A DNA stretch of 64,000 nucleotides, taken from contig NZ_KK211214.1 in NCBI RefSeq assembly GCF_000621125.1, positions 124,001-188,000 on the forward strand. The letters are read 5' to 3'. A program made the translations under genes and the position numbers. The DNA is from Maribacter antarcticus DSM 21422 (GTDB lineage Bacteria; Bacteroidota; Bacteroidia; Flavobacteriales; Flavobacteriaceae). Numbering within the stretch: position 1 is the stretch's first letter; every line of letters starts with the position of its first letter. The notes under the pieces are model-generated. The model searched no databases. It was not told where the DNA came from and saw only the letters and a list, made by a program, of their open reading frames with translations. Shown here in pieces: positions 1-64,000 of the stretch.

Positions 1-165
1 CCAAATCTGGAATACATCCTTGCAATCCCCCTTTTTGAGTGGAATCAATCTGTTGCCTAGGAAGACCTAGTCAAAAGAGTACTTCGTTGGCTTTATTCTT
101 TTAGGTAACTTAAACGATAGATTACCTTCTCGCAAAGACAATCGCTATAATAGCGCTTAGCCAGC
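1..165. other. No gene recognised at left edge
   Basis: Short open frames run in from the left edge on the plus strand and stop within the first 70 bases (one ends at the TAG at 58-60), so the tail of an upstream gene is possible. Nothing here can be assigned to a family. A small palindrome lies around 142-154. Confidence 0.3.
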
Positions 166-1563
166 TTAATTTTCATCTTTCATCAATTCCGTAAAATAGG
201 TATAGAAATAAGGTATGGTCTCAATACCTTTTAAGTAGTTCCACACCCCAAAATGTTCGTTGGGAGAGTGTATCGCATCGCTATCCAAACCAAAGCCCAT
301 TAGAATAGTTTTACTGCCCAATTCTTGCTCGAAAAGAGCAACAATGGGAATACTACCGCCGCTGCGCTGGGGAATAGGTTTTTTGCCAAAGGTAGTTTGG
401 TACGCTTTTGAGGCTGCTTTGTAGCCAATGGTATCTATTGGCGTTACATACCCCTGGCCGCCATGATGCGGTGTTACTTTTACGGTTACCCCTACTGGCG
501 CGATACTTTCGAAATGTGTTTTAAACAGTTCCGTAATTTCTCTCCAATCTTGATGTGGTACCAATCGCATGGAAATTTTTGCATAGGCTTTACTGGCAAT
601 AACAGTTTTTGCACCTTCGCCTGTGTAGCCGCCCCATATACCGTTTACATCTAGTGTAGGCCTTATGGAATTCCGTTCATTCGTAGTATATCCTTTTTCC
701 CCATAAACCGACTCAATATCCAAGGCTTTTTGATAGGCACCTAAGGAGAAAGGTGCTTTGGCCATTTCCGCACGTTCTTCCTTGGATAGTTCTTCTACTT
801 TATCGTAAAAACCGGGAATAGTAATATGATTGTCCTCATCTTGCAATGACGTAATCATTTTGGTGAGGATATTAATGGGATTGGCCACCGCCCCGCCATA
901 GAGTCCAGAATGCAAGTCCCTATTCGGACCTGTAACTTCTACTTCTACATAGCTCAATCCTCTTAGGCCAGTGGTTATACTGGGCACTTCATTAGCAATC
1001 ATTCCGGTGTCAGAAATAAGGATGATATCGTTGGCTAGTTTTTCCTTGTTTTCGGCAACATAAACTGCTAAGTTATTGCTCCCAACTTCCTCCTCACCCT
1101 CAATCATGAATTTTACGTTACACGGAAGCTGATTTGTGTTGACCATAAGCTCCATGGCTTTTACGTGCATGTACATCTGCCCCTTGTCATCACAAGCACC
1201 TCTTGCAAATATCGCGCCTTCTGGATGTAATTCTGTTTTTTGAATAACCGGTTCAAATGGTGGTGAGTTCCAAAGATCTATGGGGTCTGGTGGTTGCACA
1301 TCATAGTGCCCGTAGACCAAAATGGTAGGAAGGTCTTTATCGATAAATTTTTCTCCGTAGACAATGGGGTATCCTTTTGTTTCGTGAACCTCTACAGTGT
1401 CGCATCCTGCTTTTTCTAAGGATAATTTCACAAAGTTGGCTGCATCTAATACATTTTTCGAGTAGGCAGGGTCTGCACTTATGGACGGGATTTTAAGAAG
1501 GGATATGAGTTCGTTTAAAAAACGTTGTTTATGATTTGTAATGTAATCTGTAATTTGCTTCAT
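166..1563 (-). CDS. M20 family metallodipeptidase
   Basis: A 465-residue protein of the M20/M25/M40 peptidase family, the size of the cytosolic non-specific dipeptidase and PepV-like branch. Visible zinc-site motifs in order are YGHYDVQPP (His and Asp ligands), GACDDKGQ (bridging Asp), IEGEEEVGS (catalytic Glu pair) and, near the C-terminus, AIHSPNE (final His). The inserted dimerisation domain lies around residues 205-375. There is no signal peptide, so it should act in the cytoplasm on dipeptides or acylated amino acids. It stands alone, divergent from the histidine kinase operon. The family is clear; the exact substrate is not. Confidence 0.93.
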   Translation of the reverse strand: MKQITDYITNHKQRFLNELISLLKIPSISADPAYSKNVLDAANFVKLSLEKAGCDTVEVHETKGYPIVYGEKFIDKDLPTILVYGHYDVQPPDPIDLWNSPPFEPVIQKTELHPEGAIFARGACDDKGQMYMHVKAMELMVNTNQLPCNVKFMIEGEEEVGSNNLAVYVAENKEKLANDIILISDTGMIANEVPSITTGLRGLSYVEVEVTGPNRDLHSGLYGGAVANPINILTKMITSLQDEDNHITIPGFYDKVEELSKEERAEMAKAPFSLGAYQKALDIESVYGEKGYTTNERNSIRPTLDVNGIWGGYTGEGAKTVIASKAYAKISMRLVPHQDWREITELFKTHFESIAPVGVTVKVTPHHGGQGYVTPIDTIGYKAASKAYQTTFGKKPIPQRSGGSIPIVALFEQELGSKTILMGFGLDSDAIHSPNEHFGVWNYLKGIETIPYFYTYFTELMKDEN

Positions 1564-1755
1564 AGAATATTTTAGAAAGTTTTAAAAGTACGAAAAAGAA
1601 GCTTTTTAACTAATTCTGTTTAAATAGTAATTGTAAATGGTATCGAATACTGTAGTTGCATTCTTTTTTTATTAAACAAATAAAGTCGGTTATTCTTTAT
1701 TTTGTATATTTAAGTACTTCATTCCCCTCCATTATTTTTAATAATACCGACCAAC

Positions 1756-4700
1756 ATGCAAAAGAACTGTTACAGTATTGCTATGGGCAATTTTCCTTGT
1801 CTAGCTTTTATCTTCATTTTTTCATTTTTTACTTCTGCACTAGCCCAAGAACAGGTGGGCAGGCCATTGATAAACCATTATACGTACCAAGAGTATGATG
1901 GCGCACCTATAAATTGGTGGGCAATCGAAGGGGAAAACGGGTTTATGTACTTTGCCAATCAAGACAAAGTATTACAATTTGATGGCGTCAACTGGGAGTC
2001 CGTTGAAATTCCCGGTAGTTCGGTAAGATGTTTGGTGAAGGATGATAACGGGGTAATCCATGTTGGGGGTTCAAGTGAGCTCGGTTATTTGGAACCTTCC
2101 GATACAGGCATCCTAAAATTTGTATCACTACTTGATAAAATTCCAGAAGAGCATAGAAATATTACCGAGGTATGGGAAGTTAATTATTATAAGGGAAGGG
2201 TAATTTTTAGAACCGAATTCAAGCTTTATGCATGGGACGGGGAAGTTATGAAAGTAATAACCTCGGAGAATGGGCTGCATGTTGGTGACGTTGTTAATGG
2301 TGTTTATTATTTGAGAATTTGGGATGTGGGCCTCACAAGACTTACGGACGATGATACGTTTGAGCTGGTGCCCAATGGGGATAAATTTACAAGTGAACGA
2401 ATCTATACGGTGCTACCTTATGATGACAAGGTGCTCGTAGGAACTAGGACCCAAGGTTTTTTTCTGTATGATGGCGTTGATTTTATCCCCTTCAAAACAG
2501 AGATAGATGAATATGTAAGAGGACAACTATATCTACCTGGATTTGCTTTGGATGACGGGCGTTACGTTTTTAACACCTTTGGAAACGGGGCCTATCTTAT
2601 GGGTCATGACGGTAAGCTGTTACAGAAATATACAAAGGCAAATGGCCTACCTGACAATAGCGTTAATTATGCCTATGTGGATTCTAGGGGAGTATTATGG
2701 ATGATGCACTTTAATGGGATATCGAGCACCAACTTAAATTCTAAGCTAACCTTGTTAGATGATACGGTTGGCATTTCTACTTTTGTTCGTGAAGTAAAAA
2801 GAAATGATGGGGTACTTTATTTTGCTACTAACAACGGTGTTGCGTATTTGGATGAAACTGAAAATAAGATAAAAGAGATTGCAGGGACTTTTGGCCAATT
2901 CACTAAATTTCTAAAATTCCGAAACCGGTTGTACGCTGTTAGCAACGGCATGGGGTTAGTAGAAATAAAGGACAAAGCTTGGGAGTATGTAAGGGAAAGT
3001 ATCAATTATGATTTTAGGGCAGGATGGATGGCCCAATCAAAAATTGACAGTAGCAGGGTGTTTATATGGCACCAGCAAGGATTGATGAGTTTATATTTTA
3101 ATGAAAATACCCGGCAGTTTGAGGAAGAATCAAATACGGGCAAGCTGAATAATTTGAATGGTTATTTTGAGAAAAAAGATGGTACGCTATGGATTAGTAA
3201 TTCCGTAGCTGGCGAAGTTTTTAAAATTTTACCCAAGTATATAGATGGTCGGCTTGATTTAGACGAATCAGAATATATACCCTTTGGTGAAAACGCCGGG
3301 CTCCCAACATCTGGTGTAAGTATAAGAGGCGACGAAGAGGAAGATGAAGTATGGGTTTTTGCCTGGACTGAAAAGGAGACTTATGCATTTAATGAAGAAA
3401 ACCAGCGCTTTGAGAAAAAGAAGTTCTTTTTTGATGAATTTTTAGATTGGGATAAACAAGATACCCGTGGAGACAAAACAAAAGATGGTAAAATTTGGTT
3501 TAATGCGGGATCCGGGATAATGATTGCCGAAAAAAATAAAAACGGGGAGTATGCATTTAATACAGATACGTTTAGGGAACTAAAGAATACGGTTATAGTT
3601 GCTATTAACCCAGAAGACCCTAAGCCCGACGGGTCAAGGGTTGTCTGGTTACCTGGCCCAGATGGTGTCTTTAGATATGAAGGCAAGTTGGAAAAGCCTA
3701 GTTTTCCAAAGTTTCAAGTGGCCATTAGAAAAATAACTATTGCCGGGGACTCCTTGGTTTATGGCGGTAATATTGATCTTCCTGAAAATCTTAATATTCC
3801 CTTTGATAAGAATTCAGTAACCCTAAACTATGCGGCACCCTTATTTATCGGTCAAAAGGATATAAAATACAGCACACAATTAAGCGGTTTGGACGACAAA
3901 TGGTCTGAGTGGACTGCGCAAACCACACGGGAATACATAAACCTACCTGCTGGGTACTATACGTTTAAAACAAAGGCCCAAAATACTTATGGGGATATTA
4001 CCGATGAAGCATCGGTTTCTTTTTCCATAAAGGCTCCTTGGTACGCAACTTGGTGGGCCTTGCTCTTATACGGATTAGCGTTTTTGGGAACAATATACCT
4101 AATTGTAAAGGCCCGCACTAGTATACTTCTAAACCAACAAAAGGTATTGGAAGATACGGTGAAAGAGCGCACCAAAGAAGCGAATCAACGTTTGAAAGAA
4201 TTAGCAACTGTAAATCAGGTAAGTCAAGCTCTTACCGAAAAATTACAGCTGAACGATTTAATTCAACTGGTAGGCGATGAAATGAAAAAGCTCTTTAAAT
4301 CGGACATTACCTATTTGGCCATTTTAGACCCTGATACAAACATTATTAACTTCCCGTACCAAGATGGTGATGTAATGGAACCCATGACCTACGGGCAGGG
4401 TCTGACTTCCCAAATTATTAAAACAAGGCAGCCTTTATTGCATAACAAGGATGCGGATATTAATGCGGAGTTTGATAAAATAGGGGTGAAGAACACCGGA
4501 AAGCAGGCAGTTTCCTATTTGGGTGTTCCCATTCCTGTAGAAGATTCGGTCATTGGGGTCTTAAGCGTACAGAGTATTCAACAAGAAAGTAGGTTTAACG
4601 AGCAAGATAAAAACCTCCTAAAAACCATAGCCATAAATGTAGGTATTGCACTGCATAATGCGGAATTATACGAAGAGGCTAAAGAAGCAAAGGCGAAGGC

Positions 4701-6132
4701 AGAGGATGCCAACGAGGCAAAAAGTGCCTTCCTATCTACCGTAAGTCACGAGCTTAGAACGCCCCTGACATCCGTTCTCGGTTTTGCTAAAATTATACGT
4801 AAACGTTTGGATGATAAGATATTTCCCGCGGTTACCGTTCAAAATCAAAAAATCAAACGAACCATGAAACAGGTTAGCGAAAACCTAAATGTGGTGGTAT
4901 CTGAAGGGGAACGCCTTACCAATCTTATCAATGATGTGCTAGATCTCGCAAAAATAGAATCTGGCAAGATGGAGTGGAATATGCGGCCCGTATTTCTGCA
5001 AGATGTTATACACCGTGGCATAGCGGCTACGTCAGCATTGTTCGAGCAAAAAGGGCTGAAGCTAAAGAAGAATATTCCCGAAGATTTACCTATTATAAAA
5101 GCGGATGAAGATAAATTAATTCAAGTAATCATCAACCTTTTATCCAATGCCGTAAAGTTTACGGAGAAAGGAACCGTGATGCTTGAAGCCTATCAAGAGA
5201 AAGGACAACTTATTTTTGAGGTTCAGGATACCGGTATTGGGGTTGCTGAAGAAGACAGACACAAGATATTTGAACGTTTTAGGCAGGCTGGCGATACCTT
5301 AACAGATAAGCCACAGGGAACCGGGCTAGGGCTTCCTATTTGTAGAGAAATTATTGAGCACCATGGTGGTATCATCTGGATGAAGAGTGAGTTTAACGTA
5401 GGCAGTACCTTTTTCTTTTCCATACCTATGTTGGGAGAAGCGGCCGCGCAAGAACCCATACAATTAGATCGAATTCTTAGAAGTCTTAAGAAACAGATCA
5501 GCCATACATCAAAGAAAAAGGCAGATGGCAAGGCCACTATTTTGGTTGTGGACGACGATACGCCCATACGATCCCTATTGCGCCAAGAACTGACGGATAC
5601 TGGCTACAGAGTTCGTGAGGCTGCAAATGGCAAAGCGGCTTTGGATATGGTACGATTAGAGAAGCCCGATCTGATAATTCTAGATGTTATGATGCCGGAA
5701 ATCAATGGTTTTGATGTAGCGGCTGTATTAAAGAACGATCCAGCTACCATGGATATTCCTATTATTATTCTATCTATTGTTCAAGACAAGGAACGTGGTT
5801 TTAGAATTGGGGTAGACCGCTATTTAACCAAGCCTATAGATACCGAAAAACTGTTTCGCGAAGTAGATGAATTATTGGAGCAAGGGGTGTCTAAAAAGAA
5901 AGTGCTTGTGGTTGATGAGGATGCCTCTGCCGTAAAGTCATTGACAGATGTGCTTAGCGCAAGGGGCTACAAAGTAATGGAGGCGAGTTCGAAAAACTTG
6001 TTGGAGACCGCCAGTGAATCTAGACCAGATATTATTATGTTGAATTCCGTTTACAATGGCGATAAAAACTTTATAAAGGATCTAAAGATTCAAAAAGGGA
6101 TGGAGAATGTGATGTTCTTTGTTTATGAATAA
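1756..6132 (+). CDS. Propeller-sensor hybrid histidine kinase with GAF and two receiver domains
   Basis: A 1458-residue membrane-bound hybrid sensor kinase. It starts with a signal peptide ending near SALAQEQ, followed by about 650 residues of beta-propeller-like repeats and a Y_Y_Y-type Ig domain (about 690-760) in the periplasm. One transmembrane helix follows (about 768-790), then a coiled stretch, a GAF domain (about 835-975), a HisKA domain with phospho-accepting H998 in VSHELRTPL, and an HATPase domain (INLLSNAVKF, DTGIGV, GTGLGL). The first receiver has D1310 in LDVMMPEINGF. The second C-terminal receiver is short, ends without the usual last strands, and has Asn (N1430, MLNSVY) where the Asp should be. 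The next two genes follow closely, so this is probably the sensor of a three-gene signalling operon. The layout resembles the hybrid two-component systems of Bacteroidetes but without an AraC domain. Confidence 0.92.
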   Translation: MQKNCYSIAMGNFPCLAFIFIFSFFTSALAQEQVGRPLINHYTYQEYDGAPINWWAIEGENGFMYFANQDKVLQFDGVNWESVEIPGSSVRCLVKDDNGVIHVGGSSELGYLEPSDTGILKFVSLLDKIPEEHRNITEVWEVNYYKGRVIFRTEFKLYAWDGEVMKVITSENGLHVGDVVNGVYYLRIWDVGLTRLTDDDTFELVPNGDKFTSERIYTVLPYDDKVLVGTRTQGFFLYDGVDFIPFKTEIDEYVRGQLYLPGFALDDGRYVFNTFGNGAYLMGHDGKLLQKYTKANGLPDNSVNYAYVDSRGVLWMMHFNGISSTNLNSKLTLLDDTVGISTFVREVKRNDGVLYFATNNGVAYLDETENKIKEIAGTFGQFTKFLKFRNRLYAVSNGMGLVEIKDKAWEYVRESINYDFRAGWMAQSKIDSSRVFIWHQQGLMSLYFNENTRQFEEESNTGKLNNLNGYFEKKDGTLWISNSVAGEVFKILPKYIDGRLDLDESEYIPFGENAGLPTSGVSIRGDEEEDEVWVFAWTEKETYAFNEENQRFEKKKFFFDEFLDWDKQDTRGDKTKDGKIWFNAGSGIMIAEKNKNGEYAFNTDTFRELKNTVIVAINPEDPKPDGSRVVWLPGPDGVFRYEGKLEKPSFPKFQVAIRKITIAGDSLVYGGNIDLPENLNIPFDKNSVTLNYAAPLFIGQKDIKYSTQLSGLDDKWSEWTAQTTREYINLPAGYYTFKTKAQNTYGDITDEASVSFSIKAPWYATWWALLLYGLAFLGTIYLIVKARTSILLNQQKVLEDTVKERTKEANQRLKELATVNQVSQALTEKLQLNDLIQLVGDEMKKLFKSDITYLAILDPDTNIINFPYQDGDVMEPMTYGQGLTSQIIKTRQPLLHNKDADINAEFDKIGVKNTGKQAVSYLGVPIPVEDSVIGVLSVQSIQQESRFNEQDKNLLKTIAINVGIALHNAELYEEAKEAKAKAEDANEAKSAFLSTVSHELRTPLTSVLGFAKIIRKRLDDKIFPAVTVQNQKIKRTMKQVSENLNVVVSEGERLTNLINDVLDLAKIESGKMEWNMRPVFLQDVIHRGIAATSALFEQKGLKLKKNIPEDLPIIKADEDKLIQVIINLLSNAVKFTEKGTVMLEAYQEKGQLIFEVQDTGIGVAEEDRHKIFERFRQAGDTLTDKPQGTGLGLPICREIIEHHGGIIWMKSEFNVGSTFFFSIPMLGEAAAQEPIQLDRILRSLKKQISHTSKKKADGKATILVVDDDTPIRSLLRQELTDTGYRVREAANGKAALDMVRLEKPDLIILDVMMPEINGFDVAAVLKNDPATMDIPIIILSIVQDKERGFRIGVDRYLTKPIDTEKLFREVDELLEQGVSKKKVLVVDEDASAVKSLTDVLSARGYKVMEASSKNLLETASESRPDIIMLNSVYNGDKNFIKDLKIQKGMENVMFFVYE

Positions 6133-6165
6133 AGGACCAAACCACAACGGCTAAAAAAACAATCT

Positions 6166-6543
6166 ATGAATAAAAAAGTATTAATTGTTGACGATGAACC
6201 CCATATTAGAATGCTTATTGAGCAAACGTTAGAGGATTTGGAAGATGAGGGCGTAGAGCTGTTGATGGCTGAAAACGGAGAACAAGCGCTACAAATTATT
6301 GAAAAGGAAAGGCCCAATTTAGTTTTTCTAGATGTGATGATGCCTAAAATGAACGGTATGGAAGTATGCCAAAAGGTAAAGAAAGAGTTACATCTAACGG
6401 AAGTTTATATTATCCTCTTAACGGCAAAAGGGCAAGAAGTAGATCGACAAAAGGGCTTAGATATGGGAGCAGATAAATATATGACGAAGCCCTTTGATCC
6501 GGACGAGATGTTGGCCATTGCAGAAGAAATTATAAATAGCTAA
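6166..6543 (+). CDS. Single-domain response regulator (CheY-like)
   Basis: A 125-residue stand-alone receiver. The acidic pocket is VDDEPH near the N-terminus, the phospho-accepting Asp is in FLDVMMPKMNG, and the conserved Thr and Lys are in LLTAKG and MTKPFD. There is no output domain, so it acts by protein contact or as a phosphorelay intermediate. It starts 33 bases after the hybrid kinase and ends 6 bases before the cyclase, so it most likely links the two. The intact acceptor contrasts with the dead second receiver of the kinase. Confidence 0.93.
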   Translation: MNKKVLIVDDEPHIRMLIEQTLEDLEDEGVELLMAENGEQALQIIEKERPNLVFLDVMMPKMNGMEVCQKVKKELHLTEVYIILLTAKGQEVDRQKGLDMGADKYMTKPFDPDEMLAIAEEIINS

Positions 6544-6549
6544 TGCGGT

Positions 6550-8247
6550 ATGAATCAAAAATCAAACTCCTTGTGGACTAGGGCATTGAAAAATGTGCTT
6601 CAAAAAGACAAAGAATCCATATCCTTGTTAGCGCAATCAGCTGCTTTGTTAAAGGTAGATTTTTTAGTGGTAGACGCAACGAATAGGGTGCTTTGGGGTA
6701 CGGTTAGTAAAGAGCACACGTACAGTGTTGAAATCATCTGTGATTCTTTATCCTTAGGTATATTCAAGTCCACTACGAAAGCAGGGAAATATATTTTTGA
6801 TTTAATAAAAATTTTTCTATCCAAAGAGTTTGAAAAGAAAAGTATTGGTAAGGAAGTACTGAGTTTGTACCGAGAAATAAATATGATTTACGATTTATCA
6901 GAGATGATTTCCGAAAAAATCGATACGATTTCAATTGCAGAGATTGCTTTGCGAGAATCTTCACAGATTATAGGGTCTACCCATGGTCTATTTCTTATGT
7001 ATGATCCTGATGAAGATAAAGTAACGGAGTTGGCATCGTTTGGGGATAACCCCAATAGCCAAAAAAATATAAAAGACCAGAACGAAGTGCTGAAAGCACT
7101 TATTTTAAGAGGTAGCGCTGCCATAGTGCCAGAGAATAGGATTAAGGATAATCTTCCCATTCAACACCTAAAGGCAGTTATGTATGCCCCGTTAAAGGTG
7201 AAGCATAGAACCTTAGGTATGGTAATTTTAGGCCATGAGGAGAAAAAAGAATTTACTGCAGCAGAGCTTAAATTACTAACTACAATTACCTTGCAATCGG
7301 CATCTGCTATAGAAAGTGCCCATCTTTATCAAAAAGGACTAAAAGAGGCAAATGACAGGGAGGAAGCTATACGCGAGATACATGAGGTAAGTCAGAAATT
7401 TGTGCCTTCCGAATTTTTAAAATCCCTAGGCAAGGATAATATTACGGAGGTGCGCTTGGGCGATTTGGTAGAAAGAGAAGTAACGGTGGTGTTTGCAGAT
7501 ATTAGGGAATTTACTGCGGTATCGGAGAAGATGAGCCCCAAGGAAAATTTTTTGTTCGTCAATGCATTCAACAATAAAATGGGCCCCATTATCAGAAAGA
7601 ATAATGGGTTTATATTGCAATATTTGGGAGATGGCTTTATGGCGCTCTTTCCTAAGGGGTCTCAAAATGCAATTACGGCTTCAGTTGAAATGCAAAAGGA
7701 GTTGCATGACTATAATACAGAGCGCAAAGCAAAAAGCAGGCTACCCATTAAAGTTGGTGTGGGCATGCAGAACGGCAAGCTGATTATGGGGATTACAGGA
7801 GATATAAAGCGTTTAGATGCCGCGATTATTTCCGATACGGTGAATACCGCTGCAAGGGTCGAAGGTCTTTCCAAACATTACGGAACCTCTATTTTATTGA
7901 CAAAAGAGTGCAAGGATGATCTTACCCATCCAGATGAATTTGATTTTAGATATTTAGGACCTGTGCAGCTAAAGGGAAAACAAAACTCCATAGACCTTTA
8001 TGAATGTATAAATGGGGACACTGAACTACTATTTAACCACAAGCTGAATACCCTGTCTACATTTAATGAGGCCATGAACTTGTTTTTTAATAAGGAGTTT
8101 GCCATGGCGGCCGTTACGTTTCAGCAGATATTTAAAATGAATACTGACGACCAGACTTCAAAATTATTTCTTAATAAATCGGCACATCTTATCACACAGG
8201 AAATAGAGGAGAATTGGAAAGGTGTAGAACTGATGAATACCAAATAA
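6550..8247 (+). CDS. GAF domain class III adenylate/guanylate cyclase
   Basis: A 565-residue soluble protein with a GAF domain (about 115-270) and a class III nucleotide cyclase homology domain (about 290-490), then a helical tail. Metal-binding aspartates are D317 (VFADIREFT) and D361 (YLGDGFMALF). The transition-state pair is N432 and R436 (DTVNTAARVE). The usual substrate-selecting Lys before the GD motif is Gln (Q357), while the partner Asp is kept (D423, KRLDAA). Catalysis is therefore plausible, but nucleotide choice cannot be assumed. It is the last gene of the kinase-regulator-cyclase operon, which suggests the output of the pathway is a cyclic nucleotide. Confidence 0.88.
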   Translation: MNQKSNSLWTRALKNVLQKDKESISLLAQSAALLKVDFLVVDATNRVLWGTVSKEHTYSVEIICDSLSLGIFKSTTKAGKYIFDLIKIFLSKEFEKKSIGKEVLSLYREINMIYDLSEMISEKIDTISIAEIALRESSQIIGSTHGLFLMYDPDEDKVTELASFGDNPNSQKNIKDQNEVLKALILRGSAAIVPENRIKDNLPIQHLKAVMYAPLKVKHRTLGMVILGHEEKKEFTAAELKLLTTITLQSASAIESAHLYQKGLKEANDREEAIREIHEVSQKFVPSEFLKSLGKDNITEVRLGDLVEREVTVVFADIREFTAVSEKMSPKENFLFVNAFNNKMGPIIRKNNGFILQYLGDGFMALFPKGSQNAITASVEMQKELHDYNTERKAKSRLPIKVGVGMQNGKLIMGITGDIKRLDAAIISDTVNTAARVEGLSKHYGTSILLTKECKDDLTHPDEFDFRYLGPVQLKGKQNSIDLYECINGDTELLFNHKLNTLSTFNEAMNLFFNKEFAMAAVTFQQIFKMNTDDQTSKLFLNKSAHLITQEIEENWKGVELMNTK

Positions 8248-8329
8248 TTTCTAATTTATTGTTTGGATTCTTACTATGAATTCTCTTCAAAAGTTTTTAT
8301 CTATACGTTTTAAAACTGAAAAATTACTT

Positions 8330-8337
8330 TATATTTG
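8330..8337 (+). promoter_or_regulatory. Bacteroidetes -7 promoter box for tRNA-Leu
   Basis: TATATTTG fits the TAnnTTTG -7 box of the Bacteroidetes primary sigma factor and lies about 24 bases before the mature tRNA. The -33 element is weak: only a T-run is seen at a suitable distance. Confidence 0.5.
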
Positions 8338-8360
8338 CACTCCGTTAATAAAACGGAAAT

Positions 8361-8442
8361 GCAGGCGTGGTGGAATTGGTAGACACGCTAGACTTAGGAT
8401 CTAGTGCCGCAAGGTGTGAGAGTTCGAGTCTCTCCGCCTGTA
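8361..8442 (+). tRNA. tRNA-Leu (TAG anticodon)
   Basis: A complete long-variable-arm tRNA. The acceptor stem pairs GCAGGCG with CGCCTGT (one G-U at the end), the D-loop contains TTGGTAG, the anticodon stem CTAGA/TCTAG encloses loop CTTAGGA with anticodon TAG, and the T arm has GTTCGAGTC. The discriminator base is A and no CCA is encoded, as is usual in this phylum. It reads CUA and related leucine codons. Confidence 0.97.
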
Positions 8443-8449
8443 CAAAGGG

Positions 8450-8480
8450 AAAGCCGACTTTTAGGAGTTGGCTTTTTTAG
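8450..8480 (+). terminator. Intrinsic terminator after tRNA-Leu
   Basis: AAAGCCGACT pairs over ten positions (one G-U) with AGTTGGCTTT around a six-base loop, followed by a T-run. It lies just downstream of the tRNA. Confidence 0.75.
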
Positions 8481-8730
8481 TTCTGGGTACAACATTTTGA
8501 TAATTGGTTACCCATAATTAAAGAAGAGTGAAGTAGTAGTTTGAAAATGAAGTGAATCAAAACACGACTTATAATCAGGGAGTTCATAGTCCAATCCTAT
8601 GTCTGACTTATTAAGTACCAATCGGTTAAAGTAAAATGTAACTGCTTTTTTAATTCAATGGCGTGCTTATTGTGTGCTTTTTTAAATTTGAACATCCGCG
8701 TTTTCTTATCATAATCCAATTCTGGCAGGC

Positions 8731-8763
8731 AAGAGCTCACCGGTTCGACTCCTGTATTCTCCA
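8731..8763 (+). pseudogene. Decayed 3' end of a tRNA-Ala (possible attachment-site scar)
   Basis: The sequence reads as the last third of a tRNA-Ala: T arm ACCGG, loop TTCGACT, arm CCTGT (one mismatch in the stem), acceptor strand ATTCTCC and discriminator A. There is no 5' half upstream. Such 3' tRNA ends are typical scars of site-specific integration by a tyrosine recombinase. The minus-strand open frame across it, with the familiar ENTGVEPVSS string, is an artefact of the tRNA sequence and not a gene. Confidence 0.6.
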
Positions 8764-8812
8764 TCAAGTATAACAGGGCTCCCAAGAAATTGGAAGTTTT
8801 TTTGTTTTAGCG

Positions 8813-8831
8813 TTGCACGCAGATTGCACGC
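8813..8831 (+). repeat. Tandem TTGCACGC repeat
   Basis: Two exact copies of TTGCACGC start 11 bases apart, 50 bases downstream of the tRNA-Ala scar. The same word occurs in the anticodon loop region of many tRNA-Ala(TGC) genes. It could be a recombinase arm site, but that is inference. Confidence 0.4.
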
Positions 8832-8979
8832 GGATTTTTAAGTATTCCTTTGATCATTCAAGTCTATCTGAAATAAAACCAATTAAGTCTTCTTGATAAT
8901 TATTGGTACCAAAACCAACAGTTGGGATTCTTTGAATATTTTAAATTTCGGGTGTTCAATACAGTGTTTATAGAAAAAA

Positions 8980-9150
8980 ATGAGAATTAGTCATAAAGAA
9001 ACCGTCTTTTTAAGAGAACATATATCTTTTATTATCGCTAACCGTAGAATAAAGATGATAGAAAGAAATCGAATAACGATTAGAGGGAACTTCGCAACTA
9101 TTGATCAAACCGATAAGCATAATTTAAAGTTATTCTGTCCTAGTGAATAA
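8980..9150 (+). CDS. Small basic hypothetical protein
   Basis: An ATG-initiated frame of 56 codons with many Arg and Lys residues in the middle (NRRIKMIERNRITIRG). No family is recognised. It sits in a decayed stretch between the tRNA-Ala scar and the broken permease, so it may be a fragment of a mobile-element gene or a chance frame. Confidence 0.3.
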   Translation: MRISHKETVFLREHISFIIANRRIKMIERNRITIRGNFATIDQTDKHNLKLFCPSE

Positions 9151-9438
9151 TCATCTTTTATAGCCTTTTAAGTCACCTGAAAAATGCTAGCTTTTTACGG
9201 AAGATGTATTCTGTAAAGAGTAACTTCATCATACGTGTCGTAACAATTGTAACTGCACGGCTTTTCTGAACCCTATGAAAATTCATGGTTCAGAAAAGCC
9301 GTGCGTAAACAAATTAGACAACTGTTGTAAAATATTTTAACGACATTATATATGCTGTAAAAGTAGTGTCCTGATTATCAATAGGTTGTTTTATGGTATG
9401 ATATTGGCCCCAATATTTTAAAATACGGATGCAAATTT
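9151..9438. other. Non-coding stretch before the permease pseudogene
   Basis: No gene is seen. The stretch is AT-rich and contains the long inverted repeat described separately. Confidence 0.5.
9255..9304. repeat. Perfect 18-bp inverted repeat
   Basis: The arm GCACGGCTTTTCTGAACC (9255-9272) is repeated in inverse at 9287-9304 with no mismatch, around a 14-base centre that is itself partly palindromic (ATGAA...TTCAT). There is no T-run on either side, so it is not a standard terminator. Confidence 0.8.
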
Positions 9439-11875
9439 ATGAACAAACTTTTTCTAAAAATTGCTGTGCGGTATTTATTAAAGAATAAATGCTACTCCTT
9501 CATTAATATTTTTGGATTGGCTATCGGCATAGCCACTTTTTTGTTCATTATATTCTATGTGAATTATGAACAGAGCTATGACAAATTTGAGGGTTCTGGG
9601 AATGTTTATAGCACCTATCTTGATAATTTGTAGGGCGACACTTTTATGCCAATGGCACAAACCTATAATTCATCCGGACCTACCTTAAAACAGAAATTCC
9701 CAGAAGTCTTGGATTATGTTCGTTTCTTTTATTTTAAAAAAATGACTTTTAAAGTTGGAGATATGATACTGGAACAATCCTTAGGTTCATTGGCTGATCC
9801 ATCTTACTTTAATATTTTTAATTATCCGCTTTTAAAGGGTGAAAAGAAGTCCACGCTAATTGAACCTTATACTATTCTCCTTTCTGAATCCTTTGCTAAA
9901 AAAATTTTTGGTGAGCAGAATCCAATGCAAAAAACAATTACAGCATATAGGGATGGGGTAGAAGCACTACTCCCTGTTACTGGGGTTATAAAAGATGTGC
10001 CTGAAAATGCACACTACAGAAATACATTCCTGATTTCTTATGAAATAGAGAAAACATGGATATACTATGGCCAAGAGATACACAAACTTAATTGGAATTT
10101 TGAGAACTATTGTACGTACATCAAATTAGCTAACAATACCAGCCCAGCCCTTTTACGTCAAAAAAATACTTGATAGTATATTAAAAAAAAATGTCCAACG
10201 GCATATCATAGAGGCAATTGAAGAGATATATTTAAACTCTGATAAAAGATATGAAGTTTTAGTAAATGGCAGTGTTGCCAGAGTGAAGTTGCTGCAGGCC
10301 ATAGCCTTTATCATTCTTATTCTTTCCTGGCTGGACTTTGTCAATTTATCTGCCACAAAATCAATGGAACGAGCCAAAGAAACCGGAATCATAAAAGTGG
10401 CAGGAGCTCAGAAATCACAACGTATCATCCAATCCCTTGTAGAATCAACTCTAATTAATTTAATTTCTATTTCTATTGCTCTAATTTTAGTTGTAATATT
10501 TTTGCCGCTATACAATAGCACTACAGGAAAAGAGCTGAGCTTTGAGCTTATAAATATCACCTCTATTTTGCCCTATTTTCTGTTAGTTCTCTTTGGAATA
10601 ATTGTGGCTGGTATTTATCCTGCCCTATTGCTAAGTAGTTATGCACCCGTAAAAGCATTGAAAGGTAAAATACAGACTTCTTCACAAGGTTTAAATATCA
10701 GGAAAGGTCTAATTATCACTCAATTTTCAGCAACAATCATTTTATTGATAGGAACCATAGTGGTGACCAAATAGATTAATTTTTTAGAGAACCAGCCTAT
10801 CGGTACCAATATTAATCCAGTTATTGCCTTAAAAGGAGACGTGTTAACGGGCGTGTCGGATTCGTTGATTTTCAATGACTTTAAAGTGTTGGAGGATGAG
10901 CTAAATAACGTAGCTTTTATAGACAAAATAGCCATCACACAAACCTATCCTGGTGATAGTTTTGATAATCTACCGTCATTCAAGGGTATCGTACTTCCGA
11001 ATGGTTTAGAGAACAAAACCTTTTATACGTACCATGCGCAACCAGATTATTTTGATTTAGTTGGCATCTCTTTTGTAGCAGGCAAAACTTTTATACCGTC
11101 AGCGAGTGGCAGTAGTAATCAAGTTGTGGTGAATGAAACTTTTCTAAAAGAGATGGGAATTACATCTGGTGAGGAAATAATTGGTAAAACATTGGCATTT
11201 TGGGGGAATGACGAATGGATAGTAACCGGAGTATTGAAAGACCATCACCATTTTGGACTAAAAAATAAGATTTAACCTATGTTGATACGGCATACAAAAC
11301 AAGTTATTAAGCTTAACCTTTTGGTTAAACTTACCGTATCCAAGGCATCGGTTACCGGATTAAATAATTCAATAGCTCAGATTCAAGGAAAATGGAATCA
11401 GATTTTTCCAGAAAGCACCTTCAATTATACTTTTTTAGACCAGAATTTTGAAGCACAGTACAAGAAAGATATGGCTTTTGGAGCTGCCTTTCAGATTTTT
11501 ACCGCTTTAGCTATACTGATTGCAGCCATGGGGCTTTTTGGGCTTACTTCTTACACAGTAGTGCAACGAAAAAAGGAAATAGGCATGCCTAAGGTAAACG
11601 GAGGGACAATACCACAAGTGCTTGCACTTTTAAATAAGGATTTTATAAAATGGGTGGGCGTTGCTTTTGTTATTGCAGTTCCTATTTCTTGGTATGCCAT
11701 GAACCAATGGTTAGAAGGTTTTGGTAACTATATAAGTAGTGAGTCTTCCCATAGATTCTAGCAGTTGCTTTACTGCACAGCTTCTGAAGAAATTATTTCA
11801 ATGAGTAAAGCTGCAACTTTATCCAATCAAAACGTAGAAGTATTTAGAAAAGAGTGTATTGCTATATGGGAATAA
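9439..11875 (+). pseudogene. Broken MacB/FtsX-family ABC transporter permease
   Basis: The pieces together make one permease of about 800 residues of the MacB/FtsX type common in Bacteroidetes. The start MNKLFLKIAVRYLLKNK with first helix (INIFGLAIGIATFLFIIF), the periplasmic domain, the middle helices (DFVNLSATKSMERAKE) and the last helices (AMGLFGLTSYTVVQRKKEIG) are all visible. The reading frame is broken by an in-frame TAG at 9631, a frameshift near 10155-10170 in an A-run, an in-frame TAG at 10772, an in-frame TAA at 11273 and a frameshift near 11750. With at least five lesions it is certainly non-functional as an export pump. No ATPase or membrane fusion gene lies beside it. It borders the Pfa locus. 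Confidence 0.92.
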
Positions 11876-12520
11876 TTACTCCTCCAATAAATCCTTTATT
11901 TCAACAAATTCCACATCAATAGCAGTTTTAGTCTCCATCGCGACTATTCCATTAAAATTAGAATCAAAATCAAAGGATTTAAAATAAAAACGTTTATTAT
12001 AATACATACCGTATTCTTCAAAAACTTTTAGTTGTTTCAAGTCTATCAAAGTACAGCCAGCTGCTTTTAACAACGCTTCTTTACGTACCCAAAACCAATA
12101 AAACCGCTCTAAAGAATCTGTAGCATCTAAAATAGAATTCCACTCAACTTCTGTAAATAAATAGTTGAATAATTTTAAATCAACAGTCTTTTTTCTCTCA
12201 ATATCAATACCTACAGAAAAATCGGTACTAAATATTATAGCAACGTACCCATTACTATGAGAAATAGAGAAATTATGATGAATAAAACTCGGTTTTCCTT
12301 GTTCAGAATAGCGTATTTCTTCTAACAAAGAGGCTGGAAGTCCGTTTTCAAACAATACTTTTCTTAACAAGAGGCGCCCAGTACTATAACTCAATGAACT
12401 CTCTTCGTCTAAATACCTCTGTGCCCTTTCTTGATAAGCCTTTGGAAGGTTTTTAAGTAACAGTTCCTTCGTGATAACAGCTCTGTTTTTAGGTATCTTA
12501 ACGATTTTTACTTTTTGCAT
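11876..12520 (-). CDS. 4'-phosphopantetheinyl transferase (Sfp/PfaE-like)
   Basis: A 214-residue Sfp-type phosphopantetheinyl transferase. The two signature motifs are present: VGIDIERKK (Mg-binding Asp and Glu) and WFWVRKEALLKAAG (the WxxKEA motif). The FSISHSNGY motif (SHS) precedes them. The enzyme transfers the 4'-phosphopantetheine arm of CoA to the serine of carrier proteins. It is divergent from, and 127 bases away from, the regulator of the Pfa locus, so it most likely primes the four ACP domains of the synthase, in the role of PfaE. Its stop codon directly abuts the end of the permease pseudogene. Confidence 0.92.
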   Translation of the reverse strand: MQKVKIVKIPKNRAVITKELLLKNLPKAYQERAQRYLDEESSLSYSTGRLLLRKVLFENGLPASLLEEIRYSEQGKPSFIHHNFSISHSNGYVAIIFSTDFSVGIDIERKKTVDLKLFNYLFTEVEWNSILDATDSLERFYWFWVRKEALLKAAGCTLIDLKQLKVFEEYGMYYNKRFYFKSFDFDSNFNGIVAMETKTAIDVEFVEIKDLLEE

Positions 12521-12587
12521 TTGCTAGGTATTAAGAAATATTTATAATAAAACATAAAGCACTTTGATTTATAATTTATTTCTTTGT

Positions 12588-12625
12588 TACCTAGACGGTA
12601 CCATTATTAAAAAAACAGTACCATT
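12588..12625. promoter_or_regulatory. Candidate operator in the pfaE-like/tetR divergent region
   Basis: GTACCATT occurs at 12598-12605 and again at 12618-12625, exactly 20 bases apart (two helical turns). The first copy overlaps the palindrome GGTACC and an inverted TACC-N5-GGTA starting at 12588. The repeats lie just upstream of the TetR gene in the shared intergenic region. This suggests autoregulation by the TetR protein. Confidence 0.45.
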
Positions 12626-12647
12626 TAAACAAATTTAGGGAAATTAT

Positions 12648-13265
12648 ATGATTACGAAAGAATATATCGTAGCGATAACCACTCAATTATACTTAAAAAA
12701 TGGTGTAAAAGCGGTCACTATTGCAGACATCACTAAAGAATTGAGTACTTCTAAACGGACGATATATAATCATTTTATAGATAAAACTGATTTAATGCAA
12801 ACCTGTATAGAACAATATTTGGCTGGTATTAGGAGTAATAACGATGAAATTATAAACACCTGTAATTCTGCTATTGAAGCGTTGGGAATGATTCATCAAC
12901 AGATTTTAAAAAGAGCGGATTATAGCAATGCCAACTTTTACAAGGAGATACTAAAGTATTTTCCTAGTGTCCTAAAAGATTCTTATGAAAAGAATTCAAA
13001 ATTCGCCTTTCGCGAATTACTTTATTTAGCAAAATGGGGCGTAAAAGAGGGTTTATTTAGAAAAGATTTAGATCCTGAAGTTACAATGGCTACGGTTCAA
13101 ACATTGCTGAAATTATGTAACAATTCAAAAGTATTTTCGTCAGGACAATTTTCTAAAGCCAGGCTTACTGAAGGCATTATGGTCGTTTACCTAAGAGGCT
13201 TGTGTACCGAAAAAGGCCTTTTAGAAGTTGAAAAACAGAAACATCTATACTTAACAATAGACTAA
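12648..13265 (+). CDS. TetR/AcrR family regulator of the Pfa locus
   Basis: A 205-residue TetR-type protein. The N-terminal helix-turn-helix region reads ATQLYLKNG-type helix 1, then VTIADITKELSTSKRTIYNHF, the standard DNA-contact helix. The C-terminal ligand/dimer domain has no recognisable ligand signature. It ends five bases before the first synthase gene, so it is almost certainly cotranscribed with it and is the obvious candidate for its repressor, binding the repeats upstream. The effector is unknown; an acyl-CoA or fatty acid would suit the locus but is inference. Confidence 0.9.
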   Translation: MITKEYIVAITTQLYLKNGVKAVTIADITKELSTSKRTIYNHFIDKTDLMQTCIEQYLAGIRSNNDEIINTCNSAIEALGMIHQQILKRADYSNANFYKEILKYFPSVLKDSYEKNSKFAFRELLYLAKWGVKEGLFRKDLDPEVTMATVQTLLKLCNNSKVFSSGQFSKARLTEGIMVVYLRGLCTEKGLLEVEKQKHLYLTID

Positions 13266-13270
13266 AAATT

Positions 13271-16200
13271 ATGGACACTATTAACAGTTCACTTAAAAAA
13301 ACACCAGTAGCAATTATTGGTCTGTCGGCAATGTTTGCTGATGCCAGCAATGTAGAAGAATATTGGAATAATATTATCAATCAGAAAGATAGTATTGTCG
13401 ATGTTCCAGAATCGCGTTGGAAAATAGAGGATTACTACGATGCAGACCCTACAACAGCAGATAAAACCTATTGTAAAAGAGGAGGGTTTATTCCTGATGT
13501 TAACTTTAATCCAATGGAATTTGGTTTACCCCCCAATATTTTAGAAGTTACGGATGTGTCTCAATTATTGTCCTTAATAGGGGCTAGAGATGCATTTGAA
13601 GATGCTGGTTATGGCAGGGAATCGGCCAAGTTTACAGCGTTGTTAAAAGAAAAAACCGGCGTGATTTTAGGTGTTGGTGGTGGTCAAAAATTAATTACGC
13701 CGCTGACCTCAAGATTACAAGCTCCTATTTGGGAAAAAGCCCTAAAAAGTAGTGGCATCAGCGATGCTGATATTCCACATATTATAGAAAAAATGAAGAA
13801 AGCATATGTTGGATGGAATGAAAATTCCTTTCCTGGTATGTTAGGGAATGTTATCTCTGGTCGAATTACAAATCGTTTTGACTTAGGGGGCATTAATTCT
13901 GTTGTGGATGCAGCTTGTGCGGCCTCACTTTCTGCTATAAAAATGGCGGTCTCGGAATTGATTGAAGGACGATGTGATATGATGCTTACTGGAGGTGTCG
14001 ATACAGATAACTCTCCTTTTATGTATATGTCCTTCTCAAAAACTCCGGCGTTTTCTCAAAAAGGAAGTATTCGTCCTTTTGATACCGACTCTGACGGCAT
14101 GTTGATTGGAGAAGGAATTGGAATGTTAGTCTTAAAAAGATTAGAAGATGCAGAACGTGATGGGGATCGAATTTACGGTTTACTTACTGGAGTAGGTTCT
14201 TCTAGTGATGGCCGCTATAAATCGGTTTATGCGCCACGTCCTCACGGTCAGGCTTTGGCGATGCAACGTGCTTATGACGAGGCAGGCTACGATGCTTCTA
14301 CGGTAAAATTAATTGAAGGTCACGGCACTGCAACAGGAGCCGGAGATGCTGCTGAGTTTGAGTCAATGTCTATGGTTTTTGGCAAAAGTGACACGACAAA
14401 AAATCATATTGCCATTGGTTCTGTAAAATCGCAAATAGGGCATACAAAATCGGCTGCAGGTGCTGCTGGAATGATAAAAGCGGCTTTAGCTTTATATCAT
14501 AAAGTGTTGCCAGGTACCATAAACGTTACCAAGCCTCATGAAAAATTCGGGATTGAAAATTCTCCTTTTTATGTCAATGCAGAAACCAGACCTTGGTTTA
14601 AAAACGGTGTACCTCGTAGAGCTGGGATATCCGCTTTTGGATTTGGTGGTGTGAACGTCCATTTTGCTATGGAAGAATATGAAAACAAAACGTCCTTTAC
14701 AGATAGAATACATCAAACATTTCACAGTATTTACTTAAAAGCGTCTGACGCTAGTGGTTTATTAACGCATCTGAAAAACACAATTGTTGGGTTGAATTCG
14801 AATGAAGCAACTACGGCGTTTTATAAGTTAAAAGAGAGTTCTAAGCAAGGCACTGCAAAACAAAACGAAGCGCGTTTAGGTTTTGTTGCAGAATCTTTAG
14901 AGGATTGTATTTCTAAACTAGAAATTGCAGTCAAACAATTAGAAAATAATAAGGACGCTTGGTCGCACCCAAAGGAAATATTCTTTAGACCAAACGGAGT
15001 TTCAAGCAGCATAAAAGTGGCTTCATTATTCTCTGGTCAGGGTTCTCAATATGCTAATATGGCAAAAGAGGCGACGAGTAGTTTTGAAACACTACAACAA
15101 ACAATTGCTGCTTTTGATGCTAAAAAAGGATACGATTTAGCAACTAAAATATATCCAAAACCTGTGTTTACAGCGGAGGATAAAGAGAGCTTAGAAAAAA
15201 ATATTACAAATACAGAGTTTGCGCAACCTGCAATAGGTGCCATAAGTTTAGGGTACTACAAAATCTTTAAAAATGCAGGTCTTGTAAGTGATATGATGGC
15301 CGGGCATAGTTTTGGTGAGCTTACGGCACTTTGTGCATCGGGCGCACTCAGCGAAAGTGATTATATGACACTAGCGATTGCTCGTGGTAAGGCTATGGCA
15401 GGTAAAAATGCAAGTGGAGATGCTGGTATGATGTTAGCTGTTAAAGCTGCTACTTCTGAAATTCAGCCATTAATTGCTGGTAATCCGGGGGTTTCTATTG
15501 CAAATATTAATGCCTCAAACCAACTCGTTTTAGGCGGAACAACAGAAGGTATAACGAAAGCAAAAACGCTGTTAGATACTAGAAACTACCGTTCTGTTAT
15601 ATTACCTGTTTCTGCAGCTTTTCATACGGACTGTGTTGGTCATGCACAACAGCCTTTTGAAAAAAGCATACAGGCTATAGAATTCTCAAGCCCAGTGATT
15701 CCTGTGTATTCAAATTCGACAGGAAATGCCTACCCAACGGAGACTCCTGAAATTAAAAATATCTTAGCGCAACATATTTTAAATACGGTCGATTTTAAAA
15801 CTGAAATTGAAAATATGTACGCTGCTGGTGCGCGCGTTTTTGTTGAATTTGGGCCTAAGTCTATTTTGACTAATCTCGTAAAAGACATCTTAGCTGATAA
15901 AGAACATTTCGTGGTGGCAACAAATGCAAAAGCAACTAAAAACAGTGATTTACAAATTAGAGAGGCTGCCGTACAATTACAAGTTTTAGGATGTGAATTA
16001 GGTGCCATTGACAGTAATGCACGTCGGGTAGCAATACCTTTAGTACAACCAAAAATGGCGGTGAAAATAGCGGGTAATAATTATGTGAGTCCTGCAACGC
16101 AAAAAGTGTATAATGACGTTTTAAACAACGGATTTAAAGTGAGCGGCGCTACAGAAATTATTAGAACCGTAGAAGTGATTAAGGAAGTGATAAAAGAGGT

Positions 16201-17863
16201 TCCTGTCGCTATAAATAAAATCAGTACAGACCAAGTTACAGAAGAAGATATGACGGCAACGATTATTAAAAGCGCTATTGATGGCATTAAGGAAAATCAA
16301 TCTAAAACATTAGATATGTTCCAAACCATTTTGACGGAACAGAACAAACAAACGGCGCAATTATTAGCCCTTTTATCAGATAATTTTGGAGGGGAACAAA
16401 ACCCTGAAAATACTGCTGCAGTTGCTATTAAAACACCCGCTGCCGCTAGTCCTTCAGCTCCTCCAGCTACAGCTACAGCTCAAATAGTTGAACCTATTAA
16501 GCCTGCTGCGATACCCGTAATTGAATCCACCTTACCACCCCAAGGGAATTCAGAAATGTTAGACCTTATGTTAAGCGTCGTTGCGGACAAAACAGGCTAT
16601 CCTGCTGAAATGTTAGAATTGAGTATGGATATGGAAGCGGATTTAGGAATCGATTCTATCAAACGTGTGGAGATTTTTGGCGCGATCACTGAGCAATCAG
16701 ATAAATTATCAGACATCAACCCTAACGACTTAACAGAACTAAGGACGCTACAAGAAATTGTGGATTATATTTCTGCTAAAGCAGGAATTAGCGCTACCAC
16801 AAGCACTGCTGCTCCTAGTGTTGTTCCAGTAGCTCAAACAGATGAAACCACCAAGCCTATTGCAACACCAGTCGTTGAACACGTTGTATCTACTGAAGGA
16901 AATTCAGAAATGCTCGACCTTATGTTAACCGTCGTTGCCGATAAAACAGGCTACCCCGCTGAAATGTTAGAACTAAGTATGGATATGGAGGCCGATTTAG
17001 GAATCGACTCTATCAAACGTGTGGAGATTTTTGGTGCGATTACTGAGCAATCAGATAAATTAACAGACATCAACCCTAACGATTTAACAGAGCTTAGAAC
17101 ATTGCAAGAAATTGTGGATTATATTTCTACAAAAGCTGGAATTAGTACTACTACTAGAACTGCTGCACCTAGTGTTGCTCCAGTAAATCAAATAGTTGAA
17201 GCAATGAATTCTGTGGCCACGCCAGTCGTTGAACACGTGGTGCCTACGGAAGGAAATTCGGAAATGTTAAACCTTATGCTAAGCGTTGTTGCTGACAAAA
17301 CAGGCTACCCTGCTGAAATGTTAGAATTAAGTATGGATATGGAAGCCGATTTAGGAATCGATTCTATCAAACGTGTGGAGATTTTTGGTGCGATTACTGA
17401 GCAATCAGATAAATTAACCGATATCAACCCTAACGACCTAACAGAATTAAGAACGTTACAAGAAATTGTGGATTATATTTCTACAAAGGCCGGAATTAGC
17501 CCTACTTCTGCACCTGTTGCTGAACCTCTTGTAAATACAGATTCTATTGCAATACCGATCGTAGAAACAGCCGTGCCGACTGAAGGAAACTCCGAAATGC
17601 TAGACCTTATGCTAAGCGTCGTTGCTGACAAAACAGGCTACCCTGCTGAAATGTTAGAGCTAAGTATGGATATGGAAGCAGATTTAGGAATCGACTCTAT
17701 CAAACGTGTGGAGATTTTTGGCGCGATTACTGAGCAATCAGATAAATTAACAGACATCAACCCGAATGACCTCACAGAACTTAGAACATTACAAGAGATT
17801 GTGGATTACATTTCTGCCAAAGCAGGAGGGGTTATTAAAAAAAAAAATCTCAGCCTAGCTTAA
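13271..17863 (+). CDS. pfaA: PUFA-synthase-like PfaA, part 1: KS-AT-ACPx4
   Basis: A 1530-residue multidomain synthase. Domains in order are a ketosynthase (about 10-470) with C216 in DAACAASLSA and the two histidines in EGHGTATG and GHTKSAAG; a malonyl/acyl transferase (about 595-890) with S680 in GHSFGELTAL and His in SAAFHTDCV; an Ala/Pro-rich linker; and four tandem ACPs with the phosphopantetheine serine in LGIDSIKRVEI at residues 1129, 1247, 1365 and 1476. KS-AT-tandem ACP is the hallmark of PfaA in PUFA and related lipid synthases. Normally the same chain continues into a ketoreductase. Here the frame runs through eleven A residues at 17837-17847 and stops 14 bases later, while the KR part continues in the -1 frame. 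It is therefore either a truncated half, a slippage-dependent gene or a sequencing artefact. Confidence 0.93.
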   Translation: MDTINSSLKKTPVAIIGLSAMFADASNVEEYWNNIINQKDSIVDVPESRWKIEDYYDADPTTADKTYCKRGGFIPDVNFNPMEFGLPPNILEVTDVSQLLSLIGARDAFEDAGYGRESAKFTALLKEKTGVILGVGGGQKLITPLTSRLQAPIWEKALKSSGISDADIPHIIEKMKKAYVGWNENSFPGMLGNVISGRITNRFDLGGINSVVDAACAASLSAIKMAVSELIEGRCDMMLTGGVDTDNSPFMYMSFSKTPAFSQKGSIRPFDTDSDGMLIGEGIGMLVLKRLEDAERDGDRIYGLLTGVGSSSDGRYKSVYAPRPHGQALAMQRAYDEAGYDASTVKLIEGHGTATGAGDAAEFESMSMVFGKSDTTKNHIAIGSVKSQIGHTKSAAGAAGMIKAALALYHKVLPGTINVTKPHEKFGIENSPFYVNAETRPWFKNGVPRRAGISAFGFGGVNVHFAMEEYENKTSFTDRIHQTFHSIYLKASDASGLLTHLKNTIVGLNSNEATTAFYKLKESSKQGTAKQNEARLGFVAESLEDCISKLEIAVKQLENNKDAWSHPKEIFFRPNGVSSSIKVASLFSGQGSQYANMAKEATSSFETLQQTIAAFDAKKGYDLATKIYPKPVFTAEDKESLEKNITNTEFAQPAIGAISLGYYKIFKNAGLVSDMMAGHSFGELTALCASGALSESDYMTLAIARGKAMAGKNASGDAGMMLAVKAATSEIQPLIAGNPGVSIANINASNQLVLGGTTEGITKAKTLLDTRNYRSVILPVSAAFHTDCVGHAQQPFEKSIQAIEFSSPVIPVYSNSTGNAYPTETPEIKNILAQHILNTVDFKTEIENMYAAGARVFVEFGPKSILTNLVKDILADKEHFVVATNAKATKNSDLQIREAAVQLQVLGCELGAIDSNARRVAIPLVQPKMAVKIAGNNYVSPATQKVYNDVLNNGFKVSGATEIIRTVEVIKEVIKEVPVAINKISTDQVTEEDMTATIIKSAIDGIKENQSKTLDMFQTILTEQNKQTAQLLALLSDNFGGEQNPENTAAVAIKTPAAASPSAPPATATAQIVEPIKPAAIPVIESTLPPQGNSEMLDLMLSVVADKTGYPAEMLELSMDMEADLGIDSIKRVEIFGAITEQSDKLSDINPNDLTELRTLQEIVDYISAKAGISATTSTAAPSVVPVAQTDETTKPIATPVVEHVVSTEGNSEMLDLMLTVVADKTGYPAEMLELSMDMEADLGIDSIKRVEIFGAITEQSDKLTDINPNDLTELRTLQEIVDYISTKAGISTTTRTAAPSVAPVNQIVEAMNSVATPVVEHVVPTEGNSEMLNLMLSVVADKTGYPAEMLELSMDMEADLGIDSIKRVEIFGAITEQSDKLTDINPNDLTELRTLQEIVDYISTKAGISPTSAPVAEPLVNTDSIAIPIVETAVPTEGNSEMLDLMLSVVADKTGYPAEMLELSMDMEADLGIDSIKRVEIFGAITEQSDKLTDINPNDLTELRTLQEIVDYISAKAGGVIKKKNLSLA
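16545..17826 (+). repeat. Four tandem, nearly identical ACP-coding repeats
   Basis: Each unit codes for about 80 residues that are nearly the same in all four copies, from NSEMLDLML to EIVDYIS, separated by variable Ala/Thr/Pro linkers. Spacing between the active serines is 118, 118 and 111 codons. The DNA is also closely similar, so copy number could change by recombination. Tandem ACPs are typical of PfaA. Confidence 0.9.
17837..17847 (+). other. Run of 11 A at the PfaA frame break
   Basis: The run is read as AAA AAA AAA AA(T) by the ACP frame. In the -1 frame it leads without a stop into SQPSLSVEQ and then the KR-DH protein. That -1 frame is closed by a TAA just before the run (17836-17838), so the switch can occur only here. 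Adding one A, losing two A, or slipping back one base would join the two halves. Confidence 0.9.
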
Positions 17864-17919
17864 GTGTAGAGCAAAACAATACGGTAATCAAGGAGACTAC
17901 CTCAAAACAGGAATTCTCC

Positions 17920-20358
17920 TTGCCTACCAAATTCTACAATGTGCCTCGGAAATCTATCGGCTTAAAATTTATTCCTAAAGTAGATCTTCTAGTACAGGAC
18001 ATTTCGGCATTAAAACCTGTTGTAATTACAGACGAAGGAAGCGATTTGACTTTGGCTGTAAAAGCAAAATTAGAAAGCGAAGGCCATACCGTTATTGTCA
18101 TTCAATTTGACGCTTTTAAAAAGAATCCTACTCTAAAAAATGGGATTTCTATTTCAGAAATAAACGACCAAAATATAAAAACGGCTATCGATACAATCTT
18201 AGCTAAAAATGACATTGGTTCTTTTATTTATTTACACCCACATTTCACTTTTTCAGGATCTAATTTCACGCAACATTTTGATACGGAGCGTGCATTGCTA
18301 AAAGCCACTTTCTTGCTGGCAAAACAGCTACAAGCACCATTAAATGCCAACAGCAAAACACAACGAACTGCTTTTATGACCGTGTCTCGTTTAGACGGAA
18401 AATTTGGAATGGACAAACGTTCTAATATGTCTATCATTGCTGGTGGATTATCTGGATTAACGAAATGTATGAATCTAGAATGGTCTCCTGTATTTTGCAG
18501 AGCAATCGATGCAAAACCTGAATTAGCGGCAAAGGAAATTGCAGCTGCTTTATTCTTAGAATTACACGATGCAGATGTACGCTATGTCGATGTCGCCATC
18601 ACTGAAAATGGACGGATGACTTATGAGGTTACAACGAATGAAGTAAGTGCTGCAGAAGACTACCAACAAACGGTTACAGATAAAGACGTTTTTTTAGTTG
18701 CTGGAGGTGGTAGAGGGGTTACCGCGACCTGTATCAAAGAAATGAACATTGCTTTTAAATCTAAATTTATCCTTTTAGGGAGATCCGCTTTAGATTTTGA
18801 ATTACCAGCTTTTGCATTAAATGGAGTGAGCCCTGCAGCTCTTAAAAATGAGATTATGCAGGAGATGAAATCTAGTGGAGAAAAAGTTTCAATTAAAGGT
18901 CTAAACAGTAGGTTTAATAAATACGTTGCTAAAAAGGAAATTGAAGAAACTATTGCGCACATCAAAGCAAATGGAGGCGATGCTATTTATGTGGCGGGTG
19001 ATGTTACGAAGTTAACCATCAAACCCGAATTACTTGAGATTGAAAAAAAATGGGGTAAAATTACTGGTATCATTCACGGTGCTGGTCGGTTAGCGGATAA
19101 GCTCATTCAAGATAAAACTGAACAGATTTTTGATGATGTGACTTCCGTGAAATTAGATGGTTTAACTAGCCTTTTAAAAATGGTAAACGTGAACGAATTA
19201 AGGCATTTAATTATGTTTTCTTCCGTGGCGGGTTTCTACGGAAATGTTGGCCAATCAGATTATGCGATGGCCAACGAAATTTTAAGTGCCGCGGCACATT
19301 TGTTTAGTACCAACCATCCTAACACTAAAGTTACCTCAATTAATTGGGGCGCTTGGGAAGGCGGTATGGTGAGTCCTGAGTTGCAAAAAATGTTTGAAGA
19401 AGCAGGTGTTTCTTTGGTCAACCATCCTGGTGGCGCTGCTCGTTTTGTTCAAGAATTAAACGGAGCGTATCACCACCAACCCCAAGTTATAATTGGAGGC
19501 ACATTACCTGCAGGTATTTCGGATATTTCTGGCCCTTTAAAAACCTATACTATTCAACGACATTTAAGTTTAAAAGACAATGCGTTTTTAAAGGATCACG
19601 TTATTCAAGGTAGTTCTGTTTTACCAATGGTAAACGCCACAGCGTGGATGGCAGATTCTTGTGTAAAACTATTTCCAGATTATAAATTGGCGCGGATAGC
19701 ACATGTAAAACTGTTTAAAGGGATTGTTTTTGATGGCACTGAAAAAGAAGTTTATTTTACAGAAATTAAAGAACAAAGTAAAACAGCAGACCATATTGTT
19801 TGTGATGTCACTGTGTATAGTAAAGGGGTGAAGCTATCGTTAAATCATTACCGTTCAACCATTACGCTTTCGCGAAAAAGAAGCGATAAACCTAAATTTC
19901 AAACCCCTATACTAAAAGAGAACAAAATAGATGGCGCTACTTTTTATAAAGACGGTTCTTTATTTCAAGGTCCTTTTTACCAAGGTATAGAAGCGGTTTT
20001 GTCGATAGATAAAGATCAAGTTTTACTAAAATGTAAAGCACCAGTAGTTTCTTTTGAAACACAAGGGCAGTTTCCTAGCACGAGTTTAAACGCATTTTTC
20101 TTAGATATACAATATCAAGGTATGATTCTATGGGTGCAAAAGTATCATAACGGTGCTAATAGTTTGCCTTTACAAACAATAGAAGGACTGGTTTATGGGG
20201 AGATTCCTGCAAATAAAAGTTTCTATGTACATATGAAAATACAAGAAAATTCAGCCACAAAAATGATCGCAGACATTACCGTATACGACGAAAATAGAGC
20301 TGTTTTTTTATTCACAGAAGGCGCTGGATTAACCGTTTCAGAAGGGTTAACCTGGTAG
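17920..20358 (+). CDS. pfaA: PUFA-synthase-like PfaA, part 2: KR-DH
   Basis: A protein of about 812 residues if a TTG at 17920 is used, but the open frame reaches back to the A-run at 17839 and the sequence in between looks like an ordinary interdomain linker. This supports it being the C-terminal half of PfaA and not a separate gene. It holds a ketoreductase with the NADPH loop VAGGGRGVTA (about 259-268), SSVAGFYG and the catalytic Tyr at 448 (SDYAMANE). A polyketide-type hot-dog dehydratase follows, with H560 in KDHVIQGSSVLP. The KR would reduce the beta-keto group and the DH would take part in dehydration. No ATG or good ribosome site stands near the start. Confidence 0.88.
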   Translation: MPTKFYNVPRKSIGLKFIPKVDLLVQDISALKPVVITDEGSDLTLAVKAKLESEGHTVIVIQFDAFKKNPTLKNGISISEINDQNIKTAIDTILAKNDIGSFIYLHPHFTFSGSNFTQHFDTERALLKATFLLAKQLQAPLNANSKTQRTAFMTVSRLDGKFGMDKRSNMSIIAGGLSGLTKCMNLEWSPVFCRAIDAKPELAAKEIAAALFLELHDADVRYVDVAITENGRMTYEVTTNEVSAAEDYQQTVTDKDVFLVAGGGRGVTATCIKEMNIAFKSKFILLGRSALDFELPAFALNGVSPAALKNEIMQEMKSSGEKVSIKGLNSRFNKYVAKKEIEETIAHIKANGGDAIYVAGDVTKLTIKPELLEIEKKWGKITGIIHGAGRLADKLIQDKTEQIFDDVTSVKLDGLTSLLKMVNVNELRHLIMFSSVAGFYGNVGQSDYAMANEILSAAAHLFSTNHPNTKVTSINWGAWEGGMVSPELQKMFEEAGVSLVNHPGGAARFVQELNGAYHHQPQVIIGGTLPAGISDISGPLKTYTIQRHLSLKDNAFLKDHVIQGSSVLPMVNATAWMADSCVKLFPDYKLARIAHVKLFKGIVFDGTEKEVYFTEIKEQSKTADHIVCDVTVYSKGVKLSLNHYRSTITLSRKRSDKPKFQTPILKENKIDGATFYKDGSLFQGPFYQGIEAVLSIDKDQVLLKCKAPVVSFETQGQFPSTSLNAFFLDIQYQGMILWVQKYHNGANSLPLQTIEGLVYGEIPANKSFYVHMKIQENSATKMIADITVYDENRAVFLFTEGAGLTVSEGLTW

Positions 20359-20388
20359 TATGCTTAACGCCCCAATCAACACTAAAGA

Positions 20389-23300
20389 ATGAAAGAAAAA
20401 ATAGCAATCATCGGCATGTCGTCTCTTTTTCCTGGGTCTAAAACGGTACAAGAGTTTTGGAATAACCTTATGGATAAAAAGGACTTGACTGGTATGGCAA
20501 CAAAAGAAGATTTTGGTGCCGACCCCGAACTCTTCTATAAAAAAGATAAAGGAACTATAGATCGCTGTTATTCCTTACGTGGAGGCTATATCCGTGATTA
20601 TAATTTTAACAGCGCAGACTTTGGCTCTGAAGACTTAAATGATTTAGACCAAATGTATCAGTGGGGCTTGCAAGTAACAAAAGATGCTTTAATGCACGGC
20701 GGTTACTGGAATAAAACTGAAGCTTTAGACCACTGTGGCGTCATCTTTGGAAATTTATCTTTTCCAACAAAATCGTCCCATAAAATTATGGCGCCTATTT
20801 ATACAAAAACGCTTGAAAAAGGAATTAAGACTCTTTTAAAAGATGACAGTTTTGAAATTCCAGCAACAACATATGAAATTCCAAAAAACAATCCTCTTGA
20901 AGGTGATGTCTCGGAATTGGTTAAAAATGTAATTGGTTTAAAAGGCACAAATTTTGACTTAGACGCCGCTTGTGCTTCTTCGCTCTATGCTATAAAAATG
21001 GCTTGTGACGAATTGTTAATCGGCAAGGCCGATATGATGTTAGCAGGAGCCGTTTGCTCGTCAGACCAATTGTTTATCCACATGGGATTTTCAATTTTAC
21101 ATGCCTATGCAGGTCATGATCATAAATACTCGCCATTAGATAAGGACTCTGCTGGATTAGTATCGTCGGAAGGCGCCGGTATGATTCTTATGAAACGCTT
21201 ATCAGATGCGGAAAAAGATGGCGATAATATCATCGGTGTTATTTCAGGAATTGGTTTATCTAATGACGGCGGTGGTAAATACTTATTAAGTCCTAATCCA
21301 AAAGGCCAAACATTAGCTTATGAAAGAGCGTATAATGGAACTGTTTCTAAAGAAAACACCTCTTATATAGAATGCCACGCAACAGGCACGCCTCTTGGCG
21401 ACGTTACTGAAATCAATTCTCTCGAAACTTTCTTTGGGGACAATCCAGACAAATTACGTTTAGGTTCTGTAAAATCAAATATTGGGCATATGCTCACGGC
21501 AGCAGGAATGCCTAGTTTAATGAAAGTGTTACTTTCTATGGAGCATCATAAGATTCCACCCGGAATTAATTTGTCCACCGCAATTCAATCTAAAAAAGGC
21601 TGGTTTACGCAAGAGCAAATCATAGAAGAGCCCTTAAAATGGGAAACAAACGATAAGCAAGCAGCAGTAAATTCTTTTGGCTTTGGAGGTACCAATGCCC
21701 ATTTAGTTGTGGAAAGCCATTATAAAGAAAAAAGTAAGAAACACACAGGCGTCAAACTCAAGGAAATGGCCATCACAAGTATGGAAGTTCATTTTGGTGA
21801 TTGCGTTAACCTAGATGCTTTTTACCAATCTATTTTTGAAGGAACTCAGCATTTTTCTGAGATGCCAATTGATAGATGGAAGGGTTTTGAAAAAAATAAT
21901 GACTTATTATCCAGTTTTGGTTTAGATACAAAAAAGCCACCTAGAGGCAACTTTATAGCTGATTTTGACATGGATTTAATGCGCTATAAAATCCAGCCGA
22001 ACGAAGTTGGCACTATGGAACCACAGCAAGCTTTAATCTTAAAGGTTGCCGATCAAGCCATCCAAAAATCAAGCTTAAAAAAAGGGGAAAACGTAGCGGT
22101 TTTAATTGCGATGAATCCCGAACTTGCGATACATCATTACTTAGCGCGTTGGGACAGCCAGTGGCAATTAGATAAAGCATTAGATCGTGCCGGAATTGAT
22201 TTAGAAGCCACACAAAAAGCAACACTTTTAGGCGAATGTCGTAATATATTGTACACGATAGGGAACGCACAGACTCCGAGTCAGCATACGAGTTTTGTTG
22301 GTAATATTATGTCGAGTCGTATTTCGGCTTTATGGGATTTTAACGGCCCCTCATTTACAATTACCAATGGAAATAACGGAACAACAAGAGCCTTAGAAGT
22401 CGCTCAGAATATGTTGTCTTTAGGCGAAGTTGATGCTGTTGTTGTGGGAGCAGTTGAGTTCTCGGGAGGTATGGAAGCCGTTCTTTTACGGAATCTGATT
22501 GCCACCGTAAACCAAAATAAACAACCAAGTTTGTCCTTTAATGCAGACGATTATGGTTGGTTGATTGGCGAAGGGGCATCGGTTATTGTTTTAAAGGCTG
22601 ATGACAAGATAACAGAAAAAGACACTGTTTATGCTACTATTGATGCTATCGGAGATTTGTCAACAGGTAAAAATATCGCCTTACAAGAATTAGTAGCTTC
22701 TGGATTTAAGCAAGAAGATGACTTAGAAAAAGCCCAATTATTAGCGCAAAAAGCGGATCATAAAATTGCATTAGGGTCTGTAAAAACGAATATCGGACAT
22801 ACGTTTTCGGCAGCGGGATTAGCTTCTGTTGTAAAAACAGCCCTTTGTTTGTACCATCAATTTATTCCGGGCATTCCAAATTGGAAATCTGTAAAAAATG
22901 AGGCTCTAAAAAATAGCAATTACTATTTTCCAAGCCAATCAAGACCTTGGATTAATGAGACGGATTACCCGAGAGAGGCACTCGTAAATTTGAGTCCATA
23001 TTCTCGTGTAAAACTATCAGAAGTTACACATCCTAAGCACCCTAAAATTGATAATTTCTTAAAAAAGCATCTGTTTATTTTAAAAGGAAATACGCAAAAT
23101 GAGCTTAGAGAAGACCTAAGCCTAATTAGCAAAGATATTCTTGTTGATGACTTGGGATTTATAGCACAGGGCTATTATGACAAAACAGCCAAAACCAAAG
23201 CAATATATAGCATTGTTTTAGTTGCTTCTAGTCAGAAATCGCTACTACAAGATATCGGGTTTATAGAAAAAAAATTAGCGGTAGCCTTTGATAAAAAGAC

Positions 23301-26300
23301 AGATATCAAACTCCCTAGTGGTTCTTTCTTTAGTCCAAACCCAAGCGCAGCTAAAGGTGATTTAGCATTTGTATATCCAGGCTCCGCAACGAGTTATGAG
23401 GGATTAGGACACGATTTATTTCAGTTTTTTCCAAACCTTTTAAGCGATTTTGAAAACAAAATTCCAAACCTTAAAGAGTTCTTTGGCTTAGACTATTTAT
23501 TTCCTAAGAAGCAAGACCGTGCAACAGCGTCTCCAAACATTCAGACTGATGCTATTTCTATGATGTCTGCCGGGGTGCTATATTCGACCTTGTACACGCA
23601 CATATTAAGAGCATATTTTGGCGTAAAGCCAAAGGCAGCTATGGGTTATTCTATGGGGGAGTGCAGCTCTATGTGGTATTCATTTGGCATTTGGAATCCC
23701 GGTGAGGGGACGAAAATATTCCGCAACTCTCCAATTTTTAAAAATAAATTTTCTGGCGATTTGGAATTATTAGCCGAAGAATGGAATATTAGTACAAAAG
23801 AAGCAAAAGCCAGATGGCAAAGCTGGATTTTATTAGACACAAGGGAGAGGGTAGAAGCCCATATCTCGAAATTTGATAAGGTCTTCATCACTTTTGTAAA
23901 CTCTGAAAAGGAGTTGATAATTTCTGGTGATAAAAGTCAGTGTGAAGGGTTGATTAAGGCCTTGAATTGTCCATCAGTACTAGTGCCTTTCCAAAATGTT
24001 ATCCATAACGAGTTCTGTAAAAAGGAATGCGATGGATTGATCGAAATGCATAATTTCCCATTAGAAAACCATCCAGAAGTTGACTTTTATTCTAGTTTAA
24101 CAGGTGAAAAAATTCCTATGGAGTCGTTAAGAATAGCCGAGAATTCCACAAAAGTGTGCTATAAAACAGTTGACTTTCCCGCTTTTGCAAAAAAAATGTC
24201 AACAAATGGATTTAGTACGTTTGTAGAACTCGGTCCTAATAGCACCTGTACCAATTGGCTTAAAGATACGCTGAACTTACAGCAACATGTTGCTTGTGCT
24301 ATTGATAAAAAAGGCACGAGTTCTATTCAGTCCCTATACGAATGTTTGGCGCAATTAATTTCTAACGGAATTGATATTGATTTAGGTTTATTATATCCGA
24401 ATACCAATCAGAAACAACTCAAAAAGCACTTTACTAAAAAGGTAAAAACAGGGGGGAGTCCTGTGTATGATGTGTTACTATCTGAGGATATTCAACGCCA
24501 GTTTGCTACCGTAAAAAGAAAAGAGAAATTACAAAACACAACAAAAAACAAAGGGGCTAGTCAGCCTATTACAACAAAACATACCTTAGAAAAAATAGCT
24601 AGTATGATAGATACTTCAATACGAAAAAAGGATCCTAAAACGACTGTTAAAATTGCAGAAAATGGTTTAAAATTACAGGATTATAATGACCCAAATCACT
24701 TAAAAGATAAGAACGTCATTTACACGAAAGAAGATTTAATTGAATTTTCAGAAGGAAAAATCGGCAATGTGTTTGGCGCAGAATACAATGTTATTGACCA
24801 ATACAAACGCAGGGTGATGTTGCCAATGGATCCTTATTTATTGGTGAGTAGAGTTACTGGTTTAGATGCGAAACTCGGCGAATACAAACCCTCTACCATG
24901 CAAACCGAATACGACATTCCGTATAACTCAGGGTATGCAACCGATACACAAATTCCTTGGGCAGTGTCTGTAGAATCTGGACAATGCGATTTAATGTTGA
25001 TTTCTTATTTGGGAATCGATTTAGAAAACAAAGGAGATTATGTGTATCGTTTATTGGATTGCACCTTAGAATTTATCGACGATTTACCTTTTGAAGGGCA
25101 AACTTTGCGCTATGATATTTCTATTAATTCATTCGTTAGAAACGGACGTAATTTATTGTTTTTCTTTAGCTACGAGTGTTTTGTAGAAGACCGTATGGTT
25201 TTAAAAATGACCAATGGCGTTGCTGGTTTCTTTACTGATGAAGAATTGAGTAAAGGAAATGGGGTGGTTTATACAGACAGTGAAAAGAAAGTTTTGGCAG
25301 AGGTAGAAAAGAAAAAATTTATTCCTTTTTTAACCACAAAAAAGACTGCTTTTGATATTGAGGATTTAAGACATCTGATCAATGGAGATGCCCATAAATG
25401 TTTTGAAGATATTTCTTATTTCCCTAATGGAAAAAATAAATCGATACGATTAGCTCCAGAAAAAATGCTGATGTTAGATCGTATTGTTAAGGCAGATGTC
25501 AATGGGGGTGCTTATGGTTTGGGAGAAGTTATAGCAGAAAAAGACTTGAGTCCAGACGATTGGTATTTTCCTTGTCATTTTAGAGATGACCAAGTATTGG
25601 CAGGTTCTTTACAAGCAGAAGGTGGCGGAAATCTACTGCGTTTCTTTATGATGATGCTCGGTTTGCAGCGCCTTAAAAAAGATGCGCGTTTCCAACCCAT
25701 TTATGGACTCCAACAAAAGGTAAGATGTAGAAAAGAAGTCACTCCTAACGATAAAATATTAACCTATCGCCTTGTCATTAAAGAAATCGGCTTATTGCCT
25801 GACCCTTATGTGATCGGTGATTTAGAAATTATTGTAGATGGTGTTATTACCGTTCATTTTGCTAATTTAGGATTGCAATTAAGAGAAAAAGACAATCCAA
25901 AATACTTGGAGCAACCTAAGAAGGTGACTGAAAATGTTTTGTTAAATGAAACTGACATCGAAATATTTGCTTTGGGAAGATTAGCCGACTGTTTTGGGCC
26001 AGAGTATGCCGTTTATGACAATAGAGCCTTATCGCGTCAACCAAACACAGATTTACAAGTCGTAAGCCGCGTGATTAAAATTGACGGAGAGCGTTTTGAT
26101 TTCTCAAAACCAACAAATATCTGGACAGAGTACGACGTGCCTCAAGATGTTTGGTATTACAAACAAAATGCGTCCATGACAATGCCTTATACGATATTGA
26201 TGGAAATTGCACTACAACCTTGTGGACTATTGGGTGCTTATTTAGGAAGTACCTTATTATTTCCTGACAAAGATTTATACCTTAGAAATCTAGATGGTGA

Positions 26301-27087
26301 CGGTGAATTATTAGAACTTCCTGTAGGCACAGATTTTAGAGGGAAAGTGATTAAAAATAAATCAACCTTAACGTCTTCTACGTCATTAGGTGGTTTTGTA
26401 ATTCAGAAATATCTGTTCGAAGTCTCGGTCGATGGGCACGTTTTTTATAAAGGATTTTCTTCATTTGGATTTTTCCCTAAGGAAGCCTTAGCGCAACAAG
26501 TAGGTTTAGATAAAGGAGAGGATATCCCAGCTTGGTATGTGCAAAACAACTTGACGACCAAAGATTATTTCCAAATAAAACTAGATTCTTTATACGCAAA
26601 AATGAAATTGTATAAAGAAAATGATAAAGCAAACAACTTCCGCTTGGCAGAAGACCAGCTTAATTTACTAGACAGGGGTGTCGTTGTGAAAAACGGAGGT
26701 GAATTTGGTAAAGGCTATATCCATTGTTCCAAAGCAATTCATACCTATGACTGGTTCTTTACCTGCCATTTTTATTCTGATCCCGTAATGCCAGGGTCTT
26801 TAGGTGTCGAAGCTATTTCGCAGGCCATGCAGTTATTTGCATTACAACAAGATTTAGGGAAAGACTTTAATAAACCACGATTTGTACAAGTTGAAAACAA
26901 TAAAACCGAATGGAAATACCGTGGACAAATAAGAGTAAATGTAGAAAACATGCATCTAGAAGTCCATTTTAAAACCATAGAAAAACGAGGCGCCATTTTG
27001 GTTTTGATAGCTAATGCCTACCTCTGGAACGAAGGCACAAGAATTTACCAAGTCACAGATTTGGCATTGGGTATTCAAGAAGCATAA
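20389..27087 (+). CDS. pfaC: PUFA-synthase-like PfaC with fused PfaB-type AT: KS-CLF-AT-DH-DH
   Basis: A giant 2232-residue synthase subunit. Domains in order are a ketosynthase (about 1-455) with C195 in DAACASSLYA and IECHATGTPLGD; a chain-length-factor KS (about 465-930) whose active-site segment TITNGNNGTTRA lacks the Cys; a PfaB-like acyltransferase (about 985-1330) with S1088 in GYSMGECSS; and two FabA-like double hot-dog dehydratases (about 1480-1870 and 1885-2232). The catalytic histidines are H1730 (PCHFRDDQVLAGS) and H2127 (TCHFYSDPVMPGS). In Shewanella and Moritella the AT is a separate PfaB protein. The fused order here is that of myxobacterial Pfa3, without the terminal acyltransferase of some of those. 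It starts 30 bases after PfaA. Confidence 0.95.
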   Translation: MKEKIAIIGMSSLFPGSKTVQEFWNNLMDKKDLTGMATKEDFGADPELFYKKDKGTIDRCYSLRGGYIRDYNFNSADFGSEDLNDLDQMYQWGLQVTKDALMHGGYWNKTEALDHCGVIFGNLSFPTKSSHKIMAPIYTKTLEKGIKTLLKDDSFEIPATTYEIPKNNPLEGDVSELVKNVIGLKGTNFDLDAACASSLYAIKMACDELLIGKADMMLAGAVCSSDQLFIHMGFSILHAYAGHDHKYSPLDKDSAGLVSSEGAGMILMKRLSDAEKDGDNIIGVISGIGLSNDGGGKYLLSPNPKGQTLAYERAYNGTVSKENTSYIECHATGTPLGDVTEINSLETFFGDNPDKLRLGSVKSNIGHMLTAAGMPSLMKVLLSMEHHKIPPGINLSTAIQSKKGWFTQEQIIEEPLKWETNDKQAAVNSFGFGGTNAHLVVESHYKEKSKKHTGVKLKEMAITSMEVHFGDCVNLDAFYQSIFEGTQHFSEMPIDRWKGFEKNNDLLSSFGLDTKKPPRGNFIADFDMDLMRYKIQPNEVGTMEPQQALILKVADQAIQKSSLKKGENVAVLIAMNPELAIHHYLARWDSQWQLDKALDRAGIDLEATQKATLLGECRNILYTIGNAQTPSQHTSFVGNIMSSRISALWDFNGPSFTITNGNNGTTRALEVAQNMLSLGEVDAVVVGAVEFSGGMEAVLLRNLIATVNQNKQPSLSFNADDYGWLIGEGASVIVLKADDKITEKDTVYATIDAIGDLSTGKNIALQELVASGFKQEDDLEKAQLLAQKADHKIALGSVKTNIGHTFSAAGLASVVKTALCLYHQFIPGIPNWKSVKNEALKNSNYYFPSQSRPWINETDYPREALVNLSPYSRVKLSEVTHPKHPKIDNFLKKHLFILKGNTQNELREDLSLISKDILVDDLGFIAQGYYDKTAKTKAIYSIVLVASSQKSLLQDIGFIEKKLAVAFDKKTDIKLPSGSFFSPNPSAAKGDLAFVYPGSATSYEGLGHDLFQFFPNLLSDFENKIPNLKEFFGLDYLFPKKQDRATASPNIQTDAISMMSAGVLYSTLYTHILRAYFGVKPKAAMGYSMGECSSMWYSFGIWNPGEGTKIFRNSPIFKNKFSGDLELLAEEWNISTKEAKARWQSWILLDTRERVEAHISKFDKVFITFVNSEKELIISGDKSQCEGLIKALNCPSVLVPFQNVIHNEFCKKECDGLIEMHNFPLENHPEVDFYSSLTGEKIPMESLRIAENSTKVCYKTVDFPAFAKKMSTNGFSTFVELGPNSTCTNWLKDTLNLQQHVACAIDKKGTSSIQSLYECLAQLISNGIDIDLGLLYPNTNQKQLKKHFTKKVKTGGSPVYDVLLSEDIQRQFATVKRKEKLQNTTKNKGASQPITTKHTLEKIASMIDTSIRKKDPKTTVKIAENGLKLQDYNDPNHLKDKNVIYTKEDLIEFSEGKIGNVFGAEYNVIDQYKRRVMLPMDPYLLVSRVTGLDAKLGEYKPSTMQTEYDIPYNSGYATDTQIPWAVSVESGQCDLMLISYLGIDLENKGDYVYRLLDCTLEFIDDLPFEGQTLRYDISINSFVRNGRNLLFFFSYECFVEDRMVLKMTNGVAGFFTDEELSKGNGVVYTDSEKKVLAEVEKKKFIPFLTTKKTAFDIEDLRHLINGDAHKCFEDISYFPNGKNKSIRLAPEKMLMLDRIVKADVNGGAYGLGEVIAEKDLSPDDWYFPCHFRDDQVLAGSLQAEGGGNLLRFFMMMLGLQRLKKDARFQPIYGLQQKVRCRKEVTPNDKILTYRLVIKEIGLLPDPYVIGDLEIIVDGVITVHFANLGLQLREKDNPKYLEQPKKVTENVLLNETDIEIFALGRLADCFGPEYAVYDNRALSRQPNTDLQVVSRVIKIDGERFDFSKPTNIWTEYDVPQDVWYYKQNASMTMPYTILMEIALQPCGLLGAYLGSTLLFPDKDLYLRNLDGDGELLELPVGTDFRGKVIKNKSTLTSSTSLGGFVIQKYLFEVSVDGHVFYKGFSSFGFFPKEALAQQVGLDKGEDIPAWYVQNNLTTKDYFQIKLDSLYAKMKLYKENDKANNFRLAEDQLNLLDRGVVVKNGGEFGKGYIHCSKAIHTYDWFFTCHFYSDPVMPGSLGVEAISQAMQLFALQQDLGKDFNKPRFVQVENNKTEWKYRGQIRVNVENMHLEVHFKTIEKRGAILVLIANAYLWNEGTRIYQVTDLALGIQEA

Positions 27088-27172
27088 ACGGAGGTCGCAA
27101 CAAAAAAAACAGGCTTAATTAAACGGGCAGTAGTGTTGTTTGTCTGGATTAAATTTATAAAAAATATTAAAA

Positions 27173-28771
27173 ATGATTGACTTAAAATGGATAGGATCTC
27201 CCAGAGAGATTTCATTTGATATCACAGGAATGTTTGATAAACTAAAAAACACCGCCGTACCTTGTTATGTGGTGAAAGATTTGTCAGGTCGCATTGGAAT
27301 TACCAATACGGGAACCATTCAATCAGAAGGAAAGGGCTTATTTTTAAAAGCTATAGTGCCTGCGTTCACAGCAGAAGATTTAGGGGATGCCTCGTTTAAA
27401 GAAGACTACAAATTAAAATATGCCTATAAAGCAGGTGCCATGGCAAACGGAATTGCCTCTACAGACCTGGTCATTGCTTTAGGGAAAAACCAAATGATGG
27501 GATCTTTTGGCGCTGCGGGGATGATTCCATCGCGCGTTAAAGAAGCCATTGCCACGATTCAAAAAGCATTGCCGACTCAAGCTTATGCTTGCAATCTTAT
27601 CCATAGTCCCATTGAAAAAGCCTTAGAAGAAGGTGCCGTTAACTTGTTTATAGAACACGGTGTAAAAGTGGTAGAAGCTTCCGCTTATATGAACCTGTCA
27701 GAGCAAATTGTAAAATATAGGGCTGTAGGATTGAGTTTAGATGCGCAAGGCGAAATTATCATTGCCAATAAAGTGATTGGTAAAATTTCTAGAAAAGAAG
27801 TGGCTGAACGTTTTATGTCACCTGCACCTATACAATTTTTAGACAAATTATTGGCTGCTGGAAAAATTACCCAGCAACAGTACGAATTGGCTCAAAAAGT
27901 TCCCATGGCAGATGATATTACTGTGGAAGCAGATTCTGGCGGACATACAGACAACCGTCCTATGGTCGTTGTATTGCCTATCATTTTACAATTGAGAGAC
28001 GAAATTCAGAAAAAATACCAGTACAAAAAACAAATTAGAGTGGGTGCCGCTGGAGGAATAGGGACTCCTGCTTCTGCCTTAGCAGCTTTTGCTATGGGAG
28101 CTGCCTATGTGGTAACGGGTTCTGTCAACCAAGCCTGTGTAGAATCTGGGACTTCAGAAGCTGTGAAGGACTTACTTGCCAAAGTAACCTCTACAGATAT
28201 CACCATGGCTCCTGCTTCAGATATGTTTGAATTAGGCGTAGAACTGCAAGTCTTAAAACGAGGGACTTTATTTGGTGCCAGAGCAAAGAAATTATACGAA
28301 ATCTATAACCGCTATCAGGGCATTGATGCCATTCCTAAAGACGAAAGACTAAAGTTAGAAACAAAAACGTTTAGAATGCCTTTAGAAGAGGTATGGGATG
28401 GTTGTGTCAGTTTCTTTGAAGAACGAGATCCAGAGCAAATAAAAAATGCCCAAGGAAATCCAAAACGTAAGATGGCTTTGATTTTTCGTTGGTATTTAGG
28501 GCTTTCCTCTAATTGGGCCAATGCAGGTGATATAGACAGAGTGATGGATTATCAAATTTGGTGTGGCCCTGCGATGGGCGCTTTTAACGAATGGACTAAA
28601 AATTCCTATTTAAGCGAAACAAAAAACAGAAAAGTTGCCGATGTAGCTACCCACTTATTAGAAGCTGCTGCGTATTTACATAGGATCAATACCATCAAAA
28701 ATCAAGGTGTGGATTTGCCGCTTGAGGTGATGCACTTAGGTATTGAAGATAAACATTTTGCCATGGTTTAG
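27173..28771 (+). CDS. pfaD: PfaD-like trans-acting enoyl reductase
   Basis: A 532-residue FMN-dependent TIM-barrel protein of the 2-nitropropane dioxygenase/PfaD family that supplies enoyl reduction in trans to PUFA synthases and trans-AT polyketide synthases. Visible features are ALGKNQMMGSFGAAG, the glycine-rich flavin loop AAGGIGTPASALAAFA and the family C-terminal part with WCGPAMGAFNEW. It closes the synthase operon, 85 bases after PfaC. Having its own gene, like PfaD, separates this system from the thraustochytrid layout, in which ER domains are fused. Confidence 0.95.
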   Translation: MIDLKWIGSPREISFDITGMFDKLKNTAVPCYVVKDLSGRIGITNTGTIQSEGKGLFLKAIVPAFTAEDLGDASFKEDYKLKYAYKAGAMANGIASTDLVIALGKNQMMGSFGAAGMIPSRVKEAIATIQKALPTQAYACNLIHSPIEKALEEGAVNLFIEHGVKVVEASAYMNLSEQIVKYRAVGLSLDAQGEIIIANKVIGKISRKEVAERFMSPAPIQFLDKLLAAGKITQQQYELAQKVPMADDITVEADSGGHTDNRPMVVVLPIILQLRDEIQKKYQYKKQIRVGAAGGIGTPASALAAFAMGAAYVVTGSVNQACVESGTSEAVKDLLAKVTSTDITMAPASDMFELGVELQVLKRGTLFGARAKKLYEIYNRYQGIDAIPKDERLKLETKTFRMPLEEVWDGCVSFFEERDPEQIKNAQGNPKRKMALIFRWYLGLSSNWANAGDIDRVMDYQIWCGPAMGAFNEWTKNSYLSETKNRKVADVATHLLEAAAYLHRINTIKNQGVDLPLEVMHLGIEDKHFAMV

Positions 28772-29124
28772 TTGGTGTCTTGATTTATTGAAAACAGAAT
28801 CTGTTTGTAAAAAACAGGAAAAGTAAATTTAGTTTTGCAAATTCGTTGTGGTCTATATATGGGCGAAAATATCAATTCCTGCCTAGTTAAATTCTCGTTT
28901 GTAAGAAAAGTAGAGTACCGTTTTCTGATTTTAGAAGTTCAAGTACTTGTTTCCTATTAAAAACAATGACTTTAAAAATAGAAGATGGTTTTTATTTGTG
29001 TAGGCTTACACTAGGTGTTTTGAGAATAAAAGTTTACAACGAAAAGAAAGCGTAAAATATTAAACAACCTTTTAGAGGTCAGTAGTTAAGTTCGTCTCTT
29101 AACTGTTGGTAAGTGTATAATAGT
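28772..29124. other. Non-coding stretch after the Pfa operon
   Basis: No gene is recognised. A weak hairpin (AAACAGA/TCTGTTT) lies about 20 bases after pfaD, too tight to be a convincing terminator. A 29-codon frame near 28965-29054 looks like chance or debris. Confidence 0.4.
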
Positions 29125-30023
29125 ATGGATGTATTTAAACGTTAAAAGCTTCTAGAGTTCTCTGGTCGCTTAAAAACGGACAACGATAGTAAGGAATATC
29201 CAGTTTCAATCAAGGCCAGAACGGCATTCAAATGTTTAAGATGTAATCATATACGGCTTGTCAGACACGGGGCGGCTTTTCCAGATAATGTGACATCTGT
29301 AGACATATCGAATCAGCAACTGCTGATACACTTTTTCACAAGGTTAAGTTTGGTGTTCTTAAAGCATTCTTTACCTGTTTTGAAATGGCTACATCGACCA
29401 AGGCTCTATCGGCCTGTTACACGGTAGTTCGTTATGGAGTACCCAAAAAGACGTCTCGATTGTTCATGCTTAAGGTGCCGGAGGCAATAGCCTTGTGGAG
29501 GGAGAGGTTCACGTTGATGAGTTCGTTCTGGGTGGTCACGAGAAAGGTAAAATAGGAAGAAGCTACCACGGTAAGAAAAAAATAGGTGATTACAGCGGTC
29601 CACCTTAATAAGGTAGGAAATATTTAAAGGAGGTATGCCATGAAGAGAGAAGACTTCTCCGCTGAATTATTATAATTTATATGTACCGGCTACATAAGTC
29701 GAGAATCCAAGGTAACGACCGACAAATGGAGAGGTTACAGACCTATAGCAAAGGCGTACGATATAAAATAGACAGAAAGTAATAAAGTATTGAACTTCAA
29801 GATGCTCCATACTATGATACATCAAGTTAAATCTTGGATAAGAACTACCTATTCTTGGGTCAGTGATGATACCCTAAATAGGTATTTTAATGAATTCTGT
29901 TTTAGAATAAACCGCTCACAAAGTAAGTCAATAATTTTCTGTAACCTGATTACTAGAATGGTTAGCGTTGATAAAATAGATTCATCAGAAATAATAAGTA
30001 ACAAACTACTAACCTCTATATAA
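29125..30023 (+). mobile_element. Decayed IS1595-family (ISXO2-like) transposase
   Basis: Fragments in several frames add up to one ISXO2-type transposase. They are an N-terminal part with zinc-ribbon cysteines (FKCLRCNH, then CDICRHIESATADTLFHK after a frameshift), the first catalytic Asp in VHVDEFVLGGHEKGK, a second Asp in VTTDKWRGYRPIAKAYD, and a C-terminal part with HQVKSWIRTTYSW and RYFNEFCFRINRSQS. There is an in-frame TAA at codon 7 and several later shifts and stops. Terminal inverted repeats could not be identified with confidence. It marks the right side of the accessory island. Confidence 0.85.
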
Positions 30024-30265
30024 TTAATTAAAACTTAACTCAATAGTTTAGAATTGATTAGTCCTCTTTTTTGGCTAACATTTGCCTTCTTTAATGTGAA
30101 AATAGTATTAAATGCTTCGTTATATGATGTTAGATATTTAATTTTAAAAAAGGTTTTTTTTATTTAATACCAATTCTCCAAAATTTGGAGATACTCCTTG
30201 TGACTAAGATAATATGCCTGTGTTAACTCCTATCTTTGTTTCTTTGAATTTTATGTCCTTTATGG

Positions 30266-30627
30266 TTAACTGTATCTTTTGTACTTAACTTCCACTTCCA
30301 CTTCCACTTCCACTTCGACAAAGGTTGTAATTGGGTTATAGTAAGAACCACCTTTAATAGTTTTTACCCTTAATTCATTCGAATAACCCGTAAATAGTGT
30401 TTCATCTATTGAAAGTCCTTTAGTAAAATCCATATTCAAAAATATTTTTCGACTGCTTTGACCGACTCGGTTTCGTTTAAATCTGAGTCAATTTTTTTTT
30501 GTCAAACAACTATATTATTTTCATTTATAGAAAAACTAGGAGCTACTTCTTTGTGCTTTTGAGTAGAAGCAATAGTACTAAATAATAAGGCAAAGAGTAG
30601 TTTTATAATGATTTAAAATAATGACAT
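30266..30627 (-). pseudogene. Decayed small secreted protein with Val-Glu repeat
   Basis: Reading the minus strand from the ATG at 30627, a hydrophobic leader (IKLLFALLFSTIAST) is followed by about 30 residues, an in-frame TGA, a further piece (KIDSDLNETESVKAVEKYF), a frameshift, and a tail (DFTKGLSIDETLFTGYSNEL) ending in a Val-Glu repeat and KYKRYS. The leader is also cut off from the ATG by a TAA. No family is recognised. Several lesions make it a dead gene, if it was one. Confidence 0.5.
30288..30316. repeat. ACTTCC hexanucleotide tandem repeat
   Basis: Four exact copies of ACTTCC plus a partial fifth. On the minus strand it codes for alternating Val and Glu at the C-terminal end of the small decayed gene. 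As a multiple of three it would change length without shifting the frame. Confidence 0.85.
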
Positions 30628-30890
30628 TTTTTTTAGTTTCATCAATTTAGTAGAAAAAATAGTTGAGTTGTGATAAAACTTAATTAATCAAAGTTTACTA
30701 CGACCGTTTCTCGACCCTTTGTAGTCGTTTTTACCTCTAAAATAGAGCCTATTAAAATCAAGGGATTAGGAAAGAAGAATATGATATAAGAAATTGAATC
30801 TTTTAACACAACCCTATTAGCTATAGAGGTAATTGATGGTTTTAATGAAGCAAATCACAAACGTTGCGAGCACCTTTTTTAAAAAAATAG

Positions 30891-30915
30891 AGCCCCTTAA
30901 AAAAGGGGCTTTATT
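30891..30915 (-). terminator. Strong bidirectional intrinsic terminator
   Basis: AGCCCC pairs with GGGGCT around an A/T loop, with T-rich sequence on both sides. On the minus strand it lies about 45 bases after the stop of the 40-residue membrane protein, supporting that small gene as real. Confidence 0.8.
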
Positions 30916-30954
30916 ATAATGCAAAGTCTAACCTATAAAAATGGTTTTTAAAGT

Positions 30955-31077
30955 TTAGATAGCCCCAATGAGGGACAACAAAGTTCCAACTGCAACTACA
31001 GCCAAAAAGGCATGCATTGCAATTACAAGTACAGATAGATAAGAATCTACCCCAGATTTAAATGATAAATGGTTCAT
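30955..31077 (-). CDS. 40-residue single-helix membrane protein
   Basis: An ATG frame of 40 codons: a polar N-terminus (MNHLSFKSGVDSYLS) followed by one hydrophobic helix (VLVIAMHAFLAVVAVGTLL) ending SLIGAI. A strong terminator lies just downstream in the same direction. It is similar in size, layout and ending to the next upstream small protein on the same strand, which suggests a related pair. No function is known to me. Confidence 0.5.
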   Translation of the reverse strand: MNHLSFKSGVDSYLSVLVIAMHAFLAVVAVGTLLSLIGAI

Positions 31078-31353
31078 AACATTACCTACTTTAAAGTTAT
31101 ATAGCTCAATTTATAAATTGTAGTCGCTATTAAAATAATAATGTTGTAAACTCTTATATATTCGATGTTTAGTGTAGAAAATTTGTGGTTTGAATTTTGC
31201 GAAAAACGTATTTCATCCTTGAAATCAATCCTTATGACTGATTTTTAACATTTCAACGTGTATTATTAACGAACAATGACCCCCAAGTATAAAGTCAACC
31301 ATATGGAATTAAACCATTTTGATTTTAACACGGTTTCTCTATGATAAAATCAT

Positions 31354-31488
31354 TTAAAGTATTCCAATGATATCTAATAGTAATGCCAACGGAATTGCTA
31401 TTAAAATAACAACTAGGCATGCGACCATAATTCTCAAAAAACCATTTAATATTTTTACTCCTGTTGTAAGTTCTTGTTCCATCATCAT
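31354..31488 (-). CDS. 44-residue single-helix membrane protein
   Basis: A short gene starting at one of three consecutive ATG codons (31488, 31485 or 31482), giving 42-44 residues: MEQELTTGVKILNGFLRI, then a long hydrophobic helix (MVACLVVILIAIPLALLL) ending DIIGIL. An upstream ATG at 31572 is possible but adds an unlikely aromatic-rich leader. It shares the plan of the 40-residue protein about 280 bases downstream on the same strand. Function unknown. Confidence 0.5.
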   Translation of the reverse strand: MMMEQELTTGVKILNGFLRIMVACLVVILIAIPLALLLDIIGIL

Positions 31489-31870
31489 AATAGTGTTTCT
31501 TTTATCAATGTATATAATATTGTATAAAGCAGTATCAAAAGGGTATATAAATCGATGAAAAACCAAAAACACCCTCTTAAGGAGAAACTTATGTTCATTT
31601 TGTCGGCTGACATTATGAATAAAACATCCTTAAAATAAGAAATTATGCTATGATTTTCAAATTTTCGAACAGAAATTTAATCTATCAGGTAAATTAAAAA
31701 GTAATTGAACTATATTTTTAATTAAATTTTTGATATATGTAGCTATCGAAGAACAAGAGACTACTACTGTTTTTGTTGAAGTAGTGTACACGATTCTTTT
31801 GTGTGGCTTTCGAATAAAGCGCAAACCCCATCACGGGCAGGTGGGCACTTTAGTGTGCAGTAACACCTTA
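31489..31870. other. AT-rich intergenic region
   Basis: No gene is seen on either strand downstream of kdtA. It probably holds the promoter of the small minus-strand membrane protein. Confidence 0.4.
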
Positions 31871-33106
31871 CTATAGCAACTTAGATACACCTTCCATAAT
31901 TTTGGTGCTTGCACCTTTATTTTCGTTAATATACGCGGCGTTTATTCTTCCTACCTTATTCCTAAAATCCTTGTTCGACTGCATCTTGTCTATATACTGG
32001 GTTAATTCTGTTTTTGTATGAATAGAAATAACACCGCCAAGCAATACTAATTCTTCTGCCTCTTTGAAGCCTTTGAATGCAGGACCTATAACAACGGGTA
32101 TTCCAAAAACTGCGGGTTCCGCCGTATTGTGCAATCCTGTGGCGAAACCGCCCCCTACATAGGCTATGGTAGCGTAACTGTAAAGTTTAGTCAATATGCC
32201 AATGGTGTCGATAATCAGAACATGTATGTTTTCTAGACTTTGGCATTCAATTTCAGAATATAGCAGTGTTGGCTTGTCTATAGATTTTTTGAGTTCGCGA
32301 CTATGTTCTTTTTTGATGTTATGAGGAGCAATAACAAATTTCATATCTGAGGGAGTACGATTTATGTAATCAACAAGAATTTTTTCATCTTCTGGCCATG
32401 TGCTTCCAGCAATTAGGCAATTTTCAGCAGTATTAAAAGCATCCATAAAATCTAAGCTATTGTCCGAATCCAAAATTTTAGAGACCCTATCTATACGGGT
32501 ATCACCACTGACAGTACATTTTTCAAGTCCAATCGAATTTAGTAGCGATTTAGAATTCTCATCCTGTACGTAGAAATGGTCAAATGATGTTAGTGCTTTG
32601 CGCATAAAACCTCCATAGGGTTTAAAAAACACATGGTCTTCCCTGAAAACTCCAGAGACTAATAATGTTTTAATGTTTTGGCGTTTTAATTCTATTAAGT
32701 ATTGCGGCCAAAACTCATATTTCACAAAAAACACAAGTGATGGGTGTAAGGCATCAATAAACTTTTTTGCGTTTTTCTTTGTATCCATTGGGAGGTATAC
32801 AACCACATCTGCTACTTTGGTGTTTTTTTTATTTTCAAAGCCAGAGGGAGAAAAAAAACTTACTACCATTTTATGGTTTGGATATTCTTTTTTAACGGCC
32901 TCCATAATAGGGAGGCCTTGCTCAAACTCACCTAAAGAAGCACAATGAAACCATATGGTTTTATCTGTGGGTGTAATCTTTTGCCTTATTATTTGAAAAG
33001 TTTGTTTTCTGCCAGAGATAAACAGCCTCAGTTTTTCACTAAAAAGCTTGGCAATAGATAGTATGCCAATAGTAAGATAAATAACTATGTTATAAAGAAA
33101 AATCAT
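31871..33106 (-). CDS. kdtA: 3-deoxy-D-manno-octulosonic acid (Kdo) transferase
   Basis: A 411-residue GT30-family transferase (KdtA/WaaA) that adds Kdo from CMP-Kdo to lipid IVA in the inner membrane. An N-terminal membrane anchor (MIFLYNIVIYLTIGILSIA) is followed by the conserved acceptor-side motif WFHCASLGEFEQG, then KYEFWPQYL, VSGDTRIDRV, IAGSTWPEDE and the donor-binding segment AYVGGGFATGLHNTAEPAVFG, shown here in part. The length is normal for the family. It is a single-copy gene of lipid A assembly, next to a sugar aminotransferase and galE on the other strand. Confidence 0.96.
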   Translation of the reverse strand: MIFLYNIVIYLTIGILSIAKLFSEKLRLFISGRKQTFQIIRQKITPTDKTIWFHCASLGEFEQGLPIMEAVKKEYPNHKMVVSFFSPSGFENKKNTKVADVVVYLPMDTKKNAKKFIDALHPSLVFFVKYEFWPQYLIELKRQNIKTLLVSGVFREDHVFFKPYGGFMRKALTSFDHFYVQDENSKSLLNSIGLEKCTVSGDTRIDRVSKILDSDNSLDFMDAFNTAENCLIAGSTWPEDEKILVDYINRTPSDMKFVIAPHNIKKEHSRELKKSIDKPTLLYSEIECQSLENIHVLIIDTIGILTKLYSYATIAYVGGGFATGLHNTAEPAVFGIPVVIGPAFKGFKEAEELVLLGGVISIHTKTELTQYIDKMQSNKDFRNKVGRINAAYINENKGASTKIMEGVSKLL

Positions 33107-33223
33107 AATCTGCTAAAGTACAAAATTGAAGTTTTAGAAAATAGGGCTGTTATATATTTTAAAAACCTTTGTTTGATTTTCTCAATAGCGGTATTGTATT
33201 GATTTTAATTTCGAGCATTTTCG

Positions 33224-33231
33224 TATTTTTG
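33224..33231 (+). promoter_or_regulatory. Candidate -7 box for the aminotransferase gene
   Basis: TATTTTTG matches TAnnTTTG about 97 bases before the start. An ATTG lies 22 bases upstream as a poor -33 element. Confidence 0.3.
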
Positions 33232-33327
33232 TACTTTAGGTTGTTGTCTAGAAATCATCATTTATTTTTTGCAGGTTTGACATTTTAAAAAATACATTAA
33301 AGAACTCCATAATATTAAGAGCAGTTT

Positions 33328-34458
33328 ATGAGAAAAATACAAATGGTTGACCTTAAAGGTCAACACGCAGCAATAAAAGATAGGGTAAATACCTCTATCC
33401 AAGAGGTGATTGATACTACTGCATTTATAAATGGACCAGAAGTAAAAGAGTTTCAAAAAGAATTAGAAGCTTATTTAGGAGTAAAACATGTCATCCCTTG
33501 TGCCAACGGTACAGATGCTTTGCAAATTGCTATGATGGGCTTAGGTTTGCAACCTGGAGATGAAGTTATCACAGCAGATTTTACGTATGTGGCAACTGCA
33601 GAGGTTATTGCACTATTAAATTTAACCCCAGTATTGGTAGATGTTTTGCCAGATACGTTTGATATTGATATTAATGCCATAGAGAACGCAATTACGTCAA
33701 AGACGAGGGCTATTGTTCCAGTTCATTTATTTGGTCAATGTGCCAATATGGAGGCAATATTAAAATTAGCAAAAAAACATAATTTATTTGTAATTGAAGA
33801 TACAGCTCAAGCTATTGGGTCGCATTACAGGTTTAATGATGGTTCAACTAAAAAAGCTGGCACTATTGGTAATGTTGGGTGCACCTCTTTTTTCCCTGCC
33901 AAAAACTTGGGGTGTTATGGAGACGGTGGTGCAATTTTTACCAATGATGATGACCTGGCTTCCAAAATTAGAAAAGTTGCAAACCATGGACAATCGGTAC
34001 AGTATATACATGATGAAGTTGGTGTTAACTCAAGATTAGATAGCATTCAAGCTGCAATTTTGAGAATAAAATTAAGGCAGTTGGATGTCTATAACAAGGC
34101 TAGAATTTTGGCTGCTCAAAAATACGATGCTAAATTTAAGGCACATCCAAGATTAACTATTCCTGTTAGAGCAGATCATTCGAATCATGTTTTCCATCAA
34201 TATACACTCAAACTAAATGGTGTAGATAGAGATGCGCTTCGAGCACATCTTACTCAAAACAATATTCCAAGCGGTATTTATTATCCAATTCCCTTACACC
34301 TACAAAAAGCATATTTGGACCCTAGATATAAGAAAGGTGATTTTCCTGTAACGGAAGATTTGTGTAGATCTGTTATTTCGCTCCCTATGCATACAGAATT
34401 AGATGACGAACAAATCAACTATATAACGACTATGATCATCGAATTTATAAACGTCTAA
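33328..34458 (+). CDS. DegT/DnrJ/EryC1/StrS family sugar aminotransferase
   Basis: A 376-residue PLP-dependent aminotransferase of the DegT/StrS family, which forms amino sugars from keto sugar nucleotides. The PLP lysine is K192 in FFPAKNLGCYGDGGA. The PLP Asp lies in FVIEDTAQAIGS, and the family motif LDSIQAAIL and the C-terminal IPSGIYYPIPLHLQ are present, resembling the WbpE/FdtB-like branch. It precedes galE by 49 bases in the same direction, so the two probably serve surface polysaccharide or LPS sugars. The exact nucleotide sugar cannot be read. Confidence 0.92.
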   Translation: MRKIQMVDLKGQHAAIKDRVNTSIQEVIDTTAFINGPEVKEFQKELEAYLGVKHVIPCANGTDALQIAMMGLGLQPGDEVITADFTYVATAEVIALLNLTPVLVDVLPDTFDIDINAIENAITSKTRAIVPVHLFGQCANMEAILKLAKKHNLFVIEDTAQAIGSHYRFNDGSTKKAGTIGNVGCTSFFPAKNLGCYGDGGAIFTNDDDLASKIRKVANHGQSVQYIHDEVGVNSRLDSIQAAILRIKLRQLDVYNKARILAAQKYDAKFKAHPRLTIPVRADHSNHVFHQYTLKLNGVDRDALRAHLTQNNIPSGIYYPIPLHLQKAYLDPRYKKGDFPVTEDLCRSVISLPMHTELDDEQINYITTMIIEFINV

Positions 34459-34507
34459 TCTATAGATTGCAGTAGCTTTGAGTAAACGCAATCTAAAATA
34501 CAAATAC

Positions 34508-35527
34508 ATGAAAAAAATTCTCGTTACCGGAGGTCTTGGTTTTATCGGTTCGCATACCGTAGTAGAATTACAACAAAAGGGTTTTGATGTTGTTATTATT
34601 GATGATTGTTCCAATTCAGATGAAAAAGTGCTTAATGGTATTGAAGCGATTAGTGGGAAAAGACCTGTTTTTGAAAAACTAGATTTAAAGGAACGGAATA
34701 AGGTAGAAGATTTTTTCAAAAGAAATGCCGATGTAGTAGGAGTGATACATTTTGCTGCGTCAAAAGCAGTTGGGGAAAGTGTAGAGAATCCTTTGTTATA
34801 CTACGAGAATAACATAGGAACCTTGGTGTATATCTTGAAGGAGTTGTGTAAAAAGAATACGGCAAATTTCATATTCAGTTCTTCATGTACGGTTTACGGT
34901 CAAGCCGATAAAATGCCAATTACAGAAGATGCTCCTATAAAAGTGGCGGAGTCGCCCTATGGTAATACCAAACAGATGGGTGAGGAAATTATTACAGATA
35001 CGTGTAAAGTGACACCAACATTGAATGCGATTGCGTTGCGTTATTTTAATCCCATGGGTGCACATCCTAGTGGTGAAATAGGAGAACTTCCTGTAGGTGT
35101 TCCACAAAATCTGGTACCTTTTATTACGCAGACCGGTATTGGTCTTAGAGATTCGCTTTCTGTTTTTGGGAATGATTACCCTACGCCTGACGGTACGTGT
35201 ATTCGTGACTATATTTATGTGGTAGATTTAGCGAAAGCGCACGTGGTTGCATTGGAACGACTTCTAGAAGGAAAGAATGCCGAAAATTATGAGGTGTTTA
35301 ATGTAGGTACTGGAACAGGTAGTTCTGTTTTAGAAGCGATACAGAGTTTTGAAAAAGTATCTGGAAGAAAGCTTAACTATAAAATAGTAACAAGACGACC
35401 TGGTGATATTACTTCGGCCTATGCGGATACGACTAAGGCCAATACCGTTTTAGGATGGAAGTCGGAATATACCTTGGACGAGGCTATGAAATCTGCATGG
35501 GTCTGGGAGCAGAAAATCAGGGATTAG
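34508..35527 (+). CDS. galE: UDP-glucose 4-epimerase
   Basis: A short-chain dehydrogenase of about 339 residues with the NAD motif TGGLGFIGSHT at the N-terminus, SSSCTVYG and the catalytic YGNTK (Tyr and Lys), then ALRYFNPMGAHPSG and DGTCIRDYIYVVDLA, which are specific for GalE. It interconverts UDP-glucose and UDP-galactose in the cytoplasm. I chose the ATG at 34508, since the TTG 30 bases upstream would add an unlikely basic leader. It lies in one operon with the aminotransferase. Confidence 0.95.
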   Translation: MKKILVTGGLGFIGSHTVVELQQKGFDVVIIDDCSNSDEKVLNGIEAISGKRPVFEKLDLKERNKVEDFFKRNADVVGVIHFAASKAVGESVENPLLYYENNIGTLVYILKELCKKNTANFIFSSSCTVYGQADKMPITEDAPIKVAESPYGNTKQMGEEIITDTCKVTPTLNAIALRYFNPMGAHPSGEIGELPVGVPQNLVPFITQTGIGLRDSLSVFGNDYPTPDGTCIRDYIYVVDLAKAHVVALERLLEGKNAENYEVFNVGTGTGSSVLEAIQSFEKVSGRKLNYKIVTRRPGDITSAYADTTKANTVLGWKSEYTLDEAMKSAWVWEQKIRD

Positions 35528-35731
35528 ATACAGAATAATTTAATAGAGAAAGAGGAGGAAATAGCGTATATTAATTTCTTTTTTAGTTGTTACCGATAAT
35601 CAATTACGTGGTCTTAGCGATGTATGATAAAAAAAGACAACTCAAATGTACAAGGCTACTGTTCAGCATAGGTATTGCCTTGGGAGCTGTATGAAATCGA
35701 ACAATAACCAGTAGAAAATAAATAAACTCAG

Positions 35732-37009
35732 ATGAAAGCTAGAATTACTTTTTTTATAGTTATGATTTGCACTTTGCAAACCTTCGCTCAGGATATGTAT
35801 TTGCAATGCGGCGAAATCTTTGATTCTGAAAGTGGAACATTTTTAACCGAGCGTACGATTGTGGTGTCGGGAAATAAAATAAAAAGTATTGAAAAGGGAT
35901 TTGTCTCAGGGAAAGATATGGACAACATCGTAGACCTGCAATCCAAAACGGTACTGCCAGGATTTATAGATATGCACGTGCATATAGAAGGAGAATCGAG
36001 TCCATCCCAATATTTAGATCGCTTTACGAAGAATGATGTAGATGTCGCTTTTCAGTCAACAGTGTATGCTAAACGCACCCTCATGGCGGGTTTTACAACG
36101 GTACGTGACCTCGGTGGGTCTGGGGTGAATATTGCATTGGGAAAAGCCATTAGTAAAGGTATTGTCATAGGGCCTCGAATATTTACCGCCGGAAAGGCCA
36201 TTGCCACTACGGGAGGCCATGCAGACCCTACCAATGGAGTAAGAAAAGAACTGATGCATGATCCGGGTCCAAAAGAAGGCGTTGTGAATTCGCCCGAAGA
36301 CGCTAGGAAAGCAGTGCGTCAGCGCTATAAAAACGGCGCGGACGTAATTAAAATAACGGCAACGGGTGGGGTTATGAGCGTTGCAAAAAATGGTCAAAAT
36401 CCTCAGTTTACTGCAGCCGAATTAAAGGCTATTGTAGAAACGGCAAAGGACTATGGGATGCTTACTGCAGCTCATGCGCATGGAGATGAAGGTATGCGAA
36501 GGGCTATTGTAGCCGGCATACAAACCATAGAACATGGCACATTAATGGAGGAGTCTACCATGGAATTGATGATTCAATACAATACCTATTTAGTTCCTAC
36601 CATTTCTGCGGGTAAGGCAGCAGCAGCAATGGCAGATATCCCTAATTTTCTACCGGCTGTAGTAGCTAAAAAGGCAAAAGAAATAGGTCCTATAAGCGAA
36701 AAGAATTTTAAAAGAGCTTACGAAAAAGGCGTACCAATAGCCTTTGGAACGGATGCAGGAGTTTCACCACATGGAGATAATGGTAAGGAGTTCACGTATA
36801 TGCACGAAGCGGGCATGCCTGTGGTGTTAGCACTACAATCAGCAATGACTGCGCCAGCTAAGCTATTAGGTATGGACAAGGAGCTAGGAATCTTAAAGGC
36901 TGGTTATTTGGCTGATATCGTAGCGGTAGATGAGAATCCAGTCAATAATGTGAGGACATTGGAATCTGTAAGTTTTGTAATGAAAGAAGGAAAGGTGTAT
37001 AAAGAATAA
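35732..37009 (+). CDS. Secreted amidohydrolase (imidazolonepropionase-like)
   Basis: A 425-residue metal-dependent amidohydrolase with an N-terminal signal peptide (ITFFIVMICTLQTFA). Metal-site motifs in order are DMHVHIEG (His-x-His), the carbamylated Lys region ADVIKITATGG, AAHAHGD, EHGT and FGTDAGV (Asp). This branch contains Xaa-Pro and other secreted dipeptidase-like amidohydrolases, acting in the periplasm or outside. The following small gene lies 24 bases downstream. Substrate unknown. Confidence 0.9.
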   Translation: MKARITFFIVMICTLQTFAQDMYLQCGEIFDSESGTFLTERTIVVSGNKIKSIEKGFVSGKDMDNIVDLQSKTVLPGFIDMHVHIEGESSPSQYLDRFTKNDVDVAFQSTVYAKRTLMAGFTTVRDLGGSGVNIALGKAISKGIVIGPRIFTAGKAIATTGGHADPTNGVRKELMHDPGPKEGVVNSPEDARKAVRQRYKNGADVIKITATGGVMSVAKNGQNPQFTAAELKAIVETAKDYGMLTAAHAHGDEGMRRAIVAGIQTIEHGTLMEESTMELMIQYNTYLVPTISAGKAAAAMADIPNFLPAVVAKKAKEIGPISEKNFKRAYEKGVPIAFGTDAGVSPHGDNGKEFTYMHEAGMPVVLALQSAMTAPAKLLGMDKELGILKAGYLADIVAVDENPVNNVRTLESVSFVMKEGKVYKE

Positions 37010-37033
37010 AAACGGAAACTTGAACGGTATGTT

Positions 37034-37399
37034 ATGAATAGCCCTATTTTTTTGGACAGTGAAAGTGTTATGAAATATACCCAGAGCCGAGGGTTGTATA
37101 ATGCATTGGTGGCTCAAGTCAATAGAGATTTCACTCGTGTTAATCTTAAACTTGCTTTCGGTTTAAATCCGCAACCTAAAGAACTTCAAACAGTAATTAG
37201 GGAGAAAATATACTTGTTGTTGATGGAACGTTTCTCGGAGTATTTGAATGTAATGTATGCGGTGGATATTCCAGAACGAGCCTTTAAAAATTTAGAAATA
37301 AAAGATACGGTAGACGTTGCAGAGCAAGTCACCTTTCTTATCCTGAAGCGAGAATTGCAAAAATTAGAACTAAAAGAAAAATATAAGTCCAAGGATTAA
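37034..37399 (+). CDS. Conserved hypothetical protein, 121 residues
   Basis: A soluble, charged, mostly helical protein without signal peptide or helix anchors. I do not recognise a domain. It follows the amidohydrolase closely in the same direction and ends tail to tail, overlapping by a few bases, with the next minus-strand gene, which supports it being real. Confidence 0.65.
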   Translation: MNSPIFLDSESVMKYTQSRGLYNALVAQVNRDFTRVNLKLAFGLNPQPKELQTVIREKIYLLLMERFSEYLNVMYAVDIPERAFKNLEIKDTVDVAEQVTFLILKRELQKLELKEKYKSKD

Positions 37400-37938
37400 A
37401 AAAAGAAACGGATGAAGGGAATTAGCGCATCGGCATAAATGCTATTATTTTCATCAAATAGGACATTGTATCTGAGTCCTATCGAAGCATTTCTAGTAGT
37501 ATATCCCAGTCCAAAAAATAAGGCTGGAGACCAATAATTATCTTCTGGACCGCTGCCGCCTAAATTAAAAGTTTGGTTGACACGAAGTTGCTCTAGCTCC
37601 GCTGATAGTTGTATCTGTGGGATGGGGTTGTAAAGAGACAATAAACTACCTCCGTATGCCAAAAATTTAGCCTCGTTAAACTTGGCATAATTCACATTTA
37701 AGCTTATGCCAGCCGCAAAAGTATCGCTTACAGGGTAAATAGCACTTGGAGATAGTGCTACGTTAAATCCTCCATTAGTAAACCCTAGGCCAAAACTACC
37801 ACCATAGCGCACTTGACTCCAAAAATCACTTTGGCCAGGAGTGTACTGTGCTTGGGAATAATAAATACATAGGAGGCTTAGAAGAAGGAAAAATGAATTT
37901 TTAAGATAATTCTGAGTGATTTTACGAGAAACTTTCAT
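37396..37938 (-). CDS. Small outer-membrane beta-barrel-like protein
   Basis: A 180-residue protein with a signal peptide (FFLLLSLLCIYYSQA) and a row of amphipathic, aromatic-ended strands (GGSFGLGFTNGGFNVALSP, SAGISLNV-like, ALFFGLGYTTRNASIGLRY) ending in IPFIRFFF, a typical barrel C-terminus with a last Phe. It is divergent from sucA. Proteins of this kind beside sucA are sometimes labelled as alpha-ketoglutarate decarboxylase in databases, but nothing in the sequence suggests enzyme activity. Confidence 0.75.
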   Translation of the reverse strand: MKVSRKITQNYLKNSFFLLLSLLCIYYSQAQYTPGQSDFWSQVRYGGSFGLGFTNGGFNVALSPSAIYPVSDTFAAGISLNVNYAKFNEAKFLAYGGSLLSLYNPIPQIQLSAELEQLRVNQTFNLGGSGPEDNYWSPALFFGLGYTTRNASIGLRYNVLFDENNSIYADALIPFIRFFF

Positions 37939-37955
37939 TTTTATTAGATAAGAAC

Positions 37956-37988
37956 TTTCCTTTAAATATTGTAAATGTTGTATTTTTG
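37956..37988 (+). promoter_or_regulatory. Candidate promoter of sucA-sucB
   Basis: TATTTTTG at 37981-37988 fits the -7 consensus, and TTTC at 37956-37959 is a one-mismatch -33 element with a spacer of 21. The start codon follows 34 bases later. Confidence 0.4.
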
Positions 37989-38022
37989 ATGAAATTTATT
38001 CTAAAGATACAGAAAGTAATTC

Positions 38023-40824
38023 ATGGATAAATATTCCTTTTTAAATACAGCGCATACCGCTTTTTTTTCAGAGCTATATGACAAGTATCTAGTAAATCCC
38101 GATAGTGTTGAGCCCAGTTGGAGGGCCTTTTTTCAAGGTTTTGACTTTGGTATGGAAAGCGCTGGGGGCGAATTAGACGTAACTGATGAACGCGTAACCT
38201 CAATGGTGAACGGGAATCGGGTAGAAATGCCGGAGTCCCTTCAAAAAGAATTTCAGGTGATACGTTTAATAGATGGGTACCGAAGTAGGGGTCATTTGTT
38301 TACAGAAACAAACCCCGTACGGGATAGAAGACAATACGTTCCTAATCTAGAAATAGAGAATTTTGGGCTAACTCAGGCAGATTTAGAAACGGTATTCAAT
38401 GCCGGAGACATTATAGGTATAGGTCCAAGTTCGCTTCAACAAATCATTACGCACCTTACGAGTATCTATTGCGATGCTATAGGGGTGGAGTACATGTATA
38501 TTAGAAAGCCAGAACGTATAAAATGGATACAGGATTGGATTAATATAAACGATAATCATCCCAGTTTTGATGCAGAGCGAAAGAAACATATTCTTAAAAA
38601 GTTAAATCAAGCCGTTTCGTTTGAAGGTTTTTTACATACAAAATATGTCGGTCAAAAACGTTTTTCTTTGGAAGGCAATGAGTCCTTAATACCTGGATTG
38701 GATGCCATTGTTGAGCGTGCTGCAGAAATGGGTGTGAAGCAGTTTGTGATGGGGATGGCCCACAGGGGAAGATTAAGCGTGCTTACCAATATTTTTGGTA
38801 AGTCGGCAAAAGATATTTTTAGTGAGTTCGATGGCAAGGATTATGAGCAAGAGATTTTTGATGGAGATGTTAAATATCACTTGGGTTGGACTTCTGACCG
38901 CATGTCGGATAACGGCAATAAAATAAAAATGAACATAGCACCAAACCCTTCCCACTTAGAAGCGGTAGGTGCTGTGGTTGAGGGTATCGCTAGAGCAAAA
39001 CAGGATGCGCATTTTCAAGAAGATTTTTCAAAGGTGCTCCCTATTGTTGTTCATGGAGATGCTGCTATCGCTGGTCAGGGCATGGTCTACGAAGTAGTTC
39101 AAATGGCTAATTTGGATGGTTACAAAACCGGAGGCACCATACATATTGTAGTAAATAATCAAATAGGTTTTACTACCAACTATTTAGATGCAAGGACATC
39201 TACGTATTGTACAGATGTGGCAAAGGTTACTTTGAGTCCGGTATTGCATGTGAATGCAGATGATGCAGAGGCTGTAGTTCATGCCTCACTTTTTGCTTTG
39301 GAGTATCGCATGCGATTTGAGCGAGATGTATTTATAGATTTGTTGGGTTATAGAAAATACGGGCATAATGAAGGGGATGAACCTAGATTTACGCAGCCTA
39401 AATTATATAAAGCAATAGCAAAACATAAGAACCCTAGGGATATTTATGCGGAGCAATTGATTTCCGAAGGAATTATAAACGAAGGTTATGTTGCAGAATT
39501 AGAGCGTGAATACAAAGACGCTTTAGAGGAGAAATTAGAAGACTCTAGAAAAGAGGATAAAACCGAGATTACTCCATTTATGGCAGACGAGTGGAAAGGT
39601 TTTTCCACTGTACGCGAGTGGGAGATGATGGAAAAAGTGGATACCACTTACGATACGGATAAGCTTACAGCTATCGCTAAAGTGATAACAAAGCTTCCAG
39701 AGGGAAAAAAATTCCTTCGTAAAGTGGAGAAGTTAGTCAACGACCGAAGAAAAATGTTCTTCGAGACCGATACCTTGGATTGGGCTATGGGCGAACTTTT
39801 GGCCTATGGTACTTTATTGGAAGAAGGATATGGTGTTAGAATGTCTGGACAAGACGTTGAAAGAGGTACTTTTTCTCACCGTCATGCAGTAATGAAGGTA
39901 GAAGAAAGTGAAGAAGAAGTATTGTTGTTGAACCATGTTTCCGAAAACCAAGGAAAATTTCAGATTTATAATTCACTATTGTCTGAGTATGCGGTTGTAG
40001 GTTTTGATTACGGATACGCAATGGCTAGTCCGAATACTCTAACGATATGGGAAGCACAGTTTGGAGACTTTAGCAATGGAGCCCAAATTATGATTGACCA
40101 GTATATTTCTGCCGCCGAAGATAAATGGAAGTTGCAGAACGGTCTGGTTATGTTATTGCCACACGGTTATGAAGGTCAGGGAGCGGAGCATTCATCGGCA
40201 AGGATGGAGCGTTATTTACAGCTTTGTGCAAGGGATAACATGTTTATTGCCGATGTTACAACACCTGCACAGATGTTCCATATTCTAAGAAGGCAGATGA
40301 GGGTTAATTTTAGAAAACCACTCATTATTTTTACACCTAAAAGTTTGCTAAGACATCCAAAAGCGGTGTCTACGGTAGACGATTTTGCAAATGGAAGCTT
40401 CCAAGAAGTATTGGACGATACTTCTGCAGATGTAAAGAAGGTGAAAAGCTTGGTATTCTGTACCGGAAAATTCTACTATGACTTACTAGCGCAACGTGAG
40501 AGTTTGGAACGAGATGATGTCGCTTTGGTGCGTGTAGAGCAATTATTCCCAGTGCCGGAGAACCAAATGTTAGCGGCGATGAAGAAATATAAAAATGCGG
40601 ATGACCTTGTATGGGCTCAAGAAGAACCAAGGAACATGGGGCCTTGGAGTCACATGTTAATGCATTTTAGTGAAGCACAAAAATTTAGGATAGCATCTAG
40701 GAGGTTCTATGCGGCACCTGCGGCGGGTAGCTCTGTGCGTTCTAAAGCACGACATCAGCAAGTAATAGATTTTGTCTTTGATAAGTCCAAGGCTAATATG
40801 ACCAGAAAAAAAAGTAAGAAGTAA
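38023..40824 (+). CDS. sucA: 2-oxoglutarate dehydrogenase E1 component
   Basis: A 933-residue thiamine-diphosphate enzyme that decarboxylates 2-oxoglutarate in the TCA cycle. The N-terminal E2-docking segment ([18 protein letters not shown]) is typical. The substrate and cofactor motifs [30 protein letters not shown], the ThDP motif ([14 protein letters not shown] to NNQIGFTTN) and the C-terminal [17 protein letters not shown] are all present. The length is normal. The E2 gene follows after 20 bases. Confidence 0.97.
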
Positions 40825-40844
40825 AATATCAAACTATAGAAAGA

Positions 40845-42068
40845 ATGATTCTAGAAATGAAAGTCCCTTCACCGGGAGAATCCATTACAGAGGTAGAGAT
40901 AGCGGAATGGTTAGTTGAAGATGGTGATTATGTAGAAAAGGATCAAGCTATAGCCGAAGTAGATTCGGATAAGGCAACCTTGGAATTACCCGCAGAGGCT
41001 GCAGGTATCGTTACTTTAAAAGCTGAAGTAGGGGATGCTGTGGCAGTAGGCGGTGTTGTATGTTTGATTGATACAAGTGCTGCAAAGCCAGAAGGTGGCT
41101 CTGATACTAAGACAGAAGCTCCAAAAGAGGAGACCCCCACAGCTAAAGAAATAAAGGAGGTAAAAGCACCTGAAGTGAAAACATCTTATGCAACTGGAAG
41201 CGCTTCTCCAGCTGCAAAGAAAATATTAGAAGAAAAAGGCGTTTCGGCGTCAGTTGTAAAAGGAACCGGCAGAGATGGTCGAATTACAAAAGACGACGCT
41301 GTAAAAGCAAATCCTTCTATGGGTTCTCCTAGTACAGGAGGGAACCGTGGCGAGAGCAGGACAAAGCTTTCTATGCTTCGGAGAAAAGTGGCAGAACGTT
41401 TGGTAATGGTTAAGAACGAAACGGCGATGCTTACCACGTTTAACGAAGTAGACATGTCGCCAATTTTTGCTCTTAGAAGTGAGTATAAAGAAACATTTAA
41501 AGAAAAACATAGTGTTGGTTTAGGATTTATGTCCTTTTTCACATTGGCAGTTGTAAGAGCTTTGGAAATGTATCCTTCGGTGAATTCTATGATTGATGGA
41601 AAAGAAATGCTTTCTTATGACTTTTGTGACATCAGTATTGCCGTGTCCGGTCCAAAAGGACTTATGGTTCCTGTTATCCGAAATGCTGAAAATTTAAGCT
41701 TTAGAGGTGTTGAAGCAGAAGTGAAACGTTTGGCTATAAGAGCTAGGGACGGGGAGATTACCGTAGATGAAATGACTGGCGGTACTTTTACCATTACCAA
41801 TGGCGGTGTTTTTGGTTCTATGTTATCAACGCCTATAATCAACCCACCCCAGAGTGCTATTTTGGGAATGCATAATATTGTAGAGCGTCCAATCGCAAGA
41901 GACGGAGCCATTGCTATTGCGCCCATTATGTATGTTGCACTCTCATATGACCACCGTATTATCGATGGCAAGGAGTCTGTAGGATTTTTGGTAGCCGTAA
42001 AAGAGGCTCTGGAGAATCCAGAAGAATTACTCATGGATGGAAATATAAAGAAAGCCTTGGAATTATAA
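40845..42068 (+). CDS. sucB: 2-oxoglutarate dehydrogenase E2, dihydrolipoyl succinyltransferase
   Basis: A 407-residue E2 protein. An N-terminal lipoyl domain carries the lipoyl lysine in [12 protein letters not shown] Lys/Glu/Pro-rich linker, a peripheral subunit-binding domain ([22 protein letters not shown]) and the catalytic domain follow, ending with the active site [16 protein letters not shown] (His and Asp). It transfers succinyl groups to CoA. It forms an operon with sucA and is followed by a hairpin terminator. Confidence 0.96.
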
Positions 42069-42090
42069 GCATCAAGGATATAAAAATAAA

Positions 42091-42127
42091 AAAATGCGAG
42101 AAGTTGAACTTTTCGCATTTTTTTGTT
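42091..42127. terminator. Bidirectional terminator between sucB and the peroxidase
   Basis: AAAATGCGA (42091-42099) pairs with TCGCATTTT (42113-42121), extended inside by AAGTT/AACTT, with T-runs on both strands. It serves convergent genes. Confidence 0.8.
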
Positions 42128-42147
42128 TGTAACATTTTGTTTTCCTT

Positions 42148-43485
42148 TTAAAGACAATCCATATCTTCTCTGGATTGCTCATCTGCATTAGGAAAACAAG
42201 CTCCGGTGGGCAAGATTTCTGGTACAAAGCGAGCCAAATCATCATCATAAAGACTTATTTCTACGAAGTTGGTAAGTTGGTCAATTTCCGTCTCCGTTAG
42301 TCCAAGTGGCATAAATTGGGAATCTAATTTTTCTTCGGGAACATCTGTATTCTCTGCGACCGCTTTGTTTTTGTATTCAATGATTTCCCTAACGGAACTA
42401 AAGCTACCTCCGTGCCCTAGAAAGCTAAGACCTTTTAAGTTGTAGAGTGTAGGGGTCTTAAACGCGAAATCATCATCAGGATTTTTAGTGAACGCACCAC
42501 GTCCTAATTTGTCGTTCATAGTAGGTTCCAGATGAATATCTGAACCACTTAGGTCATTCATTCCAAGCGAATGAAAACTCATGCCGTTCATTCCAGGGCC
42601 GGAATGGCAGGTATAACATTTCCCTTTACCGTAGAATATCATGGCGCCTTTCTTTTCATCATCATCCATGGCATTTGAATCTCCTCTTAGCCATTTTTGA
42701 AATGGTGCCTCCGATGCTATGACCGTTCTTTCGTATGCGGCAATTGCTAACCCTGCGTTTAATTTAGAGTAGCGCTCTTCCAATGTAATTTTTGGAAATG
42801 CGTTATCGAAAAGTCTTTTATATGGTCCGTTACTAATCATTTTCGTATCTATTTTTAATCTATGTACTCCGAGCCCAGCAATTGCTTGGGTTTCTACACC
42901 TTCAAAACCAAGTGTGTTTGTTTCTTTTGGTGTTCCCGCTGTCCATTCCGATTCTGTTCCGGTATTGGTTTTTGTTGCCCCAAACTGGCCGTTCCAGAGC
43001 ATCACATCCTGGTAGGCGGAATTTAATATGGTTGGGCTTCTTATGGCTTGCACATCAATCATCTTAGGGTCGTAGTCTGCGTCTATCTTTCTCGTTTCGC
43101 CCATAAGGCCAAATCCAGACCCTCCTTCTCCTATCCCTTGCTTCATTCCGCTTTGAAATCCTGCTTTTACATGGTGACAGCTTGCACAAGAATAGGTTTT
43201 GCTTCCTTTTTCCTTTTTTGGAGCCAATGCAATACCGGTTTCGTGAAACAATAATTTACCTAGTATTACCTTTTCTTCGGTTATTGGGTTTTTTGGGTCG
43301 CTAGGAATATTTGAAATAGAATTTTCGGCAAGTAAAAGTTCCGTAATAGTTGCTACGGTCTCGATCTGATTCCTTAATGGCTCTTCTTGGGTGATACCCT
43401 CGTAAAGATCATTGTCCGGACCACAGGAAAAAAAAACCGATACTGCACAGAGTATTAGTGCAGATGCAGGTTTAAAAAATTTCAT
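42148..43485 (-). CDS. Di-heme cytochrome c peroxidase (MauG/CCP family) lipoprotein
   Basis: A 445-residue exported protein with a lipoprotein signal (LILCAVSVFFSC). It has two heme c sites, CASCH in the first half and CYTCH in the second, followed by the MNGMSFHSLGM segment. The family reduces hydrogen peroxide with electrons from small cytochromes in the periplasm, or performs MauG-type oxidations. Conserved DVQAIRSPTILNSAY and FKTPTLYNLKGLSFLGHGG segments agree. It stands alone, convergent with sucB. Confidence 0.92.
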   Translation of the reverse strand: MKFFKPASALILCAVSVFFSCGPDNDLYEGITQEEPLRNQIETVATITELLLAENSISNIPSDPKNPITEEKVILGKLLFHETGIALAPKKEKGSKTYSCASCHHVKAGFQSGMKQGIGEGGSGFGLMGETRKIDADYDPKMIDVQAIRSPTILNSAYQDVMLWNGQFGATKTNTGTESEWTAGTPKETNTLGFEGVETQAIAGLGVHRLKIDTKMISNGPYKRLFDNAFPKITLEERYSKLNAGLAIAAYERTVIASEAPFQKWLRGDSNAMDDDEKKGAMIFYGKGKCYTCHSGPGMNGMSFHSLGMNDLSGSDIHLEPTMNDKLGRGAFTKNPDDDFAFKTPTLYNLKGLSFLGHGGSFSSVREIIEYKNKAVAENTDVPEEKLDSQFMPLGLTETEIDQLTNFVEISLYDDDLARFVPEILPTGACFPNADEQSREDMDCL

Positions 43486-43587
43486 TGGGGAAATTATTTT
43501 TACAAACTGAGTGTTATTCCGTCTATGTTCTAATTTTAGTCGTTAACAACAAGATAAAACTCGTTGAAACTATTTTTAATGTGTTAA

Positions 43588-44049
43588 TTAGAATCTGTTT
43601 TTGATTTTTCTAGTACTTAAATAGATTCGTTTTTTATCATAATCGATAATTGCCTTGGTCTGTTTTAGTATGTCTGCACCTATAATACCGTCCACCTGAG
43701 TAACATTGTGTGCTTCCAGTGCTTGGTTAACGTGGGTGAGGTCAAATAGGATAATTTTTATTTTTTTATTTTTCCATTTTCCTATTTTAATCCTATTTTT
43801 TGAAGAAATGTGGGTTTCCATACCTATGGCTCCCGCTCCGGCAGCTTTTATTTTAGAGGCTTTAGAGGTAAGTTTAAAATGAGTTTGCTTGTCAAAACCA
43901 ACACAGGTATTCGAGGCGCCAGTGTCCAATATAAAAACTCCTTTCACCCCATTTATTTTTGCTTTGATTTCTAAATGATCTGTAGCGGTTAGTTTTATAG
44001 GGACGGTAATATACTTCCCTTTTTTTAGGTTGTTTTTGAGTTTTGACAT
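43588..44049 (-). CDS. Retropepsin-like aspartyl protease family protein
   Basis: A 153-residue single-domain protein of the clan AA aspartic protease fold. The catalytic motif is FILDTGASNTCVGF, and the second hydrophobic-Gly signature is VDGIIGADIL. Such proteins work as homodimers. There is no clear signal peptide, so it is probably cytoplasmic. It is divergent from tatD. The fold is sure; actual protease activity is not shown. Confidence 0.85.
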   Translation of the reverse strand: MSKLKNNLKKGKYITVPIKLTATDHLEIKAKINGVKGVFILDTGASNTCVGFDKQTHFKLTSKASKIKAAGAGAIGMETHISSKNRIKIGKWKNKKIKIILFDLTHVNQALEAHNVTQVDGIIGADILKQTKAIIDYDKKRIYLSTRKIKNRF

Positions 44050-44156
44050 AAATAAAATAGCTGGTAGATTTTAAATAGATTTCACAAATTCAGTAGACTG
44101 GAAAATAGCACCCCAAGATGGATTTTAGTTTACAAAGATAAGCCTATTTTTGCCCT

Positions 44157-44924
44157 ATGAATATTACCGATACACATACGCATTTGTACAGTGAGGCATT
44201 TGACAAGGATAGGTCAACGGTTATAGCCGAAGCAATGGCAAACGGGGTTCAACGATTCTTTATACCTGCAATAGACTCTTCCTACACGGAGCGCATGTTA
44301 GAGTTGAAAAATTCACATCCAGAGCATATGTTTCTAATGATGGGTTTGCATCCCACACATGTAAAGGAGAATTATAAGGAGGAGTTGTTACATGTAGCGG
44401 ACATGTTACGTGAACATCCTTTTGTTGCTATTGGAGAAATAGGTATTGATTTGTATTGGGATAAGACTTTTTTAAAGGAGCAACAGGAGGCTTTTAGAAC
44501 TCAGATTAAGCTGGCCAAAAAACACAAATTGCCTATTGTTATCCATTGCAGAGAAGCTTTTGATGCAGTTTTTGAAATTTTAGAGGAAGAGAAGGGAGCT
44601 AATCTATTTGGTATTTTCCATTGTTTTACAGGGAGTTTCGAACAAGCGAAAAGCGCTATTTCCTACAATATGAAACTAGGTATTGGAGGTGTAGTTACTT
44701 TTAAGAATGGCAAAATAGATACCTTTCTTAATAAAATAGATTTGAAACATCTTGTTTTGGAGACTGATTCACCCTATTTAGCACCAGTTCCCTACAGAGG
44801 TAAGCGGAACGAAAGTCTCTATATTTTAAAGGTTTTAGAGAAGGTGGCGTCAATTTATGGGAAAACTACTGCGGAAGTAGCAGAAATAACAACCCAAAAC
44901 TCAAAAGTAGTTTTTGGCGTTTAA
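44157..44924 (+). CDS. TatD family metal-dependent DNase
   Basis: A 255-residue TIM-barrel hydrolase. All metal ligands of the TatD family are visible: DTHTHLYS, EIGIDLYW, VIHCREAF, FHCFTGS and ETDSPYLAP. It acts in the cytoplasm as a 3'-5' nuclease in DNA repair or turnover. The asparaginase gene follows after 20 bases in the same direction, a common pair in this phylum. Confidence 0.95.
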   Translation: MNITDTHTHLYSEAFDKDRSTVIAEAMANGVQRFFIPAIDSSYTERMLELKNSHPEHMFLMMGLHPTHVKENYKEELLHVADMLREHPFVAIGEIGIDLYWDKTFLKEQQEAFRTQIKLAKKHKLPIVIHCREAFDAVFEILEEEKGANLFGIFHCFTGSFEQAKSAISYNMKLGIGGVVTFKNGKIDTFLNKIDLKHLVLETDSPYLAPVPYRGKRNESLYILKVLEKVASIYGKTTAEVAEITTQNSKVVFGV

Positions 44925-44944
44925 TTAAAACGTATAGATAGGAT

Positions 44945-45976
44945 ATGACTTTAGTAAAGACCAAAATACTGTTGATTTATACGGGAGGCACCATAGGTAT
45001 GGTGAAGGATTATGATTCTGGTGTTTTGAAGGCTTTTGACTTTACGGAGCTTCTAAAAAGTATACCTGAGCTATATCAGTTGGAGTGTGCTATTGATACC
45101 ATGACTTTTGATACACCGATAGATTCTTCGGATATGCACCCACGGGACTGGGTGAAGATTGCATCTATTATTGAGGAACACTACGATTCTTATGATGGTT
45201 TTGTAGTGCTACATGGTAGCGACACTATGAGTTACACGGCTTCTGCGTTGAGTTTTTTATTGGAAAATCTGGATAAACCAGTAATTCTAACAGGTTCACA
45301 ATTGCCTATTGGAGACTTAAGGACCGATGCTAAAGAAAATTTAATTACCTCTATTCAAATTGCTTCTTTAAGGGTTAATTCGAAACCAGCGGTGCGCGAA
45401 GTAGGGCTTTATTTTGAGTACAAGTTGTACAGGGGGAATAGGACAACCAAGATAAATGCAGAACATTTTCAAGCTTTTGCTTCCCTAAATTATCCTCATT
45501 TGGTAGAATCGGGTGTTTATTTAAATATTTATGAGGAATATTTATGGCCTAAAAAGCGAGTAAAAAAACTAATTGTTCATAAACAGATGGATGAGAATGT
45601 AGCTATTTTGAAATTATTTCCAGGAATTAGTTTAAAAGTATTGGAAAGTGTCTTGTGTATAAAAGGGCTTAAAGCTTTAGTTTTGGAAACCTATGGATCA
45701 GGAAATGCACCAACCGATAAAAAGTTTTTGAATTTATTAAAAAAAGCTATCGACAACGGAATTCATATAATTAACGTAACACAGTGCTCTGGGGGGAGTG
45801 TTATTATGGGACAGTATGAAACAAGTACGGCGCTCAAGAAAATGCAAGTAATTAACGGTAAGGATATTACAACAGAAGCTGCAATTACAAAGCTAATGTA
45901 CATGTTGGGTAGTGAAGTGTCCGCTAAATTATTCAAAACTGTTTTTGAGACTTCTTTGCGTGGAGAAATGAATTAA
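44945..45976 (+). CDS. ansA: Type I L-asparaginase
   Basis: A 343-residue cytoplasmic asparaginase. The first catalytic Thr is in IYTGGTIGMV and the second triad in VLHGSDTMSYTASALSF; NVTQCSGGSVIMGQYET lies in the C-terminal domain. It hydrolyses asparagine to aspartate and ammonia. It is probably cotranscribed with the TatD gene. The length fits the type I (AnsA) group, and no export signal is present. Confidence 0.95.
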   Translation: MTLVKTKILLIYTGGTIGMVKDYDSGVLKAFDFTELLKSIPELYQLECAIDTMTFDTPIDSSDMHPRDWVKIASIIEEHYDSYDGFVVLHGSDTMSYTASALSFLLENLDKPVILTGSQLPIGDLRTDAKENLITSIQIASLRVNSKPAVREVGLYFEYKLYRGNRTTKINAEHFQAFASLNYPHLVESGVYLNIYEEYLWPKKRVKKLIVHKQMDENVAILKLFPGISLKVLESVLCIKGLKALVLETYGSGNAPTDKKFLNLLKKAIDNGIHIINVTQCSGGSVIMGQYETSTALKKMQVINGKDITTEAAITKLMYMLGSEVSAKLFKTVFETSLRGEMN

Positions 45977-46045
45977 AATTAACCTGTTTAATTTTAATAA
46001 GTAACATTTTTTTTGTTATTTGCTCAACCTTTGAAACAAGAGATT

Positions 46046-46133
46046 AGAGAGGTGGCCGAGTGGTCGAAGGCGCACGCTTGGAAAGCGTGTATACCCCAAA
46101 AGGGTATCGAGGGTTCGAATCCCTTCCTCTCTG
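46046..46133 (+). tRNA. tRNA-Ser (GGA anticodon)
   Basis: A complete 88-base class II tRNA. The acceptor stem is AGAGAGG/CCTCTCT, the anticodon stem CACGC/GCGTG encloses loop TTGGAAA (anticodon GGA), the long variable arm ATACCCC/GGGTAT is present, and the T arm reads GGTTCGAATCC. The discriminator is G and no CCA is encoded. Confidence 0.97.
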
Positions 46134-46212
46134 CAATTTATGTTTTACTTTTTTTATATTGTTTTTTTTTTATCTTTAACCCAATTAACTAACTAATTTA
46201 AGTTTGAAAAAA

Positions 46213-46962
46213 ATGAAAAATTTATTCCCAACCCTAGCAATCGCCGGGGCATTTGTAGCAGGTACAAATATGGTAAGTGCAAAAGTGACAGCGGTAGCGT
46301 TGGTAGTTCAAGATGCACCCGCAGAAGCAGAGAGAGGTTTTACTCAAATGTTAAAAGAAATGTTCATCACCGGTGGAGCTGGTTTTATGGGTATTGTACT
46401 TTTATGTTTGATATTAGGTTTAGCCGTTGCGATTGAAAGAATTATCTTTTTGAACATGGCAAGCACCAATAGTTCAAAGCTTAAACAACAAGTCGAGGAT
46501 GCTTTAGCCTCCGGAGGAGTAGAGGCAGCTAAAGAGGTTTGTAGAAATACAAAAGGACCCGTAGCTTCAATTTACTACCAAGGTTTGGATAGAGCAGGTG
46601 AAAGTGTTGAGTCCGCAGAAAAAGCAGTCGTTGCTTACGGAGGTGTACAAATGGGTCAATTAGAAAAGAATGTCTCTTGGTTGTCCTTATTTATCGCTAT
46701 TGCACCAATGCTTGGTTTCATGGGTACAGTAATCGGTATGATTCAGGCCTTCCAAAAGATTGCGGCAGTTGGTAATTTAAGTGCATCACTTATTGCTGGA
46801 GATATCCAAGTAGCACTTTTAACAACGGTATTTGGTCTTATTACTGCAATTATTCTTCAGATTTTTTACAATTACATCATTGCAAAAATCGACAGTATTG
46901 TAAACGATATGGAAGATTCTTCTATCACGTTAATAGATATGTTGGTAGATCACAAAAAATAA
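46213..46962 (+). CDS. exbB: ExbB/TolQ/MotA-family proton channel protein
   Basis: A protein of about 249 residues with a signal-like N-terminal helix and three more membrane helices, around IVLLCLILGLAVAIERII, VSWLSLFIAIAPMLGFMGTV and LLTTVFGLITAIILQIF. The conserved MotA/TolQ/ExbB core APMLGFMGTVIGMI is present. It forms the proton channel that powers TonB or similar outer-membrane machines. I prefer the ATG at 46213 over the TTG at 46204. It heads a four-gene operon with a small membrane protein and two ExbD proteins. Confidence 0.93.
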   Translation: MKNLFPTLAIAGAFVAGTNMVSAKVTAVALVVQDAPAEAERGFTQMLKEMFITGGAGFMGIVLLCLILGLAVAIERIIFLNMASTNSSKLKQQVEDALASGGVEAAKEVCRNTKGPVASIYYQGLDRAGESVESAEKAVVAYGGVQMGQLEKNVSWLSLFIAIAPMLGFMGTVIGMIQAFQKIAAVGNLSASLIAGDIQVALLTTVFGLITAIILQIFYNYIIAKIDSIVNDMEDSSITLIDMLVDHKK

Positions 46963-46989
46963 GTATCACTTTTTAATACCTAAATTATT

Positions 46990-47421
46990 ATGCAAAAAAT
47001 TGTAAAAATAGCATTGATAGCAATAGGCTTAATTGGTGCGGTACTTTGGTTCATGCTTCCTGAGAGGGATATGCCAGCCGATGAAGCAGCGCAAAGCGGA
47101 GCTATGAACGCGATGTTCATCATTACCTACATCCTACTTGGTGTTGCTGTAGTGGTAAGCGTGCTGTTTACTTTGAAGAATTTGTTTTCAAATCCGCAGG
47201 GTTTAAAGAAAACATTGTTCGTGGTAGGTGGGTTTGTTTTAGTCGTTATCGTTTCCTATATTTTGTCTAGTGGAACTGATGTTGCTCCAGAATTCATGGC
47301 AATGTCAGATGAAGGAACAGTAAAAAATATCGGAATGGGATTGAATGTATTTTTTATCCTAACGATTATTGCGGTAGCTTCCTTGATTATACCAGCGGTT
47401 AAAAATATGTTCAGTAAATAA
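46990..47421 (+). CDS. Small membrane protein between exbB and exbD
   Basis: A 143-residue protein with four hydrophobic helices (IALIAIGLIGAVLWFML, MFIITYILLGVAVVVSVLF, TLFVVGGFVLVVIVSYIL, VFFILTIIAVASLIIPAV). No catalytic motif is seen. It is fixed in position between exbB and exbD with gaps of 27 and 13 bases, so it probably belongs to the same energy-transduction complex. Function unknown. Confidence 0.8.
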   Translation: MQKIVKIALIAIGLIGAVLWFMLPERDMPADEAAQSGAMNAMFIITYILLGVAVVVSVLFTLKNLFSNPQGLKKTLFVVGGFVLVVIVSYILSSGTDVAPEFMAMSDEGTVKNIGMGLNVFFILTIIAVASLIIPAVKNMFSK

Positions 47422-47434
47422 AAAATAGATAATT

Positions 47435-48058
47435 ATGGCTAGAAGAGCAGGAGCACCAGAAGTAAGTGCCGGTTCCATGGCGGATATAGCGTTCTTATTG
47501 CTTATCTTTTTCTTGGTGACAACTACTATTGAAACAGATGCAGGATTGGATCGTATGTTACCACCTTGGGAACCGCCAACGGAAGACCCACCAATTATCA
47601 AACAGAAGAATATATTTACTGTAAATATTAACAGAAATGGACAACTTTTGGTTGAGGAAGAACTTGTTGAAATAAAGAACTTGAGAGAAAAGGCAATGGC
47701 TTTTCTTGATAATGGTGGAGCACCATCAGGAAGCCCTGAATACTGTAATTATTGTCAAGGCGCAAAAGATGGTTCTTCTTCAGATAATCCTAATAAAGCG
47801 ATTATTTCTTTAAAGAACGATAGAGAGACACAGTACAGTACCTACATTACTGTTCAAAATGAATTAGTAGGGGCCTACAACGATCTTAGGAATAGAGAGG
47901 CAATGCGTTTATTCAAGAAGAATTTTGTTGATATGGAGGCAGAGTATCTAAATCCTGAAACATCTGATGAAGTGAAAGAGGAATTAAAGGAAAAGGTAAG
48001 ACGGATTCAAGGATTATTTCCTCAAAAGTTATCAGAAGCAGAGACTTCAGCTAATTAA
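47435..48058 (+). CDS. exbD: ExbD/TolR family protein 1
   Basis: A 207-residue biopolymer transport protein. A short cytoplasmic start is followed by the single helix with the essential Asp (MADIAFLLLIFFLVTT) and a periplasmic domain (PPIIKQKNIFTVNINRNGQL). It couples proton flow through ExbB to work at the outer membrane. The periplasmic part is longer than in enterobacterial ExbD and has a Gly/Ser/Asn loop with two Cys (SPEYCNYCQGAKDG). Confidence 0.93.
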   Translation: MARRAGAPEVSAGSMADIAFLLLIFFLVTTTIETDAGLDRMLPPWEPPTEDPPIIKQKNIFTVNINRNGQLLVEEELVEIKNLREKAMAFLDNGGAPSGSPEYCNYCQGAKDGSSSDNPNKAIISLKNDRETQYSTYITVQNELVGAYNDLRNREAMRLFKKNFVDMEAEYLNPETSDEVKEELKEKVRRIQGLFPQKLSEAETSAN

Positions 48059-48078
48059 CGAAACATAAAATAAACACT

Positions 48079-48558
48079 ATGTCAAAATTTGCAAAGAAAA
48101 AAGATGGTGAAATACCAGCGGTGTCTACAGCTTCGCTGCCGGACATTGTATTTATGCTTTTGTTTTTCTTTATGACTGTTACGGTCATGAAGGATAGTTC
48201 TTTAAAGGTAGTTAACATTCTTCCTAATGCTAGTGAAATTAAAAAGCTAGAAAAAAAGGACAGGGTAATTTATATTTACGTTGGCAAACCAAATAAGGAA
48301 TATGAGAAGGTTTTTGGTACAGAACCAAAAATTCAGTTGAATGACAAATTTTCTAGTCCTTCCGAAGTTGGTGATTACATTTTAATGGAGCGTGCAAAGA
48401 AATCGCAGGAGCTTCAGAATGTACTAACTACTGCCTTAAAGGTGGATAAGAATGCCAGTATGGGTATTATATCAGATATCAAGCAAGAACTAAGAAAGGT
48501 AAATGCATTAAAAGTAAACTATACCACGTACGAAGGAGACGCTTTTAGAAATCTCTAG
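48079..48558 (+). CDS. exbD: ExbD/TolR family protein 2
   Basis: A 159-residue second ExbD. The helix with the conserved Asp is ASLPDIVFMLLFFFMTVTV and the periplasmic domain follows. It lies 20 bases after the first ExbD. Paired ExbD proteins are usual in Bacteroidetes and may form heteromers. A strong terminator follows. Confidence 0.92.
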   Translation: MSKFAKKKDGEIPAVSTASLPDIVFMLLFFFMTVTVMKDSSLKVVNILPNASEIKKLEKKDRVIYIYVGKPNKEYEKVFGTEPKIQLNDKFSSPSEVGDYILMERAKKSQELQNVLTTALKVDKNASMGIISDIKQELRKVNALKVNYTTYEGDAFRNL

Positions 48559-48584
48559 TAGGCAGTTTATAATTTTCAAACTTT

Positions 48585-48625
48585 AAAAGACGCTCCAATA
48601 CTATATTGGAGCGTCTTTTATTTTA
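48585..48625 (+). terminator. Strong terminator after exbD2
   Basis: A perfect 16-bp stem (AAAAGACGCTCCAATA at 48585-48600 with its complement at 48604-48619), a three-base loop and a T-rich tail. It ends the exbB operon. Confidence 0.92.
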
Positions 48626-48641
48626 GTAACTTTATACGTGT

Positions 48642-49328
48642 ATGAGAAAGTGGTTGTTGTTCGTTTTTCTAGGCGCTATTTTGCAAGCCGTTGGTCAGGG
48701 GGAAGTAACTTCCGATAGCAACGACAATCGGTATTATGAGGATCAATTTTATTTTGGTCTTACTTATAATTTCCTACGAAATAAGCCTGATGTTGTAACG
48801 CAAAGAAATTTATCTTATGGTATGCAACTAGGTATTATCAAAGACATCCCGTTAAATGCTACAGGAACAATGGCGTTAGGTATAGGTATCGGCTTGGGGT
48901 TAAACACCTACTACTCCAATCTAATAGCTACAGAGACAGCTGATGGTATATCCTATTCTCTAGGCGATAATATATTAGGTTTAAAACGAAGTAAGCTCGA
49001 AACTCATTTGGTCGAATTCCCACTGGAATTTAGGTGGCGTAATTCCACCCTAGAAGAGTATAGATTTTGGCGGTTATATGCAGGAGTAAAAGCAGCTTAT
49101 GTTTTAGGGGCAAGATCTACTTCCGTAATAGAGGGGAAGAAGAGCGGATTTTATAATACAGCTGTAGAACGATTCCAATACGGACTTACGTTAAATATGG
49201 GCTATAATACCTTTAATTTACACATGTATTATGCGCTAAGCGATTTATTTAGGGATAATGCGGTAATAGAAAGTCAAGCGCTAGGATTTAGTCCATTGCA
49301 AATTGGGGTTATCTTCTATATTCTATAA
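48642..49328 (+). CDS. PorT-like outer-membrane beta-barrel protein
   Basis: A 228-residue exported protein: signal peptide (LLFVFLGAILQAVGQ), then strands typical of the PorT/outer-membrane barrel domain, such as FYFGLTYNFL, YGMQLGIIKDIPL, HLVEFPLEFRW and LQIGVIFYIL at the end. PorT itself belongs to the type IX secretion machinery, but the family is broad and a structural or transport role is all that can be claimed. It follows the exbB operon beyond a terminator. Confidence 0.8.
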   Translation: MRKWLLFVFLGAILQAVGQGEVTSDSNDNRYYEDQFYFGLTYNFLRNKPDVVTQRNLSYGMQLGIIKDIPLNATGTMALGIGIGLGLNTYYSNLIATETADGISYSLGDNILGLKRSKLETHLVEFPLEFRWRNSTLEEYRFWRLYAGVKAAYVLGARSTSVIEGKKSGFYNTAVERFQYGLTLNMGYNTFNLHMYYALSDLFRDNAVIESQALGFSPLQIGVIFYIL

Positions 49329-49928
49329 CCAATACTTTATAGTTAATAGCTGAGAAAGTAGTCCAATACATAGTCCTATAACCAGTTCTGGTTTTGTATG
49401 TGCTTTTAGGTATAGTCTGGAAGAGGCTACCAACCCTGCGAAACATATGAACAGACTGATTGCGATAATAATATTCATTTCAAAATGAACACTTAGGGTA
49501 ATAAGGTACATAAGTAGTCCCCCGATGCCAGCAAGGTGCATACTTGCCTTTACATTAAAAAAGAGCAACATAAGGCATGTTAATGAGGCTCCTGCTAGTC
49601 CTGCGAAGTAAAAATAGAGTTCGACAATATAATTGTTCGGGATAACCTTATAGAGTATCATTAATAAGAGTATAGTTTGTATAGCTATAGGATATTTTCT
49701 CTCTTTTATTGTAGTCATGGATATAGTACGAACAACACCTATATTTTTCAAAATAAGATAGGTGACTATTGGAATAATAACAGTTAAGATGAATATGGGT
49801 AAAATATTCCCTCCTTGCACTTCAATAGGCGTGTGTTTTGGGGTGATAATAAAATATGCGATTGTTCCCCCAACAGGAATTAAAATAGGGTGGAACAGGT
49901 AGGCTACAATGGTAAGGAGAACTTTCAT
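49323..49928 (-). CDS. PAP2-like integral membrane protein
   Basis: A 201-residue protein with about six membrane helices. Two fragments recall the acid phosphatase/PAP2 fold: KASMHLAG, in the place of the SGH motif, and SRLYLKAHTKPE, which fits SR-x5-H-x3-D with Glu in place of the last Asp. The phosphatase site is therefore altered and activity is doubtful. Its start codon overlaps the stop of rpoN in TAATG, so it is translated after rpoN. Confidence 0.65.
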   Translation of the reverse strand: MKVLLTIVAYLFHPILIPVGGTIAYFIITPKHTPIEVQGGNILPIFILTVIIPIVTYLILKNIGVVRTISMTTIKERKYPIAIQTILLLMILYKVIPNNYIVELYFYFAGLAGASLTCLMLLFFNVKASMHLAGIGGLLMYLITLSVHFEMNIIIAISLFICFAGLVASSRLYLKAHTKPELVIGLCIGLLSQLLTIKYWL

Positions 49929-51382
49929 TAAATCTCTTTTCGTAAACGCGCAACAGGAATACCTAGTTGTTCACGATATTTTGCTACGGTCCTCCTGGCA
50001 ATCGGGTAGCCTTTCTCTTTTAGAATGGCCGCAAGTCTGTCATCGGTAAGTGGCTTGCGCTTTACTTCATCCTTTATAACCGTCTCTAAAATTTTCTTGA
50101 TTTCTTTTGTAGAAACATCTTCTCCTTGTTCGTTCTTCATAGACTCGGAAAAGTATTGCTTTATCAATTTAGTTCCATAAGGTGTGTCAACATACTTGCT
50201 GTTGGCAACTCTAGATACAGTTGAAACATCCATTTTTATTTCGTCTGCAATATCCTTTAAGATCATAGGCCTTAAATTGCGTTCGTCACCTGAAAGAAAA
50301 TACTCTTTTTGATACTGCATTATAGAATTCATGGTAATGAACAAGGTCTGCTGTCGCTGTCTAATGGCGTCTATGAACCACTTTGCTGCATCTAGTTTTT
50401 GTTTGATAAACATTACGGTATCCTTTTGGGATTTTGATTTGTCGTGGGATTCTTTATATCCTTTTAGCATGTTGTTGTACTCTCTCGAGACATGGAGTTC
50501 CGGAGCATTTCTGCCGTTAAGACTTAGTTCCAGTTCTCCTTCGACGATGCGTATGGAAAAATCTGGCACTACATGTTCAACAATTCTATTGTTACCGGAG
50601 TAGGAGCCTCCTGGTTTGGGATTTAATTTTTCTATCTCCGAAATAGCCTCCTTGAGCTCAGCCTCGGTAACGTTATATTTTTGAATTAGCTTCTGATAGT
50701 GCTTTTTTGAGAACTGATCAAAAGACTTTTTTAGGATTTGAATGGCGAGTTCAATAGATGATGTAAGTCCCTTTCGTTCCAATTGAATAACCAGACTTTC
50801 TTCCAATGAACGTGCACCTACACCTGGCGGGTCTAACGTTTGAACAATGGAAAGAATATGCATTATGATTTTTTCTTCCGTGTAAATATTTTGGGTAAAG
50901 GCGAGGTCGTCCAAAATGTCTGTAATAGGTCTACGTATATAGCCACTTTCATCAATGCTACCTACCAAAAATTCTGCGATTGCCCATTCCTCGTCATTGA
51001 GATAAACCGTGTTCATTTGGTTTAGTAGGTACTGATTAAACGAAGTACCTGCTGCGTAAGGAACGCTTTTTTCTTCATCGTCTGAACTGTAATTGTTCGC
51101 TTGGGTTCTGTAATCCGGTATTTCGTCGTCACTTAGATAATCATCTATATTTATATCCTCGGCTTCTATAGTTTCGCTATCCTCAAGCTCATAATCGTCC
51201 TCAAATTCATCATCTGGACTTTCTGACTCTTCCTTGCCACTTTCTAACGCAGGATTTTCTTCCAACTCCTGTTTCAACCGCTGTTCAAATGCTTGTGTTG
51301 GCAGTTGTATCAGCTTCATCAACTGTATTTGCTGAGGCGATAGCTTTTGCGATAGTTTAAACTGTAAGTGTTGTTTTAGCAT
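49928..51382 (-). CDS. rpoN: RNA polymerase sigma-54 factor
   Basis: A 484-residue sigma-54. Region I at the N-terminus (QFKLSQKLSPQQIQLMKLIQ) is the activator-contact segment. An acidic region II follows (about 45-95), then the core-binding domain (DPPGVGARSLEESLVIQL), the helix-turn-helix (DVSTVSRVANSKYV) and the RpoN box ARRTVAKYREQLGI near the end. It directs transcription from -24/-12 promoters with activator ATPases. None of the latter is encoded in this window. Confidence 0.97.
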   Translation of the reverse strand: MLKQHLQFKLSQKLSPQQIQLMKLIQLPTQAFEQRLKQELEENPALESGKEESESPDDEFEDDYELEDSETIEAEDINIDDYLSDDEIPDYRTQANNYSSDDEEKSVPYAAGTSFNQYLLNQMNTVYLNDEEWAIAEFLVGSIDESGYIRRPITDILDDLAFTQNIYTEEKIIMHILSIVQTLDPPGVGARSLEESLVIQLERKGLTSSIELAIQILKKSFDQFSKKHYQKLIQKYNVTEAELKEAISEIEKLNPKPGGSYSGNNRIVEHVVPDFSIRIVEGELELSLNGRNAPELHVSREYNNMLKGYKESHDKSKSQKDTVMFIKQKLDAAKWFIDAIRQRQQTLFITMNSIMQYQKEYFLSGDERNLRPMILKDIADEIKMDVSTVSRVANSKYVDTPYGTKLIKQYFSESMKNEQGEDVSTKEIKKILETVIKDEVKRKPLTDDRLAAILKEKGYPIARRTVAKYREQLGIPVARLRKEI

Positions 51383-51420
51383 AGTTTTTTTCTACTCACT
51401 ATAAAAATAACGAAATGCAT

Positions 51421-52854
51421 TTAAAATTCGGCATTTTGTGGTGTTCTAGGAAACGGTATAACATCACGGATATTTCCCATACCAGTCGAGAACAGCACAA
51501 GTCTTTCAAATCCAAGTCCAAAACCGCTATGTTCGGCAGTTCCAAACTTACGTAGATCTAGGTACCACCAAAGTTCTTTTTCATCGAGACCCAAGTCTGC
51601 AATCTTTTGTTTTAGCACATCTAAGCGCTCTTCCCGTTGAGACCCACCTACGATTTCTCCAATTCCAGGGAATAGAATATCCATGGCGCGAACGGTTTTG
51701 CCATCTTCGTTCAACCGCATATAGAATGCCTTTATCTTGGCAGGATAATCAAAAAGGATTACCGGACAATTAAAGTGTTTTTCAACAAGGTAACGTTCGT
51801 GTTCGCTTTGCAGATCTGTACCCCATTCTTCTATGGGATATTGAAATTTTTTCTTTTTATTAGGTTTGCTATTTTTTAAAATAGCAATAGCTTCTGTATA
51901 GCTTACTCTTTTGAAGTTGTTTTCTGCTACAAATCTCAACTTTTCTATTAGTGGCATAGCACTTCGTTCTGTTTGAGGTTTGCTTTTTTCTTCTTCTAAA
52001 AGACGCTTTTCTAAAAATTCTAAATCCTCGGTACAGTGTTCCAATATGTAAAGAATAACATTTTTTATAAAATCCTCAGCAAGGTCCATATTGTCATCCA
52101 GATTAAAGAATGCCATTTCTGGTTCTATCATCCAAAATTCAGCCAAGTGTCTAGAAGTGTTAGAGTTTTCAGCTCTAAAGGTTGGGCCAAATGTATATAC
52201 TTTTCCTAAGGCCATTGCGTAAGCTTCCGCTTCCAGTTGTCCTGAAACTGTTAGGTTGGTTTCCTTACCAAAAAAATCTTTTTTGTAATCAACAGCACCT
52301 TCTTTTGTTAGGGGTGGGTTTTTATTGTCTAAAGTGGTTACACGAAACATTTCGCCAGCGCCTTCTGCATCGGAGCCTGTTATAATAGGGGCGTGGAAAT
52401 AATAAAAGCCGTTGTCTCTAAAATACTGGTGTATGGCAAAGGAGAGTGCTGATCTTACCCGCATTACGGCAGCGAAGGTATTGGTGCGTATTCTTAGGTG
52501 GGCTTTTTCCCTAAGAAACTCTAACGAATGTTTTTTTGGTTGTATTGGGTAGGTTTCTGGATCAGCTGTACCATGAACATGAATGTTATTCACCTTAATT
52601 TCTACAGATTGTCCACGACCTTGACTCTCTACTAAGGTTCCGGTAATTTTTAGTGCAGCGCCAGTATTGATTTGCTTAAGAAGGTTTTCATCAAATTTTT
52701 CAAAATCTACCACACATTGTATCGTGTTTAGCGTTGATCCATCGTTCAAGGCAATAAATCGATTACTTCTGAAAGAGCGTACCCATCCGTTTACGGTAAT
52801 TTCTTGTAGTAATTGTTTTCCTTGAAGTACTTCCTTTATCGTTGCTGAGTGCAT
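51421..52854 (-). CDS. asnS: Asparaginyl-tRNA synthetase
   Basis: A 477-residue class IIb synthetase. The N-terminal OB fold (VNGWVRSFRSNRFIALNDGS) binds the anticodon. The class II motifs are RSALSFAIHQYFRDNGFYYF (motif 1), TFRAENSNTSRHLAEFWMIE (motif 2) and GFGLGFERLVLF (motif 3). It charges tRNA-Asn with asparagine in the cytoplasm. The length is typical. It lies upstream of rpoN with a gap of about 40 bases. Confidence 0.97.
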   Translation of the reverse strand: MHSATIKEVLQGKQLLQEITVNGWVRSFRSNRFIALNDGSTLNTIQCVVDFEKFDENLLKQINTGAALKITGTLVESQGRGQSVEIKVNNIHVHGTADPETYPIQPKKHSLEFLREKAHLRIRTNTFAAVMRVRSALSFAIHQYFRDNGFYYFHAPIITGSDAEGAGEMFRVTTLDNKNPPLTKEGAVDYKKDFFGKETNLTVSGQLEAEAYAMALGKVYTFGPTFRAENSNTSRHLAEFWMIEPEMAFFNLDDNMDLAEDFIKNVILYILEHCTEDLEFLEKRLLEEEKSKPQTERSAMPLIEKLRFVAENNFKRVSYTEAIAILKNSKPNKKKKFQYPIEEWGTDLQSEHERYLVEKHFNCPVILFDYPAKIKAFYMRLNEDGKTVRAMDILFPGIGEIVGGSQREERLDVLKQKIADLGLDEKELWWYLDLRKFGTAEHSGFGLGFERLVLFSTGMGNIRDVIPFPRTPQNAEF

Positions 52855-52952
52855 GTCTAATCAATTGAAAATTAAAAGTCCAAAGATAGCTTTTTGATAA
52901 AAAAGAATGAATCTATAGCCATCTTAAAATGCGATAGCTTTTGAAAAGAGCA

Positions 52953-55340
52953 TCAGTCGTGATCCTCTCCTTTAGGAAGTATATCTATTTGTGGTTCCTT
53001 CAGTACTGTTTTGTTAGAAATACTACGTTGCAAGGAAATTAATAGAGAAGGCAAAAGGATAAGATTGGCTAACATGGCAAAAAGTAAGGTTGCCGAAACT
53101 AAGGCGCCCAAGGCCACTGTACCCCCAAAATTGGAAATGACAAAAACGGAGAACCCGAAAAATAGCACAATAGAAGTATAGAACATACTTACTCCTGTTT
53201 CCCTTAAGGCTGCATAAACAGATTTTTCTATATGCCATTTACTCGCCGTCAGTTCTTGACGGTATTTTGCAAGGAAGTGTATGGTGTCATCCACGGATAT
53301 TCCAAAAGCGATACTGAATACCAAAATGGTCGATGGTTTGATAGGAACACCCACAAAACCCATAATACCTGCTGTTACAATCAGTGGGAGTAGATTTGGA
53401 ATCAGTGATATGATAATCATTCTAAAAGAGCGAAATAAATATGCCATGAACAAGGCAATGAGCCCAATAGCGAGCGCCAAGGACATGATAAGGTTTTTTA
53501 CCAGATACTTCGTTCCTTTCAAAAAAATAAGGGCACTACCCGTCATGTATACAGTATAGCGTTCTTTCGGAAAAATTTTAGTGATATTGTCCAGTAAACT
53601 TCGCTCTATTTCCTCCATGCGTTCTGTGTTTACATCGCGCATAAAGGTGGTCATTCTAGCCGTCTGTCCAGTACTGTCCACAAAACTTTTAAGGAGGTCA
53701 CTGTTATCTGACGATTTGCGAGCAACATCCATGATAAAAGTATTTTCTTGACTTGTGGGAAGCTGGTAGTATTTGGGAATACCGTTATAAAAGGCCTGTT
53801 TGGAATACTTGACTAAATTTACAACCGAAACAGGCTTGGAAAGCTCCGGTATTTCGTCTACCACTTGTCCAAGGCGATCTATGCGTTTTAGCGTAACAGG
53901 TTTAAGTACTCCTTTCGGAGTTTTTGTGTCTATTACAATTTCTACGGGCATAATGCCATCGAATTCTTCTTCAAAAAAGCGGATGTCCTTAAAAAAATCT
54001 GCATTCTTTGGCATATCCTCTATTGGACTTCCAGAAATATCTATCTGATAAATACCAATAATGCTTAATACGAGTAATGTAATGGATACAATATAGACCG
54101 ATATTCTTTGTTTTCTCACGATTCCTTCCATCCAATTTACGAAAGCATCAATCCATTTTTTGTTCAAATGCTTTAAGTGCTTTGTCTTGGGGAGCGACAT
54201 AAAACTGTACACGATGGGTATGATAAGTAGAGAGATTATAAAGATACCTATGATGTTGATTGACGCAACAATTCCAAATTCTTTCAATAATTTACTATCA
54301 GTTATGATAAAGGTTGCGAACCCGGACGCCGTTGTTACATTTGTCATTAGGGTAGCGTTTCCAATTTTAGAAATAACACGCTGCAAGGAAAGTGCTTGAT
54401 TGCCATGTTTCTTTACCTCTTGCTGGTACTTGTTGATAAGAAAAATACAGTTGGGAATACCGATTACAATGATTAATGGTGGAATCAAGGCGGTAAGTAC
54501 AGTAATTTCATACTGCAGCAGGCCGAGTATCCCAAAAGCCCACATGACCCCGATAATTACGACACACATAGATATAAAGGTGGCGCGTACACTTCTGAAG
54601 AAGAAGAAAAAGATAAGCGAAGTCACCCCTAGGGCAGCTAGGATAAACTTTCCGATTTCGTCTATGATATTTTGGGAATTCATGGTACGCACATAGGGCA
54701 TACCTGAGATGCGCACATCTAGTCCGGTTTCTTTCTCAAAGCGATTTACCAAGTGTATCATATCCTTTAAGACAAAATCTTTGCGGACACTGGTGTTTAT
54801 GATGTCCTTGTCCATATACATGACCGTCCGTATAGTACTGCTCTTCTTGTTATAAATAAGATTGTCGTAAAAGGGAAGGTCGTTGAATAAGTGTTGAACG
54901 ATGCTGTCTACCTCTTGGATGGTTTCCGGTTGCTTTTTTATCAAAGGTTGCATGACAAATTCTTGCTTATCATTATCCTTAATCAATTCTTGTAGATTGT
55001 CTGTAGAAAGTACAAAATCTACTTCGGGGAAGGCTTCTAATTGTTTACTGAATTTGTTCCAACGATTAAAATTTGTAGGATTGAACAAGGCACTATCGCG
55101 TACAGCAAAAACCACGGCATTACCCTCTTCGCCAAATTGACTCAGAAACGAACGGTATTCTTGGTTAACGGGATGGTCGTCTGGTAAAAGGTTGGCTGAA
55201 GAGTTGGAAAACTGCATGTTTTGCCATTGCATGCCTAAAAAGACCGTAACGGCAGCAATACATAATAGAATAAGAATACGATTCCTAAGAATGATTCTTG
55301 CAGTTTTTGCCCAAAATCCTTGTGTGAGTTTTGCTACCAT
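52953..55340 (-). CDS. RND/MMPL-family exporter
   Basis: A 795-residue inner-membrane transporter with 12 predicted helices in the RND plan: one helix, a large loop, five helices, then the same again. The segments ITVLTALIPPLIIVIGIPNC and STILVFSIAFGISVDDTIHF form the paired sterol-sensing-like cores; the GISVDDT Asp pair is typical of the HAE3/MMPL branch. It probably exports lipids or hydrophobic compounds with proton force. No membrane-fusion or outer-membrane partner lies beside it. Substrate unknown. Confidence 0.88.
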   Translation of the reverse strand: MVAKLTQGFWAKTARIILRNRILILLCIAAVTVFLGMQWQNMQFSNSSANLLPDDHPVNQEYRSFLSQFGEEGNAVVFAVRDSALFNPTNFNRWNKFSKQLEAFPEVDFVLSTDNLQELIKDNDKQEFVMQPLIKKQPETIQEVDSIVQHLFNDLPFYDNLIYNKKSSTIRTVMYMDKDIINTSVRKDFVLKDMIHLVNRFEKETGLDVRISGMPYVRTMNSQNIIDEIGKFILAALGVTSLIFFFFFRSVRATFISMCVVIIGVMWAFGILGLLQYEITVLTALIPPLIIVIGIPNCIFLINKYQQEVKKHGNQALSLQRVISKIGNATLMTNVTTASGFATFIITDSKLLKEFGIVASINIIGIFIISLLIIPIVYSFMSLPKTKHLKHLNKKWIDAFVNWMEGIVRKQRISVYIVSITLLVLSIIGIYQIDISGSPIEDMPKNADFFKDIRFFEEEFDGIMPVEIVIDTKTPKGVLKPVTLKRIDRLGQVVDEIPELSKPVSVVNLVKYSKQAFYNGIPKYYQLPTSQENTFIMDVARKSSDNSDLLKSFVDSTGQTARMTTFMRDVNTERMEEIERSLLDNITKIFPKERYTVYMTGSALIFLKGTKYLVKNLIMSLALAIGLIALFMAYLFRSFRMIIISLIPNLLPLIVTAGIMGFVGVPIKPSTILVFSIAFGISVDDTIHFLAKYRQELTASKWHIEKSVYAALRETGVSMFYTSIVLFFGFSVFVISNFGGTVALGALVSATLLFAMLANLILLPSLLISLQRSISNKTVLKEPQIDILPKGEDHD

Positions 55341-55576
55341 AGCTATTTTTAGCAGGGTGCAAAGGTAACTAATGTGTTTAAGTGTTCCTAGATTGAGGGA
55401 TTTAAAATAACGTCTTTGGTAATATTATTATTTAGTAATTACGTACACCGTAATAAATCATTCTTTTTCCTTTCTACTTTATTAGAAAAGGAATCCCTAT
55501 TTAAGTATTCTTTGTTTAACTCAGGTAAACAAAAAGGTATTGTTTAGTAATCTAATTCATAATCGGCACAAAAAGA

Positions 55577-55600
55577 AAAAACGGCTCATTGGCCGTTTTT
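55577..55600 (-). terminator. Terminator of pyrH-frr
   Basis: AAAAACGGC pairs with GCCGTTTTT around a six-base loop, about 20 bases downstream of the frr stop on the minus strand. The rest of 55341-55621 shows no gene. Confidence 0.85.
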
Positions 55601-55621
55601 CTATCATTAAATTTCGGTTAC

Positions 55622-56176
55622 TTATACTTTCATAATTTCGGCTTCTTTCATTCCTAAGAAATCATCAATTTTTTTAACGTATTTATCTGTAAGTTCCTGA
55701 ATATCTGCAGTAGCATTTTCCTGAACGTCTTCCGATGCATCCGAGTCTTTAATTTCTTTGTTTGCATCTTGCCTTGCACTTCTAATACCTACTTTAGCAT
55801 GCTCTGCCTCAGCTTTAGCTTGCTTGGTAAGTTGTATTCGTCTTTCTTCCGTTAGTGGTGGTACGTTAATGATAATCATGTCTCCGTTGTTCATAGGATT
55901 AAATCCAAGGTTAGAATTCATAATTGCTTTTTCGATTTCTTGAAGCATTTTTTTCTCCCATGGCTGAACCGAAATGGTGCGACCATCAGGCGTATTAATG
56001 TTCGCTACTTGCGACAACGGCGTTTGCGAGCCATAATAATCTACCATAACAGAGGATAACATTGTTGGACTTGCTTTCCCTGCACGTATTTTGATAAATT
56101 CGCGCTCTAAGTGGGAGAGAGCTGCATCCATACCTTCCTTTGCGGCATCCAAAATAAAATCTATCTCTTCGTTCAT
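55622..56176 (-). CDS. frr: Ribosome recycling factor
   Basis: A 184-residue RRF, starting at the ATG at 56176 (MNEEIDFILDAAKEGM). An upstream ATG in frame at 56257 would overlap pyrH and add 27 residues absent from the family. Signature segments are FIKIRAGKASPTMLSSVMVDYYG, quoted in part as RAGKASPTML, and TEERRIQLTKQAKAEAE. It splits post-termination ribosomes together with EF-G. The gene follows pyrH by 40 bases, the conserved bacterial order. Confidence 0.96.
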   Translation of the reverse strand: MNEEIDFILDAAKEGMDAALSHLEREFIKIRAGKASPTMLSSVMVDYYGSQTPLSQVANINTPDGRTISVQPWEKKMLQEIEKAIMNSNLGFNPMNNGDMIIINVPPLTEERRIQLTKQAKAEAEHAKVGIRSARQDANKEIKDSDASEDVQENATADIQELTDKYVKKIDDFLGMKEAEIMKV

Positions 56177-56216
56177 AGTACTATTTTCTAAAGTATGATT
56201 ATAAACTATACCAAAA

Positions 56217-56924
56217 CTACATATTAACTGTTGTTCCAATATGCTCTCCGTTAACAATTTTAAGCAAATTACCCTTTTTGTTCATATCAAAAACAACAAT
56301 AGGTAACTCATTTTCTTGACTTAAGGTGAACGCCGTCGTATCCATTATCTTTAAGCCTTTTTTAAGAACATCTTGGAAGGTTATGGTGTCGAATTTTGTG
56401 GCGTTTTTATCTTTTTCTGGGTCAGATGTATAAATTCCATCTACGCGGGTACCTTTAAGAATTACATCAGCTTCTATTTCTATTGCACGAAGCACTGCGG
56501 CAGAATCTGTTGTGAAGTATGGGTTTCCAGTACCTCCACCAAAAATAACTACACGTCCCTTTTCTAAATGTCGCATGGCTCTTCGTCTAATAAAAGGTTC
56601 TGCGACTTCGTTTATTTGTATTGCGGACTGTAACCTAGTCTCCACATCCTGCATTTCTAGCGCGCTTTGAAGAGCCAGACCGTTAATGACCGTTGCCAGC
56701 ATCCCCATATGGTCGGCTTGAACACGATCCATTCCTGTAGCTGCTCCTGCAAGACCACGAAAGATATTCCCACCCCCTATTACGATGGCAACTTGTATGC
56801 CTTGACCTACCACTTCCTTAATCTCTTTGGCATATTCGTTAAGCCTATCGGAGTCGATTCCGTATTGCTTTTCGCCCATCAAAGCTTCGCCGCTTAATTT
56901 TAGAAGTATTCTTTTGTATTGCAT
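56217..56924 (-). CDS. pyrH: UMP kinase
   Basis: A 235-residue amino-acid-kinase-fold UMP kinase: [18 protein letters not shown] at the start, [28 protein letters not shown] in the UMP site and the end segment [13 protein letters not shown]. It phosphorylates UMP to UDP in the cytoplasm. It forms an operon with frr. Confidence 0.97.
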
Positions 56925-57100
56925 GGTTATGTTATTTCAAAACAAAAATAATGAAAATTATCTATGGGAGCGTTAGAGAGGTGTCGGTGTTCAAAACATA
57001 ATTATTTCCTAATATTTAAAAACACAACTTTGGGTTTAATATTCTTTTGTAGTATTGGTGACTGAGTATAAATGATTATGTTTTCAGTTAATTGGATTTT

Positions 57101-58972
57101 ATGAGAAAAGTATTGATTTTGTTAGGGGTGCTCGGTATGGTTTATGGCTGTGGAGTAGGAAAGTCTTTGATGACTATAGATAAAGTTCCAATTTTGGCTT
57201 CTTTGGATTTGGTCAATATTAAATATGATAAGGTAGAAGTTTCTATAGATCCGGGTGCTTTTTCGAGTGATGTGGTTTCTTTTAAGATTCCAAAAACTAT
57301 TCCAGGCACATATAGTTCAGATAACTATGGTACCTATGTTCAGGATTTTCTTGCCTTGGATTACAGTGGTAAGGTAATGAAAGTAGTAAAAGAGGGTGAC
57401 AATTCTTGGCGTATTTCTAATGCAAAGCGTTTGGATAAGATTACTTATTGGGTAAACGACACTTATGATATTGAAAATGTAATGGCGAATCCAGTATTTT
57501 CACCTGCTGGCACAAACATATTGGAGGGTGAGAATTTTATGCTGAATCTACATGGGTTTGTCGGTTATTTTGATGGGTATAAAGAAGTGCCGTATACTAT
57601 TTTGGTGCGAAAACCATTAGATATTGTAGCTACCACTACTTTGCGACAGTCGCCAAACAGAAAGCCAGATCTAGCATGGGATAGTTTTGTAGCCAACCGT
57701 TATTTTGAGGTGATTGATAACCCTATATTATATGCGCGGCCAAATATAGCAACCTTTGCTGTTAATGATATTCTGGTAACGTTAAGCGTGTATTCTCCCA
57801 ATGGGGTATATAGTGCTGTTGATTTTAGGGAACGCATAGAGGAAATGATGAGGGCACAAAAAGCATTTCTCGGGGAGGTTGATAGTACACAGGAATATGC
57901 AATCCTACTTTATTTATCGGAATTAGATGTGCCGGATGCCCAAGGTTTTGGAGCTTTGGAACATCACACATCTACGGTAGTAGTTCTACCCGAAGCGATG
58001 TCAAAAGAGCGACTAGAACAGGTCATGGTCGATGTAGTCTCACATGAATTTTTTCATATTGTAACACCTTTGTCTATACACTCTAAAGAAATACAGTTTT
58101 TTGATTTTAATAATCCTAAAATGTCCAAACACTTATGGATGTATGAAGGCACAACGGAGTACTTCGCTAATTTATTTCAAATACATCAGGGACTTATAAA
58201 CGAAGATGAGTTTTATGACCGTATCATAGGTAAGTTTGGGAATGCTAAAGCTTACGACGATACGATGTCGTTTACAGTAATGAGTAAGAATATATTAGAG
58301 GAGCCTTATGCAAGCAATTATCAGAATGTGTATGAAAAGGGCGCTTTGATTAATATGGCACTTGATATTTTAATTAGAGAGAAAAGTAGTGGGGAAAAAG
58401 GTGTGCTGTGGCTCATGAAGGAGTTGTCTAAAAGGTATGGTAAGGAAATACCCTTTGAAGATGATTTGTTGATAGATGAAATTGTGGCCATGACCTATCC
58501 AGAAGTTCGCACCTTTTTTAATGACCATGTGATAGGGAATGAGCCTATAGATTATGATAGGTACCTTGCTAAGGTAGGTCTTGCTATGGTGAAGGCGGAA
58601 CGGCAGACTGGGTACTTTTTAGATGGGGAGAATCCTTTTATTGATGTAGATATAGAGGATGACAATACTATTTTTATTCGCGAGAATATACCTCTGAGCT
58701 CCTTTTATAAAAATATTGGTTTGCAAGCGGGCGATATAATTAAAAGTATTAATGGTACTGATATAAGCTTGGAATCTCTTCGTTCAATCATTGCTTCAAG
58801 CTATGGTTGGTCTCCGGATACAGAAATTAAGATTGAGCTACTTCGACAAGAGGAGGTGATTATAGTGGAGGGTGCTGTAGGTTTATCGGTATTGTTAGAT
58901 AATAAAATAGTTATTTTAGAAGGGGTTTTAAATGATTTTTCAAGGTTAAGGAATGCTTGGTTAAGGCAATAG
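57101..58972 (+). CDS. M61-type metallopeptidase with PDZ domain, lipoprotein
   Basis: A protein of about 623 residues of the M61 glycyl aminopeptidase-like family. A lipoprotein signal (LILLGVLGMVYGCG) anchors it in the envelope. An N-terminal beta domain is followed by the zinc site HEFFH (VVSHEFFHIVTPLS) and the downstream Glu in YEGTTEYF. A PDZ domain sits near the C-terminus (IGLQAGDIIKSINGTD). I chose the ATG at 57101 over a TTG nine bases earlier. It stands alone, divergent from pyrH, and ends at a shared terminator with tsf. Confidence 0.9.
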   Translation: MRKVLILLGVLGMVYGCGVGKSLMTIDKVPILASLDLVNIKYDKVEVSIDPGAFSSDVVSFKIPKTIPGTYSSDNYGTYVQDFLALDYSGKVMKVVKEGDNSWRISNAKRLDKITYWVNDTYDIENVMANPVFSPAGTNILEGENFMLNLHGFVGYFDGYKEVPYTILVRKPLDIVATTTLRQSPNRKPDLAWDSFVANRYFEVIDNPILYARPNIATFAVNDILVTLSVYSPNGVYSAVDFRERIEEMMRAQKAFLGEVDSTQEYAILLYLSELDVPDAQGFGALEHHTSTVVVLPEAMSKERLEQVMVDVVSHEFFHIVTPLSIHSKEIQFFDFNNPKMSKHLWMYEGTTEYFANLFQIHQGLINEDEFYDRIIGKFGNAKAYDDTMSFTVMSKNILEEPYASNYQNVYEKGALINMALDILIREKSSGEKGVLWLMKELSKRYGKEIPFEDDLLIDEIVAMTYPEVRTFFNDHVIGNEPIDYDRYLAKVGLAMVKAERQTGYFLDGENPFIDVDIEDDNTIFIRENIPLSSFYKNIGLQAGDIIKSINGTDISLESLRSIIASSYGWSPDTEIKIELLRQEEVIIVEGAVGLSVLLDNKIVILEGVLNDFSRLRNAWLRQ

Positions 58973-58990
58973 TGATTTTTAAATAAATAA

Positions 58991-59024
58991 AAAAAAACCT
59001 AAGCTTTTGCTTAGGTTTTTTTTT
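58991..59024. terminator. Bidirectional terminator between the M61 peptidase and tsf
   Basis: A perfect 14-bp stem, AAAAAAACCTAAGC at 58991-59004 with its complement at 59009-59022 and a TTTT loop, gives U-tails on both strands. It serves both convergent genes. Confidence 0.93.
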
Positions 59025-59048
59025 GATAAGATTATACGGCATTTAGTT

Positions 59049-60014
59049 TTAACCTACAGTAGCACGTTTAAAACCGGTAACGGAAACATCGCCATAGGAT
59101 CCAACGTATTTGGCAACACTCATTTTTTCGTCCTTGATAAAATTCTGATCCAAAAGGCATTGCTCTTGATCTAACGTAGTATTATCAGATACGAATCGAT
59201 CCATTTTACCAGGAAGAATTTTACCCCAGATTTGCTCTGGTTTACCTTCAGCTTTTAATTGGGCTTTTGCATCATCTTCTGCCTTAGTCATAACTTCAGG
59301 GGTTAATTGAGCCATGGAAATATAATTGGGAACATTTTTTAGTGTTTTTCCTAAACGCACTAATTCTTCATTTTCCTTTTCTATTACTGCAATTCTAGCT
59401 TCAGTTTCAGATGCTACAAAAGAAGCGTCAAAATCTTTATAAGACAATGTAGTGGCTCCCATAGAAGCTACTTGCATAGCTAAGTCTTTTACTAAAACTT
59501 CACCATTGTCAACTTTAGAGGAAAGTCCTACTAATGCTGCTATTTTATTGATGTGAACATAGAAACCAATGTACGGTGCTTCCAATTTGTCAAAAGCAGT
59601 AATTTCAAGTTTTTCTCCAATAACACCAGTTTGCTCAATCAACTTTTCCGCAACGGTCATGCCTCCAAAATCAGCCTCTAAAAAGGCTTCTTTGGTATCG
59701 TTGTTTAACGCTATTTCTGCAAGTTGATTTGCTAAGGCTACGAAATTTTCGTTTTTACCTACAAAATCTGTCTCACAACCTAATACGATGGCAACACCTG
59801 CAGTATTATCTTCATTGACTTTTGCTATAGCAGCACCCTCAGAAGAATCCCTGTCGGCTCTTTTAGCAGCAACTTTTTGTCCTTTTTTACGAAGTACTTC
59901 GATTGCTTTGTCAAAATCTCCTTCAGCTTCTACCAAGGCATTTTTACAATCCATCATTCCGGCACCGGTAGCTTTTCTTAATTTATTTACTTCTGCGGCG
60001 GTAATTTTTGCCAT
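59049..60014 (-). CDS. tsf: Translation elongation factor Ts
   Basis: A 321-residue EF-Ts, longer than the 283 residues of E. coli but usual for this phylum. The UBA-like N-terminus (VNKLRKATGAGMMDCKNAL) and the core motif ETDFVGKNENFV are present. It exchanges GDP for GTP on EF-Tu. It lies downstream of rpsB, separated by a hairpin of 17 perfect pairs. Confidence 0.97.
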   Translation of the reverse strand: MAKITAAEVNKLRKATGAGMMDCKNALVEAEGDFDKAIEVLRKKGQKVAAKRADRDSSEGAAIAKVNEDNTAGVAIVLGCETDFVGKNENFVALANQLAEIALNNDTKEAFLEADFGGMTVAEKLIEQTGVIGEKLEITAFDKLEAPYIGFYVHINKIAALVGLSSKVDNGEVLVKDLAMQVASMGATTLSYKDFDASFVASETEARIAVIEKENEELVRLGKTLKNVPNYISMAQLTPEVMTKAEDDAKAQLKAEGKPEQIWGKILPGKMDRFVSDNTTLDQEQCLLDQNFIKDEKMSVAKYVGSYGDVSVTGFKRATVG

Positions 60015-60034
60015 AATTAAAAGTTTTTATTGTT

Positions 60035-60086
60035 ATTCCCGCCCTTAAAATACTTGGATACTTCTGGGAATTTTAAGGGCGGGAAT
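60035..60086 (-). promoter_or_regulatory. Perfect 17-bp hairpin in the rpsB-tsf gap
   Basis: ATTCCCGCCCTTAAAAT at 60035-60051 is repeated in inverse at 60070-60086 around an 18-base loop. No long T-run follows on the minus strand, so it may be an attenuator, a processing site or an mRNA-stability stem setting the rpsB:tsf ratio. Confidence 0.6.
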
Positions 60087-60159
60087 CTTTATAATTAGTA
60101 ATTGTTTTTACTCCTCTTGTGGAGAAGACAGACTTGTTTTTTAAATCTGGACGATGTTT

Positions 60160-61305
60160 TTATTCAACTCCGCCTTTTGCATTATCTTGCCATACCTTTA
60201 GTTCGTCCCATTTGCCATCAGCAGCCATTTGTGCCTGCTTTGGCCATGAAGCTGTATCTAAATGAGCCATTCTTGAGCTGGCTTCTGTTAAGACTTCCTT
60301 TATTTTATTAGCATCGCCTTTAGCAAGGTCAGCATAGGTGCCCATTCCAGCGTTAGCCAATGCTTCTGCTGCTTTAGGTCCTACTCCTTCAATTTTTGTA
60401 AGGTCGTCAGATTCAGTTTCCGCTTTTTTAGGAGCTGCTTTTTCTTTCTTTACTTCTTCTTTTATTGGTTCAGCCTCCACGGTTGGTTGTGGTGCTTTTT
60501 CCACTACGGGTGCAGCTTTAGTTTCAGTATTTTCTGGAGTTGGTTCAGCTTCTGCTTTCGGAGCTTCCTTTTTTGCTTCTTTTTCTTTTTTTGCTTCTTC
60601 GCCAGCAGTCTTCTCTGACTTACGTTCCGCAAGACCTTCTGCTACCGCATTTGTTACTTGTGTCATGATGATGTCAATAGATTTTGAAGCATCGTCATTA
60701 GAAGGAATAAGATAGTCAACATCTCTAGGATCAGAATTGGTGTCTACCATGGCAAAAATTGGAATATTTAATTTTTGTGCCTCTTTAACAGCAATGTGCT
60801 CACGCATCGTATCAACGATGAATAAGGCTCCTGGTAAACGTGTCATTTCAGAAATAGAACCTAAGTTCTTTTCTAGTTTAGCACGCAAACGGTCTACTTG
60901 TAAACGTTCTTTTTTAGATAAGGTAAGGAATGTTCCATCCTTTTTCATCCTATCAATCATTGCCATTTTCTTTACCGCCTTACGTATGGTAACGAAGTTT
61001 GTTAGCATTCCACCTGGCCATCTTTCTGTAATGTAAGGCATGTTCACGTTTGCTGCTTTTTCAGCAACAATGTCTTTTGCTTGTTTTTTTGTAGCTACGA
61101 AAAGTATTTTTCTTCCAGATGCTGCAATTTTGCCCAAAGCCTCATTGGCTTCGTCCATTTTAGCAACCGTTTTGTAAAGATTGATAACGTGTATTCCGTT
61201 ACGCTCCATGTAGATGTAAGGAGCCATGTTCGGATTCCACTTTCTGGTAAGGTGTCCAAAATGTACACCTGCTTCTAATAATTGTTTTACTTCGACTTTC
61301 GCCAT
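60160..61305 (-). CDS. rpsB: Ribosomal protein S2 with C-terminal helix-hairpin-helix extension
   Basis: A 381-residue S2. The first 230 or so residues are the normal protein (LLEAGVHFGHLTRKWNPNM, then VDTNSDPRDVDYLIPSND). After that come about 80 residues of Lys/Glu/Ala/Pro-rich linker and a compact helix-hairpin-helix domain (DLTKIEGVGPKAAEALANAG). Domains of this type also occur fused to ribosomal protein L21 in flavobacteria. The extra domain probably binds nucleic acid or another ribosomal partner. It is cotranscribed with tsf. Confidence 0.95.
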   Translation of the reverse strand: MAKVEVKQLLEAGVHFGHLTRKWNPNMAPYIYMERNGIHVINLYKTVAKMDEANEALGKIAASGRKILFVATKKQAKDIVAEKAANVNMPYITERWPGGMLTNFVTIRKAVKKMAMIDRMKKDGTFLTLSKKERLQVDRLRAKLEKNLGSISEMTRLPGALFIVDTMREHIAVKEAQKLNIPIFAMVDTNSDPRDVDYLIPSNDDASKSIDIIMTQVTNAVAEGLAERKSEKTAGEEAKKEKEAKKEAPKAEAEPTPENTETKAAPVVEKAPQPTVEAEPIKEEVKKEKAAPKKAETESDDLTKIEGVGPKAAEALANAGMGTYADLAKGDANKIKEVLTEASSRMAHLDTASWPKQAQMAADGKWDELKVWQDNAKGGVE

Positions 61306-61561
61306 TTTAAATTTAGTTTACGTTCTTATGAATTAGCAATAATGAAGTGGTATTTCGCCAAGCGAAAAGCCTCCGTTATTTAGATGCTAAACTAATTTAT
61401 CCTAAAACCTGTTTCAGGATAGTCTTTTAACTACCTAAGTAGTTTAAAGGTTTTTAATTGTCCTTGTAAAAGAACTTTCAATGAACTTGTTAGTGAAAAT
61501 ATAATAATGTAAGGCGCTAATTACATAGTATAATAAGCGCCTTGAAAATTTGTAATTGATA
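61306..61561 (-). terminator. rpsI-rpsB gap with several hairpins
   Basis: AAGGCGCT at 61511-61518 pairs with AGCGCCTT at 61536-61543, shortly after the rpsI stop on the minus strand, without a strong U-tail. Two more stems (TATCCT/AGGATA near 61400 and TTTAACTA/TAGTTTAAA near 61430) lie in the leader of rpsB and could be part of an S2 autoregulatory leader. No gene is present. Confidence 0.4.
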
Positions 61562-61948
61562 TTAACGTTTAGAGAATTGGAATTTCTTACGAGCTTTCTT
61601 CTGTCCAAATTTCTTACGTTCAACCATTCTTGGATCTCTGGTTAAAAGACCTTCTGGCTTCAATGCTATTCTGTTTTCGGCATCTATTTCACATAGTGCC
61701 CTGGCAATAGCTAAACGAATTGCTTCTGCTTGACCAGTTATACCACCACCATAAACATTTACTTTAACATCGTACGTACCTTCCGTTCCTGTTAAAGCAA
61801 AAGCTTGGTTTACTTTGTATTGTAGTGTGGCTGTTGGGAAATATATAGCTAAATCTTTATTGTTAATTGTTACTTTTCCATCTCCTGTAGAAAGGTATAA
61901 ACGTGCTACTGCAGTTTTTCTTCTACCTATTTTGTGAATTACTTCCAT
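61562..61948 (-). CDS. rpsI: Ribosomal protein S9
   Basis: A 128-residue S9. The N-terminus ([17 protein letters not shown]), the middle [19 protein letters not shown] and the conserved C-terminal tail [14 protein letters not shown] that reaches the P-site tRNA are all present. Its ATG overlaps the stop of rplM in TAATG, which implies coupled translation. Confidence 0.98.
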
Positions 61949-62403
61949 TACTTAAGATCTTTTATGTTTACTGCTGTTGGTTTTTGAGCTTCCTGTCCGT
62001 GTTCGGAACCAGCATATACTTTTAGGTTTCTGAAAAGCTCAGCTCCTAAACGGTTTTTAGGCAACATTCCCTTAACAGCTCTCTCAACAATACTAGCAGG
62101 ATTTTTTTCCAACAACTGTATTGCAGTGGTTGCGCGTTGGCCACCCGGGTATCCTGTATAACGTAAGTATGTTTTTTCTGCCCATTTGTTTCCGCTAAGG
62201 GTAACTTTTTCGGCGTTTATAATTACGACGTTGTCACCGCAATCTACATGAGGTGTAAAGCTTGGCTTGTGCTTTCCTCTTAATAAATTAGCTACTTTGG
62301 AGGATAAACGACCTAGCGTTTGTCCCTCGGCATCAACCAACAACCATGCTTTACTTACGGTTGCCTTATTGGCAGATATGGTCTTATAACTTAATGTATC
62401 CAC
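61948..62403 (-). CDS. rplM: Ribosomal protein L13
   Basis: A 151-residue L13 with [31 protein letters not shown] and [20 protein letters not shown]. It heads the rplM-rpsI-rpsB-tsf cluster and has a near-consensus promoter upstream. Confidence 0.98.
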
Positions 62404-62452
62404 TACAAATATTTTTAACTATTAATCCTCATCAATCCAGATAAATGGGGTG

Positions 62453-62483
62453 CAAATGTACAATTATAAACTTGAATTCCAAA
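62453..62483 (-). promoter_or_regulatory. Consensus promoter of rplM-rpsI
   Basis: On the minus strand TTTG (62483-62480), a 19-base spacer and TACATTTG (62460-62453) match the Bacteroidetes -33/-7 consensus exactly. The start codon of rplM lies about 50 bases downstream. Confidence 0.85.
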
Positions 62484-62723
62484 TAGTTGTTTCTTTTTAT
62501 TTTAGGGTCTAGGAATTCTTGTTGTCCATACGGTTTTTTCGCCTTAAAAACTTGATTTATTAGTTTCAAATGTGATATTCTATTGTGTTGTTTTACGAAA
62601 GGAATATTTTTTATGTTAGTAAAATGGGGGGATTACATATGCTTCTGATGAGACGGATTACATGTTGAAATATATTTTTTAAAATTACGTTATATTTCAA
62701 TAAGTAAGCAAAATACATATAAA
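62484..62723. other. Intergenic region with repeats upstream of the lipoprotein gene
   Basis: GGATTACAT occurs twice, about 21 bases apart, around 62632-62663. It is followed by a 10-bp inverted repeat, TTGAAATATA at 62665-62674 and TATATTTCAA at 62691-62700, just before the ATG at 62724. These could be regulator sites. No gene is seen. Confidence 0.4.
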
Positions 62724-63218
62724 ATGAAATCAAAATTATGTACTTTAATAGTCGTGTCTGTTTTTATTTGGTCATGTAGTTCCGATAATAAAGATAGTTC
62801 TGGTTCAAAAAATGACATTGTAGGAACTTGGGATGCCACAGCCTTGAATGTTGATATGAGCACAGCAAGTGATGAAGCTCAGCTGGGACAGCAGGTATTG
62901 AATTTTTTATCGAATAACAATTGCTTCATTATTACGCTACAATTCAATGAAGATTTAACCGCCGAAGCAAGAAATGCTGTTGCTGATTTAGACGTAAGTA
63001 TTGGTGCGAGTGGTTTTACGATTCCCTGCCCAACGGAATTTGAAATAGAGACTAATACGTACACCTATAGCGATGGAGTAGTCAGTTTTTTGAACGAAGA
63101 TGGTAAGACAGTTAATGCTTTGGTGTCTATAAGTGGGGACATAATGACCGTAAATGCTTCAAGTTTAGAAATTCCTGATTTTGACGAAACGGGCGAGTTG
63201 GTTTTTAAAAGACAATAA
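62724..63218 (+). CDS. Lipocalin-like lipoprotein
   Basis: A 164-residue lipoprotein: signal peptide with lipobox (VSVFIWSCSS), a short polar spacer, then DIVGTWDATAL, the opening of the lipocalin-like families common in flavobacteria. Alternating strands end in ETGELVFKRQ. Cys residues at NNCFI and IPCPTE may pair. Ligand and role are unknown. Confidence 0.75.
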   Translation: MKSKLCTLIVVSVFIWSCSSDNKDSSGSKNDIVGTWDATALNVDMSTASDEAQLGQQVLNFLSNNNCFIITLQFNEDLTAEARNAVADLDVSIGASGFTIPCPTEFEIETNTYTYSDGVVSFLNEDGKTVNALVSISGDIMTVNASSLEIPDFDETGELVFKRQ

Positions 63219-63241
63219 AAAAATAGATTATACCAAACATT

Positions 63242-63268
63242 AAAAACCCTCAAGTTGAGAAGGTTTTT
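63242..63268 (+). terminator. Terminator after the lipoprotein gene
   Basis: AAAAACC pairs with GGTTTTT across an inner CTCAA/TTGAG stem, about 25 bases after the stop. Confidence 0.6.
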
Positions 63269-63275
63269 CTTGTTC

Positions 63276-63672
63276 TTATATTATCCAATCAATGTATTTT
63301 GCTGCGCTTTTAGTTTGAATTAAACACCATTGTTTGTAGAACTTTGCCGCTACGCGCTGCACCTGTGATTTGATAGTGAGCGTGTACACTCTTTTTTCAA
63401 AGTCTGCAATAGGAATGTTGATGGCGTTATTTTTGACCTTCCATTCGTGTTGCAACACTGTATTGTGATAGATATCGAATACTATGATATAGGCTATTTC
63501 GGTGTCCTTTACCCCCCAATACATTTAGAACCTTAACAACAGGGTTTGGATGAATCGTGATCTTTTTTTCCTTTTGGCGTGTTGAGGCCGTTATACCGGA
63601 TTGCGCCATGTTGTAATTTATGCAGCCAAAAACTACTAAAGCTAGCGATAGACACTTTTCAATAGTTTTCAT
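63276..63672 (-). pseudogene. Small T9SS-sorted protein, frame broken in a G6 run
   Basis: Two overlapping frames form one protein of about 130 residues. It has a signal peptide (SLALVVFGCINYNMAQ), a short linker and a type IX secretion C-terminal sorting domain (ITIHPNPVVKVLNVLG, then VKDTEIAYIIVFDIYHNT, then YTLTIKSQVQRVAAKFYKQ). The switch lies at the six G residues complementary to 63512-63517; five G would give an unbroken frame. There is almost no cargo between signal and sorting domain. It may be a relic, a phase-variable gene or a sequence error. Confidence 0.7.
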
Positions 63673-64000
63673 TTTTAGGTCATTTTAAGGAGATTCTTTT
63701 AAAAGCAGTGTTTAAAAACCTATTCTCTTATGTTTTTTTGAAATGTTTAACACTCAAACGAAAAGCTTTCTAAGAAGATTTGCATAAAAAGTAATTCTGT
63801 TAGTTTATTGTCTATTTTGACAGTGTTTCCAATGTGTGTTTCTAAGAAATTATGTCCAATATTACCGCAAATTTACGAATAGTCTTACAATTTAGATAAT
63901 ACAGCATATAAAATGGATAATTTTACAGTACTTCTAATTTTAGGAATCGTAGTAATTTTGTAGTGTAATTTTTTTGATACTTTATATGCTTATGAATAAA
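63673..64000. other. No gene recognised at right edge
   Basis: The stretch is AT-rich. A 16-codon hydrophobic frame starts at the ATG near 63914 and stops at once; it could be the start of a broken gene but is too short to call. Confidence 0.3.

Follow-up and report, generated by a model that had tools for sequence, protein, structure and literature searches.

The window, by which we mean the whole 64,000-nucleotide stretch of DNA analysed here, carries a pfa cluster in which pfaA, which takes part in the synthesis of polyunsaturated fatty acids in marine bacteria, is broken at a run of eleven A. The cluster and the features around the break are:

11876-12520, minus strand: phosphopantetheinyl transferase, likely pfaE (PF01648)
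12648-13265, plus strand: TetR-family regulator directly upstream of pfaA (domain search)
13271-17863, plus strand: pfaA frame 0 (pfaA1), the predicted short product, with KS, AT, four ACP and the tail KKKNLSLA
17836-17838, plus strand: TAA closing the -1 frame ahead of the run and overlapping its first two A
17837-17847, plus strand: A11 run, the putative slip site, exactly 11 A, adjoining the fourth ACP on its 3' side
17839-20358, plus strand: -1 frame with the linker and KR-DH (pfaA2), KR and DH by Pfam and NCBIfam
17889-17922, plus strand: possible stimulatory hairpin, an 8-bp stem with arms at 17889-17896 and 17915-17922
20389-27087, plus strand: pfaBC fusion with KS, KS/CLF-type, AT and FabA-like DH domains (domain search)
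27173-28771, plus strand: pfaD, enoyl reductase (TIGR02814, 664.8 bits)

The frame that opens at ATG 13271 scores 1751.9 bits against TIGR02813, contains four PP-binding stretches and ends ...AGGVIKKKNLSLA, its TAA stop (17861-17863) beginning 14 bases past the A11 run. Because the TAA at 17836-17838 closes the -1 frame, any shift is confined to the stretch between that codon and 17863; an in-register heptamer, A_AAA_AAA, lies at 17839-17845 within the run. The KR-DH frame is predicted to be entered by a -1 shift from the 13271 frame, and the coordinates and frames that an earlier note on this DNA had given, with pfaA breaking at 17837-17847 and KR-DH continuing in -1, proved correct. This is the sole in-register A_AAA_AAR or G_GGA_AAG heptamer in the 1530 codons of the window's pfaA frame, and the same layout recurs in tens of relatives, so that the arrangement exceeds chance. 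Ahead of the KR motif the -1 frame holds no ATG, no GTG and one TTG, at 17920. Five loci with runs of eleven or more A were checked in the window's own genome, with one run each: one is the pfaA site itself, two lie under an open frame (117 or 147 codons) and two under none, a sample too small to carry much weight.

A split pfaA of this form has been described before. The cluster in the window fits the definition of Type D, in which pfaA is divided into pfaA1 [KS-AT-ACP5] and pfaA2 [KR] (Shulse and Allen, 2011, PMC3098273) and pfaB and pfaC are fused; a separate KR region has likewise been described in Aureispira marina (Yoshida et al., 2016, PMC4882568). The product expected of a Type D cluster would be arachidonic acid or EPA. 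As far as the accessible portions of the published descriptions go, the Type D clusters of Psychroflexus torquis, Ulvibacter SCB49 and Aureispira marina share with the window the domain order, the split after the ACP region and the pfaBC fusion; they differ in being presented as two genes, with five ACP in pfaA1, whereas the window and A. marina have four. The earlier note's premise that KR sits on one chain with the rest of every known PfaA is thus wrong. The portions of these two papers available to us mention no frameshift site, and we found no report of pfaA recoding in the largely open-access literature searched. Within that literature the split is already known as two genes.

Relatives were gathered from several draws of genomes. 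The order draw (395 genomes) gave five matches, namely the window's own genome, one full relative (G357) and three weaker partial matches (G354, G370 and G409) of 31-33% identity with frames of 2345-2383 codons. The family draw (397 genomes) also gave five, the own genome included; the others were G357, G682 and G635, all three split as in the window and in the identical register, and G487 (L036), which covers only the KR-DH end. A genome collection contributed 25 loci, including those of Psychroserpens jangbogonensis (L041), a MAG of Dokdonia (L042), an isolate of Ulvibacter (L044, the G357 locus) and Patiriisocius marinus (L048, the G682 locus); the junction DNA of the G635 locus (L035) is identical to that of L043. 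Among Saprospiraceae, the family of L045, 49 of 298 genomes matched, with open frames of at most 890 codons, some of them cut by contig ends, except for G1248 (31% identity, 2160-codon frame), and an order draw around Flammeovirga gave matches in 13 of 380. The phylum draw of 395 genomes held no match at E <= 1e-50 besides the own genome, a search of the genus of G357 added nothing new, viral contigs yielded no confirmed relative, and two Persicobacter records were used from the 14 plasmid records that matched.

In all, 83 locus ids were taken, with L030, L034 and L070 omitted because they duplicate the genomes of L044, L048 and L045. Removal of nine repeats of identical junction DNA and four loci without the ACP end left 70 DNA-distinct loci, of which the frames show 56 to be split and 14 fused. 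Of these, five did not enter the tally: L060 (a cyanobacterium), L064 and L065 (from records with Brevefilum and Phototrophicales in the title) as non-Bacteroidota, and L061 (Spirosoma, with extra frame breaks) and L096 (KR in +1) as exceptions. The tally of 65 loci thus comprises 54 split and 11 fused, which collapse at 90% identity into 51 clusters, 46 of them split and 5 fused.

The break falls at the same place, with KR in -1, in 54 of the 56 split loci, from Flavobacteriaceae, Saprospiraceae and Cytophagales; the two that lie outside the pattern are a +1 case and a gene from outside Bacteroidota. Every tallied locus, 54/54 split and 11/11 fused, carries a slip heptamer of the X_XXY_YYZ form, in register, within the linker between ACP and KR. 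By type, the split loci divide into 42 with nine or more A, 8 with A_AAA_AAG only and 4 with G_GGA_AAG (L039, L055, L090 and L092), a heptamer that the fused locus L040 also has. Runs of nine or more A, the window's A11 among them, are therefore present in 52 of the 65 loci and absent from 13, and in those 13 (12 split and one fused, with only A_AAA_AAG or G_GGA_AAG) the longest A run is 3-7. No in-register A_AAA_AAR or G_GGA_AAG was found in the linkers of L060, L064 and L065, and neither occurs in L063, a second cyanobacterium dropped from the set.

Closer to the window, each of the six distinct family loci carries an A10 or A11 run in the same register, a TAA ahead that closes the -1 frame and a frame-0 stop shortly 3' of the run. 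The window's A11 differs from the A10 of the other family loci by an adjacent base change (A for G) and not by an indel, so the register is unchanged between them. Across KR-DH the window is separated from five family relatives by dS of 1.07-1.58 (dN 0.075-0.112, dN/dS ~0.07), from which it follows that the run has outlived near-saturation; in the linker dN/dS is ~0.19-0.34. Site and frame relation are, by this comparison, evidently conserved by selection, with two exceptions. In L061, A_AAA_AAG is followed by TAG and by further frame breaks. In L096, from the Saprospiraceae draw, an A9 run precedes KR in +1 within a palindrome-rich linker, and this may reflect an insertion, an error or polymerase slippage in the opposite direction.

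The predicted short products have a feature of their own in the tails that follow the slip site (17846-17860 in the window). Ala is the last residue in 32 of the 54 split loci, whereas it makes up 10.5% of the ACP-region frames, a difference that a binomial p-value overstates because the loci are related. Such a tail could act as a degron, as a docking tail or as a termination context.

The evidence that we find most telling comes from the eleven fused pfaA genes of Flammeovirga, Persicobacter and their kin, in which KR-DH needs no shift and the slip site is nevertheless present, ten times as A10 and once as G_GGA_AAG, although eight of the eleven represent one Flammeovirga-type lineage. In those eight, frame 0 crosses the A10 into KR-DH and a -1 slip would give KKVY and then a stop; elsewhere the -1 tails are KKVYI (L056), 13 residues (L057) and GKA (Persicobacter JZB09, L040). 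All 11 would thus meet a stop 1-12 codons after a -1 slip. Early stops are in themselves no rarity in unused frames, and we place the weight on the slip site rather than on the stop. Lineages differ in whether the long product lies in frame 0 or in -1, and the capacity for both forms would appear to have been kept. Persicobacter psychrovividus (L039) and L055 carry G_GGA_AAG as L040 does, yet are split; between L039 and L040 a small length difference just 3' of the common heptamer separates split from fused pfaA. One organism of each architecture, Psychroserpens jangbogonensis with the split L041 and Flammeovirga pacifica with the fused L051, is named in the available part of the source as producing mainly arachidonic acid (PMC13311796).

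Outside the linker such sites are scarce. Over 88,680 codons of the frame parts covered, synonymous shuffles predict 77.5 in-register heptamers and 18 are observed, and 8.4 runs of nine or more A are predicted and none is observed. For A6[AG] the observed/expected ratio is 0.24 in register and 0.77 and 0.36 in the two others, so that the motif is scarce out of register too, strongly so in one case; GGGAAAG is absent in register, against 5.3 expected, and occurs 11 times out of register, against 9.3. The linker itself is open. The KR motif could be located in 45 of the 54 split loci. From slip site to motif their KR frame is free of stops over 1435 codons, as compared with 122 and 120 stops in the other two frames, and there is no ATG ahead of the motif in 39 of the 45 and no ATG, GTG or TTG in 22.

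A quickly built tree of 68 rows, in which several branches are long and L061 was hand-labelled as split, requires a minimum of five changes in slip type and three in architecture, one of these being the +1 locus, with the register kept. It contains a clade of 49 Flavobacteriaceae and Saprospiraceae-type rows, the window included, without an in-frame (fused) copy. In the same tree the KR-DH part of Flavobacteriaceae pfaA is nested inside a Saprospiraceae-type clade, and of the 36 genomes from its genus the window's own is the single one to match above the PfaA family cut-off; the nested position together with this single match suggests that pfaA was acquired by transfer.

Programmed -1 sites often, if not always, come with a stimulatory RNA element. 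Downstream of the run, the candidate hairpin begins 42 nt past the last A, a spacing that exceeds the usual stimulator distance, and TTG 17920-17922 sits in its 3' arm. Five family relatives retain its stem, none with more than one mismatch, and 96.7% of pair cells are kept across the six family sequences; covariation in these six is weak, its score being reached by 47 of 500 shuffles. Over the whole set, RNA z-scores peak 30-90 nt past the site, with a mean of -2.11 as compared with -0.46 for controls, and values below -3 occur in windows starting 0 to +90 in 30 of 65 loci, as compared with 11 of 130 control stretches, and are not reached in the other 35.

The break, its -1 register, their conservation, the off-site scarcity, the open linker, the fused sites of reversed polarity and the enriched hairpin are all properties of the DNA, and from them we infer slippage in the cell, its efficiency, its agent and the usefulness of both products. 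We hold it very likely that pfaA is one gene expressed by -1 recoding, whether by ribosome or polymerase. Given such recoding, ribosomal slippage is probably the common agent, because A_AAA_AAG and G_GGA_AAG alleles exist, and polymerase slippage would come in addition, because runs of nine or more A are preferred. The most likely mechanism would be programmed -1 ribosomal frameshifting, aided on long runs by slippage of RNA polymerase. Ribosomes translating the KS-AT-ACP frame would meet the slippery A run directly past the last ACP; some would stay in frame 0 and terminate a few codons further on, releasing the short KS-AT-ACP protein, and others would slip one base back on A_AAA_AAA into the -1 frame and continue through the linker and KR-DH to full-length PfaA. 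Stuttering of RNA polymerase on nine or more A, with one extra A in the mRNA, would lead to the same long product and probably contributes at the A11 run. The proposal of the earlier note that a one-base slip would give both a short KS-AT-ACP form and full-length PfaA fits the comparison of 54 split and 11 fused loci. It is tempting to go further and to picture a dual-product PUFA synthase across Bacteroidota, in which the slip site is kept for a set ratio of short KS-AT-ACP to full PfaA and the tail of the short form, often Lys-Lys-x-x-Ala, is selected and may act in turnover or assembly; we give this picture an even chance.

Two observations in the loci themselves sit less easily with recoding, the +1 locus L096 and the in-frame TTG 17920, which makes some independent initiation possible in the window. 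The latter belongs to the published reading of Type D as pfaA1 and pfaA2, as far as the available text states it, in which KR-DH would be a subunit started on its own, at TTG 17920 or by reinitiation past the pfaA stop. Four of the six family loci have a TTG in that position and P. psychrovividus has a GTG just 3' of the stop, which agrees with it, but the 22 of 45 split loci lacking any ATG, GTG or TTG ahead of the KR motif speak against it; two genes would also leave the slip site unexplained, along with a KR frame open from that site onward in 45/45 loci and a -1 relation in all 54 tallied. A Bacteroidetes promoter motif was found upstream of KR-DH in none of the six family loci. Two separate genes therefore seem improbable to us. 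Slippage by RNA polymerase alone, which would add one A or drop two and leave the ribosome to read normally, is a stronger rival, if still doubtful: nine or more A stand in 42/54 split and 10/11 fused loci though a ribosome needs only seven bases, such runs are missing elsewhere in the frame parts covered, and nine A are so used by Thermus dnaX (PMC3711429, as its accessible part describes). Against it, the 12 split loci and one fused locus with runs of only 3-7 A offer a rather short stretch for such slippage, the split ones showing the same -1 shift, and the scarcity of heptamers is strongest in the ribosomal register.

The two remaining explanations were both raised in the earlier note. On/off switching of full-length PfaA by replication slippage in the run draws on the mutability of 9-11 A and on L096, the one +1 copy, but the clade of 49 rows holding the window has no in-frame copy and the frame stays constant while flanking bases change, the A11 and A10 alleles being a case in point; we regard it as very improbable. 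Less likely still in our estimation, to the point of being negligible, is a homopolymer error of sequencing or assembly in one intact gene. An A11 run is difficult and the genome is a 32-contig draft, but the same register recurs in 54 split loci from isolates and MAGs alike, at dS of ~1.1-1.6 to five family relatives, and the same -1 split is found in loci without a long homopolymer. As a general explanation, such error is ruled out by the comparison across loci.

Taken as a ribosomal site, the pfaA junction resembles that of dnaX, the gene for tau and gamma of DNA polymerase III, in which one gene likewise gives a short and a long product with a common N-terminus at A_AAA_AAG or 9-10 A. According to the part of the survey available, dnaX occurs both in a one-frame form, where the -1 shift gives the short product, and in a two-frame -1 form (Antonov et al., 2013, PMC3711429). 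The likeness has limits: pfaA encodes a different enzyme, uses the G_GGA_AAG slip type too, often has an Ala-ended short tail, and its products are predicted. We conclude that, by its sequence, the pfaA site is a real and conserved -1 recoding site of the dnaX-like kind, its use in the cell being predicted on the same grounds. The G_GGA_AAG heptamer is that of the phage lambda gpG/gpGT frameshift, which belongs to a tail assembly gene and not to an enzyme, so that the likeness to pfaA is limited to the heptamer.

If this reading is right, the published split gene becomes a recoded gene, the annotation of Bacteroidota pfaA would be corrected, and a fatty-acid megasynthase would have its subunit ratio set by frameshifting. 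Recoding by -1 would also be placed in a group in which, according to such sources as were accessible, ribosomes generally skip Shine-Dalgarno sequences. Recoding may bear as well on the poor function of Aureispira pfa genes in E. coli, where the available portion of the report describes weak activity and a 48-fold rise in arachidonic acid when AmpfaA was exchanged for Shewanella PfaA (Hayashi et al., 2016, PMC5067506), a protein described in the accessible text as having KR on the same chain (PMC4882568); other causes are possible. By the same partial account, the A. marina genes, with KR described on a separate gene, yielded some product in E. coli, a point against recoding, which that outcome would not require.

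Beside the pfa cluster, at 9646-11761, lie four ORF pieces in which MacB_PCD and FtsX domains alternate, resembling one or two broken MacB-type permease genes. On the other side, about 3 kb (28835-31870) are without an internal ORF of 120 aa; within them, 29790-30023 resembles a transposase C-terminus, and 30266-30439 on the minus strand encodes a VEVEVE repeat.
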